Assembly (NCBI RefSeq): GCF_032362555.1
Contig: NC_083514.1
Location: 10,835,001 to 10,899,000, forward strand
Reading direction: 5' to 3'
DNA from: Amyelois transitella
Lineage: Eukaryota; Arthropoda; Insecta; Lepidoptera; Pyralidae
Length of the DNA stretch: 64,000 nt
Shown: in pieces, positions 1 through 64,000 of the stretch
Layout of the letters: each line of letters opens with the position of its first letter
How positions within the stretch are numbered: the first letter of the stretch is position 1
Notes under the pieces: generated by a model
Seen by the model: the letters and a program-made list of their open reading frames with translations, nothing else
Database searches by the model: none
What the model was told of the DNA's origin: nothing
Translations under genes and position numbers: made by a program

Positions 1-414
1 AGACAGTGCATAAAATATAGTTTACAGTTATAGATACAGAGTAAGTTCTGACTTGAATTCGACATCGAATAGTGCGGGCAAATTACAGTGTAATAGTTCC
101 AGTATACGAGTTCTATTCGAACTATTTTCATAGTGTACGAGTTCTATTCGAACTATTTTCATAGTGTGCGAGTTCTATTCGAACTATTTCATAGTGTGTG
201 AGTTTTATTCGAATAGTAAAGAACAGTTTTAAGTGTCGGGAATAGTTAAACAATTTTATATTATATATAGTGATATAGACTAGATTGATTTATAGACAGT
301 TATCATAGACAATAAAAGACAGTAAAGTGGTGACTGGTGTTTTAATCCTTCGAACCTATAGTTCGTGCATATGGGATACTAAGGCGCGTCTTCAGACAAA
401 CCCGTGTCCCGCAC
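1..414. other. Left-edge non-coding sequence, possibly an LTR end
   Basis: No coding frame was found. The stretch holds a short tandem array (101-216). It then runs through an AATAAA-containing segment (near 310) to a CA dinucleotide near 410, where Helitron-type sequence begins abruptly. That layout would fit the edge of an LTR element inserted in a Helitron, but the other end is outside the window, so this is inference only. Confidence 0.25.
101..216. repeat. Four-copy 31-bp tandem repeat
   Basis: Units start near 101, 132, 163 and 193. Each contains GAGTTCTATTCGAACTA, and the last unit is diverged and truncated. Each unit has a small internal palindrome around TTCGAA. Non-coding minisatellite. 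Confidence 0.8.
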
Positions 415-561
415 AGTAGGCTTTAGGCTATATAACATCAACTTTTAAGAGCGAAGAAGTAATGAAAAATGTGAAAAAAAAAACGGGGGAAATTATTCAT
501 TCTCGAGGATTGCCCAAAATAACTATTCCACGCGGACGTAGTCGGGGGTACATACAGCTAG
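415..561 (+). mobile_element. 3' part of a non-autonomous Helitron
   Basis: The piece ends in an imperfect GC hairpin (CCACGCGGACGTAGTCG) followed by CTAG at 558-561. It shares its body with the fuller copies at 36740, 47528 and 61664. The 5' half is missing. Confidence 0.65.
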
Positions 562-578
562 TTACATAATATACTCAC

Positions 579-3500
579 ATTACAGTTGGGACATACGAAC
601 AGCGACATATTTTCTATGACCCCCAAAACTCTGACCCCCACTTTGGAGCAAAAGGTCAGCTCTTTGCGGACATCCAACAAGGCCACTTCCTGAGGCGTGG
701 TCACCACTACGGCCCCGGTCAGACCCGCTCCAGTTAAATACTGAACTGATGACAGGTGTTCGTCGGATGTGCCTGAAAAAATATAGGATATTGACTTCAA
801 ATATCATCACTTTGTATCAAATATTTGGTATTTGATTTTCATTATTTGCCGTGTGGTTCCCGGCACCAGTACAAAAAAGAATAGGACCACTCCATCTCTT
901 TCCCATGGATGTCGTAAAAGGCGACTAAGGGATAGGCTCACAAACTTGGGATTCTTTTTTAGGCGATGGGCTAGCAACCTGTCACTATTTGAATCTCAAT
1001 TCTATCATTAAGCCAAATAGCTGAGCGTGGCCTATCAGTCTTTTCAAGACCGTTGGTTTTGCCTTCCGCACAAGTGATTATATGTATGAATCCACTACCA
1101 TTTCGCTTAAAGCTGATTGACGAAAATTTGCGAACAAAATAATTAAATTATGAAATCACATAAATAAAATAAAAAAAGGCACAAAAATCAGAAAATATAA
1201 CATCCTGAGTTCTAGCCACTTATCTTACGGTGCAGATAGTAAAAGTCTATCAAGGACAATACCTTTGGAATTGGCCTAACGATCGAATGTAAGGTAAGGA
1301 TCCCCTGCAAATGTTAACTTCGTGTATAAACCTGACTTACCTGAACCAGATTCAGGGTCAAACGCCGCACCCCGGGCTCCTGGCGGCTTCCTGACTGGTA
1401 AAAATTAATCAGGACTTACGAGTCGAGAGCATGATGATTATAAATGTGAATGTACACTAATTAATAATAACAACTAATGCGGTACTATTATAGGTGTTTG
1501 TAACACCTATATATATTATAGCATATAAAGTATTTGTATTTGTTTGTATTTGTACTAGACCGATTTTGATGAAAGTTAGTATAACATTAATCTGTAATAA
1601 AAAATAGACTTTATGCAAATTTCCACGGGTACGTGATTTATTGCATGTGAAGTTGCGAGTGAAATCTGATAAATTATAAAATAAATGAAGAATAAACTAA
1701 ATAATTAATGGGAATGATATGATTAGAGTTATGAATGTGGATGAAGCGAAGGAAGTATGCAGAGATCGTGGCAAGTGGAAATATGTAGTCTCTGCCTACC
1801 CCTCCGGGAAAGAGGCGTGATTTTATATATCTATACTAATATTATAAAGCTGAAGAGTTTGTTTTGTTTGTTTGTTTAAACGCGCTAATCTCAGAAACTA
1901 CTGAACCGATTTGAATAATTCTTTCACTGTTAGGTAGTCTATTTATGGAAGGCTATAGGCTACATTTTATCCCGGATTTCCTACGGGAAACGTCAACAAT
2001 GCAGGTGAAAGTTGAATGAGTCGGCCATCTGCGAGCTTTCCACGCGAACGCTGCGCAAACCAACAAAGATATAGTAAAACAATGTACTAAAGATGTGAAG
2101 TACTCATTTTTTGCCACAAAAAAGTCCGCGAGAGCATATATCTATCTCTTAAGGTTTACTTACAATAACCACGTTTATGTTCATTTTTTAAGATTATTTT
2201 TTCATTATAAACAAAAGTTATTTTGAAACCAATTTTCTTTAATTCAGTATTAATCCTTATCCAAATAAATATGTTTATTACTTTCAGCTTTTCATGTAGA
2301 CTAAAATTGCCATTTACAGTATATAAATCAGACGAATAGGTTTTGAGATATAGTCGTTATAAGCAATTTGCAGCGAAACATTTAATACGGCGAACCAGCG
2401 TTTTTTCTAATACGCGTGACCGCCTGACAAAATAACTATTCCACGCGGACGAAGTCGCGGGCACAGCTAGTGTATGATATGATTACGTACCTGGCGGAGT
2501 GTCGATTAGCAAATAGTCTAGTTCACCCCAGTCCACCTCGCTTAGAAACTGTTTAATCATACCTGTCGAAGATATTCATTATATAAGACATATTTGATAA
2601 AAATAAAAATTTATTGAATAAAGTTGACAAAATGTAGATTTAGATTACAATTTCTAAACTATACTAATAATGAATCTATAGATAATATAATTTATTATTA
2701 TATTTTTTTAAGTTTGTCGTTTAAGAAATTAACTTTATTTTAATTAGGTAGATTTATTATGATTAGTATAGTTTATGAAAATAATAATATAAATAAGAAT
2801 TTCGACATCCGAAATGTCTGCTTGCAATAGCTTTATATTTGCAGGTTAAGATGAGATTGGGAGAAACTATACATACAAAACTTATCCGTTACTGAGAGAC
2901 TGACAGACAACGCGCAGCCTAAACCTTAGGATCTAGAAACTTGACATTTTGTATGTAGATTACTTATGTTGTCAAGGATTTTCTGAAATTCCCGGGAGAA
3001 CGGAAGTTAACGGGATTTTTGGTTAACGCAGACGGAGCTAGGGTATTATAGTTAAAAATAAAATAAATATTATGTAACTACGGAATAAATAACACAGAAA
3101 TCAAGTTCATGTTAAATTGCACTTAATATATTTTTTAAATTAATATATAATGTGTTTTAAATGAATACATACATACATACATAAAATCACGCCTCTTTCC
3201 CGGAGGGGTAGGCAGAGACTACCTCCTACCTACTTTTAAATGAATAAGTTATTTAAATAAAAAATATAAGCATCCGTCTGATAAGGTGCCGTGTGGTTTC
3301 CGGCAATCAAAAAGACCACTTTCATCTCTTTGCCATGAATGTTGTAACAAGCGACTAAGGGAAAGGCTTATAAACTTGGGATTCTTTTAGGCGATTGGTT
3401 GGCAACCTGACACTACTTGAATCTCAATTCTTTCATTATGTCAAACAGCTGAACGTGGCTTTTCAGTATTTTCGAGACTGCTGGCTTCGTCTCCCCGCAA

Positions 3501-6500
3501 GGGATATAGACGTGATTATAAGTATGTAGATAAGCATTCAAGACCCAGGGAAATCAGTAAAACATCATGACCTGTGATCGAACCCTGGTTGTGTGGTCTG
3601 ATTGGAAACATTTATCTTTCTGTTTATTTTGAATGTTTTCTTTTATTACTTTAAGTCGAATAGATAAAAAAAAGTAGCCTTTGTTCGCTCTGTGAACTGA
3701 TTCAGAGGTTATCAAGGGAACAAAGTTCTCGGCTTAAGTAGAAATTAAGTATTTCACCTGTATTAGATTAGCTTCGAATTTGCTTTACTTGCGTCTACCA
3801 AAAATACTATTTAGGCGAAAGCTATTAGAAAAATATACCTACATAGGTACATAAAGTCACGTCTGTATCCCTTGCGGGGTAGACAGAGTAACATAATTGA
3901 AAAGGCCACGTTCAGCTTCATGTACAAATTGAGATTGAAATAGTGACAGGTTGCTAGCCCATCTCTTACAAGGGGAATCCCAAGTTTATAAGCCTATAAG
4001 TAAGTCGCCTTTTACGACATCCACGGAAAAGATATGAAGTGGTTCCAACCTTGTGGATTCCGGCACTTAAAAAAAAATTAAATAAATAACAACATATACA
4101 AAAGTCCCTTACAGAGTCAGTCTGGAAAAACTGAGAGGCCCCGTTTCGCTTTATGGTTTAACTCTTGACGTTTGGTGGTTAGTTAACTTACTTTTTCTGC
4201 GCCATCTATTGCCGAATAGTGGTACTATTTCGTTCGTAAACAGCGCAACTTTGGCGCCCAAGTTCGAGCTATGGATGGTCGACTACAATTCCGTGGCGCG
4301 CGGGAAGAACTTGACAACTAGACCTACATGTTTTTTTTTTTATTGGTCCAAACGCTTTCTAAGCCTATTAAAAAGAAATTGTAGTGCCGTTTTCTCAAAG
4401 GATTAAGACAAAAATAAAAATTGTTCCCAAAAAACTTATAAAAGTATTGTTTAAAAATTCAACCATTTAATATGTACAGAAGGTTTATTTTCGCCTGTCT
4501 CACCGTTCTTCTTCGGTCCTCTCCATATAACTGCGTCGTCGGGACTGCCCAGCAAGAACCCGATGGACATCAACGACAGGTTGTCTGTCACGTACTGCAA
4601 ACAACATTTATAGCTGAACTCGTTCATACACATATACATAGGTACATACATACATAAATCACGTTTCTTTCTGGGAGAGATAGGCAAGGACTACATCTCC
4701 ATTTATTTATTATTCTATAATAAATATTATAAATGCGAAAATAACGCGGTCTGTCTGATACGCGTTCGAGCCTAAACCACTGAACCGATTTTGATGAAAT
4801 GTAATACAGAAGTAGGGTTGACCCTGAGGAAGAACATAGGCCAGAAAAAAGATTGTCTGTAAACTTTCACGGCGAACGAAGTCGCGGGCAATAACTAGTT
4901 TCTAATTAAAAGTTACACTCACAACGGGAGACCAGCCCGAGCCCGAGTTGTGGACACGCTCGTCGCGCACGCCCAGCACTCGCGGCTGGCTCGGACCGCA
5001 GATATCCGCGTCCAAGATGCCCACCTGATGATACAAATTAAATGGGTTCTTAACCACTGAGCTGCCGAACCAGCGATCTGATTTACATTTGAGTGTGGAG
5101 GGAAAGGTCGGAGTGGGAAGACCTAGACGAACGTATCTTGATCAAATTAAAGACGTCCTGCTAAAGGGTCAGGTCAAAGTACCCGAAACCGCCGAGCTTG
5201 CATGAAGAGAGTTATGAATGTGGATGAAGCGAAGGAAATATGCAGAGATCGTGGCAAGTGGAAAGAGGTAGTCTCTGCCTACCCCTCCGGGAAAGAGGCG
5301 TGATTTTATGTATGTATGTATGTATCTGATTTACACCCGCATCTGCCGCGGGAAATCAATTTTTGAGCGAGAAAGGAGTAAGTATTTCCAAACTTAAAGT
5401 AATGCATTTTATACTCAAAATAAAATAAATAAAGCGGCCGGTAGGGCGAGCGCTGATCAGAGCTTAAGCAGTTGAGAAGTTAAATTACAAACTTAAAGGA
5501 ACATTCCAGGCTCCTCTCAGAGCGAGGTAACCGGGACTAACGCCAGAAGCAAGAATAAGACTTACATTAAAAATTTGAATTAATAACACTTTATTTACCA
5601 CATAACATTTTACACGCAATTAAATAATTGTCTCCAATCACTGCAACTAGGGTTGCTAACTGTTTAAATCTTAGAAAAAGATTTAAAAAAAAATTCGGAT
5701 TTTTCATTCCTTCAACTGACACGTGCGGCTGAATGTATGTTTAACACGCGAGACCAAAATTGACGATGAAAAATAAATGCTCATTCATATTTATTTAATA
5801 ATTCTAAAAAAATAAATGACAACCGTTTATATCAGAAGATCTATATGGTTGCCAACTCCAACAAAGTTAGCTATATATGTATGTACCTATATATCATCAC
5901 GTAAAAAGTTACGTACCTACTTAAGCCACGTAAGGAAAGCCTTACGTGGCTTAAGTAGGTGAAGGACACGTATAATAATATGACACGCCAAAATACCATT
6001 ATTTTTTTAAGAAGATCGACTCAGCTTCAAAAATTACAGCGGAAAGAAGCAAAACAGAAGCTATATACCTACCTATACCTATCGATAATTACTTTGACCG
6101 TTTGAAAGTGCCCAGGAGACATCATTATCATACATCCGGTGGTTACAGCCAAAACCATTATATGGAATATGTTAGAAAATATTAAGTAAAGGTAAAAGTC
6201 TTGCAAATTTTTGCCAAGATGTAGGGCACAAAAAATAAAAATAAAAACCGAAGGTAAGTACATAAGAACTTGCCTGCGTTCCACGCGAACTAATTCGCGG
6301 ACGATAGCTAGCAAATAGCAAAAGGAAGTGATAAAAAAATCATGTTAACTGTAAACACAATAATACCTGACCTATATACCACCCTGGCACTGCCTGGTAC
6401 CCTCGCCAAGTAGACGATTGCGAAAATATTAGACGCGCGGTATTCGGGATCAATACACTACACGTGGTTGCCTTCTATTTTTTTTTTGAAGTTCGAAATG

Positions 6501-8457
6501 GAATTCGGCAGCGAGCAGGAGCGGCGGTCGAGATATAACAGGGTAAGAAATAAAAAAAAATAATAGAAAAAAATATTTTATCTATGTTCATTTGTTACCC
6601 CGCCAAAAATATGTTACCTAAAACTGAAAAAAGTAATTATTCTATCTGTTTGTGTGTGTAGTACACACACACACTGTGAACATCTCTAAATACAATGGAT
6701 TTGTCATCTGTAATTACTATGAACCCTCAGTTACTATGTAGTAAATCTCTGTAAGTCAGGCCAAGCCTCTCATAAAATACCTAAGTATAAAAGTGGTATT
6801 AGTTAAAGCTGTCAGTTCAGTCCAATTAAAGATGTAAATATACAAAACACAAAGTCACAGTGAGGTCAAACCTTATTAGCCTTGCCTTAGATAAATCTAC
6901 CTTTTTGAGAACTTGTTTGCAAGATAACTACTAATCAATAAAAGATCTGGCTTAATAGGTAAACACATGTTTTATTTTTAAATAAACTTAAAACATAAGA
7001 TCTCTTACGTTTTCATTACTTTCGGGATAGATAAACAGAGCCTGCAGTAGGTATATACTTATAAGTCTATACATACTAGCTGTAATGAAAATCTGGCATA
7101 CAGAACAAAAATGAGAAAATATACATACATATATACTCAATAACATGTTAAATGTATGTACTTAATAACATCCTTTATGAAGTAGACATAGCCAACAGTT
7201 TTAGAAAGCTTCAGCTGTATGGCTTGATGATGGAATTTAGCTTTAATAAAGACAGGTGATGTGTGAACATGGCCTACCAGTCTTTCCAAAACTGTTGGCT
7301 CTGTCTACCCCGCAAGATTATATGTATGTATGCAGAGACAGGTTGCCAGCTCATCCCATAAAAGAATCCCAAATTTATAAGCCAAGTTTTTTTATTGAGG
7401 AAATGAGAAGAGAAGAATATCATTAGCATGAAACTTATTTGTTCAAATTGTTCTGAAGCACATTATATGTGACAGTATAGATTTTTAATCAAATGAAGCC
7501 ATATGATGTTAGCGGCAATCACTTTGCTAATGGAACATTTTGTAATCTTATCAGCAATAATGCTGCTAATGGATGGATAAATAAAAATTTTGCTTCTCTG
7601 ATCAAGTGGGTTGCATGTTCATGGGCCCATGCACATCTTGGTATCAGCTTTCAAATCAGAATACGGTATTTTCTGTGGTCGGAAAGAATAAAGTTTTTCA
7701 AAATTTCTTTATATGTATAATACTCCAAGTATCTCTAAGTACAGAACCTTTCCATGAATTATGTTTGTATTTTGTGTAAATGCATAAGACTCAGATTTAC
7801 AACTAAAAAAATATAAAAAAATTGTAAAATAATCAAAATGTCTGATATACTACTATCATAGAAAAATGTTTATTTATCATTGCTACTTCAATTTGCAATT
7901 GCTTCAGACATATTCTGGAATAAGTTATAATAGAAGAAAATATTTCAAATAAAAGAGCTACAAAGAACCTAAAAACATGAAAAAAAGAACACACAAAAAA
8001 AAACTTACATTGATATCAGGATTCTTAGCGGCCAGTGCGTGCCCTAACAGGGATGTGACTGTACTCTTTCCTACTCCTCCTTTCCCTGATAAAATGAGGA
8101 TCTTATGCTTCACATTTGCTAGCCGATTCTTGATTATATCTATTGCTGGGTCCGGTAGTGAGGCTGCGCCTGGAGCACACAGTAAACAGTTACCAAAATG
8201 TTAGTCAAACATTGTCTCAAAAAAATTAAATAAACAGCAGGAACTCTTTATTCATTTGAGACTTACCTGAAGCACATATATTTTGATTTGGACAGCCTGC
8301 ACAAGCTGAGGCTTTACCAGCATCGTCACTCTGCGTACCAGGACAATCTGTATAACATTTATTCATTCTTTTTGAATTTAAAACGTTTGATGATAATCAG
8401 ATTTTCACTTAGCACAAAATTAAACTTACGCTGTGGTGCATTCTCTGGAACATTCAT
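579..8457 (-). CDS. NUBP1: NUBP1, cytosolic Fe-S cluster assembly scaffold ATPase (3' end outside window)
   Basis: Seven exons were read on the minus strand: 8457-8430, 8347-8267, 8169-8009, 5024-4923, 4594-4504, 2562-2491 and 772-579. They join in frame through GT-AG introns into 243 codons with no stop, so the C-terminal exon(s) lie left of the window. Family knowledge: NUBP1/Nbp35 with NUBP2/Cfd1 assembles 4Fe-4S clusters in the cytosol for transfer to apoproteins (CIA pathway). Seen here: the N-terminal cysteine motif C11, C25, C28, C34 that separates NUBP1 from NUBP2; the deviant Walker [10 protein letters not shown] at about residues 65-73; DADICGPS just after; the DTPPGTSDEH switch motif; and CPNC at about 239-242, matching the bridging-cluster CxxC. 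The start is the first in-frame ATG and gives the usual NUBP1 N-terminus. Introns 3 to 6 are loaded with repeats. The tektin gene is divergent, about 0.7 kb away. Confidence 0.95.
849..1090 (+). mobile_element. Family A SINE-like repeat, near full length
   Basis: It begins GCCGTGTGGTTCCCGGCACC, passes CCATGGATGTCGTAAAAGG, and ends in a TATGTATG-type tail. About 240 bp, within NUBP1 intron 6. I know this family only by its repetition in this window and do not assign a published name. Confidence 0.75.
1255..1400 (-). repeat. Family D dispersed repeat, degraded
   Basis: On the minus strand it carries the string around ACACGAAG and AAGTCAGGTTTA seen also near 15160, 42045 and 48135. Probably the 3' region of a retroelement; no coding frame. 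Confidence 0.4.
1715..1828 (+). mobile_element. LINE 3' end (5'-truncated)
   Basis: A short frame reads [18 protein letters not shown], then runs to SAYPSGKEA and a stop. This is a C-terminus typical of a moth non-LTR retrotransposon. The same end occurs at 5090-5330. A Helitron begins right behind it at 1830. Confidence 0.6.
1830..2470 (+). mobile_element. Helitron (Lep1-like, non-autonomous), 641 bp
   Basis: It starts TCTATACTAATATTATAAAG and ends with the hairpin-forming CGCGGACGAAGTCGCG, then CTAG at 2467-2470. It is flanked by A on the left and T on the right, as expected for Helitron insertion between A and T. The longest copy in the window; no replicase or helicase frame. It lies in NUBP1 intron 6, just upstream of the last visible exon. 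Confidence 0.8.
3170..3230 (-). mobile_element. LINE tail fragment
   Basis: CATACATACATAC followed by the reverse complement of the LINE terminus (CCCGGAGGGGTAGGCAGAG). Only the last ~60 bp remain. Confidence 0.5.
3287..3528 (+). mobile_element. Family A SINE-like repeat
   Basis: GTGCCGTGTGG start, GACTAAGGG and GGCGATTGG middle, GTGATTATAAGTATG end. In NUBP1 intron 5. It is followed at 3530-3600 by a degraded reverse tRNA-SINE piece (CAAGACCCAGG...). Confidence 0.7.
3838..4072 (-). mobile_element. Family A SINE-like repeat
   Basis: It reads from the TACATA tail through CCCTTGCGGGGTAGACAG to the GGATTCCGGCAC head on the opposite strand. With the 3287 copy it forms an inverted pair about 0.3 kb apart inside NUBP1 intron 5. 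Confidence 0.7.
4636..4700 (-). mobile_element. LINE tail fragment
   Basis: A CATA microsatellite followed by a diverged LINE terminus (GGGAGAGATAGGCAAGGAC). It sits about 40 bp upstream, in transcript sense, of the NUBP1 exon 5 acceptor. Confidence 0.4.
4721..4898 (+). mobile_element. Short Helitron, about 180 bp
   Basis: Begins near CTATAATAAATATTATAAATG and ends CGGCGAACGAAGTCGCGGGC followed by CTAG at 4895-4898. A different internal subfamily from the 1830 copy. It lies about 25 bp from the splice donor of NUBP1 exon 4. Confidence 0.6.
5090..5330 (+). mobile_element. 5'-truncated LINE 3' end with frameshift
   Basis: One frame reads [18 protein letters not shown] up to a stop. After a shift of frame, [18 protein letters not shown] runs to SAYPSGKEA and stop, then a (TGTA)n tail. 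This is the C-terminus of a moth LINE polyprotein broken by a small indel. Clade not assigned; RTE-like is a guess. Confidence 0.6.
5915..5960. repeat. Perfect 21-bp inverted repeat with 4-nt loop
   Basis: The arm ACCTACTTAAGCCACGTAAGG is followed by AAAG and its exact reverse complement. Inside NUBP1 intron 3. No TE ends or target duplication were recognised. Confidence 0.85.
6275..6311 (+). mobile_element. Helitron 3'-end remnant
   Basis: CCACGCGAACTAATTCGCGG hairpin, then CTAG at 6308-6311. Only the terminal ~40 bp are recognisable. Confidence 0.4.
6312..7257. other. NUBP1 intron 3, AT-rich, no gene seen
   Basis: Low-complexity AT-rich sequence with a (TG)n/(CA)n palindrome at 6651-6671 (TGTGTGTGTA-G-TACACACACA). 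No supported coding exon. Confidence 0.5.
7258..7385. mobile_element. Two back-to-back family A fragments
   Basis: A plus-oriented 3' end (CTGTTGGCTCTGTCTACCCCGC, TATGTATG) runs into a minus-oriented middle piece (GACAGGTTGCCAGC, CCCAAATTTATAAGCC). Rearranged remnants in NUBP1 intron 3. The rest of the intron to 8008 is AT-rich and empty. Confidence 0.5.
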
Positions 8458-9160
8458 TTTAGTATTGTGTATTGTATTGTATATCAGTGAAGGAGCCGAG
8501 CCTGACTTAATTTTATTATCGTCCTCAAGATATCAAACCAAGAAATAATATTAAATAAAATTTATCCATTCAATCCACTAAAATTCACTTGTGTTCTGTT
8601 CACGATTTCTTTTCACAAATAAAAATGATTATGACTTTGACTTAAACAGCTGACAACCAACTGACAGTGACAGAAATACTTTTTTGCAAGTTGGATGCAC
8701 TTACAATATTAACATCGCTACAATGGCTTTTTGTAAATTACCTTTTCCTATAAGTAGTTTTAGTTGTAATTTTGGTCATTCCAAAATGTTATATTAATTA
8801 GTAAATAAATAATTAAATATCGTTTTTATACCACACACTCACGTCACGTATGTATGTATCATTAAATTACCCATATGTGGAGTCTTCACTGTTTTTAGTG
8901 AACAAAGTATTTTGAATACCTAAAAAATGTATAGCTATAAAATTTAAGTCATCATATTTATTTCTTTGTAGTTTTATCATTATGAGTATCAAAAAAATCA
9001 AAGCAAAATTGCCATGAACCCATCTCTTTACTTTTTTATTCTCCATGGTTGGCGCACCTGACAAAAATGACACGAAATTTGAAAATTTTGAATATCTAGC
9101 CATTTTAATATAACAAATTTTACATTTTATTTCGGACATTTACATTTCAAATTCAGCAAC
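8458..9160. promoter_or_regulatory. Divergent NUBP1 / tektin intergenic region
   Basis: The two start codons are 703 bp apart on opposite strands, so 5'UTRs and promoters of both genes must lie here unless distant first exons exist. The sequence is AT-rich with no clear TATA box. A 90-codon minus frame (8867-9139) with one hydrophobic stretch is not supported as a gene. Confidence 0.45.
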
Positions 9161-12100
9161 ATGGCTAAAGAAGTTACTATGTGTACAGTAAATATCACAA
9201 TATCTTTATATTAACTTGTAGAATATTTATCTCTGTCATCATTTAAATTTTTATAAATTTGTTTAGCAACTCCAACAATGGACTCCTGTGAAAGAATCAG
9301 CGGGGGCTCCAAGCGCACCGCCACAAGTAGGCTACTGCTTCCACACGCCCAAGAAGCATCCTTGGAGACCAATCATGGGCTACGAGGAAATCGAAGTGAC
9401 ACCCATGTAAGCATAATAATTACTTACATCACCGAATTCAGTACTGACGTATACTTGGTACAATACAGACTTTATGTTTCACATAATAGAAACATAACTT
9501 TATAGTATATCTTAGTAGCAAAATAATTATAAAATCTTACAATTCTATAATTTTTCTTCTTGTAGGCCTTCGCAACCGATCACCAATACGATGGTGGACC
9601 CGTGCTACACGCCCGCCGGCATGGCGGCGGAGCCCCTCCGCTTCCCCAACCTCGTGACCGGCTTCGACCGCAGCCCTGAGCACGCGGCACGAGCCGCTTT
9701 GTACACCAGGTCAGCATATTGTCGAGTAACCGTCTCTCGTAAAACACGAGGTCTCTGTTTCGAATCCCGGCCAGGGCACGATGAAAAATGAACATTATCT
9801 GAATAACCTGGGTCTTGGACGTATATCTGTAAAAGTATAGATTGGATTGGGTCTTGGGTGTTTATAAAAAAGTTCTTATTTTGAAATATAGTTTCCATCA
9901 AACACAGCTATAAACGCCTTCGTCTATTTAAACTTATCACTCCATCGTTTTTTCATCGGGTATTCAATATACATATGTTCCGGCTAGCTCTTTAGCTTTG
10001 TGAATGCAGTAATTTATTTTAATTTTTATTATTTTATTTCTTATCTTCCAGATACACCCAGTACGAGTGGAACCAGAACAGCATCAAGAATTACAACGAA
10101 TCAGACGCCAAAAGGAATTTCTCCGAGCGCGTGAGGAATGACATCATGAGGATGCTCAGGTAACTTTTAAAGTTGCCATTGTAAGATCACAAATCTAAGT
10201 TTAGTGGTAGTGAACCTTTAAGTTAAATGTTTTTGTGAATACCTAACTCTGATTGAATCAAGAATGCATGTCAAAAGTGGTTTTGTACAAGCTCTCCTAT
10301 AGGACGGCTGCAAAGCTTTAAATAAAAGTACATACTGTTATAACCTGTTACTTACTAATTTTCTGTTAGGTTATGGGCCCAGGATATAGGAAAATGTTGA
10401 GAAAATGGTTGTAAATTTTTTTTGTACATTGTAATTGTTTTGTACACTAGAGATAAGTTTAATCAATTGACAACCTTTTTCAAGAAATACTTCTAACTTT
10501 CTATTTTTGAATGTTTTGTGTATTTTTAGAGAGACCGACGAAATTGGCACGCAGGGACAACGTGACTCTGGCAGACGTATTGGGGAACGTATCACGGACA
10601 CCACTTTCTGGAGGAATGAGGTGGGGATATTACATACATATATACATACATATTGTCACGTCTATATCCCTTGCGGGGTAGACAGAGCCAACAGTCTTGA
10701 AAAGGCTGAATGGGATATTACATTTTCACTATTTTTTTGATAGGCTTAGTAGAACTCGGTACCTTTTTTTTGGTATCGGATCTTTACCCGGGAGATTGTG
10801 GGAATCCTGGTTCTTCGTGTGCTAGCTAACATTCTGAAACCCCTCGGGCGCTACCATCCTGCCATTTTGAAGGGGTCATGGGATCCACAATCGTAGGATT
10901 GGGGGTAGCCCCATAGTCCTCGCTTTTGTGGGACATTAGTTAGCAACAAAAAAGACCCCGTCAATCAGGGAGTTATTTGCTGTCACCCGGGATGCGCCGT
11001 CCCGTGCCCCTTGTCAGCCCATCGCTGTTTTCGGACTCATTTGAATCAAACAACAGAAGCAAAGTCTTCAAGAGACGTGGCACTTGTGAAGCGTTTCCCG
11101 CATTTAGCACCCGTAGAACTTGGCAATCAACTTCAAACCTAATGCTAGAAAAGATTCCCCTCAAGTGGAATTTGTCGGCGTCTGTGGCGCAGCGGTAGTG
11201 CGCTTGTCTGTGACACCGGAGGTCCCGGGTTCGAATCCCGGCCAGGGCATGATGAGAAACGAACTTTCTCTGATTGACCTGGGTCTTGGATGCTTATCTA
11301 TATAAGTATTAATTATTATTTATTATAAAATATAGTGCTGTGTGGTTTCCGGCACCAATACAAAAGAGAATAGGACCACTCCATCTCTTTCCCATGGATG
11401 TCGTAAAAGGCGACTAAGGTATATGCTTACAAACTTGGGATCATTCTTTCAGGCGATAGGCTAGCAACCTGTCACTATTTGAATCTCAATTATATCATTA
11501 AGCCAAATAGCTGAACGTGGCCTTTCAGTCTTTTCAAGGCTGTTGGCTCTGTCTACCCCGCAAGGGATATAGACGGATCATATGTATGTATAACATATAG
11601 TACCGTTGAGTTAGATCTTGTAACACAAGTTTCGAACAAATTCTGATGACGGACCATCGACGGTTGTCACGCCAGGTGTCGATCGAGATGGAGCGCCTGG
11701 TGTCGACGTGCGAGAAGCTGAACGACATGCGGCGGCAGCTGGAGCGCGCGGTGGCCGGCATCGAGGGCCCGCTGCACATCGTGCAGGAGTGCCTCTACCA
11801 CAGGGAGAAGAGGCAAGGTCGGTCGGTTGTGAGGGTAGTTGCATTTTAATTTAGGTCATTTGTGAGGGTAGTTACATTTTAATTTACATAGGCCAGTTGT
11901 GAAGGTAGTTAGGTACATTTTAATTTAGGTCAGTTGTGAGAGTAGTTACATTTTAATTTTGTGAGGGTAGTTACATTTTAATTTACATAGGTCATTTTGT
12001 GAGGGTAGTTACATTTTAATTTACATAGGTCAGTTGTGAAGGTAGTTAGGTACATTTTAATTTAGGTCAGTTGGTGAAGTGTTAGATTTTTTCCTAATAT

Positions 12101-15100
12101 TTCAGTACAGTATCAATCAATTTATTTTGTTCTGATTTTTATTAGTCAACATTTTTTCAAATTTACTAGATCTTTCACAAAAACCTTAACTGTCAACTTT
12201 GGCAACACTTGGTCTTTTGCAAAACTTTTTTATGTCCAATGTCTCATTTCTTCTCAAATTAGGTACCTTATTCGGTTTCATATGGATTGCCAACTTAACG
12301 AGAAAGTTGTGCATTTGTAAATTTTAAGGAAACGGCTGCAGAGGATTTTTTCTGTTGATTGTGAACTCTAGTTTTTGTTCTTACATATTTGTTACAAATC
12401 TTATCTAATTCTTTTCTTCAAATGTTGATTGACTTTCAGGCTTGGAGCAAGTCCACGACACAGTCGAACAGAGCCTCCTCAAAGAAGTGGCCATTCTCAG
12501 GGAGTGTCAGGAGAAATTCAAGGCCATGCTGGAGAAGGTAATAACTTCATACTTCCCTATCATAGATCTATTTTTATTCATTTCATATGCCTTTTATTTT
12601 CAGGTACGACAGCAGTCGAAGAATTGCCGCGCGACGCAGCACGAGCTGGAGTCGGACATGAGGAACAAGGAATACGCCCTCGGCATTGATTCTATGTGCC
12701 ATCAGCTGAATAACTTTTCTAAGGTAAGATCTTATTTTTTTCGTAAGTAGGTAAGTAAGTTTGTATGATATTAATCTAAGTGTGTGTTTTGGTTGAATTT
12801 GAACTGTTTGCTTTGTAGCTCAGGGTTTAAAGCCTTATAACGGCCTCTGTGGCGCAGCGGTAGTACGCTTGTCTGTGTCGCCGGAGGTCACGGGTTCGAA
12901 TCCCGGGCAGGGCATGATGGGAAACGAACTTTCTCTGACTGACCTGGGTCTTGGATGTTTATCTATATAAGTATTTATTTTAAAATATAGTATCGTTGAG
13001 TTAGTATCTCGTAACACAAGTTTCGAACTTACTTCGAGGCTAACTCAATCTGTGTAATTTGTCCCGTATATATTTATCCATCCCCGCCTATCGCCTAAAA
13101 AAGAATCCCTAATTAGTTTGTAAGCCTATCCCTTAGTCGCCTTTTACGACATCCAATGGGAAAGAGATGGAGTGGTCCTATACTTTTTTTCATTGGTGCC
13201 GTAAACCACACGGCATAAGAGAATAGATGAGTTATGTAAATGCATCTTTGAGGTTAACCAAGCGTTAGAGGGTTAGACATTGACAATGAGTGACGGGTGA
13301 CGGCCGCAGGGGCTGCAATTCTACGCGGGCATCGAGCGCTACGACCCGAGCGTGTGCGACACGCAGCGCTGGGCCGCCGCCAGCGCCGCCACGCTGCAGC
13401 GCTCGCAGTCCGAGCGCGCCAAGGCCGTGCAGATGCTCAGCGGTGACTATCTAACTATCTATACTAATGTTATAAAGCTGAACAGTTTGTTTGTTTGTTT
13501 GAACGCGCCAATCTTAGGAACTACTGGTTCGAATTGAAAAATTATTTTTGCGTTGAATAGACCATTTATCGAGGAAGGCTTTAGGCTGTATTACATTACG
13601 CTGCAACTATCAGGAGCGAAGAAATAATGGGAAATGTGAAAAGAACGGGGAAAATTATTATATAAATAATATACACAGTCATTTCAATAACATTTTTGCA
13701 AGTTATTGAGTCAAAAAGACAAGAGATATCTACATACTTAGATGACATTGTCATCTGCAGTACCTAGTTAGACGATCAAATAATTGTTCAATTTACAAAA
13801 GAGTGCCAATAGATGTATGATTTTTCTGTACCTTTTAACTGTAATAAACACATACACATAATCACTTCTTTATCCATTACGGGGTAAAACCGACAATCTC
13901 TTGTTTTGTATGTTTTACTCTTATGGTGCAATAAAGAGTTTTATCTACCTATCTCTCAAAATTATTCTTAAAAATTGGGTGAAATTTAATGTAGATGCCG
14001 ACAACTTGATCAACGTGTCCGCGACGGAGATCTGGGACCAATGGAGTAACAGCAACAGCGCATTCACGCGCCGCATCGCGGAGACTATTGAGATCAAGAA
14101 TAAGTTGCAATTACATTTGCACAAGGTTCGTTGAAGTATTATCTTATTTACTTTTTCATACATATATATATCCCTTGCAGGGCAGACAAAGCCAACAGTC
14201 TTGAAAATAATGAAAGGACACGTTCAGCATTGTGATTCAAATAATAACAGCTTGCTAGACTATCGCCTAAAAGAAGAATCCCAAGTTTAAAAGCCTATCC
14301 CTTAGTCGTCATGGGAATGAAATGGAGTAGTCCTCCTTATTGATTTTTACAACAGTTTATAATAACATAATGTGGTTAACTAGTGAACTTGCCTTAGCTC
14401 TGCACAGGTGCCGTAGGTTGAGTAATTTAAGTATCCCTTGGTACCTTGGATATTTTTAAAGAATCGAAGAGATGTCTGAAAGGAAAAAGTTATCCGGTTT
14501 GAGGGACCAATTTGGCAGTTTTGCAGAAAATTGGTATCTAGTTCCGTACTAAAGGTCTGAGTAAGCCAGAATTGCAATGTTTTGAAATTACGACATCTTG
14601 GTACCTAAGCATTATTCGAATGGAAGTACCTATTAAGCAGTCTTTTACACCTCTAGATAGAAGGTAAAAGCAAATCGAGCTTTAACAATTTTTCAAATTC
14701 AAATTAGTTGTAAGTAAGCATTATCCGGTTCGAAGGACCAATTTAGCGAACTTAATTAACCTGTACAGATACAGCAAGAGATCTTTGACATCGAGAAGAC
14801 TCTAGAGCTGCTGAACAAGGCCATAGAGGACAAACTTCAGCCCATGAAGGTGGCTCATACGAGACTGCAGGCGAGGACTAACAGACCGCATCTTGAGAAG
14901 TGCAGGGATGAGGCGCAGAATAGGTGAGATTAGTTTAATTTGGTGACTTGTTTTTATTGGAAATTTTTGTGTGTCTGATTTTAGACAAGATGAGGTCTCA
15001 GGTGGTATACGCAAGTTCGAATAATGTTAGGGGGAGGGAATCCCAAATTTTGTTGGTGCTCATAAAGAACTTAACAGATGCTCTAACGGCAACGGAAAGC

Positions 15101-15554
15101 CACTTAAGGATATTTGTAGCATTCAGGCAACTGAAAGTGTGATAATGATGATGGTTGATGTAATTGGCGAGGTCGCAAGGGTCAGATAGGAGTCGCTTCG
15201 TGTTTATTATGCTTACCCACTTCAGGATCCTGGCTAGACATCTGGAGATCTCTAAGCGGACTAACGTTCCTTAGATACATTGTTTTAACAAATTTGTCTA
15301 CTCTACTGGGGACAGAGTGGTAATATTATTTTGTTTCAATCAGGCTGGTGAAAGAAGTATGCGATCTGCACGAGACGATGGAAACCCTCCGTAGCAAGAT
15401 AGCGACCGCCGAAGGCACCCATCAAACGCTGCTCGGGGTGCGCGCGGGGCTGGAGGCCGACCTGCGCAACAAGTCCACCACGCTGTTCATAGACCGCGAC
15501 CAGTGCATGGGGCTCCGCCGCGGGTACCCCGTCACAGCCGCTATTAAGGCCTAA
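9161..15554 (+). CDS. Tektin (tektin-3-like), ciliary/flagellar microtubule inner protein
   Basis: Twelve exons: 9161-9187, 9267-9406, 9566-9709, 10052-10159, 10530-10620, 11676-11817, 12440-12537, 12604-12723, 13310-13442, 13995-14125, 14769-14923 and 15344-15554. They sum to 1500 nt (499 aa plus TAA), with all phases matching. Family knowledge: tektins are coiled-coil filaments bound to axonemal doublet microtubules; in insects they are expected mainly in sperm. Seen here: RETDEIGTQGQRDSGRRIGE and ECLYHREKRQ blocks as in tektin-3; CHQL and FTRRIAET segments; the nonapeptide site RPHLEKCRD, where the usual signature is RPNVELCRD; and a C-terminal LFIDRDQCMGLRRGYP. Length and C-terminus favour tektin-3 over tektin-1, -2 or -4, though tektin-5 is close. 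Exon 6 is the least certain 5' boundary, because its acceptor (CGCCAG at 11675) has a poor pyrimidine tract. Introns carry a tRNA-SINE, a nested SINE, a minisatellite and a Helitron. Confidence 0.93.
9710..9860 (+). mobile_element. tRNA-derived SINE remnant
   Basis: A B-box-like TTTCGAATCCC and the diagnostic downstream GCCAGGGCA and CCTGGGTCTTGGA are present. The A-box side is diverged. It starts directly at the splice donor of tektin exon 3. Confidence 0.55.
10628..10715 (-). mobile_element. Family A 3'-end fragment
   Basis: TACATACATATTGTCACG, then CCCTTGCGGGGTAGACAGAG, about 90 bp. It starts about 10 bp behind the tektin exon 5 donor. Confidence 0.6.
10740..11175. other. Unclassified moderately GC-rich intronic segment
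   Basis: Tektin intron 5 sequence with higher GC than its surroundings and short open frames on both strands (plus 10977-11198, minus 10973-11164). No recognised domain. Probably a transposon remnant, but I cannot place it. Confidence 0.3.
11176..11640 (+). mobile_element. tRNA-derived SINE interrupted by family A
   Basis: A box GTGGCGCAGCGGTAGTG and B box GGTTCGAATCCC lie in the first ~70 bp. The 3' part (GTTGAGTTAG, GTAACACAAGTTTCG) resumes at about 11595 after the family A insertion at 11334-11593. Its end lies about 35 bp before tektin exon 6. Confidence 0.8.
11334..11593 (+). mobile_element. Family A SINE-like repeat nested in tRNA-SINE
   Basis: A full copy from GCTGTGTGGTTTCCGGCACC to the ATATGTATGTAT tail. 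It is bordered by the short repeat ATATAG on both sides, which looks like a target-site duplication within the older SINE. Confidence 0.75.
11818..12080. repeat. Intronic minisatellite
   Basis: Seven to eight imperfect units built on GTGAGGGTAGTTACATTTTA, with variable spacers (TTTAGGTCAGTT or TTTACATAGGTCA). It starts at the donor of tektin exon 6, so the exon edge and its GTCGGTTGTGAGGGTAG donor flank seed the array. Confidence 0.85.
12840..13082 (+). mobile_element. tRNA-derived SINE, near full length
   Basis: A box TGGCGCAGCGGTAGTACG, B box GGTTCGAATCCC, body CTGACCTGGGTCTTGG, and 3' part GTTGAGTTAGTATCTCG to TTTGTCCCG. About 240 bp in tektin intron 8. The best copy of this family in the window. 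Confidence 0.8.
13083..13221 (-). mobile_element. Family A 5'-half fragment
   Basis: ATCGCCTAAAAAAGAATCCC through CGCCTTTTACGACATCC to the terminal CCACACGGCA. It immediately follows the tRNA-SINE. Confidence 0.7.
13458..13668 (+). mobile_element. Helitron 5' portion behind tektin exon 9 donor
   Basis: TCTATACTAATGTTATAAAG begins at 13458, 15 nt after the exon 9/intron 9 junction, preceded by A. The element continues through GAACTACTGGTTCGAATTG and AACGGGGAAAATTATT, and the CTAG end is missing. Confidence 0.7.
14155..14345 (-). mobile_element. Family A SINE-like repeat, partial
   Basis: Recognised by CCCTTGCAGGGCAGACAAAG, AGCCAACAGTCTTGAAAA and CCCAAGTTTAAAAGCC. In tektin intron 10. Confidence 0.6.
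15160..15250 (-). repeat. Family D fragment
   Basis: On the minus strand it shows ACACGAAGCGACTCC and ATCTGACCC, as in the 42045 copy. In tektin intron 11. Confidence 0.45.
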
Positions 15555-15604
15555 TGTGAAAATTGGTGATAGTGAAAACTGGTGAACCGTAGTGAAAATT
15601 GGTG

Positions 15605-15610
15605 AATAAA
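15605..15610 (+). terminator. Tektin poly(A) signal AATAAA
   Basis: The first AATAAA after the tektin stop, 51 nt downstream. It is followed by T/GT-rich sequence (TGTTTGTTCTTG, TTTTTGTTTT), as at cleavage sites. Confidence 0.6.
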
Positions 15611-16097
15611 TGTTTGTTCTTGACCTTTTTGTTTTACTTAATCAGAAATAATGAATACTATTGTATTAATTGGGAATCGTTATGACCGCACAAATGAACC
15701 ACGTTTTTCATCGACACGACGTGTATGGGTGCCGCTTTTAAAGTCTAATGTGAAAATTGGTGAACTATAGTGAAAAAATTTAAGATTATAAAATGTCAAA
15801 AATTTTGCTGAATATAGATGAATAGTTTTCTTTTTCATTTTGTTTTGCTGCACCAGATAAGGTAGTATGAGAAGAATGTCTAAAGTATAATTTATACATT
15901 TGAGGAATCTTAGTCACAGTGTCCCCACCAAAGCTAAGGATAATTTTGAGGTTGTTTGCCTCAGTTTAATCTATTTGTAGGGAAAATATTGGACAATTAA
16001 GGAACGGGACACTTATTTTCTGTAACATAGTTAAATGTCATTTAGATAGCTCATTTCAACCAATGCATAAATTCAACAGTTTTAAAAAATAACAACT

Positions 16098-16103
16098 TTT
16101 ATT
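16098..16103 (-). terminator. COX11 poly(A) signal
   Basis: TTTATT on the plus strand is AATAAA in the sense of COX11, about 150 nt beyond its stop codon. Confidence 0.5.
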
Positions 16104-16251
16104 TCATCTATTAAAACTTAAAATAGTCGCGTCCAATTAAATATGACTTAAATATAAATGCCTTTGTGCTATACCTGACACGGTACGGATATCTTCAATG
16201 GACAACAACAAAACCAAAGCACAACACTACACGGTCACCGCAAATTATGGC

Positions 16252-17934
16252 TCATTGCTTCACATAGGAGGGAACAGGCAGCTTTAAACCCTTCTTAGCC
16301 TCAAAGAAAGTGTATGACAGAACAATTTCATCAACATATTCCATCTTGGGATCATCCATGAATTCAGGGTCAATGTAGAAGAATACTGGCATGTCCACCT
16401 GAAAATAATAATAATCAAATAAAATTTCTAGTCTGTATTTTGAAACTACATTTAGTTTCAAAGTTAATTGTTGCTCTTTTAATGAGTGAAAACATTTAGA
16501 GGTAATACATTCATACATATAATCACATCTATATCCCATGTGAGGTAGACAGAGCCAACGGTCTTGAAAAGACTGAAAACCACACAGTTGTATGGCTTAG
16601 TGATGAAATCGTTATTCAAATAGTGAAAAGTTGCTGGCTCATGCCTAAAATAAGAATAGCAAGTTTATTGTGAAGAAACCTGTATAAAAAGACAATGAGT
16701 GAATATGATCCAAACTGTCTAAGAAGATTGCTGAGGTCAATTAAGTATTAATTATCCAACTATTTGGATCATATAATCCCCAGGCTTCTCAGTAAGGAGG
16801 ATTCAACTAGGACACAATGCTAGGAGGATGTATATTGTCTAATTCTAATGTCTATAATTCTAGATTATAAGAAAATATATTGGACATAAAATTCTGTACA
16901 ACAACTATGAAGTTTTTAATTCAACCAACCTGTTCATGAGGATTTAACTGCTGCTCTTCGAAGCAGAAGCACTGGATCTTGTTGAAGTACTGACCAGCCT
17001 CAAACGGGATCACATTGTAGGTGCTGATGCCGGTCACGGGGGTATTAGTGGGATTGCGAGCCGTGTAGAATGCAAGGGCTGTTTCACCTGGAACTACCTA
17101 TAATATCACATTTTTTTTAAAAGAAATATTAAATTATACAATTGATAGGTAAATTACTTTAATAATAGCGATGTATCACAAAAATAATGAAGTCGGTTAA
17201 TAAAAGATTGTGGAAAATTTCATGCAAAACACTATGGAAAATACATTATCTCACCATGTTTATATGTATTATTGTATAATATTGAAATTTAAAAAAAATA
17301 TATATTTTGAAACTTGAACAAGTACCCTGAGTATTTGTTTATAAGCAATTTTCATATTTTGGATAAAGTTTTAGCATTGAAGATCAGCAGGCAGAAATTA
17401 TTTTAAGTTGGTGTTTAACTGTAAAAGCAAAATGCAAATAAACTGACTGTAATATCAAGCTGCTGTGGTTTGAAATTCCACTGCATGGAGGAGGCTACAT
17501 CGGCATTGAATCTAATCTTAATTGGCCGGTGTTTCACCGCTGTCATGTGGCTCACTGTATCATCTGGCTCTGCTTGTCCTGTCGTACCTCCATAGCTATA
17601 TGCCTGTTAATAAGGAATTTATAAAATATATGCCTGAAGTACGAAATAGTCTCGTTAGTATTGTTTGTGATTTGGATGTGTGAAAAGAAAATATCTTGCT
17701 TACTTGACAAAATATCCTGTACAGTGGCACTGCAGCGTAACTTAAACCTACAGTCATGACGCCAAGGGCAATAACATAATTGAGTGTGGACCTAATATTC
17801 TTTCTTTGATCATGAGCGCTCCGAAATAGCACAACATTTCGTAAAGTTTTGGTTGGTGCTAGAAGCAGCGGTGAACTTCTGCAAATGCTATTCTTAAATG
17901 AGGAACACTTCGCTGACCATAGCAATCTGTTCAT
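16252..17934 (-). CDS. COX11: COX11, cytochrome c oxidase copper chaperone
   Basis: Four exons on the minus strand: 17934-17704, 17603-17448, 17097-16930 and 16398-16252. They join at phase 0 into 233 aa plus stop. Family knowledge: COX11 is anchored in the inner mitochondrial membrane and delivers Cu(I) to the CuB site of COX1. Seen here: a basic, Ser-rich N-terminus suited to a mitochondrial presequence; one membrane span in about residues 52-70 ending SYAAVPLYRIFCQ, the family hallmark; the copper-binding CFCFEEQ with cysteines at about 172 and 174; NPHEQVDMPVFFYIDPEF; and a usual short C-terminus. The presequence is short but a single ATG gives it. Intron 3 contains a family A fragment. 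The 5' end faces the lola 3' end about 0.66 kb away. Confidence 0.96.
16508..16680 (-). mobile_element. Family A fragment in COX11 intron 3
   Basis: CATACATATAATCACATC, AGACAGAGCCAACGGTCTTG and AGTGAAAAGTTGCTGGCTC are recognisable, with the 5' half lost. Confidence 0.6.
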
Positions 17935-18595
17935 TTTACTATAACAATAATTAAATATGATGCATTGTATTTAATAATCGACAAATTCTGCTGTTTTAAT
18001 TCACTTGGAATTGGATTCGAAAGTCAGGTTTTGGTGCTACAATTTCTTTGGGTTTAGGTAGGTTATATTACGAATGTCATCGAACGTTCACACTTATTGA
18101 CAATGACATCTAGGACGACAATTGTATGTGTGTAAGCCTCTTAGAGTATCGACTTACTTTTTTTTTGTAATTAAAAATAATATAATCCTTTAATACAATT
18201 TCTTTGTTAATTAATAAGCTTCGTATGTCTTTGTAGCAACATTGACATTTCAGTAATTTCACGGGGGAAAAAACTATTTTGTGGTCGGATCCAAAATACA
18301 ATAAAATTCTATTTTCTGATAATATTTGGCGGCAATAAATCACGGATATTTTAGTTATATAACTACAGACCAATTTTATGCTCACCAGACCAAGGTAAGT
18401 TCATTATTTCCGTAGCAGAGGTTTAACGCTTATTAATAAAATAGTGTAATAAAAATCCAGTGAAGAGCGCCACGCCAGTATTAATAGGTAATTGCAGATA
18501 TAAATAGGAGTAAAATAATTAAACACGTATGAAAGACTTTATAAGTAATTACAATTTAATATCACAATAATTTATAGTTAATTTTATACTGTGCA
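17935..18595. other. Region between COX11 start and the last lola exon
   Basis: It should contain the COX11 promoter/5'UTR and the 3'UTR of the most distal lola isoform. AT-rich; a 91-codon frame (18110-18385) needs a GTG start and resembles nothing known. No gene supported. Confidence 0.4.
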
Positions 18596-18882
18596 TCATC
18601 GTTTGTATTCAACAGTCATTAATTTATGTTTAGTCTTGATGTGTGCGTCGGTATGGGTTTTCTGGTAAGCTTTGTAGGTGCAGTCAAGAAAGGGACATCG
18701 AAACATGGGCTCCTTGCCGCATTCATACGTCACATGTCTTCTGTACGTACTCTTGTGTCGATACTTGCGTTTGCATTTCTCACATTCGTAAGCCATGTCA
18801 TACTGTGACCAGTAGTTTTTTGTCTTCATTGGCACAACGGGCATCATATTCTGTATCATCGATTTAAAAAAATCCACTTCAC
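18596..18882 (-). CDS. lola: lola terminal exon a: zinc-finger pair
   Basis: Most distal exon; acceptor TTGCAG, phase 1, 94 residues then stop. Finger 1 is C2HC ([22 protein letters not shown]: Cx2C, x12, H, x4, C). Finger 2 is unusual in having Cx4C (CPFLDC), then x12 H x4 H. A short basic tail (KLMTVEYKR) ends the protein. A frame beginning in the middle with GTG is not a real start; the exon is only used spliced. Confidence 0.88.
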
Positions 18883-21800
18883 CTGCAACAATGAGACTGA
18901 TCTAAAAATTAGAAGTTACATTAACTACTTTCGTTGTGAGACATTCAAATCGTCGCGTCATGTCTTTATAATAAAAAATCTCGGTACAGTAATAATGGTG
19001 CGGTTCAATAAGTCTAAAATTAATACAGACCTACAATATGACGCCAAGATCCGTATATCTAAATTACATTTCGCCCTACCTTGCAGTACTCACAATAAAT
19101 TATCACCAAAAACTTTCTGCTCTATATAAAATGTAGTGGAAAGGATATCTATTAGCAGACAAACGAATCATTATTGAATTGAGAACATTTATTTCACATG
19201 CATAATCCAATTGAAAAACAAACCAAACACACTCCATGTCACTGAAAAATAAAATTACATCAAACGATCAAACAATAATGATAGATAACACAACAGGGCT
19301 TGAAATACCGGTAACTAACTTTTAACTTCAAGTATCGGTACACAAGTATCGTAATGGCAAGAAGAGCTAAGTGCCGGTACCAAACCCCGTTTCACATTTA
19401 TGATATTTGTGCTATTTCCTCTTAACATGATAAGGCAAGATTTCTTATTGAAATGAGTTGGCCAGTAGTCAACAAAGTAGTTAAACGAATGAAGATCATA
19501 ATTTAAAAAAACGTAGAACTAACTACAGTAACTATTTGGCACTTTGTTCTACAAAACGATATGACTATGAAGGCACTTATTATGTATATCTACTTTATTT
19601 GGTAACTTTAACTACTCTTTTTGCGTAGAGTAATACTTAAGATTTTCAATATACTTTGTTCTAAAGATACCTACTCGGAAGTATAAACGAAAGTAAATTT
19701 AATCTGTAGAGTATCTACTTTATAAAATTACTTAATACTCTTCATAGTTTCTCTCATCATATACCTATTGCAATATTAGAATCATGATTTACGAAAAATG
19801 ATGCCAGACAAAAACAATATTCATCCATACATATAATACAATTGTAACTGACCGATGTCTGTACTTGAAAGATAGATGAGAGAATGGGGGATCTATTTAA
19901 GACGCAAAACGTGAAAACAATTCCTCCTACGGACTCTGATTAGAAAATTTAAATACTTGTATACAAAAATACCTCCCCCACCCCTTTAAGGGGCAACACA
20001 GGATATCAGCTTTTTTTGTGAAGTTTTACGGCGAACGAAGTCGCGGATAATAGCTAGTAATAACTATGTATGATTTGGATATAACTTAACAATTACTGTA
20101 TTACTATTTTGTTAAAGAAACTTGATATAATACAAGACATTTGCCAGAAACATCAGTAGGTTGTCAGGTAGTCTAACAAAAAGTTATAACATTCCGAGAA
20201 GTCAGCTTTTAAACAAAACATTAGGGAATCATAGAAAAGAAGCTTAACTATGTGGTGGGTATCTCGGTTTAGTCGTCTTAGTAACTATTCTACTCTTACA
20301 CATACGTAATTAACACTCAACACTTTATATAAAATTCCAGCTGCCTCTGCAACTAATAACTCTGTTAGAAATCTTAAAATATTTATAATTTACTTAACAA
20401 ATAACAATACATTTATAATTACTATAGGCACTATATCTTACGGCTACGAATCGACTGACAGATTCTTTGGTTTAAAATATTGCATGATTGAATATTTGAA
20501 CTCTCAAGGTAACTTAATATAACAGTAACAAATGCAAAAAATATAATATTTAAAAATTATTATAATATTATAATAACAGGAATACTGTGCCCGTAATACA
20601 AACTTTTATAATGTCTGGTATTTTCTTTGGTAACAAGGAACACACTAAACAAACATCAATAACAAAACAAGAAAATATAACAATCTAGTTTACAAGGCTA
20701 CCATAAATGTTTCTCATAAGAAACTAGGTATTTTCATTACGTATACTAATTATTGTCTCAGAAAATATTATGCAATACATGTGTCAAATATAAAAAATAG
20801 CTGCTATTTTAATACAAATTTCGTGTAAGTCTTATAAATTGCAGTGTCGAACTACCAATATTAGATTACATTAGAGAATCTCAATTTAAACGCATACGGG
20901 AGTCACTGGCATTGCTAAAAATAACAAGATTGTTTTGTATCGATTACTTAATTATAAAAAAAGAAATATTTTTTAATAAAAATGGTCTGAAGGACCAGCA
21001 CTGAATATAATAAAAATGAAATTATTGCGACAGTAAAACATTTAACATCAACATCCTAATGTTGTATCTTCGATCAATATTCGTATTGAGTGATCTACAT
21101 TTTGTCACGATTAGTAAACTTAAAAATAGACATCACTGCCCCAAGTCTACAATGAAATACGAAAAAAATTTTGTCAATTTTCTATTAGTGGTTTCATTTT
21201 TCGTAGCAATCTCACCAACATCTTGATATGGCTTTGGAAGTCTTGACTTAAGTATTTGTCCACTTCCTGTCATTGGAAATATCAGTTGATTTGCTGTAAA
21301 AACAAACAATATTGATATTATAAATCGTATAAACATTTTAGTGCTTTCACCTACAGGTACATTCCCATAATATTTAACAAAATTTAGTGCAAGTTCTATA
21401 GAATATTAAGCGTGTTCCAACTACCCTCATTCATTGTGATTAGACTGCAATAAAATTTCTTTGATATTAGTGTCTGAACAAATGTCTAGTTTCCTATTCC
21501 CATTTGTTGGATTCTGTTCCCAGAGTATACATGAAAGGATTAGTAAGTTACACAGTTAGCGTTCCCGAACCCAATCACTAATTTTGTTAGTAAATTATCG
21601 TTAGTGTCACATTGTACTGACATTGAGTAACGGCGGGTCATTCCGACACGAAATCCACTTTCTCCGGCAAGTCTTTATGTAGATGGCGCTCGTGCAACAA
21701 GAGATTGTGCTTCTGATAGGCCCGGTACACACAGTAGGGACACTTGAAACTAGGTTGTTTCCGGCATTCGTACTTTATGTGCCTCTGCAAGGAGCCTTTG

Positions 21801-24800
21801 TGTTTGTATTTGTTCCCGCAATCGACGCACTCGTACAGTGTCCACCCGGCCTTACTGCTGCTCAACCCAGGATTCCCATAACCCATTATATAAGGAGAGA
21901 AAAACTGTGCAACTGAAATTAAAACGCAAATAAAAATAAATTCGTGCAATGATACTAAGCTACCACCGTACTGTGAAGCAAAGCCACCGTAGGGAAAAAT
22001 GTGCTACTTTACGAAAGCTGAGGATGATGCACCATGTCTCCCATTAATTTGCTTTAGAACTAGTGGTATTATTCTAGAACTAATCTGTATTTCTAGCTTC
22101 CAGGGCATGCAACCTTGGTATGCATTTAGGGAAATCTAGAGTAGGATATTTTGCTCCAACCCGTTAATTATACGAAAATTCTTACATTATGTTAGTATTA
22201 TTTTAACATGCACACATTTTGTTATACGATCCGATTAAATCTTAATAAAATTTGTAAATAATACATATAAGTCGAAATGAAGAACAAATTAATTGAAACG
22301 AATCCTTATCAAGAATAGCAACTTTATTATAAAATACAAAAAGGATATAAAAATACAATCAAATGCATTACTGTAACTTCATATTGGCGGCAGTTAACAC
22401 AGTATGAATGATCTACAACTAGACAGAATTTCTTACTATAAAGTAACTAGGGTTTGTTCACATCACTCGGATTTTATACTGTTGCGGTTCTTCTCACTTA
22501 TATTGATATGTATAAATATATTTTAACTTGAAATTTAAAAACGGACATATTACTTCCGATGTAAGGTATGAGTCCGGATTTGATTTAAAAAAATCAAAGC
22601 AATACAATAATTAATAGTGAAAGTTTTGAAACAAAATAGCGAAGTAGGTAATTTTAATTATTAAAAAATAAAAGGGATATTCTCTGCGCAAGGATGACAC
22701 GCAAAATCGTGAAGCGTTCCACATTTTTTAGTTCTATTTACTCTTGCAGTGTTTGAAGCGGCAGAAAACTTATTTATTTGACGTCAACCAATATTGTGAA
22801 ACCTAAAGATATGACAATTATTAAGTGATATGAAGAGTCTAAAGAGAATAAAAATTTTGACTTTGTTTTAAGTTGGGTATGGGAAAAGAAGCACGAAAGC
22901 TGAATAAATGCAGTGAAAATTTGTCGTATGATTATTAAATCATGACGACCGTTAGTAGCCTATAAGTAGAACAACTTGTCTGGTAAAAATAAATTCGTTG
23001 CATTTCTGGTTGTATCTACTTCCGAGGCTAAGACATTGGCCATGAGTGATTGATCAGACAACACGTCAACTAATTTTAACGAGTAAGTCACAAAATCAAT
23101 TATAAAAAATAGATGTTAACATAAAATACAAAGAAATTCTTATTTCCAAATTGTTAACACCACTGCATTATATAATGTGAGTATTACAAATTTAAAGACC
23201 GCATCATAAACAATAAGGCAATAAATAAATATATACGGGACATATTACACAGATTGAGTTAGCCTTGAAGTAAGTTCGAGACTTGTGTTACGAAATACTA
23301 ACTCAACGATACTATTTTTTATAATAAATACTTATATAGATAAACATCCAAGACCCAGGCCAATCAGAAAAAGTCCTGTTCTCATCATGCCCTGGCCAGG
23401 ATTCGAACCCAGGACCTCCGGTGTCACAGACAAGCGTACTACCACTGCGCACAGAGGCCGTCAACGAATAACGACGCATCTGACGTATATACCATGTGGA
23501 ACGTTCAGGAGCGCAGCCGGTTAAATATATGCAATGAAGCTAATAAAGTCTGTCAAAATCACAACCTAGTAATTTTGCATAAAATATCAAGTTTCAACTC
23601 ATCTTTTGTAACGGAAATATTTTAAATCCTAATGACTAACGTTTGAAAGGCACTTAGTTTTATATTGACAAGATTTGTATGGTTGTACTTGGTGAAATTT
23701 ACATTTTGATTTAATGATGGTAACTCCAGCGGACAATATATCTAATGTGGTAAGTTATAGGCAAATTCACGCAATTTTCGCTCCATTTTTGTATTGAGAA
23801 TATCACTGCCCTGGTATAACTAAAATGCCGTTATCTGCCAAATCCTTGTTTTAAGTAAAACGTCAAAAACTGCGGTAAAAATTTAAACTCATGCCATTCA
23901 TCAATGAGAACGCCTATTTATGACTTAGAAGGTACCAAAAAGTCGTATATACAGATCGAAAGAGATTTTTTTTTTCTTATTTTACTGGTAAAAAGGTGAA
24001 AATCCTGATATCAGATATCGGCATTTTAGTAATACCACGGCAAATCAGCAAAACTGCAAAAGCTACCCTATGGAGGCGCGAATAGTGTGAGTTTGCATAA
24101 TACTACCCTAACTAACAATAATTTCTAAATGGTAATTTGTATAACATACTTAAGTCTATTTGGAAGATTGATTTGAACGTCTAACATGTTTGTGCATTTT
24201 AATATGATTTATTTTATAATGGCAGTGTCGTTAATATCTGACATCAATAAATTATCTTGAACTATAAGGCACTAGATTTCCTATGGTCCTTACAAAATAT
24301 TCTGTATTTAGATCCAAACTAATGTCGTGAGCAATAAGAGAGTTCAATATGTATCCGGTTCGACCACTACGGGGGGTTTACTTGTAGGCTTAAATTATAA
24401 AATAAATGCATAAGACATAAAGAGATCTAAAAATAAATTGAAATAAAAAATTAACTTAAATGAGTATTACAATAAAATGGAACATGCATTATGGCAAAGA
24501 ACTAGAGCTTGCTACCTAAGCGAAAATAGCTTCGTTTTAATTACAACTAAGATATACACTTATAAAATTAAAACACTTTCATTCATGTTCATAATTCGAT
24601 TGTAATAATTTTGTAACTAGCCAAACTGAGCGAATAAAGTTTTATGATTTCAAACAATTCATTATATCTATCAAGCTCTCGCTGGCTTGCTTTCTGCCAG
24701 AATCTCACACGATAAAAAAATAGTAACTGCAACTGGTAACAATCTTAACCAAACAACTTGTACTTTATAAATCCTTTAAATTTTCTCACCTTTTACATAA

Positions 24801-27800
24801 TTTAACCAGGAATGATAGTTTACATAATAAATGCTGTACATAAAAATATATAAAAAAAAGAGTAAAAGCGTAACTATACAATCACTTTTCTTAATATACT
24901 GGATAAATGCAACAGTTGCTTACACTGCTACAACTCTAATGTAACTAGTGTCAATACTAGGAGTAAATCATCGGGGGATTAAATTCTATGTAATTATTCG
25001 TCTCTACTTTTAGATGTTAATTACTAAGAGACCGTAGGTAACATTGAAGGCACGATTTGTGACCTTAGGAAAGGCGATTACATCTAACGTGACTGTCTGG
25101 TGCCACTATCACAAGAGAGATTTCATCACATTTATCACAATCAGAATAACACGGGAAGATGATAAAAGATTTGTCAACCTTTGTTAAATTTAAACATGAT
25201 TTTTGACGCTAATTTTCTAAAACAAGTGTAAAACCTTGCATGTATAATTCGGAACTAACAAAACGTATTCCAATAAAAATATCAAAAAGGCGATGATATG
25301 TAGAATTTAACACTAACTGCGTTCAATATACTTAAACAATATGGAGTATTTAATAGTGACTAAAATTCACTGCGTCTCGTTACGTTGCTATGTACAGGCG
25401 TCGACGTTGTCCTGCTTGAAGTAATGCTCTGGCTTCATGTGCACTTCGCGGTGCATTCGTTCCATATGGCGCGCGATATGCATCTTTTGCTTCGCTCTGT
25501 ACACGCAGTACGGGCATTGGAACTGGGGCTCCTTGCCGCACTCCCATTTCTGATGGTTGCGGAGTGAGGATTTGAGTTTGTAGACTCGGCCGCAGTCCGG
25601 GCAGTTGAAGCTGGGCTCGCCCGGGGCCGGGGCGGCCTGAGCCGGCACCCGCAGGTTGACGAGCGGGAGCGCCAGCCGCGCCGACCACTGGTCCCACGTG
25701 AGGCCTCCGATCCTAGTGAAAGACACGTCTTCCGGCGCGCAACCCCCGCCTGAAATCGCGACAACAGTCATAAAGTGATTCACCCGCGCACGCGCACACA
25801 AACAACATTCAACATTCCCGTGAGGTTAACAACAGTTACAAGCGATACGTTGAAGATGTTATATACATATAAGATAGTGTACACATAAAATACATAGACG
25901 TATATAGGATATACATATACTAAAGATATCTACTGTGAATTTCCACCGAGTGCTGTGATGAAAGCTTTGCAAAAGGAAAGTAAAAAAAAAGAACAAAAAA
26001 GAAATCATAACGTTTATTTTTTAGATTATGTCTGTGTCTTTTGAGGATTAATTGAGGATTTCGTGGTTTTCAAACAATAGCAACATTTATAAACATATAA
26101 TTCGAGCGTAAAACCAGCATCAAGAAATGTTACTGGATCGAAACTTTTAGTCACTGCATTTGAATTTTATAAAACATTGTTAATTTATGTAGTCTCCCGA
26201 CCCACGGGTTTTCTTGTCTACCTGAAATGTATTAATTATATTAGTATGAACGAAAAAGAAAAGGGAAAATCATTTGCCTCATGCGCAACTCGGAACGCAA
26301 GCGATGCCGACTTAAAATTCAACAACAAACCATGCCCCATGCACTGTTAACACAACTCTGGGTTGAAGGGGAATATCTTTGAATTGTATAAAAACAAACT
26401 TACCAAACAATTGAACGACTACGAACAAAAAAGAGACAACCTATGAAGGAAAATAATGAGGACTAAGAAAAAACAAAATGTGGTTATACTAAACTATATT
26501 TGAAAATTTCCTACCAAATGAACCCCAATATATTCATATAAAATCACACTACTCAAAAACTAGTTTTCCAATAATATTAACAAACAATATAAACTTTATA
26601 ACATCAAATTTTAGACTAATCATACATCAGTAGCTTACAATATAACATGATATGGGAATATTGCATCAACAACAATTACTGCTTAGCAATGACTTGAATG
26701 TTTAACCAGTAACATCCACCGTCTTATCATCACGTTTATAACACTAATACTGACTTTGGTCAAATAGCTTTGTTATCCTAGTTTAACAAAAATATCAACA
26801 GTCAATATGCTAACCAACTTGAAATATTGCAGTTCAATATCTGTTAATATCAAGATAACATTCTTTTCAAAATTTTGAACACATTTTTTTATCCCAGTTT
26901 TTTTTTAAATACATCGAATTCATGATTATTTGCTATAATAAATTACATACATCTACAGGTAACATTGTAGGCACATAATGGATGAGCTTCAAATATTTAT
27001 CTAAAATTTTAAAATACCTCAAAAACGTCGCAGTGCATTACTGCTATAATAAATTTGAGGCCAACAACCTCTCAAATGAGCCCTCAACAGCCTAAATTTT
27101 AATAATATCTATAATCTAATAAATAAACCTTTAATAATTAACTTTGGGTTTTCATATAAGAATGTAAGGAAGATATGATCGTGGTCCCTCTCACTAAAAA
27201 CGTAGATCGAAGAAACAAAAAATAGAATATGAAAAATAACTTATAGAACATAATCAACGATTCTTATATCCTGCAAAATAGAATATAAAATTACTTTTTC
27301 TACCCGTGATAGAATTATAAGACTACAAACAATAAAAATTTTATAAACGACTAAACGATGGTGTTATAACAATAATATTTCATTATAAATATCATTTTCT
27401 TTTCCCTTATAATATCATTGCACTAAGTTCTAAATTTGGAATTATATTCCTTTTCAGGAAAGGTAGTAAATTTATATACTAAAAAAATTCGAGATTTAAT
27501 GGACATTATTTTTGGAACTAAATTGCATAAGCCGTTCGTAATAACAATTTGGAATGAGGTGGTTTAGGCGTATTAATTAATAATTAAAGGTTACTACTAA
27601 GAACGGCTTCCTATCATCGGCAATTACACAAATTACTCGACCTTCGGCCGTATGCTTTCCAATGAAATACTTTGGGTCAGTCTTAACTACATCAATAAAC
27701 TCTAAAACGAAAACAACAAACGATCGCTAATGCCGTTAAGGAATGTGCACATTAAAACTAATTTTTAGTAAATAATAAAATGGTTCAACAAAAACGTAAC

Positions 27801-30800
27801 TTTAAATAGTTATAAATAATTATTGCAGTACCGATTTGGTTAGGTATCTACTTTGGTCTAATTGATTTTTAAACGTAAACGTGTCTATATCGACGTCTTT
27901 TTGTTCCGCCTGACTTTGTTGCTGGCGTATATGTACCACTCGTTGTTGTGGTGCTTCCTGATGTGGACGCCGAGGTTGCCCCGCTGCTTGGCCTTGTAGG
28001 AGCAGTACGGGCACTGGTGCGAGGGCGCTTTACCGCCGCACTCCACGTTCTCGTGGCGCCGCAGAGTGGACTTCCAGCGGTACTTCTTGCCGCAATGCCG
28101 GCATTCAAACTGGCGGCTGGCGTCGTCCGAGCTGTTGCCGTCTCGTTTGCCATAGTGCCCTTTGGCGTCCGGTTTGGATTCGAATATGTCGCCGGGCAGG
28201 CTGCCGGCGCCCGAGATGTACCCGCTATTGTCGTAATACCCCTCCGCCTCCTCCTGCAACACTATATCGTCCGTGTCGTCATATTCCGCGTCGGATTCGT
28301 CGTCTTTGGTGGGTTTATAGTCGACATTCTGTCCGACACTGTTGTTGTTTTGCATAAAGGCTTGTTGCAGGAGGTGGGCCTTGATGTTCTCGGGTATGGA
28401 GTCGATGGGCAGCTTGGGGAAGTGCGGGCGGAAGGAGAGCTCCTTGTGTTTGGCGAGAGGCGCGAGCTGCAGCACGGGCGGCACGAGCTGCTGCGCCGAC
28501 AACAGCGACAGCAGCGCCGGCAATGACGACTCCTTGTGCAAGTCTGCAATACAACACATTAACGTATTGCAAAATAAAAAGTTAAGCGCAACTACGTACG
28601 GACTTGTTAATACTACCAAAGGCTAAAATAAAATTAAGGAACCAAAGAAATGCGTTATAATTGTAATAAAAAAAAAAATAAGATAACTTCTGTTAGAAAT
28701 TAAGGCGAAGCTTCTATGTTCATGCAAACATGCACAATCCAAAACGGAATCTCGTTAACTCATCTTCCCATAAATCTTTAGGGGCGGGTTCTAACATTCG
28801 GGGTGTGGAATTGAAAAGCTCGTTACTCTTACACGACTTTAATAGGTAAAAATTGACAAATATCAATCGAATTACGAATATATAAGTATACAAGGCTCAT
28901 ATAAAATATATGTATTTAGAATAAGGAAGATCATCGTAGAGATAAGGCACTAGTGTAAAGCACTAAAGTATTTCAGTTAGTTAGTTCAATCGTTTTTGAG
29001 GTCGACGGGGGATCTGATCTCGGGGATCTGGCTGGCGTGCTTGGGGTGCTTCTTCTGGATGTGGCGCGTGAGCTCGTTGCGGCGGTGCTTGCTGTACGAG
29101 CAGAACGGGCACTTGTACTGCGGCTCGCGGCCGCACTCCAGCGTCACGTGCCTCACGAGATTCTTGCGCGCGTTGTACAATCGCTGACAGTTGGGGCATT
29201 TGAACCCTTTCTCAGTCTTATATTGTGCGCAGGGCAGTTGGTGGCCGCTTTTAGGAAATATGTTGTAGGGCGACACAGATTTGCGCTCCGGCGTGAGCGA
29301 CGAGCGCTCGAGCGGAGAATCTGGCAAGGATTTGATGGAGGCGTTCGGCGACGGCTTGTTGGACGCGTTGGGAGTTTGCTTCTTGTTCTCTTTGCTGTCC
29401 TCCTTCACCAGATTGGCTGACGGTACGTTTTTCAATATTGCGAAAGTGGTAGCTTCTGTATCCGCGGTTACTTTTTTACTACGGGTCTCGATTTTTTGTG
29501 TAGGCGTTGGTTTTCGACCTGGAATAGAAAATTCAAATACATTTCGTTTTCGATTGAATATCTATGTAATGATGTCTTGTCTTATGTCTAAAAAATGCAA
29601 CAAAACGAAATAAAAACCGGAATCATTACAAATGAAAGTGTATTCATAAAATAAAAAAAAATAAAACGAAAAAGATAACGATAAGAAAAACAACAAACAA
29701 TTGCAAAAAGTATTAAAAGTAGATAACACTAGTAAAAACTTAAAAAAAAAAAATAGCTTCGCTATGTAACAAAATCTATTTGACGCTTATAGTTCAAAAA
29801 CTGAGACCTCTTGATTAAACTACAACAAAAAAAAATCAACAAGAAATAAATGAACAGTTCCGATAACACTGGACTAGTGTTTACAGGAATAATATCTTCC
29901 TTGATTCATAAATAAACTATTCTAACTGTGGCTTATCTAAACTTTATATAATATACCGGAAAAACTCCTGTAAACTCTATAATTTCTTAACAATTCATGT
30001 TGAACAAATGAAAAAAAAAAGCATGATACAACAAAAAATAAAAAATAAATTATTTTTTCAATGTAAGAGGCACATCGACCCAGTCAGGATGTTTCAGAGC
30101 GATGTGGGAAGTGAGTGTTTTTTTCTGAGAATATCTTTTCCCGCACATATCGCAGCCGAACTGCGGGCCCGTGTTACATTCGTATTTCTCATGTCTCAAC
30201 TTGTTCCTCCTGTACTTGTATTGTTTTTTCTTACATATGGAGCAAATGTATCTGGGCCCGCCATCCGTGGTTTGAGCTTTCGTGCCGCAACACCCGGCTT
30301 GTTTCCTCTTTAACTTTTTCTGACTATTAATGCCAATTTTCTTTGTAATTATCTTTTTGATACGTTTCCTTCCACGGCGAGGTTTATTGCCGTCTTGGAT
30401 TTCTCTCTTATCAATGTTCTTAAGATACCCGCGGGTTAAGGGGAAAGGAGTTTTGATGAAAGGCAGTGCGCTAGTTAGTTCAATGATTGATTTGGGTGGT
30501 TCTGCAAGGGGAAAACATGAAAAGCAGGATAAATAATGAAGAGCAGAAAACATATTAGCCACATAGATAAGATAAACATGTAAAAATAAGATGCAACAAA
30601 TGAGTTGTAGTATTTATTGACAGTTATTGATCAGTGCAGAGCTAACATGAAGGTGAAATGAAATAATATACATAGAGATATAAGCATGTAAAGATTTGAA
30701 AATTGCTAAGCGGCTGTCATACTAATGATAGATATGAGGGTGTTGCCAGCGGGATCCAGTTTGAAGACGAATGATTTCCATCCGAGAGAGACCTACATAA

Positions 30801-33800
30801 ACATACACATTATACCTACAATGAATACAATCGGTGACAATATCATTGGTAAATGAAATGCGCATCCACTGGGAATTTGGTGTATGATTTACATGCTTCC
30901 GATAATCTTTTTCAACAACCTGGTAGACATGCACGATAAGACACCTACGCGGAATTGTCCGATATAACAACATGAATTGCCAAGAAAAAATAAATCTGCA
31001 GTGAAATCACATGTGAATGCAAAAAAAAAGAAAAAATAAATAATAGATAAATAAGCCACATAACCAATAAACTACGTCGAAAGTGAAATATTTGGAATGT
31101 TTACCTTTTTCGTCTTCAGCCAGAGTGGTGTCATCACAACTTCTTCTATAAAAAACATGTTGTAAATCACTTTCAATGCGTTATTACTTCGCGACTATTT
31201 CTTGAATGTCGTTTTGTAACAATTTCGGTAGCATGTCAATTCAAAACCCGGTTTTAACCTCTATTCTTGTGTTATCTTTAGTCATGCCGTTGTCCGCTCA
31301 AATTTTGGTAGGTAGGTATCCCGAACGAAATAATGGGGTAGTGTTTGTGTAGTGCACTAAATATCTACCTACATAATAATGATGATAAACAATTACTACA
31401 TATTATGAATAGAGTAAATTTTACTTACCAAAAAGGCGATATTCCATTCCAGTGTTAGTTTGTACCTATTAGCGGTTGTTTACTGTGCGTCTACATGTAA
31501 TTACAGTTAATACTAGAAGCATGCAATGTCGCTCGCCTCCAACAATTAAGCAGAATGTCCGAGTACAATTGCGTAACAATAAATGAAACTGTATACTTAC
31601 CCTACAATACCTCGCCTTAAAGAAAAGGCTACAAATATGTTACCTTCACAACAACCATTACCTTTACCTTTTGCACTGAAATATCTCAAAAAGATCATAT
31701 TGATACAAAAATATAAAACTGCAATAGTATTAGTAGTTTATAATATATTAAAGATAATATAGGGTTGAAGTTTCACATGTGAAAACACTAGCACTCTTGT
31801 ATCCGCTGTAGTGAGATATAATATTTATATATAACAAGATAAATAGATTATTTTAAGCAATGACTGTTGGTCTAGATTCAAATTATGGGAAGACATTGCG
31901 CATTTCATCCGTTCCTTGTACGTCTACAACAATTAACTCCGCGCCGCCACACGTTTTCATTGATCGTCTTCAAATTTTAATGCGAACGCGACAATGATTT
32001 AGGCGGGAAAGTTAATTGTTGTAGATTATCAATCTTGTGTCCCATCGGACATATTGCGTTGTTTTGTTTTGACAATATTTGAATAGATAAAAGTTATCAA
32101 CGCAATATGCAAGTGTATGCCACACCATAACAGTTACAATGTGAGTAACATAAACATTGACATTGAGCAGTAACTGTGATGGTGCTCGACATCGTACAGT
32201 ATGCGAGCTTACCTTGCGAATCTCGAACACTGTCACTCGAATTCATAATTTCATCTTGAGATCGTTCCATGTGCCATTGAAAACCTGAAAACAAAATGGG
32301 TTTCTATTATCTACACTCAAAATAAGATTTGATTTGTCCAGTGTGTGTTATTGTAACTTCTCAACATATACATTAAGGCAATTGTTTTCTATTTTTACAT
32401 ACATACATACATATGATCACGTCCCCATCCCTTACGGGGTAGACAGAGCCAACAGTCCCGAAAAGACTGATAGACCACGTTCAGCTGTTCGGCTTAATGA
32501 TAGAATTGAGATTCAAATAGTGACGGGTTGCTAGCCCATCGCCTAAAAGAAGGATCCCAAGTTTATCGCCTATGCCTTAGTCGCCTTTTACGACATCCAT
32601 GGGAACGAGATGGAGTGGTCCTATTCTTTTTTTTATTGGTGCCGGAAACCACACGGTTTCTATTTTTATTTATAATAACTTTTTCAATTACGATGGTGTC
32701 ATGTTAAACCCCACTACATGCTAAATAATTTCAATGCACGGAAAGAACCACACATGGTATATAAACCAGTACAGAGTAGGTACAGTATGTACACTGAGTG
32801 ATCTAGGTACACTGAATTTGGCACAGCCTAAAAATTTACAATGTAGTTCTTTGAATTAAAATGTCAAAATATCTATTGAAGTAGGTACTAGACTACTTTT
32901 CATCCATATTATCAGCCAACTGAAGTGCTACATTTGGTAGCTTAAGGCAAACCAAATTCAATCAAATCATCCGTTACTGAAAAAGTCAAGCAATTGAATT
33001 CGAAGCTCCGAGTGCTGCGCGTCACCAAGCAAAATGGCTGACCGCAACTACTCTTAAATAGTTATATGTCGAAGAAAACCTCTAAAAAAAACATAGTTTT
33101 CAAATACAAAATAAAAAACGCTGTTAAAGATTGATTATGATTGAAGTTTTAAGTTCTACTTGGATAATCGAGAATTGGAAACGGTACCAAACGATATATC
33201 CTCACCTTAACAATTTATTTATGCAAATACGCAATATTCATTCAACACCTTGTTGGCACATTCATACATCACGCGTCCATTTACGTAAGTAACTCTTCCG
33301 ACGTGCAAGAAGGAAGTTTTAAATCGTCAGTGATTTGAAGCGCCCATTTATGGTTTACCCATTTTGGGGCGATGTTATTGGACGCCTTGTTAAAAGTTAA
33401 TATATTTTTATTTTTACGTATAATCTGTTTTAATTTACGCGCCAATCACAGCCCAGACCCCAAGCTCATCCTTATTCAGAGGAAGAAACCTTTGTGAGAA
33501 GCATTTTCTCTCTAGCTACACTCGTACTAACGACGATCGTTTTTGTGTAGCTTTTCCCCTAAAAGACGACGCCGATTGTCTGGAAGACTCCTACTATACT
33601 GCTAAAAAAACGATTCCCCAATCTAAAAGCTCGATTTAGAAAACCTGAGCGTATTACGGACATGTCTCTAAATCAGATACACTAAAACTTCCCAATGCTT
33701 AATTTTACCTCATCATCCTGTTATTAGAGAAAAAAGCGAAAGCACGGGACTACTTTTGGTATTCAACGCTTCAAAGCCTACTACTTCAGGTTTATTGGCC

Positions 33801-36800
33801 AATGACCTTCAGATGGTTGGCCCTTGTATTCAATATTCCTTATTCGATATATTGCTACACTTTCGTCTATATAAATATATTCAGTTTGGCGATATTGATC
33901 AATTTTATCGTCAAGTGCTTGCAAGAGACCCCGACAATCTGCAACTTATTTTGTGGCGTGACAATGAAAATCTTCCTCTAAGTACCCTTAGATTGATTTT
34001 CTTAGCAACAGATGTCTCTGGCAAATTGGTGAGGAATGTGAAGATCCTAAAAGTAAGCTTACGTGGACTGCCAAGCAACCCGTCTGAACCAATATCAACG
34101 GCTTGAGCAGACACGTCAACATTTTTCAAAATTAAAAAAAATCTTAATTTTTATTCATTATTATACGAGTAGGATACTTCATATTGCTTAATAATTGTCA
34201 AAACTTTTAGTTTCACAACATTGGTTGACGTCAAATAAATTACTTAAAAGCTAAGTTTACTGCCGCTTCCAAGGCGTCAGTGCAGAAGAAGCGGTAACAA
34301 ACTGCACTGCAGCATTTTGTTTAACAACGTCAACTGCACAAATATCCAAACTTTGAATAGAAAAATTCTGGAAGCGATGGGCCTCAGAGAACAAAGTGGC
34401 GAGAAAATGCGAAGGATATTAGACTAGACGACTTAGTCCTTATAAAGGAAGACCAGACACCACCCCTCTGCTGGCGTATGGGCCGAGTGAGTCGACTGTA
34501 CCCCGGATCTGATTGAGTACCTAGAGTAGTTGAAGTAGCCACCTTCAAAGGAACAGTTCGGCTTAATCTTAATCGTCTCTGTCTACTACCACTGGACAAG
34601 GAATGTTGATAGCTGTCCAGAGCTTTCAACGGCCGGGATGATGTCTACGCCGCGACTATCAAGAAATATCACGCGATACTTGCGCGACCAATCACGGCCA
34701 AGCAGCCGCCCCGGAACCCGCTCACTGCGCGCCATCTAGCGCCTTCCATTTTTTCTGCAATATTACCATATCGACACACACGCGACACTAATTTTATAGC
34801 ATTCATCTAAAACATTTGTTATAATATCTTGGTCAAAAATTACAAATCACTACATAGTATAAAACAAAGTCGCTATTTTAGTCTGTCTGTATGCTTAAAT
34901 CTTTAAAATTACGCAACGGATTTTGATGCGGTTTTTTGTAACAGGTAGAGTGATTCAAGAGGAAGGTTTTTATGTATAATAACATTTATATAATATCTTA
35001 TGTGCCGAGAACGACACAGAATCGAATAATCGATATATTTATTTTTTTGGGAAATCAGGTTACAATAAATGTTGCGACTTCTAAGGTTCCAACCCAGATT
35101 CCGCCTGTGATCACGATCTTGGGGGTTTATCCACGAACATTGATAGTACTTAATATATCTAATCTTCCCTCTCTCTCAAATTCTTTCCTTATCCAAAGTG
35201 AATGAAAGAGACAGAGTATAACATATGCCTTGTTAACGTCGTGAATGATGGGGCTGGAGTAAATTAGTCGGGTATGTATACAAAGCCACTCCAGTCTGAC
35301 CTCCGCAAAATATCACGAGGAGACAGGCCTCACAGGACAGGCCGACAGACAGGTCGGTTCGATTTTTTTAGACTACAAGAAAAACACCTTGTACACAGGA
35401 ATTCCTATTAATGGTTAAAAAAATTTAAGGACCACATGAATAACAGCAATAAAATTTCTCTTTTATTCCCTTATTTATTTTTCCCATATTTTTATTTCGT
35501 TATTGTTATTATTGCTAACAAAAGAAGACTGTCTACAAAAAAATGCTTCTCAATATACATATTTGTACTTAATAACGGGCCATACAGTTCTTAGAAGATG
35601 TATGTCAAAAGTTCCTAGAAGTTTCATGTGATGTAAGTACATGTTCAGACAAACAATAGAAAGCCTTCAGAATAAATTTTTACCTTTGACTTGTGTTACA
35701 AATCTTTAACACATAAAATGCACAAAAATACGCGTCTTTTCCGGAGGGGTAGGCGGAGAAAACATCCTTTCAGTTGCCACGATCTTTGCATACTTCTTTC
35801 GCTTCATCCACATTCATAACTCTCTTCATGCAACCTCATTGGTTCAGAGAACACTTGATCAGATCTTTCGCCAGGACATGGCTCTATAAAGCATCAATTT
35901 AACTGAGCTTATTCACTAAATGCAAAGCTCTCCCAAGAAAGATAATTATTCCAACGAGGATGATAATGTGGCGACATCTGTACGACGCTATCAATCAAAA
36001 ACAGCTAAAAGTCTAAATCGCACAAGCAAAGATTTCACAGATTGGAGCATATATATACGCGCATATATATAACTTCCGACAGATCATCGTCGGAGCCGCG
36101 GTTCCCCAGGCATAACATCTAGCTTGGCGGAAGATCTTCCCTTTGGTGGCGGTCGAGACAACGATTCCGAAACATCGCTCCTGCTACAATAGTTTGATGA
36201 AAGCATAGCATATGATATGTAGTATAGTTGAAATTATCGCAAAGGAACATACTGACATATATGACGTGTTTATCCTTTACTCTCTCTCATATTGACGTGT
36301 TCCCATTTGCACCCTATGCACCTGCGCCTGGGGTCCGCCTTCCTACTCTATCCTGTACTGTACACCGCCTTTATCCTGTACATGAAGAGGTTAAAACGAA
36401 CATTAAAAGGTTAAGTTTTTCGAACGGTTTAGTGATCTACTTGAGATTCAGAGATACTATAGCCAATCGCCTAAAAGAGAATTTTACGTTTAATAGCAGA
36501 AAATAGAAAATATTCCTACTAAATCCTTTACTAATATTAAAAATGCAAGTCTGTCTGTCCCTCTTTCACAGATAAACCGCTAGATCTATTTGTATGAAAT
36601 TTGGCCCAGATAAGTATAGAGTCCTTCGGGAGTAACTCACGACTACTGTTGAAATTTCCCATGAGAGCAAAAGCTAGTTACATATAATAATTTGTTATTA
36701 TGACAATGTTACCCTCTATGTATCAAAGCATATTTATAACTAGCTGTGCCCGCGACTTCATCCGCGTAGAATACTTATTTTGGGCATCATTGAAGCCCTC

Positions 36801-39800
36801 AAGAAGGAATAATATTCCCCGTTTTTTTCTATATTTTCCATTATTTCTTCGCTCCTAATAGTTGCAGCGCGATGATAAAAGCCTTCCTCGATAAATGGTC
36901 TATTAAATACAAAAAGAATTTTTCATTTCGAACCAGTAGTTCCTAATATTAGCGCGTTCAAACAAACTCTTAAGCTTTATAATATTAGTATAGATCATGT
37001 ATACTGACTGCGTACGACGTCGTTGTGCGTGGGCGGCGCCTGCTCCTCCATCTCCTCGTCCAGCGTGAGGTCCTCCACGCCGTCGCGCGCCGCCTCCTGC
37101 TTGCACGCGGGCTCGTCGCCGTTGCCCTGCGGCGCGGGCGCGGCCGGCGGCGCGGGCGCGGGGGCGGCCGCCTCGCTGCTGCCGCGGCGCGCTTTCTTCC
37201 GCCGCCGCGACGGACTCACGGAGCCTTCGCGACTGTCTATGCTGCCTTCTCTTGCCTGTCAAACACGCGAGGGGTTGGATAATTCGTCAAATGAAAAGTT
37301 ACTATCTATTCTGTATTGAATTGAGTCATCATTGTTAGCGCCGGCCACGCTGCTAACCTTTTTTGGTCGGCGCCATAGTTTTATATTTTACCATTGTGAA
37401 AAAAGGGAAATGACATGGGCCTTAGAAAATAATTGACGATATGTTTTTGCTAGGGCATTGTATCTTAACATAAGTTTTTTTCTGAAATATAACATATTAG
37501 GGATCAAGCCATCGTTTCATCATTTCTCCAACCTCAACCAGCGCCTCTATAACTCACAATCATTATACAACAGTCCTCCAGTTATACACGTTTTTTTATG
37601 TAGGACGTGCTTTCATCCATGATTTAATTTTAAAAGATCTATATTTGCAAATTGACATCCCGTGATAGCTGCTTCTACACAATGCGCTTTGGAAACGATA
37701 GTAATTATAAGTATATAATAAAACTAATGTTGATGTCAGTAAGTTATTGTATAATCCCTGTAAGTATACAATTTTGAAAATAAATCTATTCTCTGCTAAT
37801 TCAATACCATAACCCACTGCTGGGCACAAGCCTACGCCAACCTTCTCTATCCTGTAGTGATATTAGATGTATTTACAAGTTCATTGCCTAAAAGTACCTA
37901 TTTGGAATATTTGAATGGCAATTCAATTAGCTATACAGCTGAACATAGCCTTTCAGTCTTTTCAATGTTGGACCTGTCTACCTCATAAGCCATTAAGATA
38001 TGATTATATGTATGTTTGCTATTTTACGATGCTGATTTTCAAGAAAATCTCACGGTTTGGTCAATGCCTAATTGAGTGATAATTTTTACATAAGATATTC
38101 ATGGTTAAAGATAATTTTTGTTTATGTTTCGTGTACTCATTGTAGTTTAGTGTATGGAATGGTAGGTATATAAAGAACTAAGATTAATTTTCAAATAGTT
38201 ACCACTTAGGGAAATCAACAGTGTATTATTAATATAAACATACAAAGCTCTCAATAATATGGTTTTGTTTATTTATTCAACATGTTATGCAATCAGTACA
38301 AAAACATGTGACTGTCATATTTTTCTGTCTTTCCAACTAATTTAATTAAAAAAAATATAAAATTCAATGGATGACTGGCCTATGGGTATTTCAAATACAT
38401 ATTATCATATTAACCTCTCTTAATGAATTTGTCAATTAATGTAAACCATGTAGAAATGTTCACAGTAGTTTGTTATGATTGAAAATGATTTAAATACTAC
38501 TATAATAACACCAAAGATCATTATGTTTAATTTAACTGCACAATTTGTAGTTAATATGTTTACTATTTATAGATGCATTGAGTATTGAATGTGCTATTGT
38601 TCCACTAAGAAATTGCCAAAAGAACTCATCATAGCATTTCTGTGTCATCTGGGACAAGCAGAATTATGAACATCTTAATAATTATCAAATAAACATTTTA
38701 ATTTTTTTTATAGCATAAATCCCCATTTAATTTCCAGCTGTTAGTTTTGTGAAAAGGGCTTTTGCAATTTTTGGTTAGCAGTTTGCAACAAAGCTTGCCC
38801 CAAATTATATTGACCTACTATTGGCTTACATTTTTGTGCAGTAAAGCCCCCTTAGTCACACTTGTTACTTTTTTTCTATTATTTCAGAAAATCAAAGAGA
38901 AAACAAGAAAGACTTAAAGTCCCTATGTACTTTATGTTGTGTGAATAGACCCACATTCTTAAAAAAATGAAAGGAAGTGGTTTATGGTGTAATAGAATGG
39001 GACCAATCCAAATTCACTAGAGAATCATCTATGTAAAGTAAGAGTGAAATCAAAGTAAACCCGCTGCAATGACGCGTGCAACTTGAAGTAAATGCTTTCA
39101 GTATCCTATTTTTCAGATAATACATGTATAAAATGTGCACGTACCATACCTTTATTTTATCTTGGGACATTTAGAATCATGTGACAATGATCCGTGGTCA
39201 TTAATTATAGTAAGATAATAAGAAAGTCATTTTATGAATACTGTTCGGTCAATTACTTATTTGGCTATAATCAAATGTCTTTTTGCGATACTTCTTTAAA
39301 ACAATAGACTAAATTATTACTCCATTAGAAAGCCATCCAGGTACAAAAACTGAATCAGGGATAAACATGCGACACTTGTATGTATATTATGTAAAAGTTG
39401 GTTGTTTGGCTATTTTGTCCAATGAGTTTAAACCTAAGATTTGAAGCAATGAAACTTACTTGTGGCGGAGGCGAGGGCACGCGTGGCGGGTGTGCGGGCA
39501 GCGCGGCGGGCGCCGGGCGCGACGGAGGCCGGGACGGCTTGTTGTCAGACAGACCTTTGATCTGCAGAGACTCCGCAGCCTTCAGCAGGGCGGCCAGCTG
39601 GTCTTGGGAAATGTTCACTTCCCCACGGTACATGTAGTCCATCATAGCCCTCAATTCTGCATACTTCACATCTTTCAATATTATTATTGGATGTTTGTCA
39701 TACTGTTGAGATAATACACTCTGCAACAAAAACATTCACATGTTTACTTTTGGAACTTATGAGTAAAAACAAATGAGTGTTTAGAATTTATTGACAATGA

Positions 39801-40284
39801 TTATCTGAATTTCATCAACAAGGCTTGGCCATTATCTTAAATGTCAATTAATAACATGAATCATTACTGACATGTCTCTGGCCAAAATTGTCAGAGGCAT
39901 AGGATTTTTGAAAGCATGTAGTTTAGGAAAGTAGTAGAAACAACTTTCAGTTGCCAACTCATCTATGTATGAAATGTAAACTAATTGCTAACGCACGAAA
40001 GCTAGAATGCAATAAATGGAATGCTTATTAGAGCAAAACTGTGCTGCCTTGTAACTTAAACACGATACCAATTGACCTACATAATACATTAGAACGAGTT
40101 AGATACGAACCTCAAAATATGGGCTGCAAGCGGAGAGGACAACTTTGTGAGCCTTGAGCGTCTGCCCTTCTGCAGCCAAGGTACAGTCCACGTGAATGCC
40201 TTTCTCGAGTAGTGTGTCGAAAACGGACACCAGCGTCGACTGGTGATTGTTCCACCGAAGGCAGAATTGCTGGTCGTCGTCCAT
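18596..40284 (-). CDS. lola: lola (longitudinals lacking), BTB zinc-finger isoform locus
   Basis: The gene is read on the minus strand. Constant exons are 40284-40111 and 39720-39460 (BTB) and 37255-37009 (linker), together about 227 codons ending in phase 1. Alternative terminal exons, each with a phase-1 acceptor, are 30501-30050, 29518-28986, 28543-27885, 25749-25388, 21912-21638 and 18882-18596. They would give proteins of about 377, 404, 446, 347, 318 and 322 aa. Family knowledge: Drosophila Lola is a nuclear BTB-TTK factor for axon guidance and cell fate; about 20 C-termini are made by alternative, partly trans-, splicing. Seen here: [51 protein letters not shown] and [15 protein letters not shown], all diagnostic of Lola. 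The next gene is psq, divergent, as at Drosophila 47A from memory. Confidence 0.94.
18883..21132. other. lola intron / UTR sequence, no exon seen
   Basis: Very AT-rich sequence between terminal exons. A Helitron 3' end is recognisable at about 19965-20057 (CGGCGAACGAAGTCGCGG ... CTAG). Otherwise nothing supported. 3'UTRs of the exons to the right must extend into it. Confidence 0.45.
21133..21293 (-). CDS. Possible finger-less lola terminal exon
   Basis: TTTACAG acceptor in phase 1, then 53 in-frame codons ([20 protein letters not shown] ... [12 protein letters not shown]) and a stop. The coding part has higher GC than its flanks. Phase and position fit the terminal exon array, and joined to the constant exons it would give about 280 aa with BTB but no zinc finger. 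Finger-less Lola isoforms exist in flies. No homology is recalled for the peptide, so this is a candidate only. Confidence 0.35.
21638..21912 (-). CDS. lola: lola terminal exon b: zinc-finger pair
   Basis: Acceptor TTTCAG, phase 1, 90 residues then stop. [16 protein letters not shown] leads into finger 1 ([23 protein letters not shown]2HC) and finger 2 ([23 protein letters not shown]2H2), then [12 protein letters not shown]. This is the regular Lola layout: a short N-terminal spacer, paired fingers separated by RKQPSFK, and a short tail. Confidence 0.9.
21913..25387. other. lola intron / UTR sequence, AT-rich
   Basis: No coding exon seen apart from a reverse tRNA-SINE at 23228-23461. Long AT-rich stretches. 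The 3'UTR of exon c should occupy part of the right end. Confidence 0.5.
23228..23461 (-). mobile_element. tRNA-derived SINE, reverse orientation
   Basis: Same family as the 12840 copy. On the minus strand the A box is near 23450 (CGCAGTGGTAGTACG) and the B box GGTTCGAATCC is near 23400. The 3' end reads to about 23228. The short open frame across it is an artefact. Confidence 0.8.
25388..25749 (-). CDS. lola: lola terminal exon c: zinc-finger pair
   Basis: Acceptor TTTCAG, phase 1, 120 residues. The spacer ([20 protein letters not shown], then an Ala/Pro-rich run) precedes finger 1 ([22 protein letters not shown]) and finger 2 ([22 protein letters not shown]). The tail [18 protein letters not shown] ends at 25388. 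GC-rich against a very AT-rich surround. Confidence 0.92.
25750..27884. other. lola intron / 3'UTR, no exon seen
   Basis: Extremely AT-rich with no repeats of the main families recognised and no supported exon. It must include the 3'UTR of exon d at the right end. Confidence 0.45.
27885..28543 (-). CDS. lola: lola terminal exon d: long acidic spacer and zinc-finger pair
   Basis: Acceptor ATTGCAG, phase 1, 218 residues, the longest of the array. It starts [20 protein letters not shown], then an acidic block ([20 protein letters not shown]) that may act as a transcription-control region (inference). Finger 1 is [22 protein letters not shown] and finger 2 [22 protein letters not shown], followed by [20 protein letters not shown]. 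The finger pair has the strongest Lola look of all six. Confidence 0.94.
28986..29518 (-). CDS. lola: lola terminal exon e: Ser/Lys-rich spacer and zinc-finger pair
   Basis: Acceptor ATTCCAG, phase 1, 177 residues. [16 protein letters not shown] and a low-complexity Ser/Pro/Asn/Lys stretch with S-P sites ([19 protein letters not shown]) precede finger 1 ([22 protein letters not shown]) and finger 2 ([22 protein letters not shown]). Tail [18 protein letters not shown]. The spacer looks phosphorylatable; this is inference. An open frame starting at 29435 is internal and not a start. Confidence 0.92.
30050..30501 (-). CDS. lola: lola terminal exon f: basic spacer and atypical zinc-finger pair
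   Basis: The terminal exon nearest the constant part. Acceptor CTTGCAG, phase 1, 150 residues. The spacer is strongly basic ([18 protein letters not shown], then [11 protein letters not shown]). Finger 1 ([23 protein letters not shown]) has 13 rather than 12 residues between the second Cys and His. Finger 2 ([22 protein letters not shown]) is a plain C2H2 finger, unlike the CPYC type of the others. It ends VDVPLTLKK. Confidence 0.92.
30502..32212. other. lola intron between exon f and the cassette exon
   Basis: AT-rich. A 41-nt segment at 31105-31145 is framed by splice-like signals. A minus open frame at 30722-30973 has no finger motif. Nothing else is supported. Confidence 0.4.
31105..31145 (-). 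other. Possible 41-nt micro-exon, phase conflict
   Basis: TTTTTTATAG acceptor and AAAAAG|GTAAAC donor bound it. It is open in two frames. Entered in phase 1 it exits in phase 0, which does not fit the terminal exons; entered in phase 2 it exits in phase 1. It may be an untranslated or unused exon. Confidence 0.15.
32213..32284 (-). CDS. Possible symmetric 72-nt lola cassette exon
   Basis: Acceptor TTGTTTTCAG and donor AAG|GTAAGCTC bound 72 nt. Entered in phase 1, it is open throughout ([23 protein letters not shown]) and leaves in phase 1. It could therefore be included or skipped between the linker exon and any terminal exon without changing frame, adding 24 residues. The peptide is acidic and Ser-rich. 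No homology is recalled; support comes from signals, phase and position. Confidence 0.5.
32394..32660 (-). mobile_element. Family A SINE-like repeat, full length
   Basis: CATACATACATACATATG tail, CCCTTACGGGGTAGACAGAG, CAAATAGTGACGGGTTGCTAG, CGACATCCATGGGAACGAG, GTGCCGGAAACCACACGG head. About 265 bp; one of the most complete copies. Confidence 0.8.
32661..33744. other. lola intron, no exon seen
   Basis: AT-rich sequence without recognised exon or repeat. An AAAATGGCTGACC string at 33031 resembles a YY1/Pho core, but single short motifs carry little weight. Confidence 0.35.
33745..34680 (+). mobile_element. Relic of a BEL/Pao-type LTR retrotransposon
   Basis: The plus frame 33756-34106 carries reverse-transcriptase blocks of the Pao/BEL type ([36 protein letters not shown]). 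After a non-homologous stretch, the plus strand from about 34345 to 34640 shows the integrase C-terminal part ([20 protein letters not shown]) broken by stops and frameshifts. Most of RNase H and the integrase core is missing. A dead, internally deleted copy inside the lola intron, opposite to lola; no LTR pair was recognised. Confidence 0.7.
34855..34975 (+). mobile_element. Helitron-like 5' fragment, second subfamily
   Basis: ATAGTATAAAACAAAGTCGC, then ACGCAACGGATTTTGATGCG and TAGAGTGATTCAAGAGGAAG, a sequence pattern widespread in moths. No 3' end with hairpin and CTAG was found. Confidence 0.4.
34976..35719. other. lola intron, no exon seen
   Basis: Mixed sequence with low-complexity AT blocks. 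A repeat-like 35270-35345 section (CACTCCAGTCTGACCTCCGC) may be a family D remnant. Nothing coding. Confidence 0.3.
35720..35850 (-). mobile_element. LINE 3'-end fragment
   Basis: On the minus strand it carries the same terminal region as the 5090 copy (ATGAATGTGGATGAAGCG, AAAGATCGTGGCAA, CTACCCCTCCGG), diverged. Confidence 0.5.
35990..36187 (+). repeat. Unclassified ~200-bp repeat shared with a psq intron
   Basis: Matches the reverse complement of 49920-50092 over most of its length: GTCTAAATCGC, GCCGCGGTTCCCCAGGCAT, GGCGGAAGATCTT and TTTGGTGGCGGTCGAG in order. Origin unknown; an LTR or a transposon end is possible. Confidence 0.6.
36524..36677 (+). mobile_element. Short Helitron, 154 bp
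   Basis: TCCTTTACTAATATTAAAAATG at the 5' end and AAAGCTAG at the 3' end (CTAG at 36674-36677), with A before and T after. The body (GATAAACCGCTAGATC, GAAATTTGGCCCAG) is a third subfamily. Confidence 0.5.
36740..36994 (-). mobile_element. Helitron, 255 bp, adjoining the lola linker exon
   Basis: On the minus strand it starts TCTATACTAATATTATAAAG at 36994 and ends with the GCGGATGAAGTCGCGGGC hairpin and CTAG at 36740. A precedes and T follows. Its 5' end lies 14 nt inside the intron behind the lola linker exon (36995-37008 between), in sense with lola. Confidence 0.8.
37009..37255 (-). CDS. lola: lola constant exon 3 (linker)
   Basis: Acceptor TTTGACAG, phase 0. The exon encodes [20 protein letters not shown], an Ala/Pro run, then [20 protein letters not shown]. 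The best donor is GTCAGT at 37008, leaving one base and matching the phase-1 acceptors of all terminal exons. GTACGC six bases earlier would be phase 0 and out of register. The RRRKKARR cluster is a plausible nuclear localisation signal. Very GC-rich. Confidence 0.85.
37256..39459. other. lola intron 2, no exon seen
   Basis: AT-rich, with one family A 3' fragment at 37915-38012 (plus; AGCTGAACATAGCCTTTCAG, TTATATGTATG). No other supported feature. Confidence 0.45.
39460..39720 (-). CDS. lola: lola constant exon 2 (BTB C-terminal half)
   Basis: 87 codons, phase 0 on both sides. It holds [20 protein letters not shown], the [13 protein letters not shown] helix region and [16 protein letters not shown], then a Pro-rich stretch ending SPPPQ at the donor GTAAGT. 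The intron between this and exon 1 falls after SPYFE, inside the BTB fold. Confidence 0.95.
40111..40284 (-). CDS. lola: lola constant exon 1 (start codon, BTB N-terminal half)
   Basis: 58 codons from the ATG at 40284 ([20 protein letters not shown]) to CSPYFE at the donor GTTCGT. A longer upstream frame exists but crosses a splice acceptor (TTATAG at 40326), so the MDDDQQ start is preferred and agrees with known Lola N-termini. Confidence 0.95.
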
Positions 40285-40600
40285 CGTCCCGTTCGCTTTA
40301 CGTACCTCACGTCGCGCCCAGATCTCTATAACACCAAACACCAGGTCAAAATCACTTCTAAACAAAAGTGTAAAGACACCACGCAATAACTAGGCCATTA
40401 GGAAAACTTCACGACACAGATGCTACACTGAACCGATTATACACCACATTGCAATTGTCTCACCGAATCACTTCATATGATGAGATCACGCCCCAACTTA
40501 ACTAATTTAACTTTAGGGACCACATACGACTCGTCGACCGACGCGGCACAAAGAAAATGGCCGCTTTTCCAGCGCGACAAAAAATAAAATGGCGACGAAA
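40285..40600 (-). promoter_or_regulatory. lola 5'UTR and probable promoter region
   Basis: The ATG exon begins at an acceptor (GTGTTATAG; exon edge 40325), so a further 5'UTR exon lies upstream. Around 40550-40600 two AAAATGGC cores (GCCATTTT on the sense strand) lie about 35 bp apart near GC-rich sequence. This fits a YY1/Pho-type site pair at a promoter; inference only. Confidence 0.35.
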
Positions 40601-42044
40601 ATTCTAAGTTTTACTATTTTTGAGCAAACTTTTCATGACACTTGTAGCTGTTTCAAGTTCAACGCTGAATCGAGATGGGGCAAAGTTTGGAAAAGTTGAA
40701 GTCAACAAAGAAACTTGGTCGAAACTTTGCTTCAAAAGTTCGCGAGGATGGAAATTTTCAAGATGAAAACTCGTAAGTCGTAGCAGTAAGTAAGCCCTTA
40801 TCATGTTCATACTGCTACGAAGAAACGTCTAAACACTTACCTTGACTATTTCATTAACTATTGTTAAAGATCACAATTCTTTTTGAGATTAAAAACAATT
40901 AATACTGCCACATTAATTCACTTTGTTGCACACCCGCCAGCTTTCTTCCTTGAAAACACTAAAATAAAAACTATGCTATGTTGCAAGTTTAGAAAGGCAC
41001 CTCTACAAAATCCAAACGAAACGAAACAAGTTGGTGGATTGGAAGCGACGCGAGTGACCCAAAATAAGCTCTATAAATGTTGCCATATGTGATTAAATAA
41101 AAAGCTTTTAATAAAAATTTCCAAGGAATTCATTGCACATTCAACAAAGTTATTTATTGCAAAATTTTTAGTTTGTTCACATCTTACATTTGGAATACAT
41201 ATTATTACGATAAATCTAGATTTTTAATGATTTATGCGAATATTGCAGTGACATCTATTGGCAAACACAAATACTGAATTGTGGCGCGGAATACAAAATT
41301 GGTTCAAACCAGCCATTCAGAATCTTAGAAAGTAAAATTTCTGAATTATTAGTCTGTCGATCGATCTCTAATTTAGCAGAAAATTAAATATTCTTGTAGA
41401 AAACCAACATGGAAAAAGTACATTTTGATCAATATTTTCACAATGCTTATTTAGATAAATGAAAATGAACCTCTGACTGATACATACGTCGCTCGTTTTT
41501 TAATATTTAAAAGTATGTCCCTACCTAGATTTCAGTACCTAAATAAAAAAAAAAATTGTATATTCTACTTTTTTATGTAGGTGACATAAAAATGTGTGGT
41601 AAAAAGATATGACTTAATTTATATAAATACCACTTGTAGGGCTGAAGGCATTTGGTAAATATACTTATTAAAATCTTGTAGAAGAAAAATCATAATAATA
41701 TACCAAATAGTTTTTGCACGAAGGTACTCTCACGTAGATAATTACAAAAAATAGCGTATGTTAGTCCCAAAGATTTTATCTATCTCTGTGTCCAATGAAA
41801 ATATAATAAAAAACATCAAACAGAAACACTAGTGTTTCCTCTTTGTAATAGGTTATTGTTAGTTATTTATTTATTTAATACGCACAATTGGTGGGCTTAT
41901 TGCTAGAAGTATTATCTACCAGTCAACGATTGGGTCTGACAGTGATTTTTATGTGGGGTTTTTTTAAAATAAATAATTAAATAGATATATTTATAACTAC
42001 ACAAAATAAAATAATTATAATAATCATACATTCAAACTACAATT
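40601..42044. other. lola-psq intergenic sequence, left half
   Basis: AT-rich with no supported exon. I looked here for a second BTB exon (psq type) on the plus strand and did not see one. Confidence 0.4.
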
Positions 42045-42290
42045 CCACTTGCTCCTCGCTTTAGTCCAGGTTGCATCCTCACCTCTCTGGAATGGAGCCC
42101 AGGGTATGCCTTTGACCATGGATCCTGGATTGGTTAAATCAGGTTTTTAACACGAAGCGACCCATCTAACCTCCGCAACCTTTAAAGGTAAACCTGACCT
42201 GTATTGGATCTGGATGGTTAAACATTCTGACGACGGTTTCCCTCACCGTAAGAGCTTCGGTTAGTATGAGTACATAAAAACTACAAAATG
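42045..42290 (+). repeat. Family D repeat
   Basis: TCCTGGATTGGTTAAATCAG, ACACGAAGCGACCCATC, ACCTCCGCAACCTTTAAAGG, CGACGGTTTCCCTCACCG. The best copy in the window. The pattern is common in moth genomes and is probably a retroelement 3' region. Confidence 0.55.
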
Positions 42291-42604
42291 TATAAATAAA
42301 TATATCTAAAAAAGGTTATAGGTATTAATTACCCTCGCGATTCAAGAGAAACCTTGTATTTGAAACTAGAATGACTTCGGGATGTTTTAATGGACTCTGG
42401 TAGTGAATTCCAGAGCCTAACAGCCATAACGGCTAAAGAATTGGAGGTAGAACCTGTATCTACGGTGAAAAGGTATATAGATATTTAACTTATTTGAATT
42501 CTTACGTGAGTGGAACTTAATAGCTGGAAGTCGTCAAAATAAATAAAGACTTATGAAATCCTATTAATTTATGAAATGTCTTTAGTGAATTCCCGCGTTC
42601 CGGT

Positions 42605-42742
42605 CCCCGTAGTATGGCACGCGCGACGCTGTTTTTATCGCGCGATAAACTATCGCGGTTCCGTTTCACGGCATAATAAAAAGCGAAACAGCGATAGTTT
42701 TTCGCGAATCGTAATGCCGTTGCGCGTGCTTTGCTAACGGGG
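42605..42742. mobile_element. Foldback element (MITE-like), copy 1
   Basis: Ends CCCCGTAGTATGGCACGCGC and the reverse complement CCCCGTTAGCAAAGCACGCG. The centre is inverted again (CGATAAACTATCGC and GCGATAGTTTTTCGCG). 138 bp, no coding. Same family as 49544-49686. Confidence 0.7.
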
Positions 42743-42799
42743 TAATTGATATGTCTGTGTTATGCTGTGTGTGGCGACCGACAAGCGAGTTAAACTTAC

Positions 42800-42880
42800 A
42801 TACATACATATAATCACGTCTATATCCCTTGCCGAGGTAGACAGAGCCAACAACCTTAAAAAGACTGATAGGCCACGAGT
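42800..42880 (-). mobile_element. Family A 3'-end fragment
   Basis: CATACATACATATAATCACG, CCCTTGCCGAGGTAGACAG, AGACTGATAGGCCACG. About 80 bp. Confidence 0.6.
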
Positions 42881-43144
42881 TAAACTTACACATCGTATAT
42901 TTACCGGTAGTGGTGAGTTCACATTGTGCGAGTTGCAGCGTGAGGTTTGCGTTTCTTGTTCACCGTTTTAACGGAAAAATATTATTTTCCATGGATTTAT
43001 TTTGATAAATAAACATTTAACATTTTTACATACGTACTCGTATTTATGAAAGGAATGAAAGAAAGGATGAAATTTAATATCTACATACATATACCTATTT
43101 TATTCGTCGGAACTTTTATTATCATTTCTATAAATATTTTTTTC

Positions 43145-43360
43145 CCATTCCCATCTCTTTCCCATGGATGTTGTACCACTACAACCCTATGTTATAAACT
43201 TGGCATTATTTTAGGCGATGGGCTAACAACATGTCACTATTTGAATATCAATTCTATCATTATGCCAAACAGCTGAACGTGGCCAATCAGTCTTTACAAG
43301 ACTGTTGGCTCTGTCTACCCCGCAATGGATATAGACGTGATTATATGTATGTATATATGT
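43145..43360 (+). mobile_element. Family A SINE-like repeat
   Basis: CATCTCTTTCCCATGGATG, TAGGCGATGGGCTAACAAC, AACGTGGCCAATCAGTC, ATAGACGTGATTATATGTATG. The extreme head is missing. Confidence 0.7.
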
Positions 43361-44559
43361 AAAATATTTTGGAAACCTTCTGCTACACTCATAGCGAATG
43401 CGTTTTAAAAGAGCAATCTTAAACATCCACTCTTTGCCTTAAAATTCTAAAACATCTTTGAGCCACCGTCGTTGAATAGAGAAAGTGAATCATCCCCAAA
43501 AGATCCGTTAATGAATAGAAACAATGTGATTTTTCGAAACTCTTTTCCTTATGGAATCAATATGCCAATGCTGCTAGCCTTCTGGGCACACCACACACTC
43601 ATGTAGTTTGGTACTATGCTATGATGATACACAGAAAATATTAGGAATAATATTATGAAATAAGGCAAAAGGCAATCATATTAATTAAATTTAAATATTT
43701 GCTGCAGCATTCAGTAATGGCAAACTAACATGACGACCACTAGGTGACAGGCATCGAATGGGTACATTTACCAGCCTAATCTTGAAATTTATGAAGTTGT
43801 AATATAAATCTAACTTAGTCTGCTGTTAAATGTAACTTAGTCTCTTTAATCCTTTTCCTTCTATTTACGTTGAGTTCTATACTGCCCTTCCAAAGCTTTT
43901 AAATAAAATAATATTAGGTTGACGTATGCTTTACAAACTTTTGGTCAAGGCCGTAAAGTTTTATGAATTGCGATGGGGTGAACTGTACTATTAAAAGTTA
44001 CGTAGGTTATTATATTAAACTTTATATTTGAAGCCATGTGTTTATAGCGAAGCTCCAACATTGTTTTGAATGACGAAACCTGTTTTTATCTCTGATAATC
44101 GGATTCACGAGACAATGGGATTCGAATGATAAAATATTATTCAGTATGCAAAGGCCAAAGCCTCGGGCTTCCCGGCAGAACGTCGCTTCGTTATAAAAAT
44201 CAATAGCATTAGTAAGTCCGTACAAACGAATTATACGAATCTCGTTGTGTGCGTCGCCAGGCTTCTGGTGTGCGGGAAACAAAAAAACCACCAGCGAAAT
44301 TCTTGTAATAAAAATCAATCGGAGCGGAGAGAGAAGGCGCCGTGCGGGGCGCCGACTGGTCGGGCGGGGGCCCACCCCAGCCTCCACTCTCTGCATACCT
44401 ACACTCGCTATACTGCATCAAACCTCCCTACCCTACTGAGCCATCGCATATATTGTAACTCACTTTCTTACCCTCCAAACTTTAGTACTCTAACTTTTAG
44501 TGCAACTTGGAAAGTGCTCTTATTCATCAATCATCAAAGGAAACTAGTTTCAGTCGAGA
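43361..44559. other. lola-psq intergenic sequence, right half
   Basis: No BTB or other coding exon recognised. GC content rises from about 44300. Opposed open frames at 44022-44439 look like random GC-rich frames. Confidence 0.35.
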
Positions 44560-44851
44560 TGCAAATATAGCAAACGCGATCGCAGGCGGGGGTAGGCATG
44601 CCGCGCGGCCGGTTCCCGGCTAAAAGGCGTTTGTTTTTATTTCTTCGGCGCGGAAAAAAATCAGCACGCGCCGCCCTGCACCTCCTAAACATGCGCCACG
44701 CAGCGACGCAGACTCGGCCGGGTGTGTGCCGAATTCACTTTCATTTGCGACATCTCATCGTCTCCCGAAGGTCAAGTTGCAGTGTTTTCCGCGTCCGCGT
44801 TGCATGTGTGACGCGGACGAGCGTTTGCGGCGGCTTCCGCTGACCGACTAG
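44560..44851 (+). promoter_or_regulatory. Probable psq promoter and 5'UTR exon
   Basis: A GC-rich island in AT-rich DNA, with an insect-initiator-like TCAGTC at 44550-44555 and a strong donor GACTAG|GTGAGTGAG after 44851. The first psq coding exon starts at an acceptor (45603), so a 5'UTR exon upstream is required; this is the best candidate. A second initiator-like TCAGTT lies at about 45392. Confidence 0.4.
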
Positions 44852-45606
44852 GTGAGTGAGTGAATTTCGCGCCCTCATCGCGGCTCTCGTTTCCCTCGCG
44901 TTTATCGGCGCCCGTTTTACACCGTCCTTCGTCGGGAAGACGGTGAAAGTGAATGTATCGGTACGCTAGAAAAGGCACGGATACTCCGAGAGGGTTAGCC
45001 GCGAAACTTTACATTCACTAAAACCGCGAAAGGTGATGCGCACTGTTCTTCACTCTATTGGCCTAGTCCTAGAGTCGCATATAGTGTGGATACCTGTGGC
45101 GATAAAGTTTTGAATTAAGCACGCGGGAACTTTAAAGGCGATAGAAGTTTCGGTAGCTAAGTTTTTATCGACGCATAGTCTCGTTCTTGTTGTTGCGGGT
45201 GAGGGAGGGGCGAAAACAAATGGAATTAAAAAAGTCGCGGAGACTGCCGTGTGCGAATGAGAGGGAACCGACTTTGTACTCTTCATTTGTGCACCAATCG
45301 AGAAAAAATTCAATAAAGCTCGCTTCCTTTTGTCTAATTGCCTATGTAAACGTACTTATAACTGTGACTGTTCGATTCCTGCGACGCAACATTCAGTTGT
45401 GAAAATGGGGGATAGCGTTCGTCATTTCACAATTGGCAGTACAAGTAAATGGAATACAGATAAACAATACACAACTTTTATTAAACTTTACACAAGTATT
45501 AAGTAGTTTTAAAAGTAACCGTTTGTTTGACATATTCGATTATTTTTTTTATAAATGTATATTTTTTTTTTATTATTATTATTAACCCTGGTGTGGTTTT
45601 TAGGAG

Positions 45607-48600
45607 ATGCCTGGTAACGGAGCAGCTCAAATAAAATGCGAACCACTATCGGATGACGACGACAGCAATTCTTTCGCTCACGGGTTTTTAGCCAATCAGG
45701 TAAGAGTAAGTCTTAATATGTAAGTACTTGTCAGTGTTCATACTGCGCGAGTATGCTAGCAAACCGTGCTAGTGTTAAGGCACTGTTTTATTATTTTGTA
45801 GTTATTACTGGAGATGGACAAATGCCCGGGAATTTAATGCAAATTGGGAAAATTCCCAATAGATATATTACTTCCAAGGCATTTATTGGGAATTTTCCCA
45901 ATTGGCCTTAAATGCCCGGGCATTTGCCCATCTCTAGTTATTACTTTAAGTGAAAACTGGACGGATTTTTATGGCCTGTGTGTTAATTAAATTTGTAATG
46001 CAAAATTATTGTTTTTGTGCCATAAATTTTTGTTTAAAATTTTAGGTCTTTTAATATTTTTTCCGTAATTGTCTTGTGTCCAAATGATACCCAACCATAA
46101 CATGCCCTAAAAATAAATGGCTAAAAATGTGTTCGATTTATTTATATGTAAACACGCGATGTTTGACACACTGGATGTCTGATGAGACACGAGATGTCTT
46201 ATACACGTGTTGTGAGACAAGCGAAGTCTGTCATATGACTGATGATTCATAAGTTGTCTGAGACACTGTCTGAAGCACATTATGTCTTATGAGACATGTG
46301 ATGGATTTCACGTGACGAAATTTTGAATATAGCGTTATAAGGGAAGGCTTTATTCAGTGTCTTCGAGAAAATAATTTTTCGTTTTAAAACTAACGTAGGT
46401 ATTGTCACTGGGACGGCTCGTCAAATCAGAACATGTCTGCAGACCTGATGATGGAGTGCCACAAATACTACAGCATTTACAGGTAAATACATACATACAT
46501 ATAGTCACATCTTTATCCATTGCGGGGTAGACAGAGCTAACAGTTATGAAAAGACTAAAAGGCCACGTTTAGCCGTTGAATTAATTATATTTCCTATTGT
46601 ATTAGGCTTCAAGGAAATTAAATTACTTATATAAATTTCAATATTAGAAGTGCGACACGTGTACTAGATAGATATCGTGGACAGGACTTAAAAAGAGTTT
46701 TTAAGTAAGAGTAGCCTCTTTTTTGTAATGAGTCAGCACAGTTTTCCATTTCAAATGAAGTTTGGGTATTATTAATTTATTACAATGAAGGTCACTATAT
46801 TTTTCATGTTATCTAATAAAAATCATGATATCTTCAAACTTTATTAGGTTATCCCGGGCTTTTAATGACAAAATATATTTTTTGTGAACAATGACGTCAG
46901 AGCACAGATAATTAAAAGACCAACATGGCGGACAGCGATGTCGTTCGTTTTTTAAAAGTATGATTTCAAATAAATTTTTGACACTAAATGTATTTAAAAA
47001 AAAGATGTTTTTGGTTAAAATAACAAATATGAACTATTTAGGACCAACTTGAAAAACGAGTCAAGTAGCTTACCGAGATTCTAATAGTGACAGCTTGCTA
47101 GCGAATCACCTCCAAGAGGAATCCCAATTTTCTAAGCCTATGGCTTAGTCGCCTTTTACGACATCCACGGAAATGGAGTGGTCCTATTTTTTTTTCTATT
47201 GGTGTCGGGAACCACACGGCACATTAAATACGTGATAATCAAAAGTATGATAGGCTTCCCCATCAGTCCGAAGGCTTGGAGGAGTTGGCACCGCTGGCGC
47301 CGGCGGGGCCCGCGGCGACGCCTGTCTGCGTGAAGCAGGAGCCCTCGGACGCAGCCCCGGCCTCCGCCTTGGAAACGCTGGAACCGGCGCCCCATGCCAC
47401 GGTAAGTAGTGGCAAAATGGACAACAACTTACTGGAAACATACATACATACAGTCACGTCTATATCCCTTTCTCTACTTATGTTTGTAGATATAACTTAG
47501 ATAGATAGATATTATTTTATTGGAGCACTAACTGTGCCCGCGACTTCGTCCGCGTGAAATAGTTATTTTGGGCACCATTGAAGCCCTCAAGGATGAATAA
47601 TTTTCCCCGTTTTTGTTACATTTTCCATTATTTCTTCGCTCCTAATAGTTGCAGCGTGATATTACCTATATAGCCTAAAGCCTTTCTCAATAAATGTTCT
47701 ATTCAACACAAAAATATTTTTTCAATTCGAACCAGTAGTTCCTGAGATTAGCGCAAACAAACAAACAAACTCTTCAGCTTTATAATATTAGAATAGATTA
47801 AATACCTACAAGTAAATAACTTAAAAATCTTAGACTTATATGCTATCAAAAATGTTCCACTCAGCTTTATGTCATGACATGGTCATGTTTTTCGTACAGG
47901 GCTCCACTCTTCTCGACAGGCATATGTCCATGCTGTGCTCCCCCGAAGAGCCTGACTCCTCTGACTTCATGCCTCTGCTGGCGGTCAAAGATGAACCACT
48001 GTCCGAAGGCGGTACGTATTCTATGACTTAATACCTATGTGTGGTTGAGCCGTGTGGCACTTTAAAATAAGACCACACCATCTCTCTCCCATCGATGTCG
48101 TAAAAGGTGACTAAGTAATATTTACAACAAAAAGTAAAATTTACCCTTCTGGCAAAGGTTGCGGAGGTCGGACGGGAATCATTTTGTGTAAAAAATACTA
48201 ACTGACTTACCCAATCCAGGCCAGGGCGCAAAGGCTCACACCGGGCTCCACTACGGAGAGATTAGGACCACGATCAAAGATAGGAGGAAAAGTAACTAAT
48301 TCCTAGAAATCTGAAAATGTAACTTATAGATTCCGATTTCAATTAAGAAATACAGATTTTTTTTATAATAGGTTCTTTTATCTAAATTTTATTTGCCTTC
48401 AAAAGGCGTCCTAATTTAATTTAAATATCGCCAATGTTAGTAAGGTACTTAAGTGTACCTTATCTTCAATATTATTATATCCTATTCAGAACAACAACAC
48501 TACAGCGGCGAGGACACCAGCGACTCGTGCGGCACCCAACCCGAGCCGGCCCCCAGGGCGAGCCCCAAAACCTGGACGCAGAAGGATATGGAGAACGCGC

Positions 48601-51600
48601 TCGAGGCGCTGCGGAAACATAACATGAGTCTCACTAAGGTAAACTAGATGGCGCTAGTTGTAACTTGCGAGAGAATGAATAATTCAAGAATTAATCAATC
48701 TATTCTTTATATTATCTATTTTTTTATATTTCAAGATCATGACATTTCGTAAAAGGCGACTAAGGGTTAGACTTATAAACTAGGGATTCTTATTTTAGGC
48801 GATGGGCTAGCAACCTGTCACTATTAGAATCTCAATTCTATCATCAAGCCAAATATCTGAACGTGGCTTATCAGTCTTTTCGGACTGTCGGCTCTGTCTA
48901 CCCCCAAGGGATATACATGTGACTATATGTATGTATGTGTCATGACTTTGAGAAGGTAGGTAGAATAGGCTTTTTGCGCGTACAGAATCAAAAAATTGGC
49001 TATCTTTACAACAACGCCCGTAAAGGTTTGTAATAAATGACACAATTATTTGTTTAGAACAAAATAACGGCGGTAACTAAAGTTCCTCAACAAACCTAGG
49101 TATTACAAGTGGTACCCAACATATAAGTTGAATCAAAATGACTGCCCCGTTGTCTCTGCAAGTGCAATAAGACCTCGTAAAGTTTATTAAACGGATAGCG
49201 AGTAGGTCGCCATAATGAGAATTAGTCCAAATGCGCCAAATGTTCTTACGGCACATTTTTTCTTTTTATAAATATCCCTATCAATAAAATCGTGTATCAG
49301 GCTTCAGCGACATACGGCATTCCGTCGACGACGCTCTGGCAGCGAGCACACCGGCTCGGCATCGACACGCCGAAGAAGGAAGGCACCTCCAAGTCGTGGA
49401 GTGAAGCTGATCTCAGGGGAGCCCTGCACGCATTACGAGCGGGAGCAATTTCCGCCAATAAGGCTAGCAAAGCCTACGGTAAGAGTTGAATTACGGTGAT
49501 CATCATACCATTATTCTCTTTGAGGTTGTTTACATCTTGGAGAGCGGGGCTAGCATGGCATGTGCGATTTCTTTTTGTCACGCGATAAACTATCGCTATT
49601 TCGCTTTTTATAATAACGTGAAACGTGACAGCGATAGTTTATCCAGCGAGATAAATACGACGTCGCGCGTGTCGTGCTATCTCCGCAGAATTAGTTTAAA
49701 TTCACGATTCAGTTAAGTCTGATCCCCGTGACTCTGGCAATAAAAGATTCTTACCTACAAGTTACAGCTACGATCATTCTTCTGAAGCAAAATTCTTTTG
49801 AAGTCGTCATCGTCCTCATGGCAAATGTTTCGGTTTTGGTCCTCACTGAGGGGGAAGGGGAACGTTTTGTAGGATCTGAGGGCACAAAACTAGTCTGTAA
49901 TGAAAATTACGAGTATGTATGTAGCGGGAGCGATGATTCGGCTCGACCGCCACCAAAGGAAAGATCTTCCGCCAGGCTAGATTTGATGCCTGGGGAACCG
50001 CGGCTTCGACGATGTTGAGTCGGAGGTTGTATTTATGCTACAATCCGTCTTTGTTTTCGCGATTTAGACTCTTCGTTGCTGTTAACTGAGCGCGTCATTT
50101 TCTTCGCTATGATTGACAGTTGGTGTGTGACATCAGTGATGTCACCACATGTCTTTATTAAACCACTATAAACTACTGGCCAGGGATCCCCAGCAGCACG
50201 CTGTACAAGATAGCTCGCCGCGAGGGCATCCGGCTCGCGGCGCCCTTCAACGCGGCGCCCACCGCGTGGCGGCGCGCCGACCTGCAGCGCGCGCTCGACG
50301 CCATCCGCTGCGGCGCCAGCTCCGTGCAGCGCGCCGCCTCGCAGTTCGGGATACCCACAGGTCAGGCGGTCTAACTCTTTAACGTTACAGAGACATCTAG
50401 CAGCGTCCGAGGAAGTTCAGCGGGAAGGAATATGCCTCCCTTTTTTCTCTGTCTTAACACAAGAGTGTATACATACATATGGTCACGTCTATATCCCTTG
50501 CGGGGTAGACAGAGCCAACAGTCTTGAAAAGACCACTCGCCACGCTCAGCTATTTGTATCAATAGACAGTTCAGTATCAATTCCATCGAGACACCATGTA
50601 GCTGGACGTGGTCTTTCAGTCTTTTCAACCGTTAGCTCAGTCTACCCCGCAATTCAGAATTGATATTGACTATTTGAAGGGCTCCTCGCGGCGAGCTATC
50701 TTGTATAGCGTGCTGCTGGGGATCCCTGGCCAGTAGTTGTACTTAATACAAGAGTGTATATTTAGTTTTATTTAGTTAGCTCGACCGCCTATAAACAAAA
50801 TAATATAGCATATTACAGATAAATAAAGCAAATAGTTGAAAGCTCTTGGATTTGTGACATTTCAAATGTCATAGGCATATGTGTGATAGTATTGAGTGAT
50901 TTGGCCCCTAGCAATTATTCATAAATACATACATACATAATACATGCTTACAAACTTGGGATTCTTTTTTAGGCGATGGGCCAGCAACCTGTCACTAGTT
51001 GAACCTCAATTCTATCATTAAGCCAAATAGCTGAACGTGGCCATTTAGTCTTTTAAGATTGTTGGCTCTGTCTACCCCGCAAGGGATATAGACGTGACCA
51101 TATGTATGTATATACATACATATTAACACTGCTATATCCCCTGCGGTGTAGACTGAGCTAACGGATGAAAAGACTGAAAGGCCACGTCCAGCTACATGGT
51201 GTCACGATGAAATTGAGATTCAAATTGGGAGTGGTTGCTAGCCCATCGCCTACAAGAGGAATCCCATATTTATAAGCCTGTGCTTCAATCGCATTTTACG
51301 ACATCCATGGGAAAGATACGGAGTGCTTCTATTCTAAAGTGCCAAAAACACACGAAACTTATTCAATATATTTCTATTGGAGAAAGACGTCTATAGGTCT
51401 TCTGTAAATTCTTCTACCGATTGAGAAAATGTTGACTAAATGCACAATTTCCAGGCACTCTGTATGGTCGCTGCAAACGCGAGGGTATCGAGTTGTCTCG
51501 CTCCAATCCCACTCCTTGGTCGGAAGACGCCATGGGGGAGGCGTTAGAAGCTGTCAGGTAATCCAACACTATTGAGAAGTTATGCTAATGCTAGCAAAAT

Positions 51601-53280
51601 ACAAAAAGAATGCAAGCTATTGCTCGCGGTCGAGTTTTCAGAATAGAATTATCATCATTATTTGTCGTCCGTGGGGAATGAATGAATAACTCTTCATTCC
51701 ACATTTAAGTAATACTTTAGTACAAATTTTATTTAGTTTTTGTTACGGTCGAAGTTGACGTGTGCCCACGATCTAGAAGCGAAATTGGTTATTATAGTTA
51801 GAACTTTACCAATATCTCGGCAAAATCTTAATAAACCTATTACTCATTATACAAACAAGGTCTCAGTACAAAGCATAAGTTCATTTTTTTGAGTTAATAA
51901 ATACAAACTTAGTAGCCCCTTTGGTGATCTGAGGGGTTAATGCGAGTTTTACTCGATCAAACGCGTCTAGAAAGTAAACGCGAATTTGTATGTGATTTGA
52001 TCAGCGCCACCTAGTGGTAACGCGATGGCATTAATGCAATTCCAAACGAATTTTTGCAGAACTATTCATTATTTGTTTTAGGGTAGGACAAATGTCAATA
52101 AACCAAGCAGCCATCCACTTCAACCTGCCTTACTCCTCGCTGTATGGCAGATTCAAACGATGCAAGTACCAAATGCAGGTGAGGAGTCATTAGTATTTTT
52201 TTTTATTTTAACCGATAGACGGACATATTAAAAATTAATTGTTTTTTTTTTACCACGACACCCGTAGACCGGTTATAGTCAAGACACGGTATATAATGTT
52301 CACAGGATAGCACAGAGGAAAGTAGATAGATGAAGATACAATGCGATAGAGAAAGGATGAAAGTTCTCTTTAATACGATATAAACTAAAACTAATGTAAT
52401 AAGAAAGTGGGTAGGTGGATAACAATTACGCGACGTACAAACAAGTATGCGTTTCGCGTCTCAGTGAATTTTAGACTGATGTCGCTGTGGCATCGCTACT
52501 CCGGCGCATCACTACGCCCCACACAAAACCGTTGTTCGGGAGGCGACGAGCGCGTCGGAAGAGTCGATGCTCCGTTGTCGATATCGATGTCAACAATGTG
52601 GTACACAACACAATATTTAAATAATCCGACTTAGATATAGTTTAATTATATATGTGGGTTGTAATATTAGCTTAATTTGAGTAATTAATTGTAAATAATA
52701 ATAAGTTGTAAATGATATATATTAACATAATCCGACTTATAGTTTAATTATATATGTGGGTTGTAATATTAGCTTAATTTGAGTAATTAATTGTAAATAA
52801 TAATAAGTTGTAAATGATATATATTAACTACAAAATATGAATCGTTTTAATTTGTGTGAGGTAGCCTTCAATACAAACCAAACAAATAATTTAGTTTAAA
52901 TGACATTAATAGTTTAAATTCATTTCTTTATTCCTATCCTTCTACGAAAATTTGTATCCTATTAGAAAATGGTAAAATAATCTGTTCCCTACTTTCTTGC
53001 GACATCTCATGTACCCTTAGGTTAATAAATTTTATACAAATTAATAATTTAGAATTTAATTTTTTTTACACTCAAGTTTATATCAATTTTTCAGACACTT
53101 CAACCAATGTCGCAAACAGATCAAAAGCCAATAGAAATGGAGCAGACGTGCCAACCGCACGAGGTTTTCTACCAACATCCGGAGCAGTACATGCAACCTA
53201 CAGATATGATGGAACAAAACATTCAAAATATTCCAATGTTCGATTACCAGGCGTACTATCAAAATGGAGTCGTCAGTTGA
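45607..53280 (+). CDS. psq: pipsqueak (psq), four psq-type HTH domains, no BTB seen
   Basis: Ten coding exons: 45607-45699, 46399-46482, 47267-47401, 47900-48011, 48490-48638, 49301-49478, 50184-50360, 51455-51557, 52082-52178 and 53095-53280. They total 1314 nt (437 aa plus TGA) with all phases matching. Family knowledge: Pipsqueak is a nuclear GAGA-binding factor linked to Polycomb and to EGFR, Toll and growth pathways; BTB and BTB-less isoforms exist in flies. Seen here: MPGNGAAQIKCEPLSDDDD, several K-x-E-P sumoylation-like sites (VKQEP, VKDEP), and four psq repeats at about 168-212, 222-266, 277-321 and 329-373, each with a GIPSTTLWQR-type recognition segment. The Gln/Met-rich tail ends YQAYYQNGVVS. 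The first exon runs GAG-ATG from its acceptor, so a BTB isoform could be joined upstream. Exon 2 (28 codons, phase 0/0) may be a cassette. Confidence 0.93.
45809..45936. mobile_element. hAT-type MITE with 8-bp target duplication
   Basis: 128 bp in psq intron 1. Ends TGGAGATGGACAAATGCCCG and, reversed, TAGAGATGGGCAAATGCCCG. A second inverted pair (ATTGGGAAAATTCCCAAT and ATTGGGAATTTTCCCAAT) lies inside. Flanked by GTTATTAC at 45801-45808 and 45937-45944. The TIR type and 8-bp duplication are those of the hAT superfamily. Confidence 0.85.
46160..46310. repeat. Imperfect GAGACA/GATGTCT repeat cluster
   Basis: Many degenerate repeats of GAGACA(n)GATGTCT spaced 15-25 bp in psq intron 1. No fixed unit length. 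Non-coding. Confidence 0.5.
46490..46580 (-). mobile_element. Family A 3'-end fragment
   Basis: TACATACATACATATAGTC, CATTGCGGGGTAGACAGAG, GAAAAGACTAAAAGGCCACG. It starts 8 bp behind the donor of psq exon 2. Confidence 0.6.
47085..47222 (-). mobile_element. Family A 5'-half fragment
   Basis: GTGACAGCTTGCTAGCG, GAGGAATCCC, CGCCTTTTACGACATCC and CCACACGGCAC. It lies about 45 bp before the acceptor of psq exon 3. Confidence 0.65.
47528..47797 (-). mobile_element. Helitron, about 270 bp
   Basis: Same body as the 36740 copy. Its 3' tip has decayed from CTAG to TTAG, and the 5' end reads TCTATTCTAATATTATAAAG. Antisense to psq, in intron 3. Confidence 0.7.
48044..48130 (+). mobile_element. Family A 5'-end fragment
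   Basis: GCCGTGTGGCACTTTAAAAT, CATCGATGTCGTAAAAGGTG. About 85 bp, some 35 bp behind the psq exon 4 donor. Confidence 0.55.
48135..48245 (-). repeat. Family D fragment
   Basis: On the minus strand CTGGATTGGGTAAGTCAGTT, then ACCTCCGCAACCTTTGCC. Same family as 42045. Confidence 0.5.
48740..48940 (+). mobile_element. Family A SINE-like repeat, 5' end missing
   Basis: TCGTAAAAGGCGACTAAGGG, GGCGATGGGCTAGCAACC, GAACGTGGCTTATCAG, CTATATGTATGTATG. In psq intron 5. Confidence 0.65.
49544..49686. mobile_element. Foldback element (MITE-like), copy 2
   Basis: 143 bp in psq intron 6. Ends GCGGGGCTAGCATGGCATGT and, reversed, GCGGAGATAGCACGACACGC. The inner pair is GCGATAAACTATCGC and GCGATAGTTTATCC. Homologous to 42605-42742. 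Confidence 0.7.
49920..50092 (-). repeat. Unclassified repeat shared with a lola intron
   Basis: The reverse complement aligns with 35990-36187. It ends about 90 bp before psq exon 7. A 17-nt palindrome TGACATCA-G-TGATGTCA follows at 50128-50144. Confidence 0.6.
50470..50555 (-). mobile_element. Family A 3'-end fragment inside a rearranged insert
   Basis: CATACATATGGTCACGTC, CCCTTGCGGGGTAGACAGAG, CAACAGTCTTGAAAAGACC. First part of the complex insertion in psq intron 7 (about 50472-50741). Confidence 0.6.
50575..50652 (+). repeat. Inverted copy of the family A copy at 51139-51217
   Basis: It shares the private variants of that copy (GACACCATGTAGCTGGACGT, GTTAGCTCAGTCTA) in reverse complement, with only a handful of differences over ~78 bp. 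This suggests local templating rather than an independent insertion. Confidence 0.55.
50684..50738 (-). repeat. Inverted copy of the psq exon 7 5' end and acceptor
   Basis: The reverse complement is identical to 50171-50225 over 55 nt except one base. It includes the acceptor (CTGGCCAG) and the first 42 nt of exon 7. The lone mismatch becomes a G-U pair in RNA. The arms are separated by 458 nt. Confidence 0.9.
50935..51115 (+). mobile_element. Family A copy, left arm of an inverted pair
   Basis: GCTTACAAACTTGGGATTC, TAGGCGATGGGCCAGCAACC, CAAGGGATATAGACGTGACC, TATGTATGTATA. It faces the next copy tail-to-tail. Confidence 0.7.
51110..51350 (-). mobile_element. Family A copy, right arm of an inverted pair
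   Basis: TATACATACATATTAACAC, CCCCTGCGGTGTAGACTGAG, CCACGTCCAGCTACATGG, ACGACATCCATGGGAAAG. It ends about 100 bp before psq exon 8. Confidence 0.7.
52621..52828. repeat. Tandem duplication, units of 106 and 102 bp
   Basis: 52621-52726 and 52727-52828 are the same sequence (ATAATCCGACTTA ... GATATATATTAAC). The second lacks 4 nt (GATA) and is otherwise essentially identical, so recent. In psq intron 9. Confidence 0.9.
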
Positions 53281-54030
53281 GAGTACGGGGCCTCTTATGG
53301 GGAGGCCCCTTGACCCATCCGGGGTCGAAATGGCTGTGTGTTTTAACGTTATTTTACCTGGCAAAGCCAAAAGAAGGGTCACGAATTTACAGTATTTTAA
53401 TTTTTCATCTCGGTAAAGAAATTGCGACAAACCTGTAATCTTTTGTAGGTAGCGCTAAAGTTGCGCAGGCGAAGGTACCTATTATTTTTATTGAAGCATT
53501 TGGTAATACAAGTATTGTGTTAATTGTTTGAATTGGTTATCAACAGTTGAGGGGTTAAGTAAAAATTATTGTTCATCCTTATACACTTATGCTTATTTGT
53601 TGATAGTATGTTTGGCATTGCAAGCCAGAATAGAGAGAAAGAGAAGATGTAAAGGCTACATGGTTGTTTCAAAATGGTTAGTGATTTTGAAACTGTTTGT
53701 AAGATAAGTTAGGCTAAGCCAGTAGTGAACTGCTAGATTTAGTTTTAAGAGAAACTGCCATTACTAACGAAAATACGTAATTTTTGAGGGTTGATAAGTT
53801 TTAGAGTGTAAAGTTATTCTTCCGTGCCATAATACTTACGTAAGTTGGGAGACGATATCGTCTATTTTTCTGTATATTTTTAAAAATTACGTAGTGAAAA
53901 ATATTATGTTTGTAGTAAGGTATGTCCAAATGATATCCGTACTATTTTAATGTGATAGATTTAAAATTTTTATGTACTATTTCAAAATTATTTTTAATTA
54001 TTGTACGTATAACGCCATCTGTTAAGACAA
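53281..54030. other. psq 3'UTR, first part
   Basis: A GC hairpin (stem GGGGCCTC/GAGGCCCC, 53287-53309) follows 6 nt after the stop. The rest is AT-rich without a coding frame. Confidence 0.5.
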
Positions 54031-54590
54031 ATTTTATGTTTGTTTTGAGATCCTGTCCATAGGTGGCGCTATAAAGTACTTTAACAGATGTTGCAATGCT
54101 GCGATAGATGGCGTTGTAATATTTCGATTTTGAAGACATGTTCAAACTAGCAATAACTAGTCATTAATTCGTTTTTTTTATAGAGATTAGTGGCTTTTAG
54201 ATCTTTTTAAAAACCAACAGACTGAACATGCTTTTTATTGTAATATATATCTTAGTGTCATCCCATTTAATTTCGTTGTGATTAGGATGAAAATACAAGA
54301 ATTATACATAAAAATGTCGTTTTATTTGGCAATGGATGTGTGTACAGGCATAATTATAAAATCAATAATTTGCTGGTATGTATAATAATGGTAGACTGTT
54401 ATTTGCAAACTGTAATAACATATTACAATATAGAATAAATAAAGAAATAATGCCAGCTAAATGACTGAGTCTTTTTGCCAAAGTTTTTCTTTATTGCTGT
54501 TTTTACTAAATTATGAGATTTATCGATATTTCTCAATAATTTCGATTTATATTATCTAATTTATTATATAGATGGCGCTATTAACAATGT
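54031..54590. repeat. 3'-psq segmental duplication, unit 1
   Basis: Blocks: A 54031-54330 (TTTTGAGATCCTGTCCATAG, CATAGGTGGCGCT, AGTGGCTTTTAGATC, GTCGTTTTATTT), B about 54337-54400 (GTACAGGCATAA, TTGCTGGTATG) and C about 54440-54590 (GCCAGCTAAATGACTGAGTC, AGATGGCGCTAT). All recur in order in unit 2. Confidence 0.75.
54434..54439 (+). terminator. Candidate psq poly(A) signal
   Basis: AATAAATAAAG, about 1.15 kb after the psq stop and within duplication unit 1. Other signals may be used. Confidence 0.3.
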
Positions 54591-54640
54591 ATTATTTAAA
54601 ATCTTTATTTCTGTAAATGAAGCTCCACCTATTAATACAT

Positions 54641-55790
54641 TTTTCATGTTTGTTTTGAAATCCTGTTCATAGGTGGCGCTGTACAGTACTTTTATGATGT
54701 TGCAACGGTGCGAAAGATGGCGTTGTAAGAGTTCGAATTCGAAATAATGTTCAAATTAGCAATAACCATTTATGAACTATTTTTTTTATAGCAATTAGTG
54801 GCTTTTAGATCTTTTTAAAAACAGACTGAACATAAGTCGTGATTAGGATGAAAATGAAAATACGATAATTGTACATAAAAAAGTCGTTTTATTTGTTATC
54901 TACAGTTAGATATAAAATAAATTACATAATTTTTGCATGCGTTCGGCTCTGGCGCCCGCTGTCACTTTTTTCATTTACTCGTTTCATGGCATGGATCATT
55001 CGACTGAATTTGAAAATGGTTCCCCATAGTGTAGGGGTTTTTCTGTTGCGACGCTATTATTTCTCTTAATCTAGACATGTGTATGAAGTCTAAGATGACT
55101 TCTGAATTATTTTCTACTAGCTTTTAGTCATTATACATTAGACGTAGAATCATGACATAACGTTGATTATTCTTTCCTTTTTATTCATTATAGCACTGAT
55201 CCATGTCATGAAATCTATGGTTTCACAAATAAAATATTTTACAAAACGATACGATACGATTTGAACGCAATACAGTAATCTGACTACTTTTATGAAGTAA
55301 CTATTTGAGCTTATTCGTATTTAGCAAAGTTACCGATGCTTTAATGAGATATAACTCCAATAATGGTGATTACTTTACTTTAAATATCGATTTACGAGAT
55401 CGTTATAATTACATTCTTAAATTGAAATAGTGTACATTGTATTCTTTTCTTAAACTAAAGGCAATGGCAGTGGATCTGTACAGGCATAAATCACAAGATT
55501 TCTTTCATAAGTTTTCAGACTATAAAAGAATTTACAATATCAATTTGTCAGCACAACACATACCAATAAATTATTCCGTTTTTTTTTTCAATATTACTTT
55601 TTTTCACCATTTTTATAAATACAAAAATCAACAATTTACTGGTATGCATACGAATGCCAGTTGAATGACTGAATCCTGCAGTGCGCCATTTTTTTCTTTT
55701 TTGGTGCTAACCTTACTAAATTACGAGGTCCATATTTCTTAACAATTTCAATTTATATTATCATAGATAGATGGCGCTATTTACAATACA
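54641..55790. repeat. 3'-psq segmental duplication, unit 2
   Basis: Block A' is 54641-54895. B' is split between about 55457-55495 and 55615-55650, and C' is about 55636-55790. Compared with unit 1 it is expanded by several hundred bp of unrelated AT-rich DNA between A' and B'. Confidence 0.7.
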
Positions 55791-56836
55791 TTCCGCCGCT
55801 TTTACATTTTGTTAGCTCGTCAAATGGCAAATTGTAAACATTTATCGTTAGGCTCAAATTTAAATGACTGATACAAACCTGCATATACATATATGAGACT
55901 GAGAGACTGCCTGACTATTAGATTTAAATTCCCAAAGGCAGAGAATTTGCGGCTTTTTGTCATTCAAGAAATAATTATAAAAATAACTGAGTCAAACATG
56001 GAAATAAACCTGGAAAATACAGTCATTTCAGCCGGGAACATGACCGTCATTTTATCATTGATTATTTAATTTTCTGTTTAAGAGGTACCTTAAATAGCAC
56101 TTGGCTCTTAAATAAAATATGGCAACACTGATAACAATAAATGCATACAATTTAAAACATATTTACAAAACCAGTCTTAGTAAATAATTAATACACATTA
56201 GTAATTTACTGTATTATTGGCGTATACAAAAATGATTATTTTAAATAATCCGAGCAAAAATATTAATATAGTATTTTACTAGTGTGTACGTTACAGTTCT
56301 GTCATTACTTATTTTTCTCAAGAAAGTCTAGGAGATACAAATTTATTAGTACGCGTTTGAAACCGATGCACTTGTAACATTTATCTTGCAGTATTTGGTA
56401 TCGATATTGTTTATAAAAGTTCTAAATATATCAAAAAGGATTGTGCTTCTCGCGGCTATATCCATTCGCGTAAACTTTCCAGTTTTTAACATGAAGTCGA
56501 GTCGACGAACTCCCGGCTCCAGCCAGGTAATACCGGGAAGCGGCTTCGGACGCCGTTCCGTTCACTTAAATCTATTTACGTATATGTTTGCCGCGCGCCT
56601 TTATACGCTACGACTAGACAGCGCGCGACTCCTCTCCCGTCCGTCTTTACATCGTCTATCGAATGGCACATGCGACACGGTCGCGGAACACACGGGACGC
56701 TAATCACTCGCAATGTCAATATCTCGCTTTGAAAAATCGTGTCCTATTTCACTAAACCGGGCCGTAATCAGAAAGGGGTTGTCCCGAGCGGGCCGACGGG
56801 GCAGAAGGAGGGAGCTGCGCGTGCGGCGCCGGCAGC
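55791..56836. other. Convergent psq / fz2 intergenic sequence
   Basis: AT-rich up to about 56450, then mixed GC. It should include the fz2 3'UTR. TTTATT at 56342-56347 is a possible fz2 poly(A) signal on the minus strand. No coding exon supported. Confidence 0.4.
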
Positions 56837-56880
56837 GGGGCGGGGAGCGGGGCGGGCAGCGGGGCGGGCGGCGGCGCGGG
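56837..56880 (+). repeat. G-tract run with quadruplex-forming pattern
   Basis: Six or more GGG/GGGG runs separated by 1-3 nt (GGGGCGGGGAGCGGGGCGGG and onward). It lies just past the fz2 stop on the strand opposite to the transcript, i.e. the template strand. Confidence 0.75.
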
Positions 56881-56913
56881 CAGCGGCGGCGGCGCGGGCC
56901 CGCAGTCCGCGCG

Positions 56914-58778
56914 TCACACGCCGCCCGCCTGCTTGACGAGCGCGCGGTGCTGCGGCCGCCCGCCGCGCCACACGCGCCGCCACGACTCCAGCGTCTTGCC
57001 CGACCAGATCCACACGCCCGACGTGATGCCCACCGCCAGCGCCATGAAGTACTTCAGCATCAGCGCGTAGTACAGCGGCTTCTCCCCGCAGCCGGCGCCG
57101 CACGCGACGCGCTTCAGCCACGACTCGTAGCCGCCGGCCTCGTACGCCAGGCAGCCGATCACCACGCCCGCCGGCACCGCGTACAGCACGCTGAACACTC
57201 CAATTCTGATCATCAGTTTCTCGAGCTTGTCGGCCTTCGATCCGGCGCCGATTCCCCCCTGCCGCTTGATCACCGATCTGATTCTGAACAGCGACACGAA
57301 CCCGGCTAGAAGGAACGTCGCTCCGAGTGCAAAGTAGACTATCAATGGCGCTAACACGTATCGCCTCAGGTTCTCTGGTGAGGAGTTTCCGACGTAGCAG
57401 ATTCCGGCGACGGGATCACCGTCGACCGCGCCGGCGAGCAGGACGGCCACGGTCTTCGCGGCCGGGATGAGCCAGGCGGCGAGATGATAATACTGAGCGT
57501 GCCCGGCGATCGCCTCGTTACCCCACTTCAAGCCTGCCGCCAGAAACCACGCAAACGACAGCACCACCCACCAGATCGAGGACGCCATGCCGAAGAAGTA
57601 GACCAAAATGAAGACGAGCGTGCACGCGCTCGGGCCGTTGGCGGAGGTCTTGAGCACGGCGCCGTCACACGCCACCTCGTCGTGGCCCAGCGCCAGCCGC
57701 GCCAGGTAGCCCAGCGCCACCATGAAGTAGCAGGCCGACAGGTAGACTATCGGGCGCTCCGGGTACTTGAAGCGCTGCGAGTCTATCAGGAAGGTCGTGA
57801 GCGTCATGAGCGTGGAGGCGGCGCAGAGGCCGCTCCACAGCGCCACCCACACGGCCGCGAACTGCTTCTCCTCGCGCGAGAAGAAGGCGCCGCGGCACGG
57901 CAGCGCGCACGCGGCCGCGCCCGCGCCCGCCAGCGCGCGGCTGGCGTTGTGCGCGCGCGCGGGCTGCAGCGGCGGCCGGCACGCGCACGCGCACTCCGTG
58001 CCGCCCGCGCCCGCGCCCGCGCTTGCAGCCGGGCCGCTTTCGCAGTTTTTTGGATCCTTGCAGTGTTTATTGAACGTTTTCCTCGGCGGAGGTCTGGTCG
58101 GCTCCGGCTCGGGTTCTCTGTCGTTCTCGTCCATACACAGATGGTCGGGGTCGCCCATGCGCGGGAGTTTCTCGCAGGCCATTCGCTCGGGCCACTTGAA
58201 GCCGTACTGCTGCATGAGAGGCGCGCAGCCGGCGCGGGCGCGCTCGCAGACGCTGCGGCACGCGGGCAGGGGCTTCGCGTAGTCCTCGATACAGATGGGC
58301 GTGTACACGGAGCATAGGAAAAACTTGAGGTCAGCTGAACATTTGATCTCGACGAGAGGCCAATACTGATGTACCTGGAAACGAAAAATATAAAAATAAA
58401 CATTTGAAAAAAAAAACAAACAATCAAAAATTCCGTTATAGACGCTGGGTCCGAGGTTTAAACGGCTAAAAATGGTAATCGTAAAGATGAGAGAGAACGA
58501 ATATCAGTTTTAAAATCGAACCTATTTCTCTCAACCGCTACCTGTTTATCATTGAAACAATATTCATATGGTTTAGCACAAAATTCCAGTACAATACCGA
58601 CCTCTAACCCGGCCTCCTCCTGCGTGTCATGGTCCAGGGCGTTGGGGAACGACGTGAGGTTGTACCCGATGCCCCGGCACATGGGGATCACGATCTCCTC
58701 GCAGCGCGGCTGCTGCAGGGCCGCCCCGCCCGCGACCAGCGCCGCCAGCGCCACCACGGTCAACGCGCGTCGCCACAT
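56914..58778 (-). CDS. fz2: Frizzled-2-like Wnt receptor (Fz5/8 class)
   Basis: Two exons on the minus strand, 58778-58602 and 58374-56914, joined at phase 0 (AGLE|VHQYWPL): 545 aa plus TGA. Family knowledge: Frizzleds bind Wnt through a cysteine-rich domain and signal via Dishevelled; insect Fz2 serves canonical Wingless signalling. Seen here: a signal peptide (MWRRALTVVALAALVAGGAA); a CRD with all ten cysteines between about residues 26 and 139, including CRGIGYNLTSF (N-glycosylation at N40) and CSVYTPICIEDY; a variable Pro/Glu then Ala/Gly linker; seven hydrophobic segments from about residue 231; and the Dishevelled-binding KTLESW at about 519-524. The cytoplasmic tail is short (27 residues from KTLESW). 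Exon 1 follows an acceptor at 58803, so 5'UTR exons lie to the right. Strongly GC-rich. Confidence 0.95.
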
Positions 58779-58935
58779 TGTTGCACGAGGGGTTTACCGC
58801 ATCTGGGAAGAGGAGAAATGGTGATAAGTATGATTCACTTGACAATGTATTAAGGAGGACACTGAAGGACTAGCTGACATACATATCAAGGACGTAGTTC
58901 AGACACATCAAATAATAAATATAGAGATTTGAATT
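58779..58935 (-). promoter_or_regulatory. fz2 5'UTR part with minimal upstream ORF
   Basis: A pyrimidine-rich acceptor (CTCCTCTTCCCAG) ends at 58803. The exon then starts ATGCGGTAA, a two-codon upstream ORF, 24 nt before the real ATG at 58778. The upstream exon and promoter were not located. Confidence 0.5.
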
Positions 58936-59120
58936 TTACATACATATTATCACGTCTATATCTCTTGCGGGGTAGACAGAGCCAACAGTCTTGAGAAGAT
59001 TGAAAGGCCTCGTTCGGCTGTATTTGAATTCCATGAATGAGCCGTACAGCTGAACGCGACCTTCTCTTCAAGACTGTCTACCCGTTAAGGGATAAAGACG
59101 TGATAATAGGTATGTACGTG
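58936..59120. mobile_element. Inverted pair of family A ends
   Basis: A minus-oriented 3' part (TACATACATATTATCACG, CTTGCGGGGTAGACAGAG) runs directly into a plus-oriented 3' part (AGCTGAACGCGACCTTC, AAGACGTGATAATAGG), forming a hairpin-like unit. Confidence 0.6.
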
Positions 59121-61663
59121 TGTATTTGTATTTGACTGTACCTTATGCAGGTACGCGAGTTGGCAAAAATAATTGTAAAATGTGGTGTCAACTCAAGTGC
59201 ACTACACAGTCTGAAGTTGAAGAATAATTTTAACTGATTATACTTTTAATTAATAATTTTTTTACGTCAAACGCTATTACCCAAATGAATTTTAATGATG
59301 GGTAATGACCGTGTGCAACAAGTTTTGTTGTGTAATCTTTATATTATATTTAATTAATTCAAATTGCTGAAGAGTGGATCTTATCATTTATTGACAGTGT
59401 GTTTTATAGAGGCAGTTTGTATATCTTATTTAACATGCATGATAGATAAAGTATAGAGGTAGCGTTGTTTCTTACAAGATAAATCTTCATAATAAAGTTG
59501 TGTGCTTCAAAACATATGTATACAAAAAAAGAGTCTAATTTCGTGATTCTTGTCCGAATTATTTACTGCTTTACAACTGAAGGTCACTCGCGAATCTTAC
59601 TGATAATGCCTGATAGCTGATAAGCGTTATCAGCAATTACGACGCTCGTTTACAACTTGTCCCGCTACTGTTATTAAATGATAAAGATTGTTGAAAAATT
59701 CATGTTTCGGATTCATACAAATTCAAATTCTGAATTCTAAATTTTTTATTTCTCCAAGCAAAGTATACAACCAACGAAAAATAATATAAAAATTAATCGT
59801 GGATTATAGTTAGTTTATCCTCGGGGCCAACATGGAGTCGACATAAAGTGGTTTCTGTCAAAAAAAAAAAGATTCTTATACCTCTTCGAAACTTCTTAGT
59901 CCTCAATCCCACGATTTGGTTGAAACCTTTTTTCCAGAATATATTTTTCTATATTATTGAGATGAATAAAACTGGACAGGTACTGTATAAAAATACATAG
60001 TTAATAAGGTCACTTCCGTTCTGCTAAGCAATATCACTTACATGCAACCATGCATAATAATTTGCAATATTTCTTAGTCAACAAGTTAAAATCGAGCTCG
60101 GAATAATAACTTATCAAGTCTTGTTAAACACACAGATAACATAATCTCAATTCAAATGAACATACCAATTAAGTCTGTGGTAAACTAATTACAAACGTAA
60201 CTATATATAAGGCACGTGTTTCTGTCTGTATGTGTATGGGCAGGTTCGACGAACTAACGTTTGGTTTAAGTTAAATAGTTGTATTTATTTCGGGAGAACT
60301 GCCGTAAATATACAAAGAGGAGGTGAGGTAATTCGCAGAAGGTTGTCCGTTTATAGGAAACCTCTGTGAGGCTGGATCAAGTATAATGTTATAAGGCGCG
60401 ATTGTATGATTGACGCATTGCTGCGGTGTCAAGACGGCTGTAAAGAGTAAATTGATCTGTTATCGACCAAATCCGACTACTATACTACTATCAAAAAGGA
60501 AGCGCTTTCCTTTGTTTTCAATCGCCTATTGCATGACTACATATGAAACTAAAAATGTGTGTCCATCACCTCAATCTTCATTTACACAACAACCAAAACT
60601 AAATAGAGTATAAGTCTTGAATAACATTTCTTTTCATCGGAGTCTGATTGAAATTTTTATGTCTTGTTCTAGAGGCTCGACAGGTAGGCATTGGTTCTCC
60701 TATTAAGATAGCCTTCTGCACTTATTTGATCTTTGAAATAAAGAGCACAGGCGCCGAGACGCCGTCCGTCTGTCCGTCCAAGTCCGGGCCGACTTAATGT
60801 GCTTTTAACGACACGCGATACCTCACGAGGTAACTGCAGGATCTATCTATGTATATATCTATCTCATAGTTATATGTTGGCAGATAAAAACGCTCGGTTT
60901 ATCGCGTGTTCAGTCGGAATGTGCTTGTTAACAGTCGCTGAAAGATTGAGCGATGGGGAACTGCAGTTTTAGGATGATAGATAAGGATTGTTCAACCAAT
61001 TTGCCATTAGGGAAATAGTTAGTATGTTTTTCGGAAGATGCAGTTATTTCTTTTTCATTTTGAGTACCGTTCACTGCTGTGTTTTCGAGATTTGGGGTAC
61101 GTACCCCAAACCTCGAATTAATTACGTAATTAATCGACAGTTTTATACCCCTTAAACCCGTCTTGTGTCATAAATTTAAATGAAGAAAACATTAACAAAA
61201 GAAAAAAAACATTGTCTCCTATCGTATTCCACCCTTGATATAGATTTTCATATCACTTCTTCAATAAAATGTTTATACACACATCGACAGTTCAAACAAT
61301 TTGTTCTATATATACCACTTTTGCGATTGAGAACATCTTATGAGTCTTTATTAACATTGAGACAGGACCAAGTTCTCAGACAAAGCGGTAACTCTTAGCA
61401 CCTAGTTAAAGCTGAACCAGCCACAAAGCCGCTGGCGTTTGACTCATGAATAAGACAACGTGTGTAAGCGCCATTTACAGATGCATTTCAAGTGAACGTG
61501 TACGGACTAATCTCCCGCGCATGTAACCTTAAGAAACATTGCCACAAGAGATAATTTTGTTATATGTTTTTAAAGGACGTTTGTTGGTGGTTCATGTCAA
61601 AATCAAGGCAAAATAACATGGCTTAATGACTTACAATCACAACTGTTTTCCTCTTTATTTTTA
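59121..61663. other. Region right of fz2, no gene seen
   Basis: AT-rich with a mixed-GC patch around 60765-60840 that could be a 5'UTR or CpG-type promoter, without proof. Short open frames (60410-60613, 61180-61398) have no recognisable content. A palindrome sits at 61086-61115. Confidence 0.4.
61086..61115. repeat. 30-nt near-perfect palindrome
   Basis: The core TTTGGGGTACGTACCCCAAA (61091-61110) is a perfect palindrome with no loop, extended by CGAG/CTCG arms with one mismatch on each side. Confidence 0.85.
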
Positions 61664-61934
61664 CTAGCTGTGCCCGCGGTTTCGTCCGCGTGGAATAGTT
61701 ATTTTGGGCATCATTGAAGCCCTCAGGGGTGTATAATTTTTCCCGTTATTTTTCACATTTTCCATTATTTCTTCGCTTCTTATAGTTGCAGCGTGATGAT
61801 AAATAGCCTAAAACCTTCCTCGATAAATGGTATATTAAACACAAAAATAATTTTTCAATTCGAACCAGTAGTTCCTGAGATTAGCGTATTCAAACAAACA
61901 AACAAACTCTTCAGCTTTATAATATTAGTATAGA
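61664..61934 (-). mobile_element. Helitron, 271 bp
   Basis: Both ends are intact: TCTATACTAATATTATAAAG at 61934 and the GCGGACGAAACCGCGGGC hairpin, then CTAG at 61664, between A and T. Same subfamily as the 36740 copy. Confidence 0.8.
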
Positions 61935-62404
61935 TAAATGTCATATACATGATAAAAAAAAATTGCAAAATTACCACCTAATAATCAACTGACTTGCCAA
62001 ATCGTCCAGCTTTCTCCACCCACATCTGTCAAAACAGCCATTTAGCCGTGAAAACTGCGTATTTCCACCCAGAATTACGTGTAAAATGCTTGTAAACAAT
62101 CTCATTGGTGGGCGTGGAAATGATGCGCGGGCGATTATCGGCCGAAATAAATCATGGATATAGATTTAGTTAGATATCACCAGTTCTCATATTTAGGAAA
62201 ACTTAACGTGACAAATAGTCAACAAGGCAAAATAAATGGATAGTCCTCATTTTCTACCATCGTTTTTGGTTGATACAGAATATACATAGATATATATATA
62301 TTGTATCAGTATTCAATACTCTTTTTATTAACAGCGATCACAGCCGATATAGAATGAAAAAATCCGAAAACCATGTGGCATACAAAGTTATTAAGTATTT
62401 CTCT
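61935..62404. other. Non-coding sequence, nothing seen
   Basis: No supported gene. Contains a few AT-rich low-complexity blocks only. Confidence 0.35.
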
Positions 62405-62585
62405 TTTAACAGAAAAAGAATAGGACCACTCCACCTTTTTCCAATGGATGGCGTAAAGGGCGACTAAGGGATATGCTTATATACTTGGGACTCCACTATT
62501 AAAAACAGTTGAACGTGGCCTATCAGTATTTTCAAGACTGTTGGCTCTGTCTACCCGGCAAGGGGTATAGAAAGAGATTATATAA
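62405..62585 (+). mobile_element. Family A copy, internally deleted
   Basis: AGAATAGGACCACTCCACC, TGGCGTAAAGGGCGACTAAG, then directly GTTGAACGTGGCCTATCAG and CTGTTGGCTCTGTCTACCCG. The middle ~70 bp are lost. Confidence 0.65.
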
Positions 62586-63094
62586 AATAAAATAAATAAA
62601 AATGGTTTATATTGTAAGTAACACATTTACAATAAATGGTAGTTGGAGTCTACTTTTAGGTATGGAAATACCTGTGCCAGTGGACTCCGCTCCTCCATAT
62701 CGCTAAAGTTATGTACACCTACTTAAAACAATAGTATTTATGTATTTTTTTTCTCTCGTCTTCGTGTGGTCTTGGTTTTATCTAGACAGATCTATATCTG
62801 CGATAAATTATCGACATTTAACAACCATTCTGATGGCTAGCTCAATATTTACGTAATAAAACACTGTATTAATAGCCGAATCAAAATAAATCTGACATGA
62901 ATAACGTGTGATCTTTGGCCGATGTTATTTTGTTTATTTTATGAACGCTTGCAGATTTCGATGCTTGAAGATTGGCCTCGCGATACCTCAATGTAATAAA
63001 TCTTAATAATAAAGTTTATGAATATAGAACCACAAACGGGTTAACAATTTTTAATTTTTTTTTGTATAGGTAAGTATTTTAGCAGTGATAGTCA

Positions 63095-63395
63095 TAATAC
63101 CGTGTGGTGGTGGTGGGCACCAATAGAAAAAAGAATAGGACCACATCACATCACATATAATCACGTCTATATCCCTTGCGGGGTAGGCAGAGCCAACAGT
63201 CTTGAAAAGACTGATAGGCCACGTTCAGCTATTTGGGTTAATGATAGAATTTAGGTTCAAATAGTGACAGGTTGCTAGCCCATCGCCTAAAAGAAGAAGC
63301 CCAAGTTTATAAGCCTACCCCTTTTACGACATCCATGGGAGAGAGATGGAGTGGTCCTATTCTTTTTTCTGTTGGTGCCGGGAACCACACGGCTT
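63095..63395 (-). mobile_element. Family A copy, full length
   Basis: ATAATCACGTCTATATCCC, CAAATAGTGACAGGTTGCTAG, ACGACATCCATGGGAGAGAG, GTGCCGGGAACCACACGGC. A 40-bp piece of a second head (ACCGTGTGGTGG ... AAGAATAGGACCAC) precedes it at 63100-63145. Confidence 0.75.
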
Positions 63396-63399
63396 TTTA

Positions 63400-63490
63400 A
63401 TTTATTAAGCCAAACAGCTGAACGTGGCCTTTCAGTCTTTTGTTGACTGTTGGCTCTGTCCACCCCGCAAGGGATTTTGACATGATTATG
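63400..63490 (+). mobile_element. Family A 3'-end fragment
   Basis: AAGCCAAACAGCTGAACGTG, TTGGCTCTGTCCACCCCGC. It abuts the previous copy head-on. Confidence 0.6.
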
Positions 63491-63495
63491 TTATA

Positions 63496-63700
63496 CTAGA
63501 GGCCGCCCGCGACTTCGTCCGCATGGAAACCCTATCAATCCCGCGGGAACTCTGGGATAAAAAGTTGCCTATGTGTTATTCTGGGTCTTCAGCTACCTAC
63601 ATACCAAATTTCATGGTAATCGGTTCAGTAGTTTTTGCGTGAAAGAGTAACAAACATCCATACATCCATACAAACTTTCGCCTTTATAATAGTAGTAGGA
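63496..63700 (-). mobile_element. Helitron, 205 bp, second subfamily
   Basis: On the minus strand it starts TCCTACTACTATTATAAAGG and ends in a GCGGACGAAGTCGCGGGC hairpin, GGCC and CTAG at 63496. A lies before it and T after. The body has ATCGGTTCAGTAGTTTTTGC in plus orientation. Confidence 0.65.
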
Positions 63701-64000
63701 TTTTATGTGCAGTCATAAAATAAAAGAGGTTGACAAATAAAAGAATAGAAAGTCAGATTCTATGAACATTATTTTTCTTCGAAAAAGTATTAAAAATTTC
63801 GATCAAAACACCCCTTTTACTCAGTCTTTCAGTGCACATAAAAGATCACGATAAATTTATAACCTCATTTGGCGGGAAAAAACTTTAGGCAAAAATCTAT
63901 GCCGCTTTTGTCTATGGCCACATATGTAAATGTGAGCAAGACCTCGGCAGACACATGGCACCCACGCCTGGGTTCGGACCCCACATAAGCCCTCAGCTTT
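63701..64000. other. Right-edge sequence, nothing seen
   Basis: No coding frame or known repeat recognised. Confidence 0.3.

What the first reader, a model, noticed from the sequence alone, without database searches (positions are those of the whole stretch)
50171..50738. psq exon 7 acceptor is mirrored by a 55-nt inverted copy in the next intron
50171-50225 (12 nt of intron end, the AG acceptor and 42 nt of exon 7) is the reverse complement of 50684-50738 with one mismatch, which becomes a G-U pair in RNA. The pre-mRNA could therefore form a near-perfect 55-bp stem burying the 3' splice site. Exon 7 is 177 nt, phase 1 to phase 1, so skipping keeps the frame. It would fuse the first half of psq repeat 2 to the end of repeat 3, removing one DNA-binding unit. 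This could be a switch on Pipsqueak's domain count, an RNA-editing or dsRNA target, or a neutral accident.
Basis: partly seen in the sequence, partly recalled or inferred. Interest (0 to 1): 0.78.

Follow-up and report, generated by a model that had tools for sequence, protein, structure and literature searches.

The report
Retrotransposon insertion carrying inverted exon copy
A small mobile-element insertion in an insect gene appears to have picked up, in reverse, a 55-letter piece of the neighbouring exon, so the gene's RNA could fold back over its own splice site, but nothing found here suggests that evolution keeps this as a switch.

Summary
The inverted repeat is real: 50171-50225 and 50684-50738 pair at 54 of 55 positions plus one G-U; a genome search with the exon stretch returns only these two places. 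The copy is not free-standing. It is the far end of a 270-nt insertion (50472-50741) flanked by a 19-nt direct repeat (18/19), taken as a target-site duplication. The insertion starts with the microsatellite-tailed end of a dispersed element. It continues with a 75-nt inverted copy of an old repeat further down intron 7 (14 of 17 distinguishing states shared) and ends with the exon 7 piece. Orientation and order fit target-primed reverse transcription with jumps onto the gene's own pre-mRNA; DNA-level templated repair remains possible.

The predicted stem is very stable but is complete only 555 nt after the acceptor. The exon pair shows 1 mismatch where about 2 are expected from the insertion's decay, so no selection for pairing is needed. 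Skipping exon 7 keeps the frame but drops four residues inside the fused helix-turn-helix, which still scores above Pfam's cut-off, lower than the intact repeats. A regulated switch is not supported; skipping, editing and small RNAs are untested. New variant of a known kind.

The parts
49301..49478 (+). psq exon 6 (end of psq repeat 1, first half of repeat 2)
   Evidence: splice signals and open frame
50171..50225 (+). source arm: last 11 nt of intron 6, AG acceptor, first 42 nt of exon 7
50184..50360 (+). psq exon 7, 177 nt, phase 1-1
50453..50471 (+). left copy of the 19-nt direct repeat (target-site duplication)
   Evidence: no other copy listed aligns to its first 8 nt
50472..50741 (.). 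composite 270-nt insertion
   Evidence: bounded by the duplication
50472..50556 (-). segment 1: microsatellite-tailed end of a dispersed element; strand given on the inference that the microsatellite is its 3' tail
   Evidence: nearest listed copy elsewhere 96%
50557..50576 (.). filler A, no source found
50577..50651 (-). segment 2: inverted copy of 51142-51216 in the same intron
   Evidence: 14 of 17 distinguishing states shared; best match in the genome, 93% versus at most 87% in the other rows listed; reciprocal by identity
50652..50683 (.). filler A', weakly the reverse complement of filler A
   Evidence: a search with 50640-50700 returns only this place
50684..50738 (-). inverted copy of the exon 7 acceptor region
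50739..50741 (.). three extra nucleotides at the far junction
50742..50760 (+). right copy of the direct repeat (one transition from the left copy)
51142..51216 (+). source of segment 2: part of an old element copy
51455..51557 (+). psq exon 8
52082..52178 (+). psq exon 9

Best explanation
The inverted copy is the 5' end of a single composite retro-insertion in psq intron 7. Inferred steps: a LINE-type machinery nicked the + strand after 50471; the target end ...GTATA annealed to the microsatellite tail of a short retroelement RNA; reverse transcription copied about 85 nt of that RNA. The enzyme then jumped to psq pre-mRNA, copying 51216 back to 51142 and later 50225 back to 50171, crossing the unspliced intron 6/exon 7 border. 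The second-strand join left a 19-nt duplication. Because first-strand cDNA was made on the + strand and psq RNA is + sense, each host piece had to come out inverted. Shown: composite structure, direct repeat, sources, orientation, order. Inferred: one event, RNA rather than DNA as template, which enzyme. Today the pre-mRNA can form a 55-bp stem over the exon 7 acceptor, but most likely the exon is recognised first in nearly all transcripts and the insertion is close to neutral: a bystander, not a regulated switch.
For: 19-nt direct repeat (18/19) bounding the composite, the exon copy ending 3 nt from it. Same-family copies also show direct repeats of 13 nt or more (one mismatch allowed): 4 of 16 other window copies versus 2 of 147 control draws (P 0.0009; 5 of 150 and P 0.006 if three dropped draws are kept), and 4 of 25 fetched genome copies versus 8 of 400 (P 0.003). 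Segment 1 is the dispersed family's tail end, nearest listed copy 96%. Segment 2 shares 14 of 17 distinguishing states with 51142-51216; 17 other copies, the neighbouring copy and segment 1 share at most 5. It is the reciprocal best match by identity: 93% versus at most 87% in the other rows and at most 82% in those. The exon fragment was found nowhere else. Both host pieces have the orientation that an RNA template demands and lie in 3'-to-5' order along the transcript. One mismatch in the exon pair against about 1.8-2.1 expected. Full pairing of the arm to the copy appears only when the transcript reaches about 50738.
Against: No empty site from a relative and no RNA data were available. Two fillers (20 and 32 nt) have no source found, and A' resembles the reverse complement of A (3 of 2000 shuffles score as well), which hints at extra DNA-type switching. 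Within one RNA the jump must skip the stretch between the two sources. Only the best 40 of 1045 and 40 of 2276 candidates were scored, so an unseen closer relative of segment 2 is possible; longer copies reach similar bit scores (112 versus 113). Direct repeats of 13 nt or more were found in a minority of family copies. The predicted stem is extremely stable (duplex about -123 kcal/mol), so an effect on splicing cannot be dismissed. The test for selection on pairing rests on one change in 55 nt and has little power.
Confidence: 0.66

Rival explanations
1. DNA-level origin: the far end of an ordinary retro-insertion was sealed by error-prone repair (polymerase-theta end joining or microhomology-mediated break-induced replication) that copied two nearby DNA stretches in inverted orientation.
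For: Not counting the insertion, both host sources lie within about 455 bp of the site; unexplained filler; A' looks like a fold-back copy of A. Templated and inverted insertions at breaks are known (abstract starts only).
Against: In the one abstract start that gives lengths for inverted insertions (PMC11724301, yeast) they are mostly about 5-34 bp, while these are 75 and 55; a DNA template allows either orientation and order, yet both host pieces have the RNA-permitted orientation and order.
Confidence: 0.25
2. The stem is a functional splice switch: pairing hides the acceptor, exon 7 is skipped in some tissues and Pipsqueak loses part of its DNA-binding array.
For: The stem buries the AG once formed; the frame is kept; the fused repeat still passes the HTH_psq cut-off, three stretches remaining; the acceptor has only 4 T in the 20 nt before AG, the fewest of four psq acceptors examined.
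Against: The fused repeat lacks four residues and scores lower than either intact repeat; no excess conservation of pairing; the copy is complete 555 nt after the acceptor, about 11-22 s at assumed 1.5-3 kb/min; pyrimidine content of the acceptor is ordinary for this gene (11 of 20; exons 6, 8 and 9 have 10, 11 and 14); a strong block of a core exon should have been purged (inference).
Confidence: 0.12
3. The stem is a substrate for ADAR editing or Dicer-2, giving edited psq RNA or siRNAs against exon 7.
For: 55 nearly perfect bp plus an inner imperfect stem made by the element pieces.
Against: No RNA data; exon 7 may be spliced before pairing; no sign of selection.
Confidence: 0.2
4. A single replication template-switch mutation copied the exon arm into a pre-existing element.
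For: Such switches can make perfect stems in one event (PMC8794818, part 1 of 6 read).
Against: Does not explain the 19-nt direct repeat bounding the whole composite nor segment 2; needs the switch to end 3 nt from an older duplication by chance.
Confidence: 0.07

Closest known systems
Tripartite chimeric retrogenes from double template jumps during LINE reverse transcription (Magnaporthe WEIRD/Mg-SINE/MGL; PMC2104539, outline and abstract read)
   Same: three pieces of different origin fused in one insertion, flanked by direct repeats (14 bp there, 19 here)
   Different: there the partners are other cellular or element transcripts; here two of three pieces come from the gene that was hit, so they read inverted and can pair with it
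mRNA/LINE-1 chimeric insertions in mammals (PMC13174262; abstract, section 13 and passages read)
   Same: host sequence fused at the 5' end of a retro-insertion inside the target-site duplication (14-17 bp in the examples shown); host piece sense relative to the element in 15 of 17
   Different: those map mostly to the start of transcripts and six end at splice donors; this is an unspliced internal intron/exon border of the target gene
Lepidopteran microsatellite-tailed elements: SfSE1 with (ATGT)n tail and PxLINE1.1, partner of PxSE5, ending in ATGT repeats (PMC8010984, passages read); RTE microsatellite families (PMC2887409, part 1 of 8 and passages read)
   Same: elements ending in a microsatellite; duplications of 13 bp (PxLINE1.1) and 20 bp (HmRTE-e01)
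   Different: sequence identity to those families was not tested; the species here is unnamed and its placement in Lepidoptera rests on the repeat's look, recalled
Template-switch mutations that create RNA hairpins (PMC8794818, part 1 of 6 read)
   Same: one event can make a perfect stem
   Different: replication-based; no target-site duplication is part of that model
Alu-pair exon skipping in TBXT (review PMC11802352, passages read)
   Same: a retro-insertion creates an inverted repeat that can change inclusion of an in-frame exon
   Different: there the arms flank and loop out the exon; here one arm covers the acceptor itself, and no skipping is shown

Membership tests
Target-primed retro-insertion | target-site duplication bounding the insert | tested here: met
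   19 nt, 18/19, at 50453-50471 and 50742-50760; no empty site seen
Target-primed retro-insertion | element 3' tail next to the priming side of the duplication | tested here: met
   the family's microsatellite end abuts 50471; that it is the 3' end is inferred
Target-primed retro-insertion | same family integrates with duplications elsewhere | tested here: met
   13 nt or more in 4 of 16 and 4 of 25 copies, enriched over controls; the other copies show none of that length
Target-primed retro-insertion | endonuclease nick motif | not tested
   partner LINE not identified
Template-jump chimera | segments from different templates within one duplication | tested here: met
   segment 1 dispersed family, segment 2 from 51142-51216, exon piece
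Template-jump chimera | templates were RNA | tested here: inconclusive
   orientation and order fit; no spliced junction in the copy, so DNA is not excluded
Twin-priming inversion of one element RNA | both pieces derive from the same RNA | tested here: not met
   segments 1 and 2 match at 54 of 75 aligned positions; segment 2 carries distinguishing states of 51142-51216
Single replication template-switch mutation | whole change explained by one local inverted copy | tested here: not met
   two inverted host pieces plus an element piece and a direct repeat
Regulated exon-skipping switch | structure can cover the splice site | tested here: met
   in silico only
Regulated exon-skipping switch | skip product keeps intact domains | tested here: inconclusive
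   four residues lost in the fused repeat; 27.9 bits versus 39.5 and 51.9 for intact repeats, but above the cut-off of 20.4
Regulated exon-skipping switch | pairing conserved beyond neutral expectation | tested here: not met
   1 change versus 1.8-2.1 expected, P(<=1) 0.48 and 0.39; low power
Regulated exon-skipping switch | exon 6-8 junction RNA | not testable with these tools
   no RNA-seq
hpRNA/siRNA or ADAR substrate | small RNAs or A-to-G changes | not testable with these tools
   no RNA-seq

The most novel reading that the evidence does not exclude
Retroelement reverse transcriptase, while inserting antisense into an active gene, switches onto that gene's own nascent transcript and so writes inverted pieces of its exons into the neighbouring intron. 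This would be a direct, one-step generator of exon-covering hairpins (hence of splice-silencing, editing or hairpin-RNA loci), with a built-in orientation rule: inverted copies arise only when the element lands antisense to the gene. At psq the resulting stem gives a low level of exon 7 skipping or editing.
Probability: 0.2. Interest if true: 0.75.

Novelty: new variant of a known kind. Interest (0 to 1): 0.5.

Why it matters
It turns a puzzling inverted exon copy into a readable mutation record with sources, order and boundaries. If the template was the gene's own RNA, retro-insertions have a simple way to make near-perfect hairpins over host exons, with an orientation rule that any well-assembled genome can test. 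It also warns that near-perfect pairing over a splice site need not mean regulation: age alone can explain it here.

Tried and rejected
Twin priming of one element RNA: rejected, because segments 1 and 2 match at only 54 of 75 positions and segment 2 carries distinguishing states of 51142-51216.

Segment 1 copied from the nearby element at 51024-51115: it is the best match in the window by aligned columns (75 of 80; shares 4 of 7 distinguishing states), but dispersed copies match better genome-wide (96%), so it is taken as element RNA.

Known structured RNA: Rfam at gathering threshold gives one match in the window, a tRNA-like stretch at 11178-11249, far away. A mobile captured exon fragment: rejected, two genomic matches only.

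Name of the element family: a search of papers for a 17-letter string found none; Persaeus/Zenon (PMC6740152; part 1 of 5 and passages read) has a poly-A tail and does not fit the tail seen here; no family name is claimed. Prior art for jumps onto the target gene's own transcript: searches list 15 of 104, 12 of 44, 10 of 43 and 12 of 41 papers; none of the titles and abstract starts shown reports it; this is not proof of absence.

Mended counts: searches used 76 letters for segment 2 against its source; the right number is 75, and one search gives the corrected expectations (hardly changed). In one search, 3 of 150 control draws with a 30-nt match (probably the region overlapping its own flank) were dropped; one search gives the test with them kept. 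The scan used a wrong orientation for some loci and was redone, where one control draw of 22 nt was kept. Searches looked for locus files under wrong names and were redone.

Full report
OBSERVATION. The repeat is as described: 50171-50225 against 50684-50738, 54 of 55 identical after reverse complement, the odd pair being G-U in RNA. Exon 7 is 50184-50360, 177 nt, phase 1 to phase 1. The window is part of C10 of a 327-Mb genome in 33 contigs, and a search with 50171-50260 returns two places, the exon and the copy. Folding 49990-50790 gives the full stem, -352.6 kcal/mol against a shuffle mean of -255.3, none of 20 shuffles as low.

SURROUNDINGS. The sequence CTTAAYACAAGAGTGTATA occurs at 50453-50471 and 50742-50760, one transition apart. 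It does not look like part of the repeat family: no other copy listed aligns to its first 8 nt, and a scan of the window for its 13-nt core with up to 2 mismatches finds two further weak matches, neither at the tail end of an element copy. Between the two copies lie 270 nt. From left to right: 50472-50556, the microsatellite-tailed end of a dispersed element, nearest listed genomic copy 96%; a 20-nt filler; 50577-50651, an inverted copy of 51142-51216; a 32-nt filler; the inverted exon piece 50684-50738; three nucleotides; the second duplication. Of 9 inverted pairs in the window (at least 25 nt, at least 90%, arms under 3 kb apart), three join the insertion to psq exon 7 or intron 7.

SEGMENT 2. 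The sequence at 51142-51216 is part of an old element copy. At 17 columns it differs from the family majority; segment 2 has its state at 14 of these and the majority state at 3, while 17 other copies, the neighbouring copy and segment 1 have its state at no more than 5. Genome-wide (1045 candidates, 40 scored) the best match of segment 2 besides itself is that place, 93% over 75 nt and 113 bits; the next-scoring row has 84% and 84 bits, and the highest identity in any other row is 87%, over shorter stretches. In the reverse search (2276 candidates, 40 scored) segment 2 is the only other match above 82% identity, although longer copies reach similar bit scores, up to 112.

FAMILY BEHAVIOUR. 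Direct repeats of 13 nt or more, one mismatch allowed, between the tail side and the far side occur in 4 of 16 other window copies (control 2 of 147, P 0.0009; 5 of 150, P 0.006 with the dropped draws) and 4 of 25 fetched genome copies (control 8 of 400, P 0.003); 6 of these 8 lie at an offset of 227-274 nt, which would suit a full-length element. In the other 12 and 21 copies none of that length was found. Elements with ATGT-type or other microsatellite tails and 13-20 bp duplications are published for Lepidoptera (PMC8010984, PMC2887409; passages and first part read). That this genome is lepidopteran is my recollection of the repeat's look, from no call.

MECHANISM. First-strand cDNA primed at 50471 would be + strand. 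A piece copied from psq RNA, which is + sense, must then appear as its reverse complement. Both host pieces do, and they come in the order in which a reverse transcriptase would meet them on the transcript (51216 to 51142, then 50225 to 50171). The exon piece crosses an unspliced border, as nascent RNA would. If the microsatellite is the element's 3' tail, the exon copy is sense relative to segment 1, as in 15 of 17 mRNA/LINE-1 chimeras; the antisense ones are said to be perhaps more consistent with twin priming (PMC13174262). Double jumps with flanking 14-bp repeats have been described in a fungus (PMC2104539, abstract). DNA-level templated repair would also give local copies but does not demand this orientation and order; the one abstract start seen that gives lengths for break-induced inverted insertions says mostly about 5-34 bp. 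The two fillers stay unexplained; A' is weakly the reverse complement of A.

AGE AND SELECTION. Differences: segment 2 against its source 5 of 75 letters, duplication 1 of 19, segment 1 against the majority of seven best copies 4 of 85, exon copy 1 of 55. From segment 2 and the duplication the exon pair should show about 1.8 differences if only the copy drifts (P of at most 1 is 0.48). From the insertion's own changes (6 of 160, counting as its own the 2 of 5 segment 2 differences where the source has the family state) about 2.1 are expected (P 0.39). Nothing calls for selection on pairing, though with one change the test is weak. That the change keeps a G-U pair is also uninformative: 23 of 55 exon-arm letters allow it, a 21-28% chance for a random change. 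With a mutation rate recalled from the literature (2.9e-9 per site per generation, from no call), 3-4% per lineage is of order ten million generations, so relatives may share it.

EFFECT. Before the copy is transcribed the arm is partly paired with other stretches (mean 0.55-0.69), and the G of the AG is already predicted paired in most of the shorter folds, so folding alone overstates occlusion; exon 7 has a 9-bp hairpin of its own at the arm's end. As the transcript grows from 50683 to 50738 the share of the arm paired to the copy rises from 0 to 0.99. That is 555 nt after the acceptor, about 11-22 s at assumed speeds of 1.5-3 kb/min. The acceptor has 4 T in its last 20 intron nt before AG, fewest of the four examined, but 11 of 20 are pyrimidines, against 10, 11 and 14 at exons 6, 8 and 9. 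So some interference is possible. The skip product joins YG to TLYGRC, without IPSS/IPTG; the fused repeat drops to 27.9 bits but stays above the cut-off. The only solved relative found by sequence at E up to 1 is LCoR, E 0.0084. An insertion that strongly blocked this exon would probably not have lasted long enough to collect 3-4% changes (inference). My reading is a near-neutral scar; a switch gets 12%.

VERDICT. Observation confirmed; switch reading not supported by anything found here; the origin is better resolved than expected and is a new variant of a known kind.

Noticed in passing
50942-51335: Two copies of the same retroelement family lie tail to tail in psq intron 7, forming a long imperfect palindrome; the right one is the source of segment 2.
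   Followed up: partly
39541-40284 (-) and 25388-30562 (-): A BTB domain split over two exons and several zinc-finger-pair frames on the minus strand look like lola, next to psq as recalled for Drosophila; a query made from that BTB finds no second BTB in the window.
   Followed up: partly
11178-11249: tRNA-like sequence at Rfam gathering threshold, overlapping a stretch repeated elsewhere in the window; possibly the head of a tRNA-derived SINE.
   Followed up: no
52636-52828: Tandem duplication of a 102-bp unit (1.9 copies, 100% match) about 460 nt downstream of psq exon 9, presumably recent.
   Followed up: no
56914-58419 (-): 501-aa open frame with a cysteine-rich part and the seven-helix look of a Frizzled-type receptor (by eye).
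   Followed up: no
L032:7545-7599 and 7852-7906: Another 55-nt, 98% inverted pair, AT-rich, with a third copy in the sample; might be terminal repeats of a small DNA transposon.
   Followed up: partly
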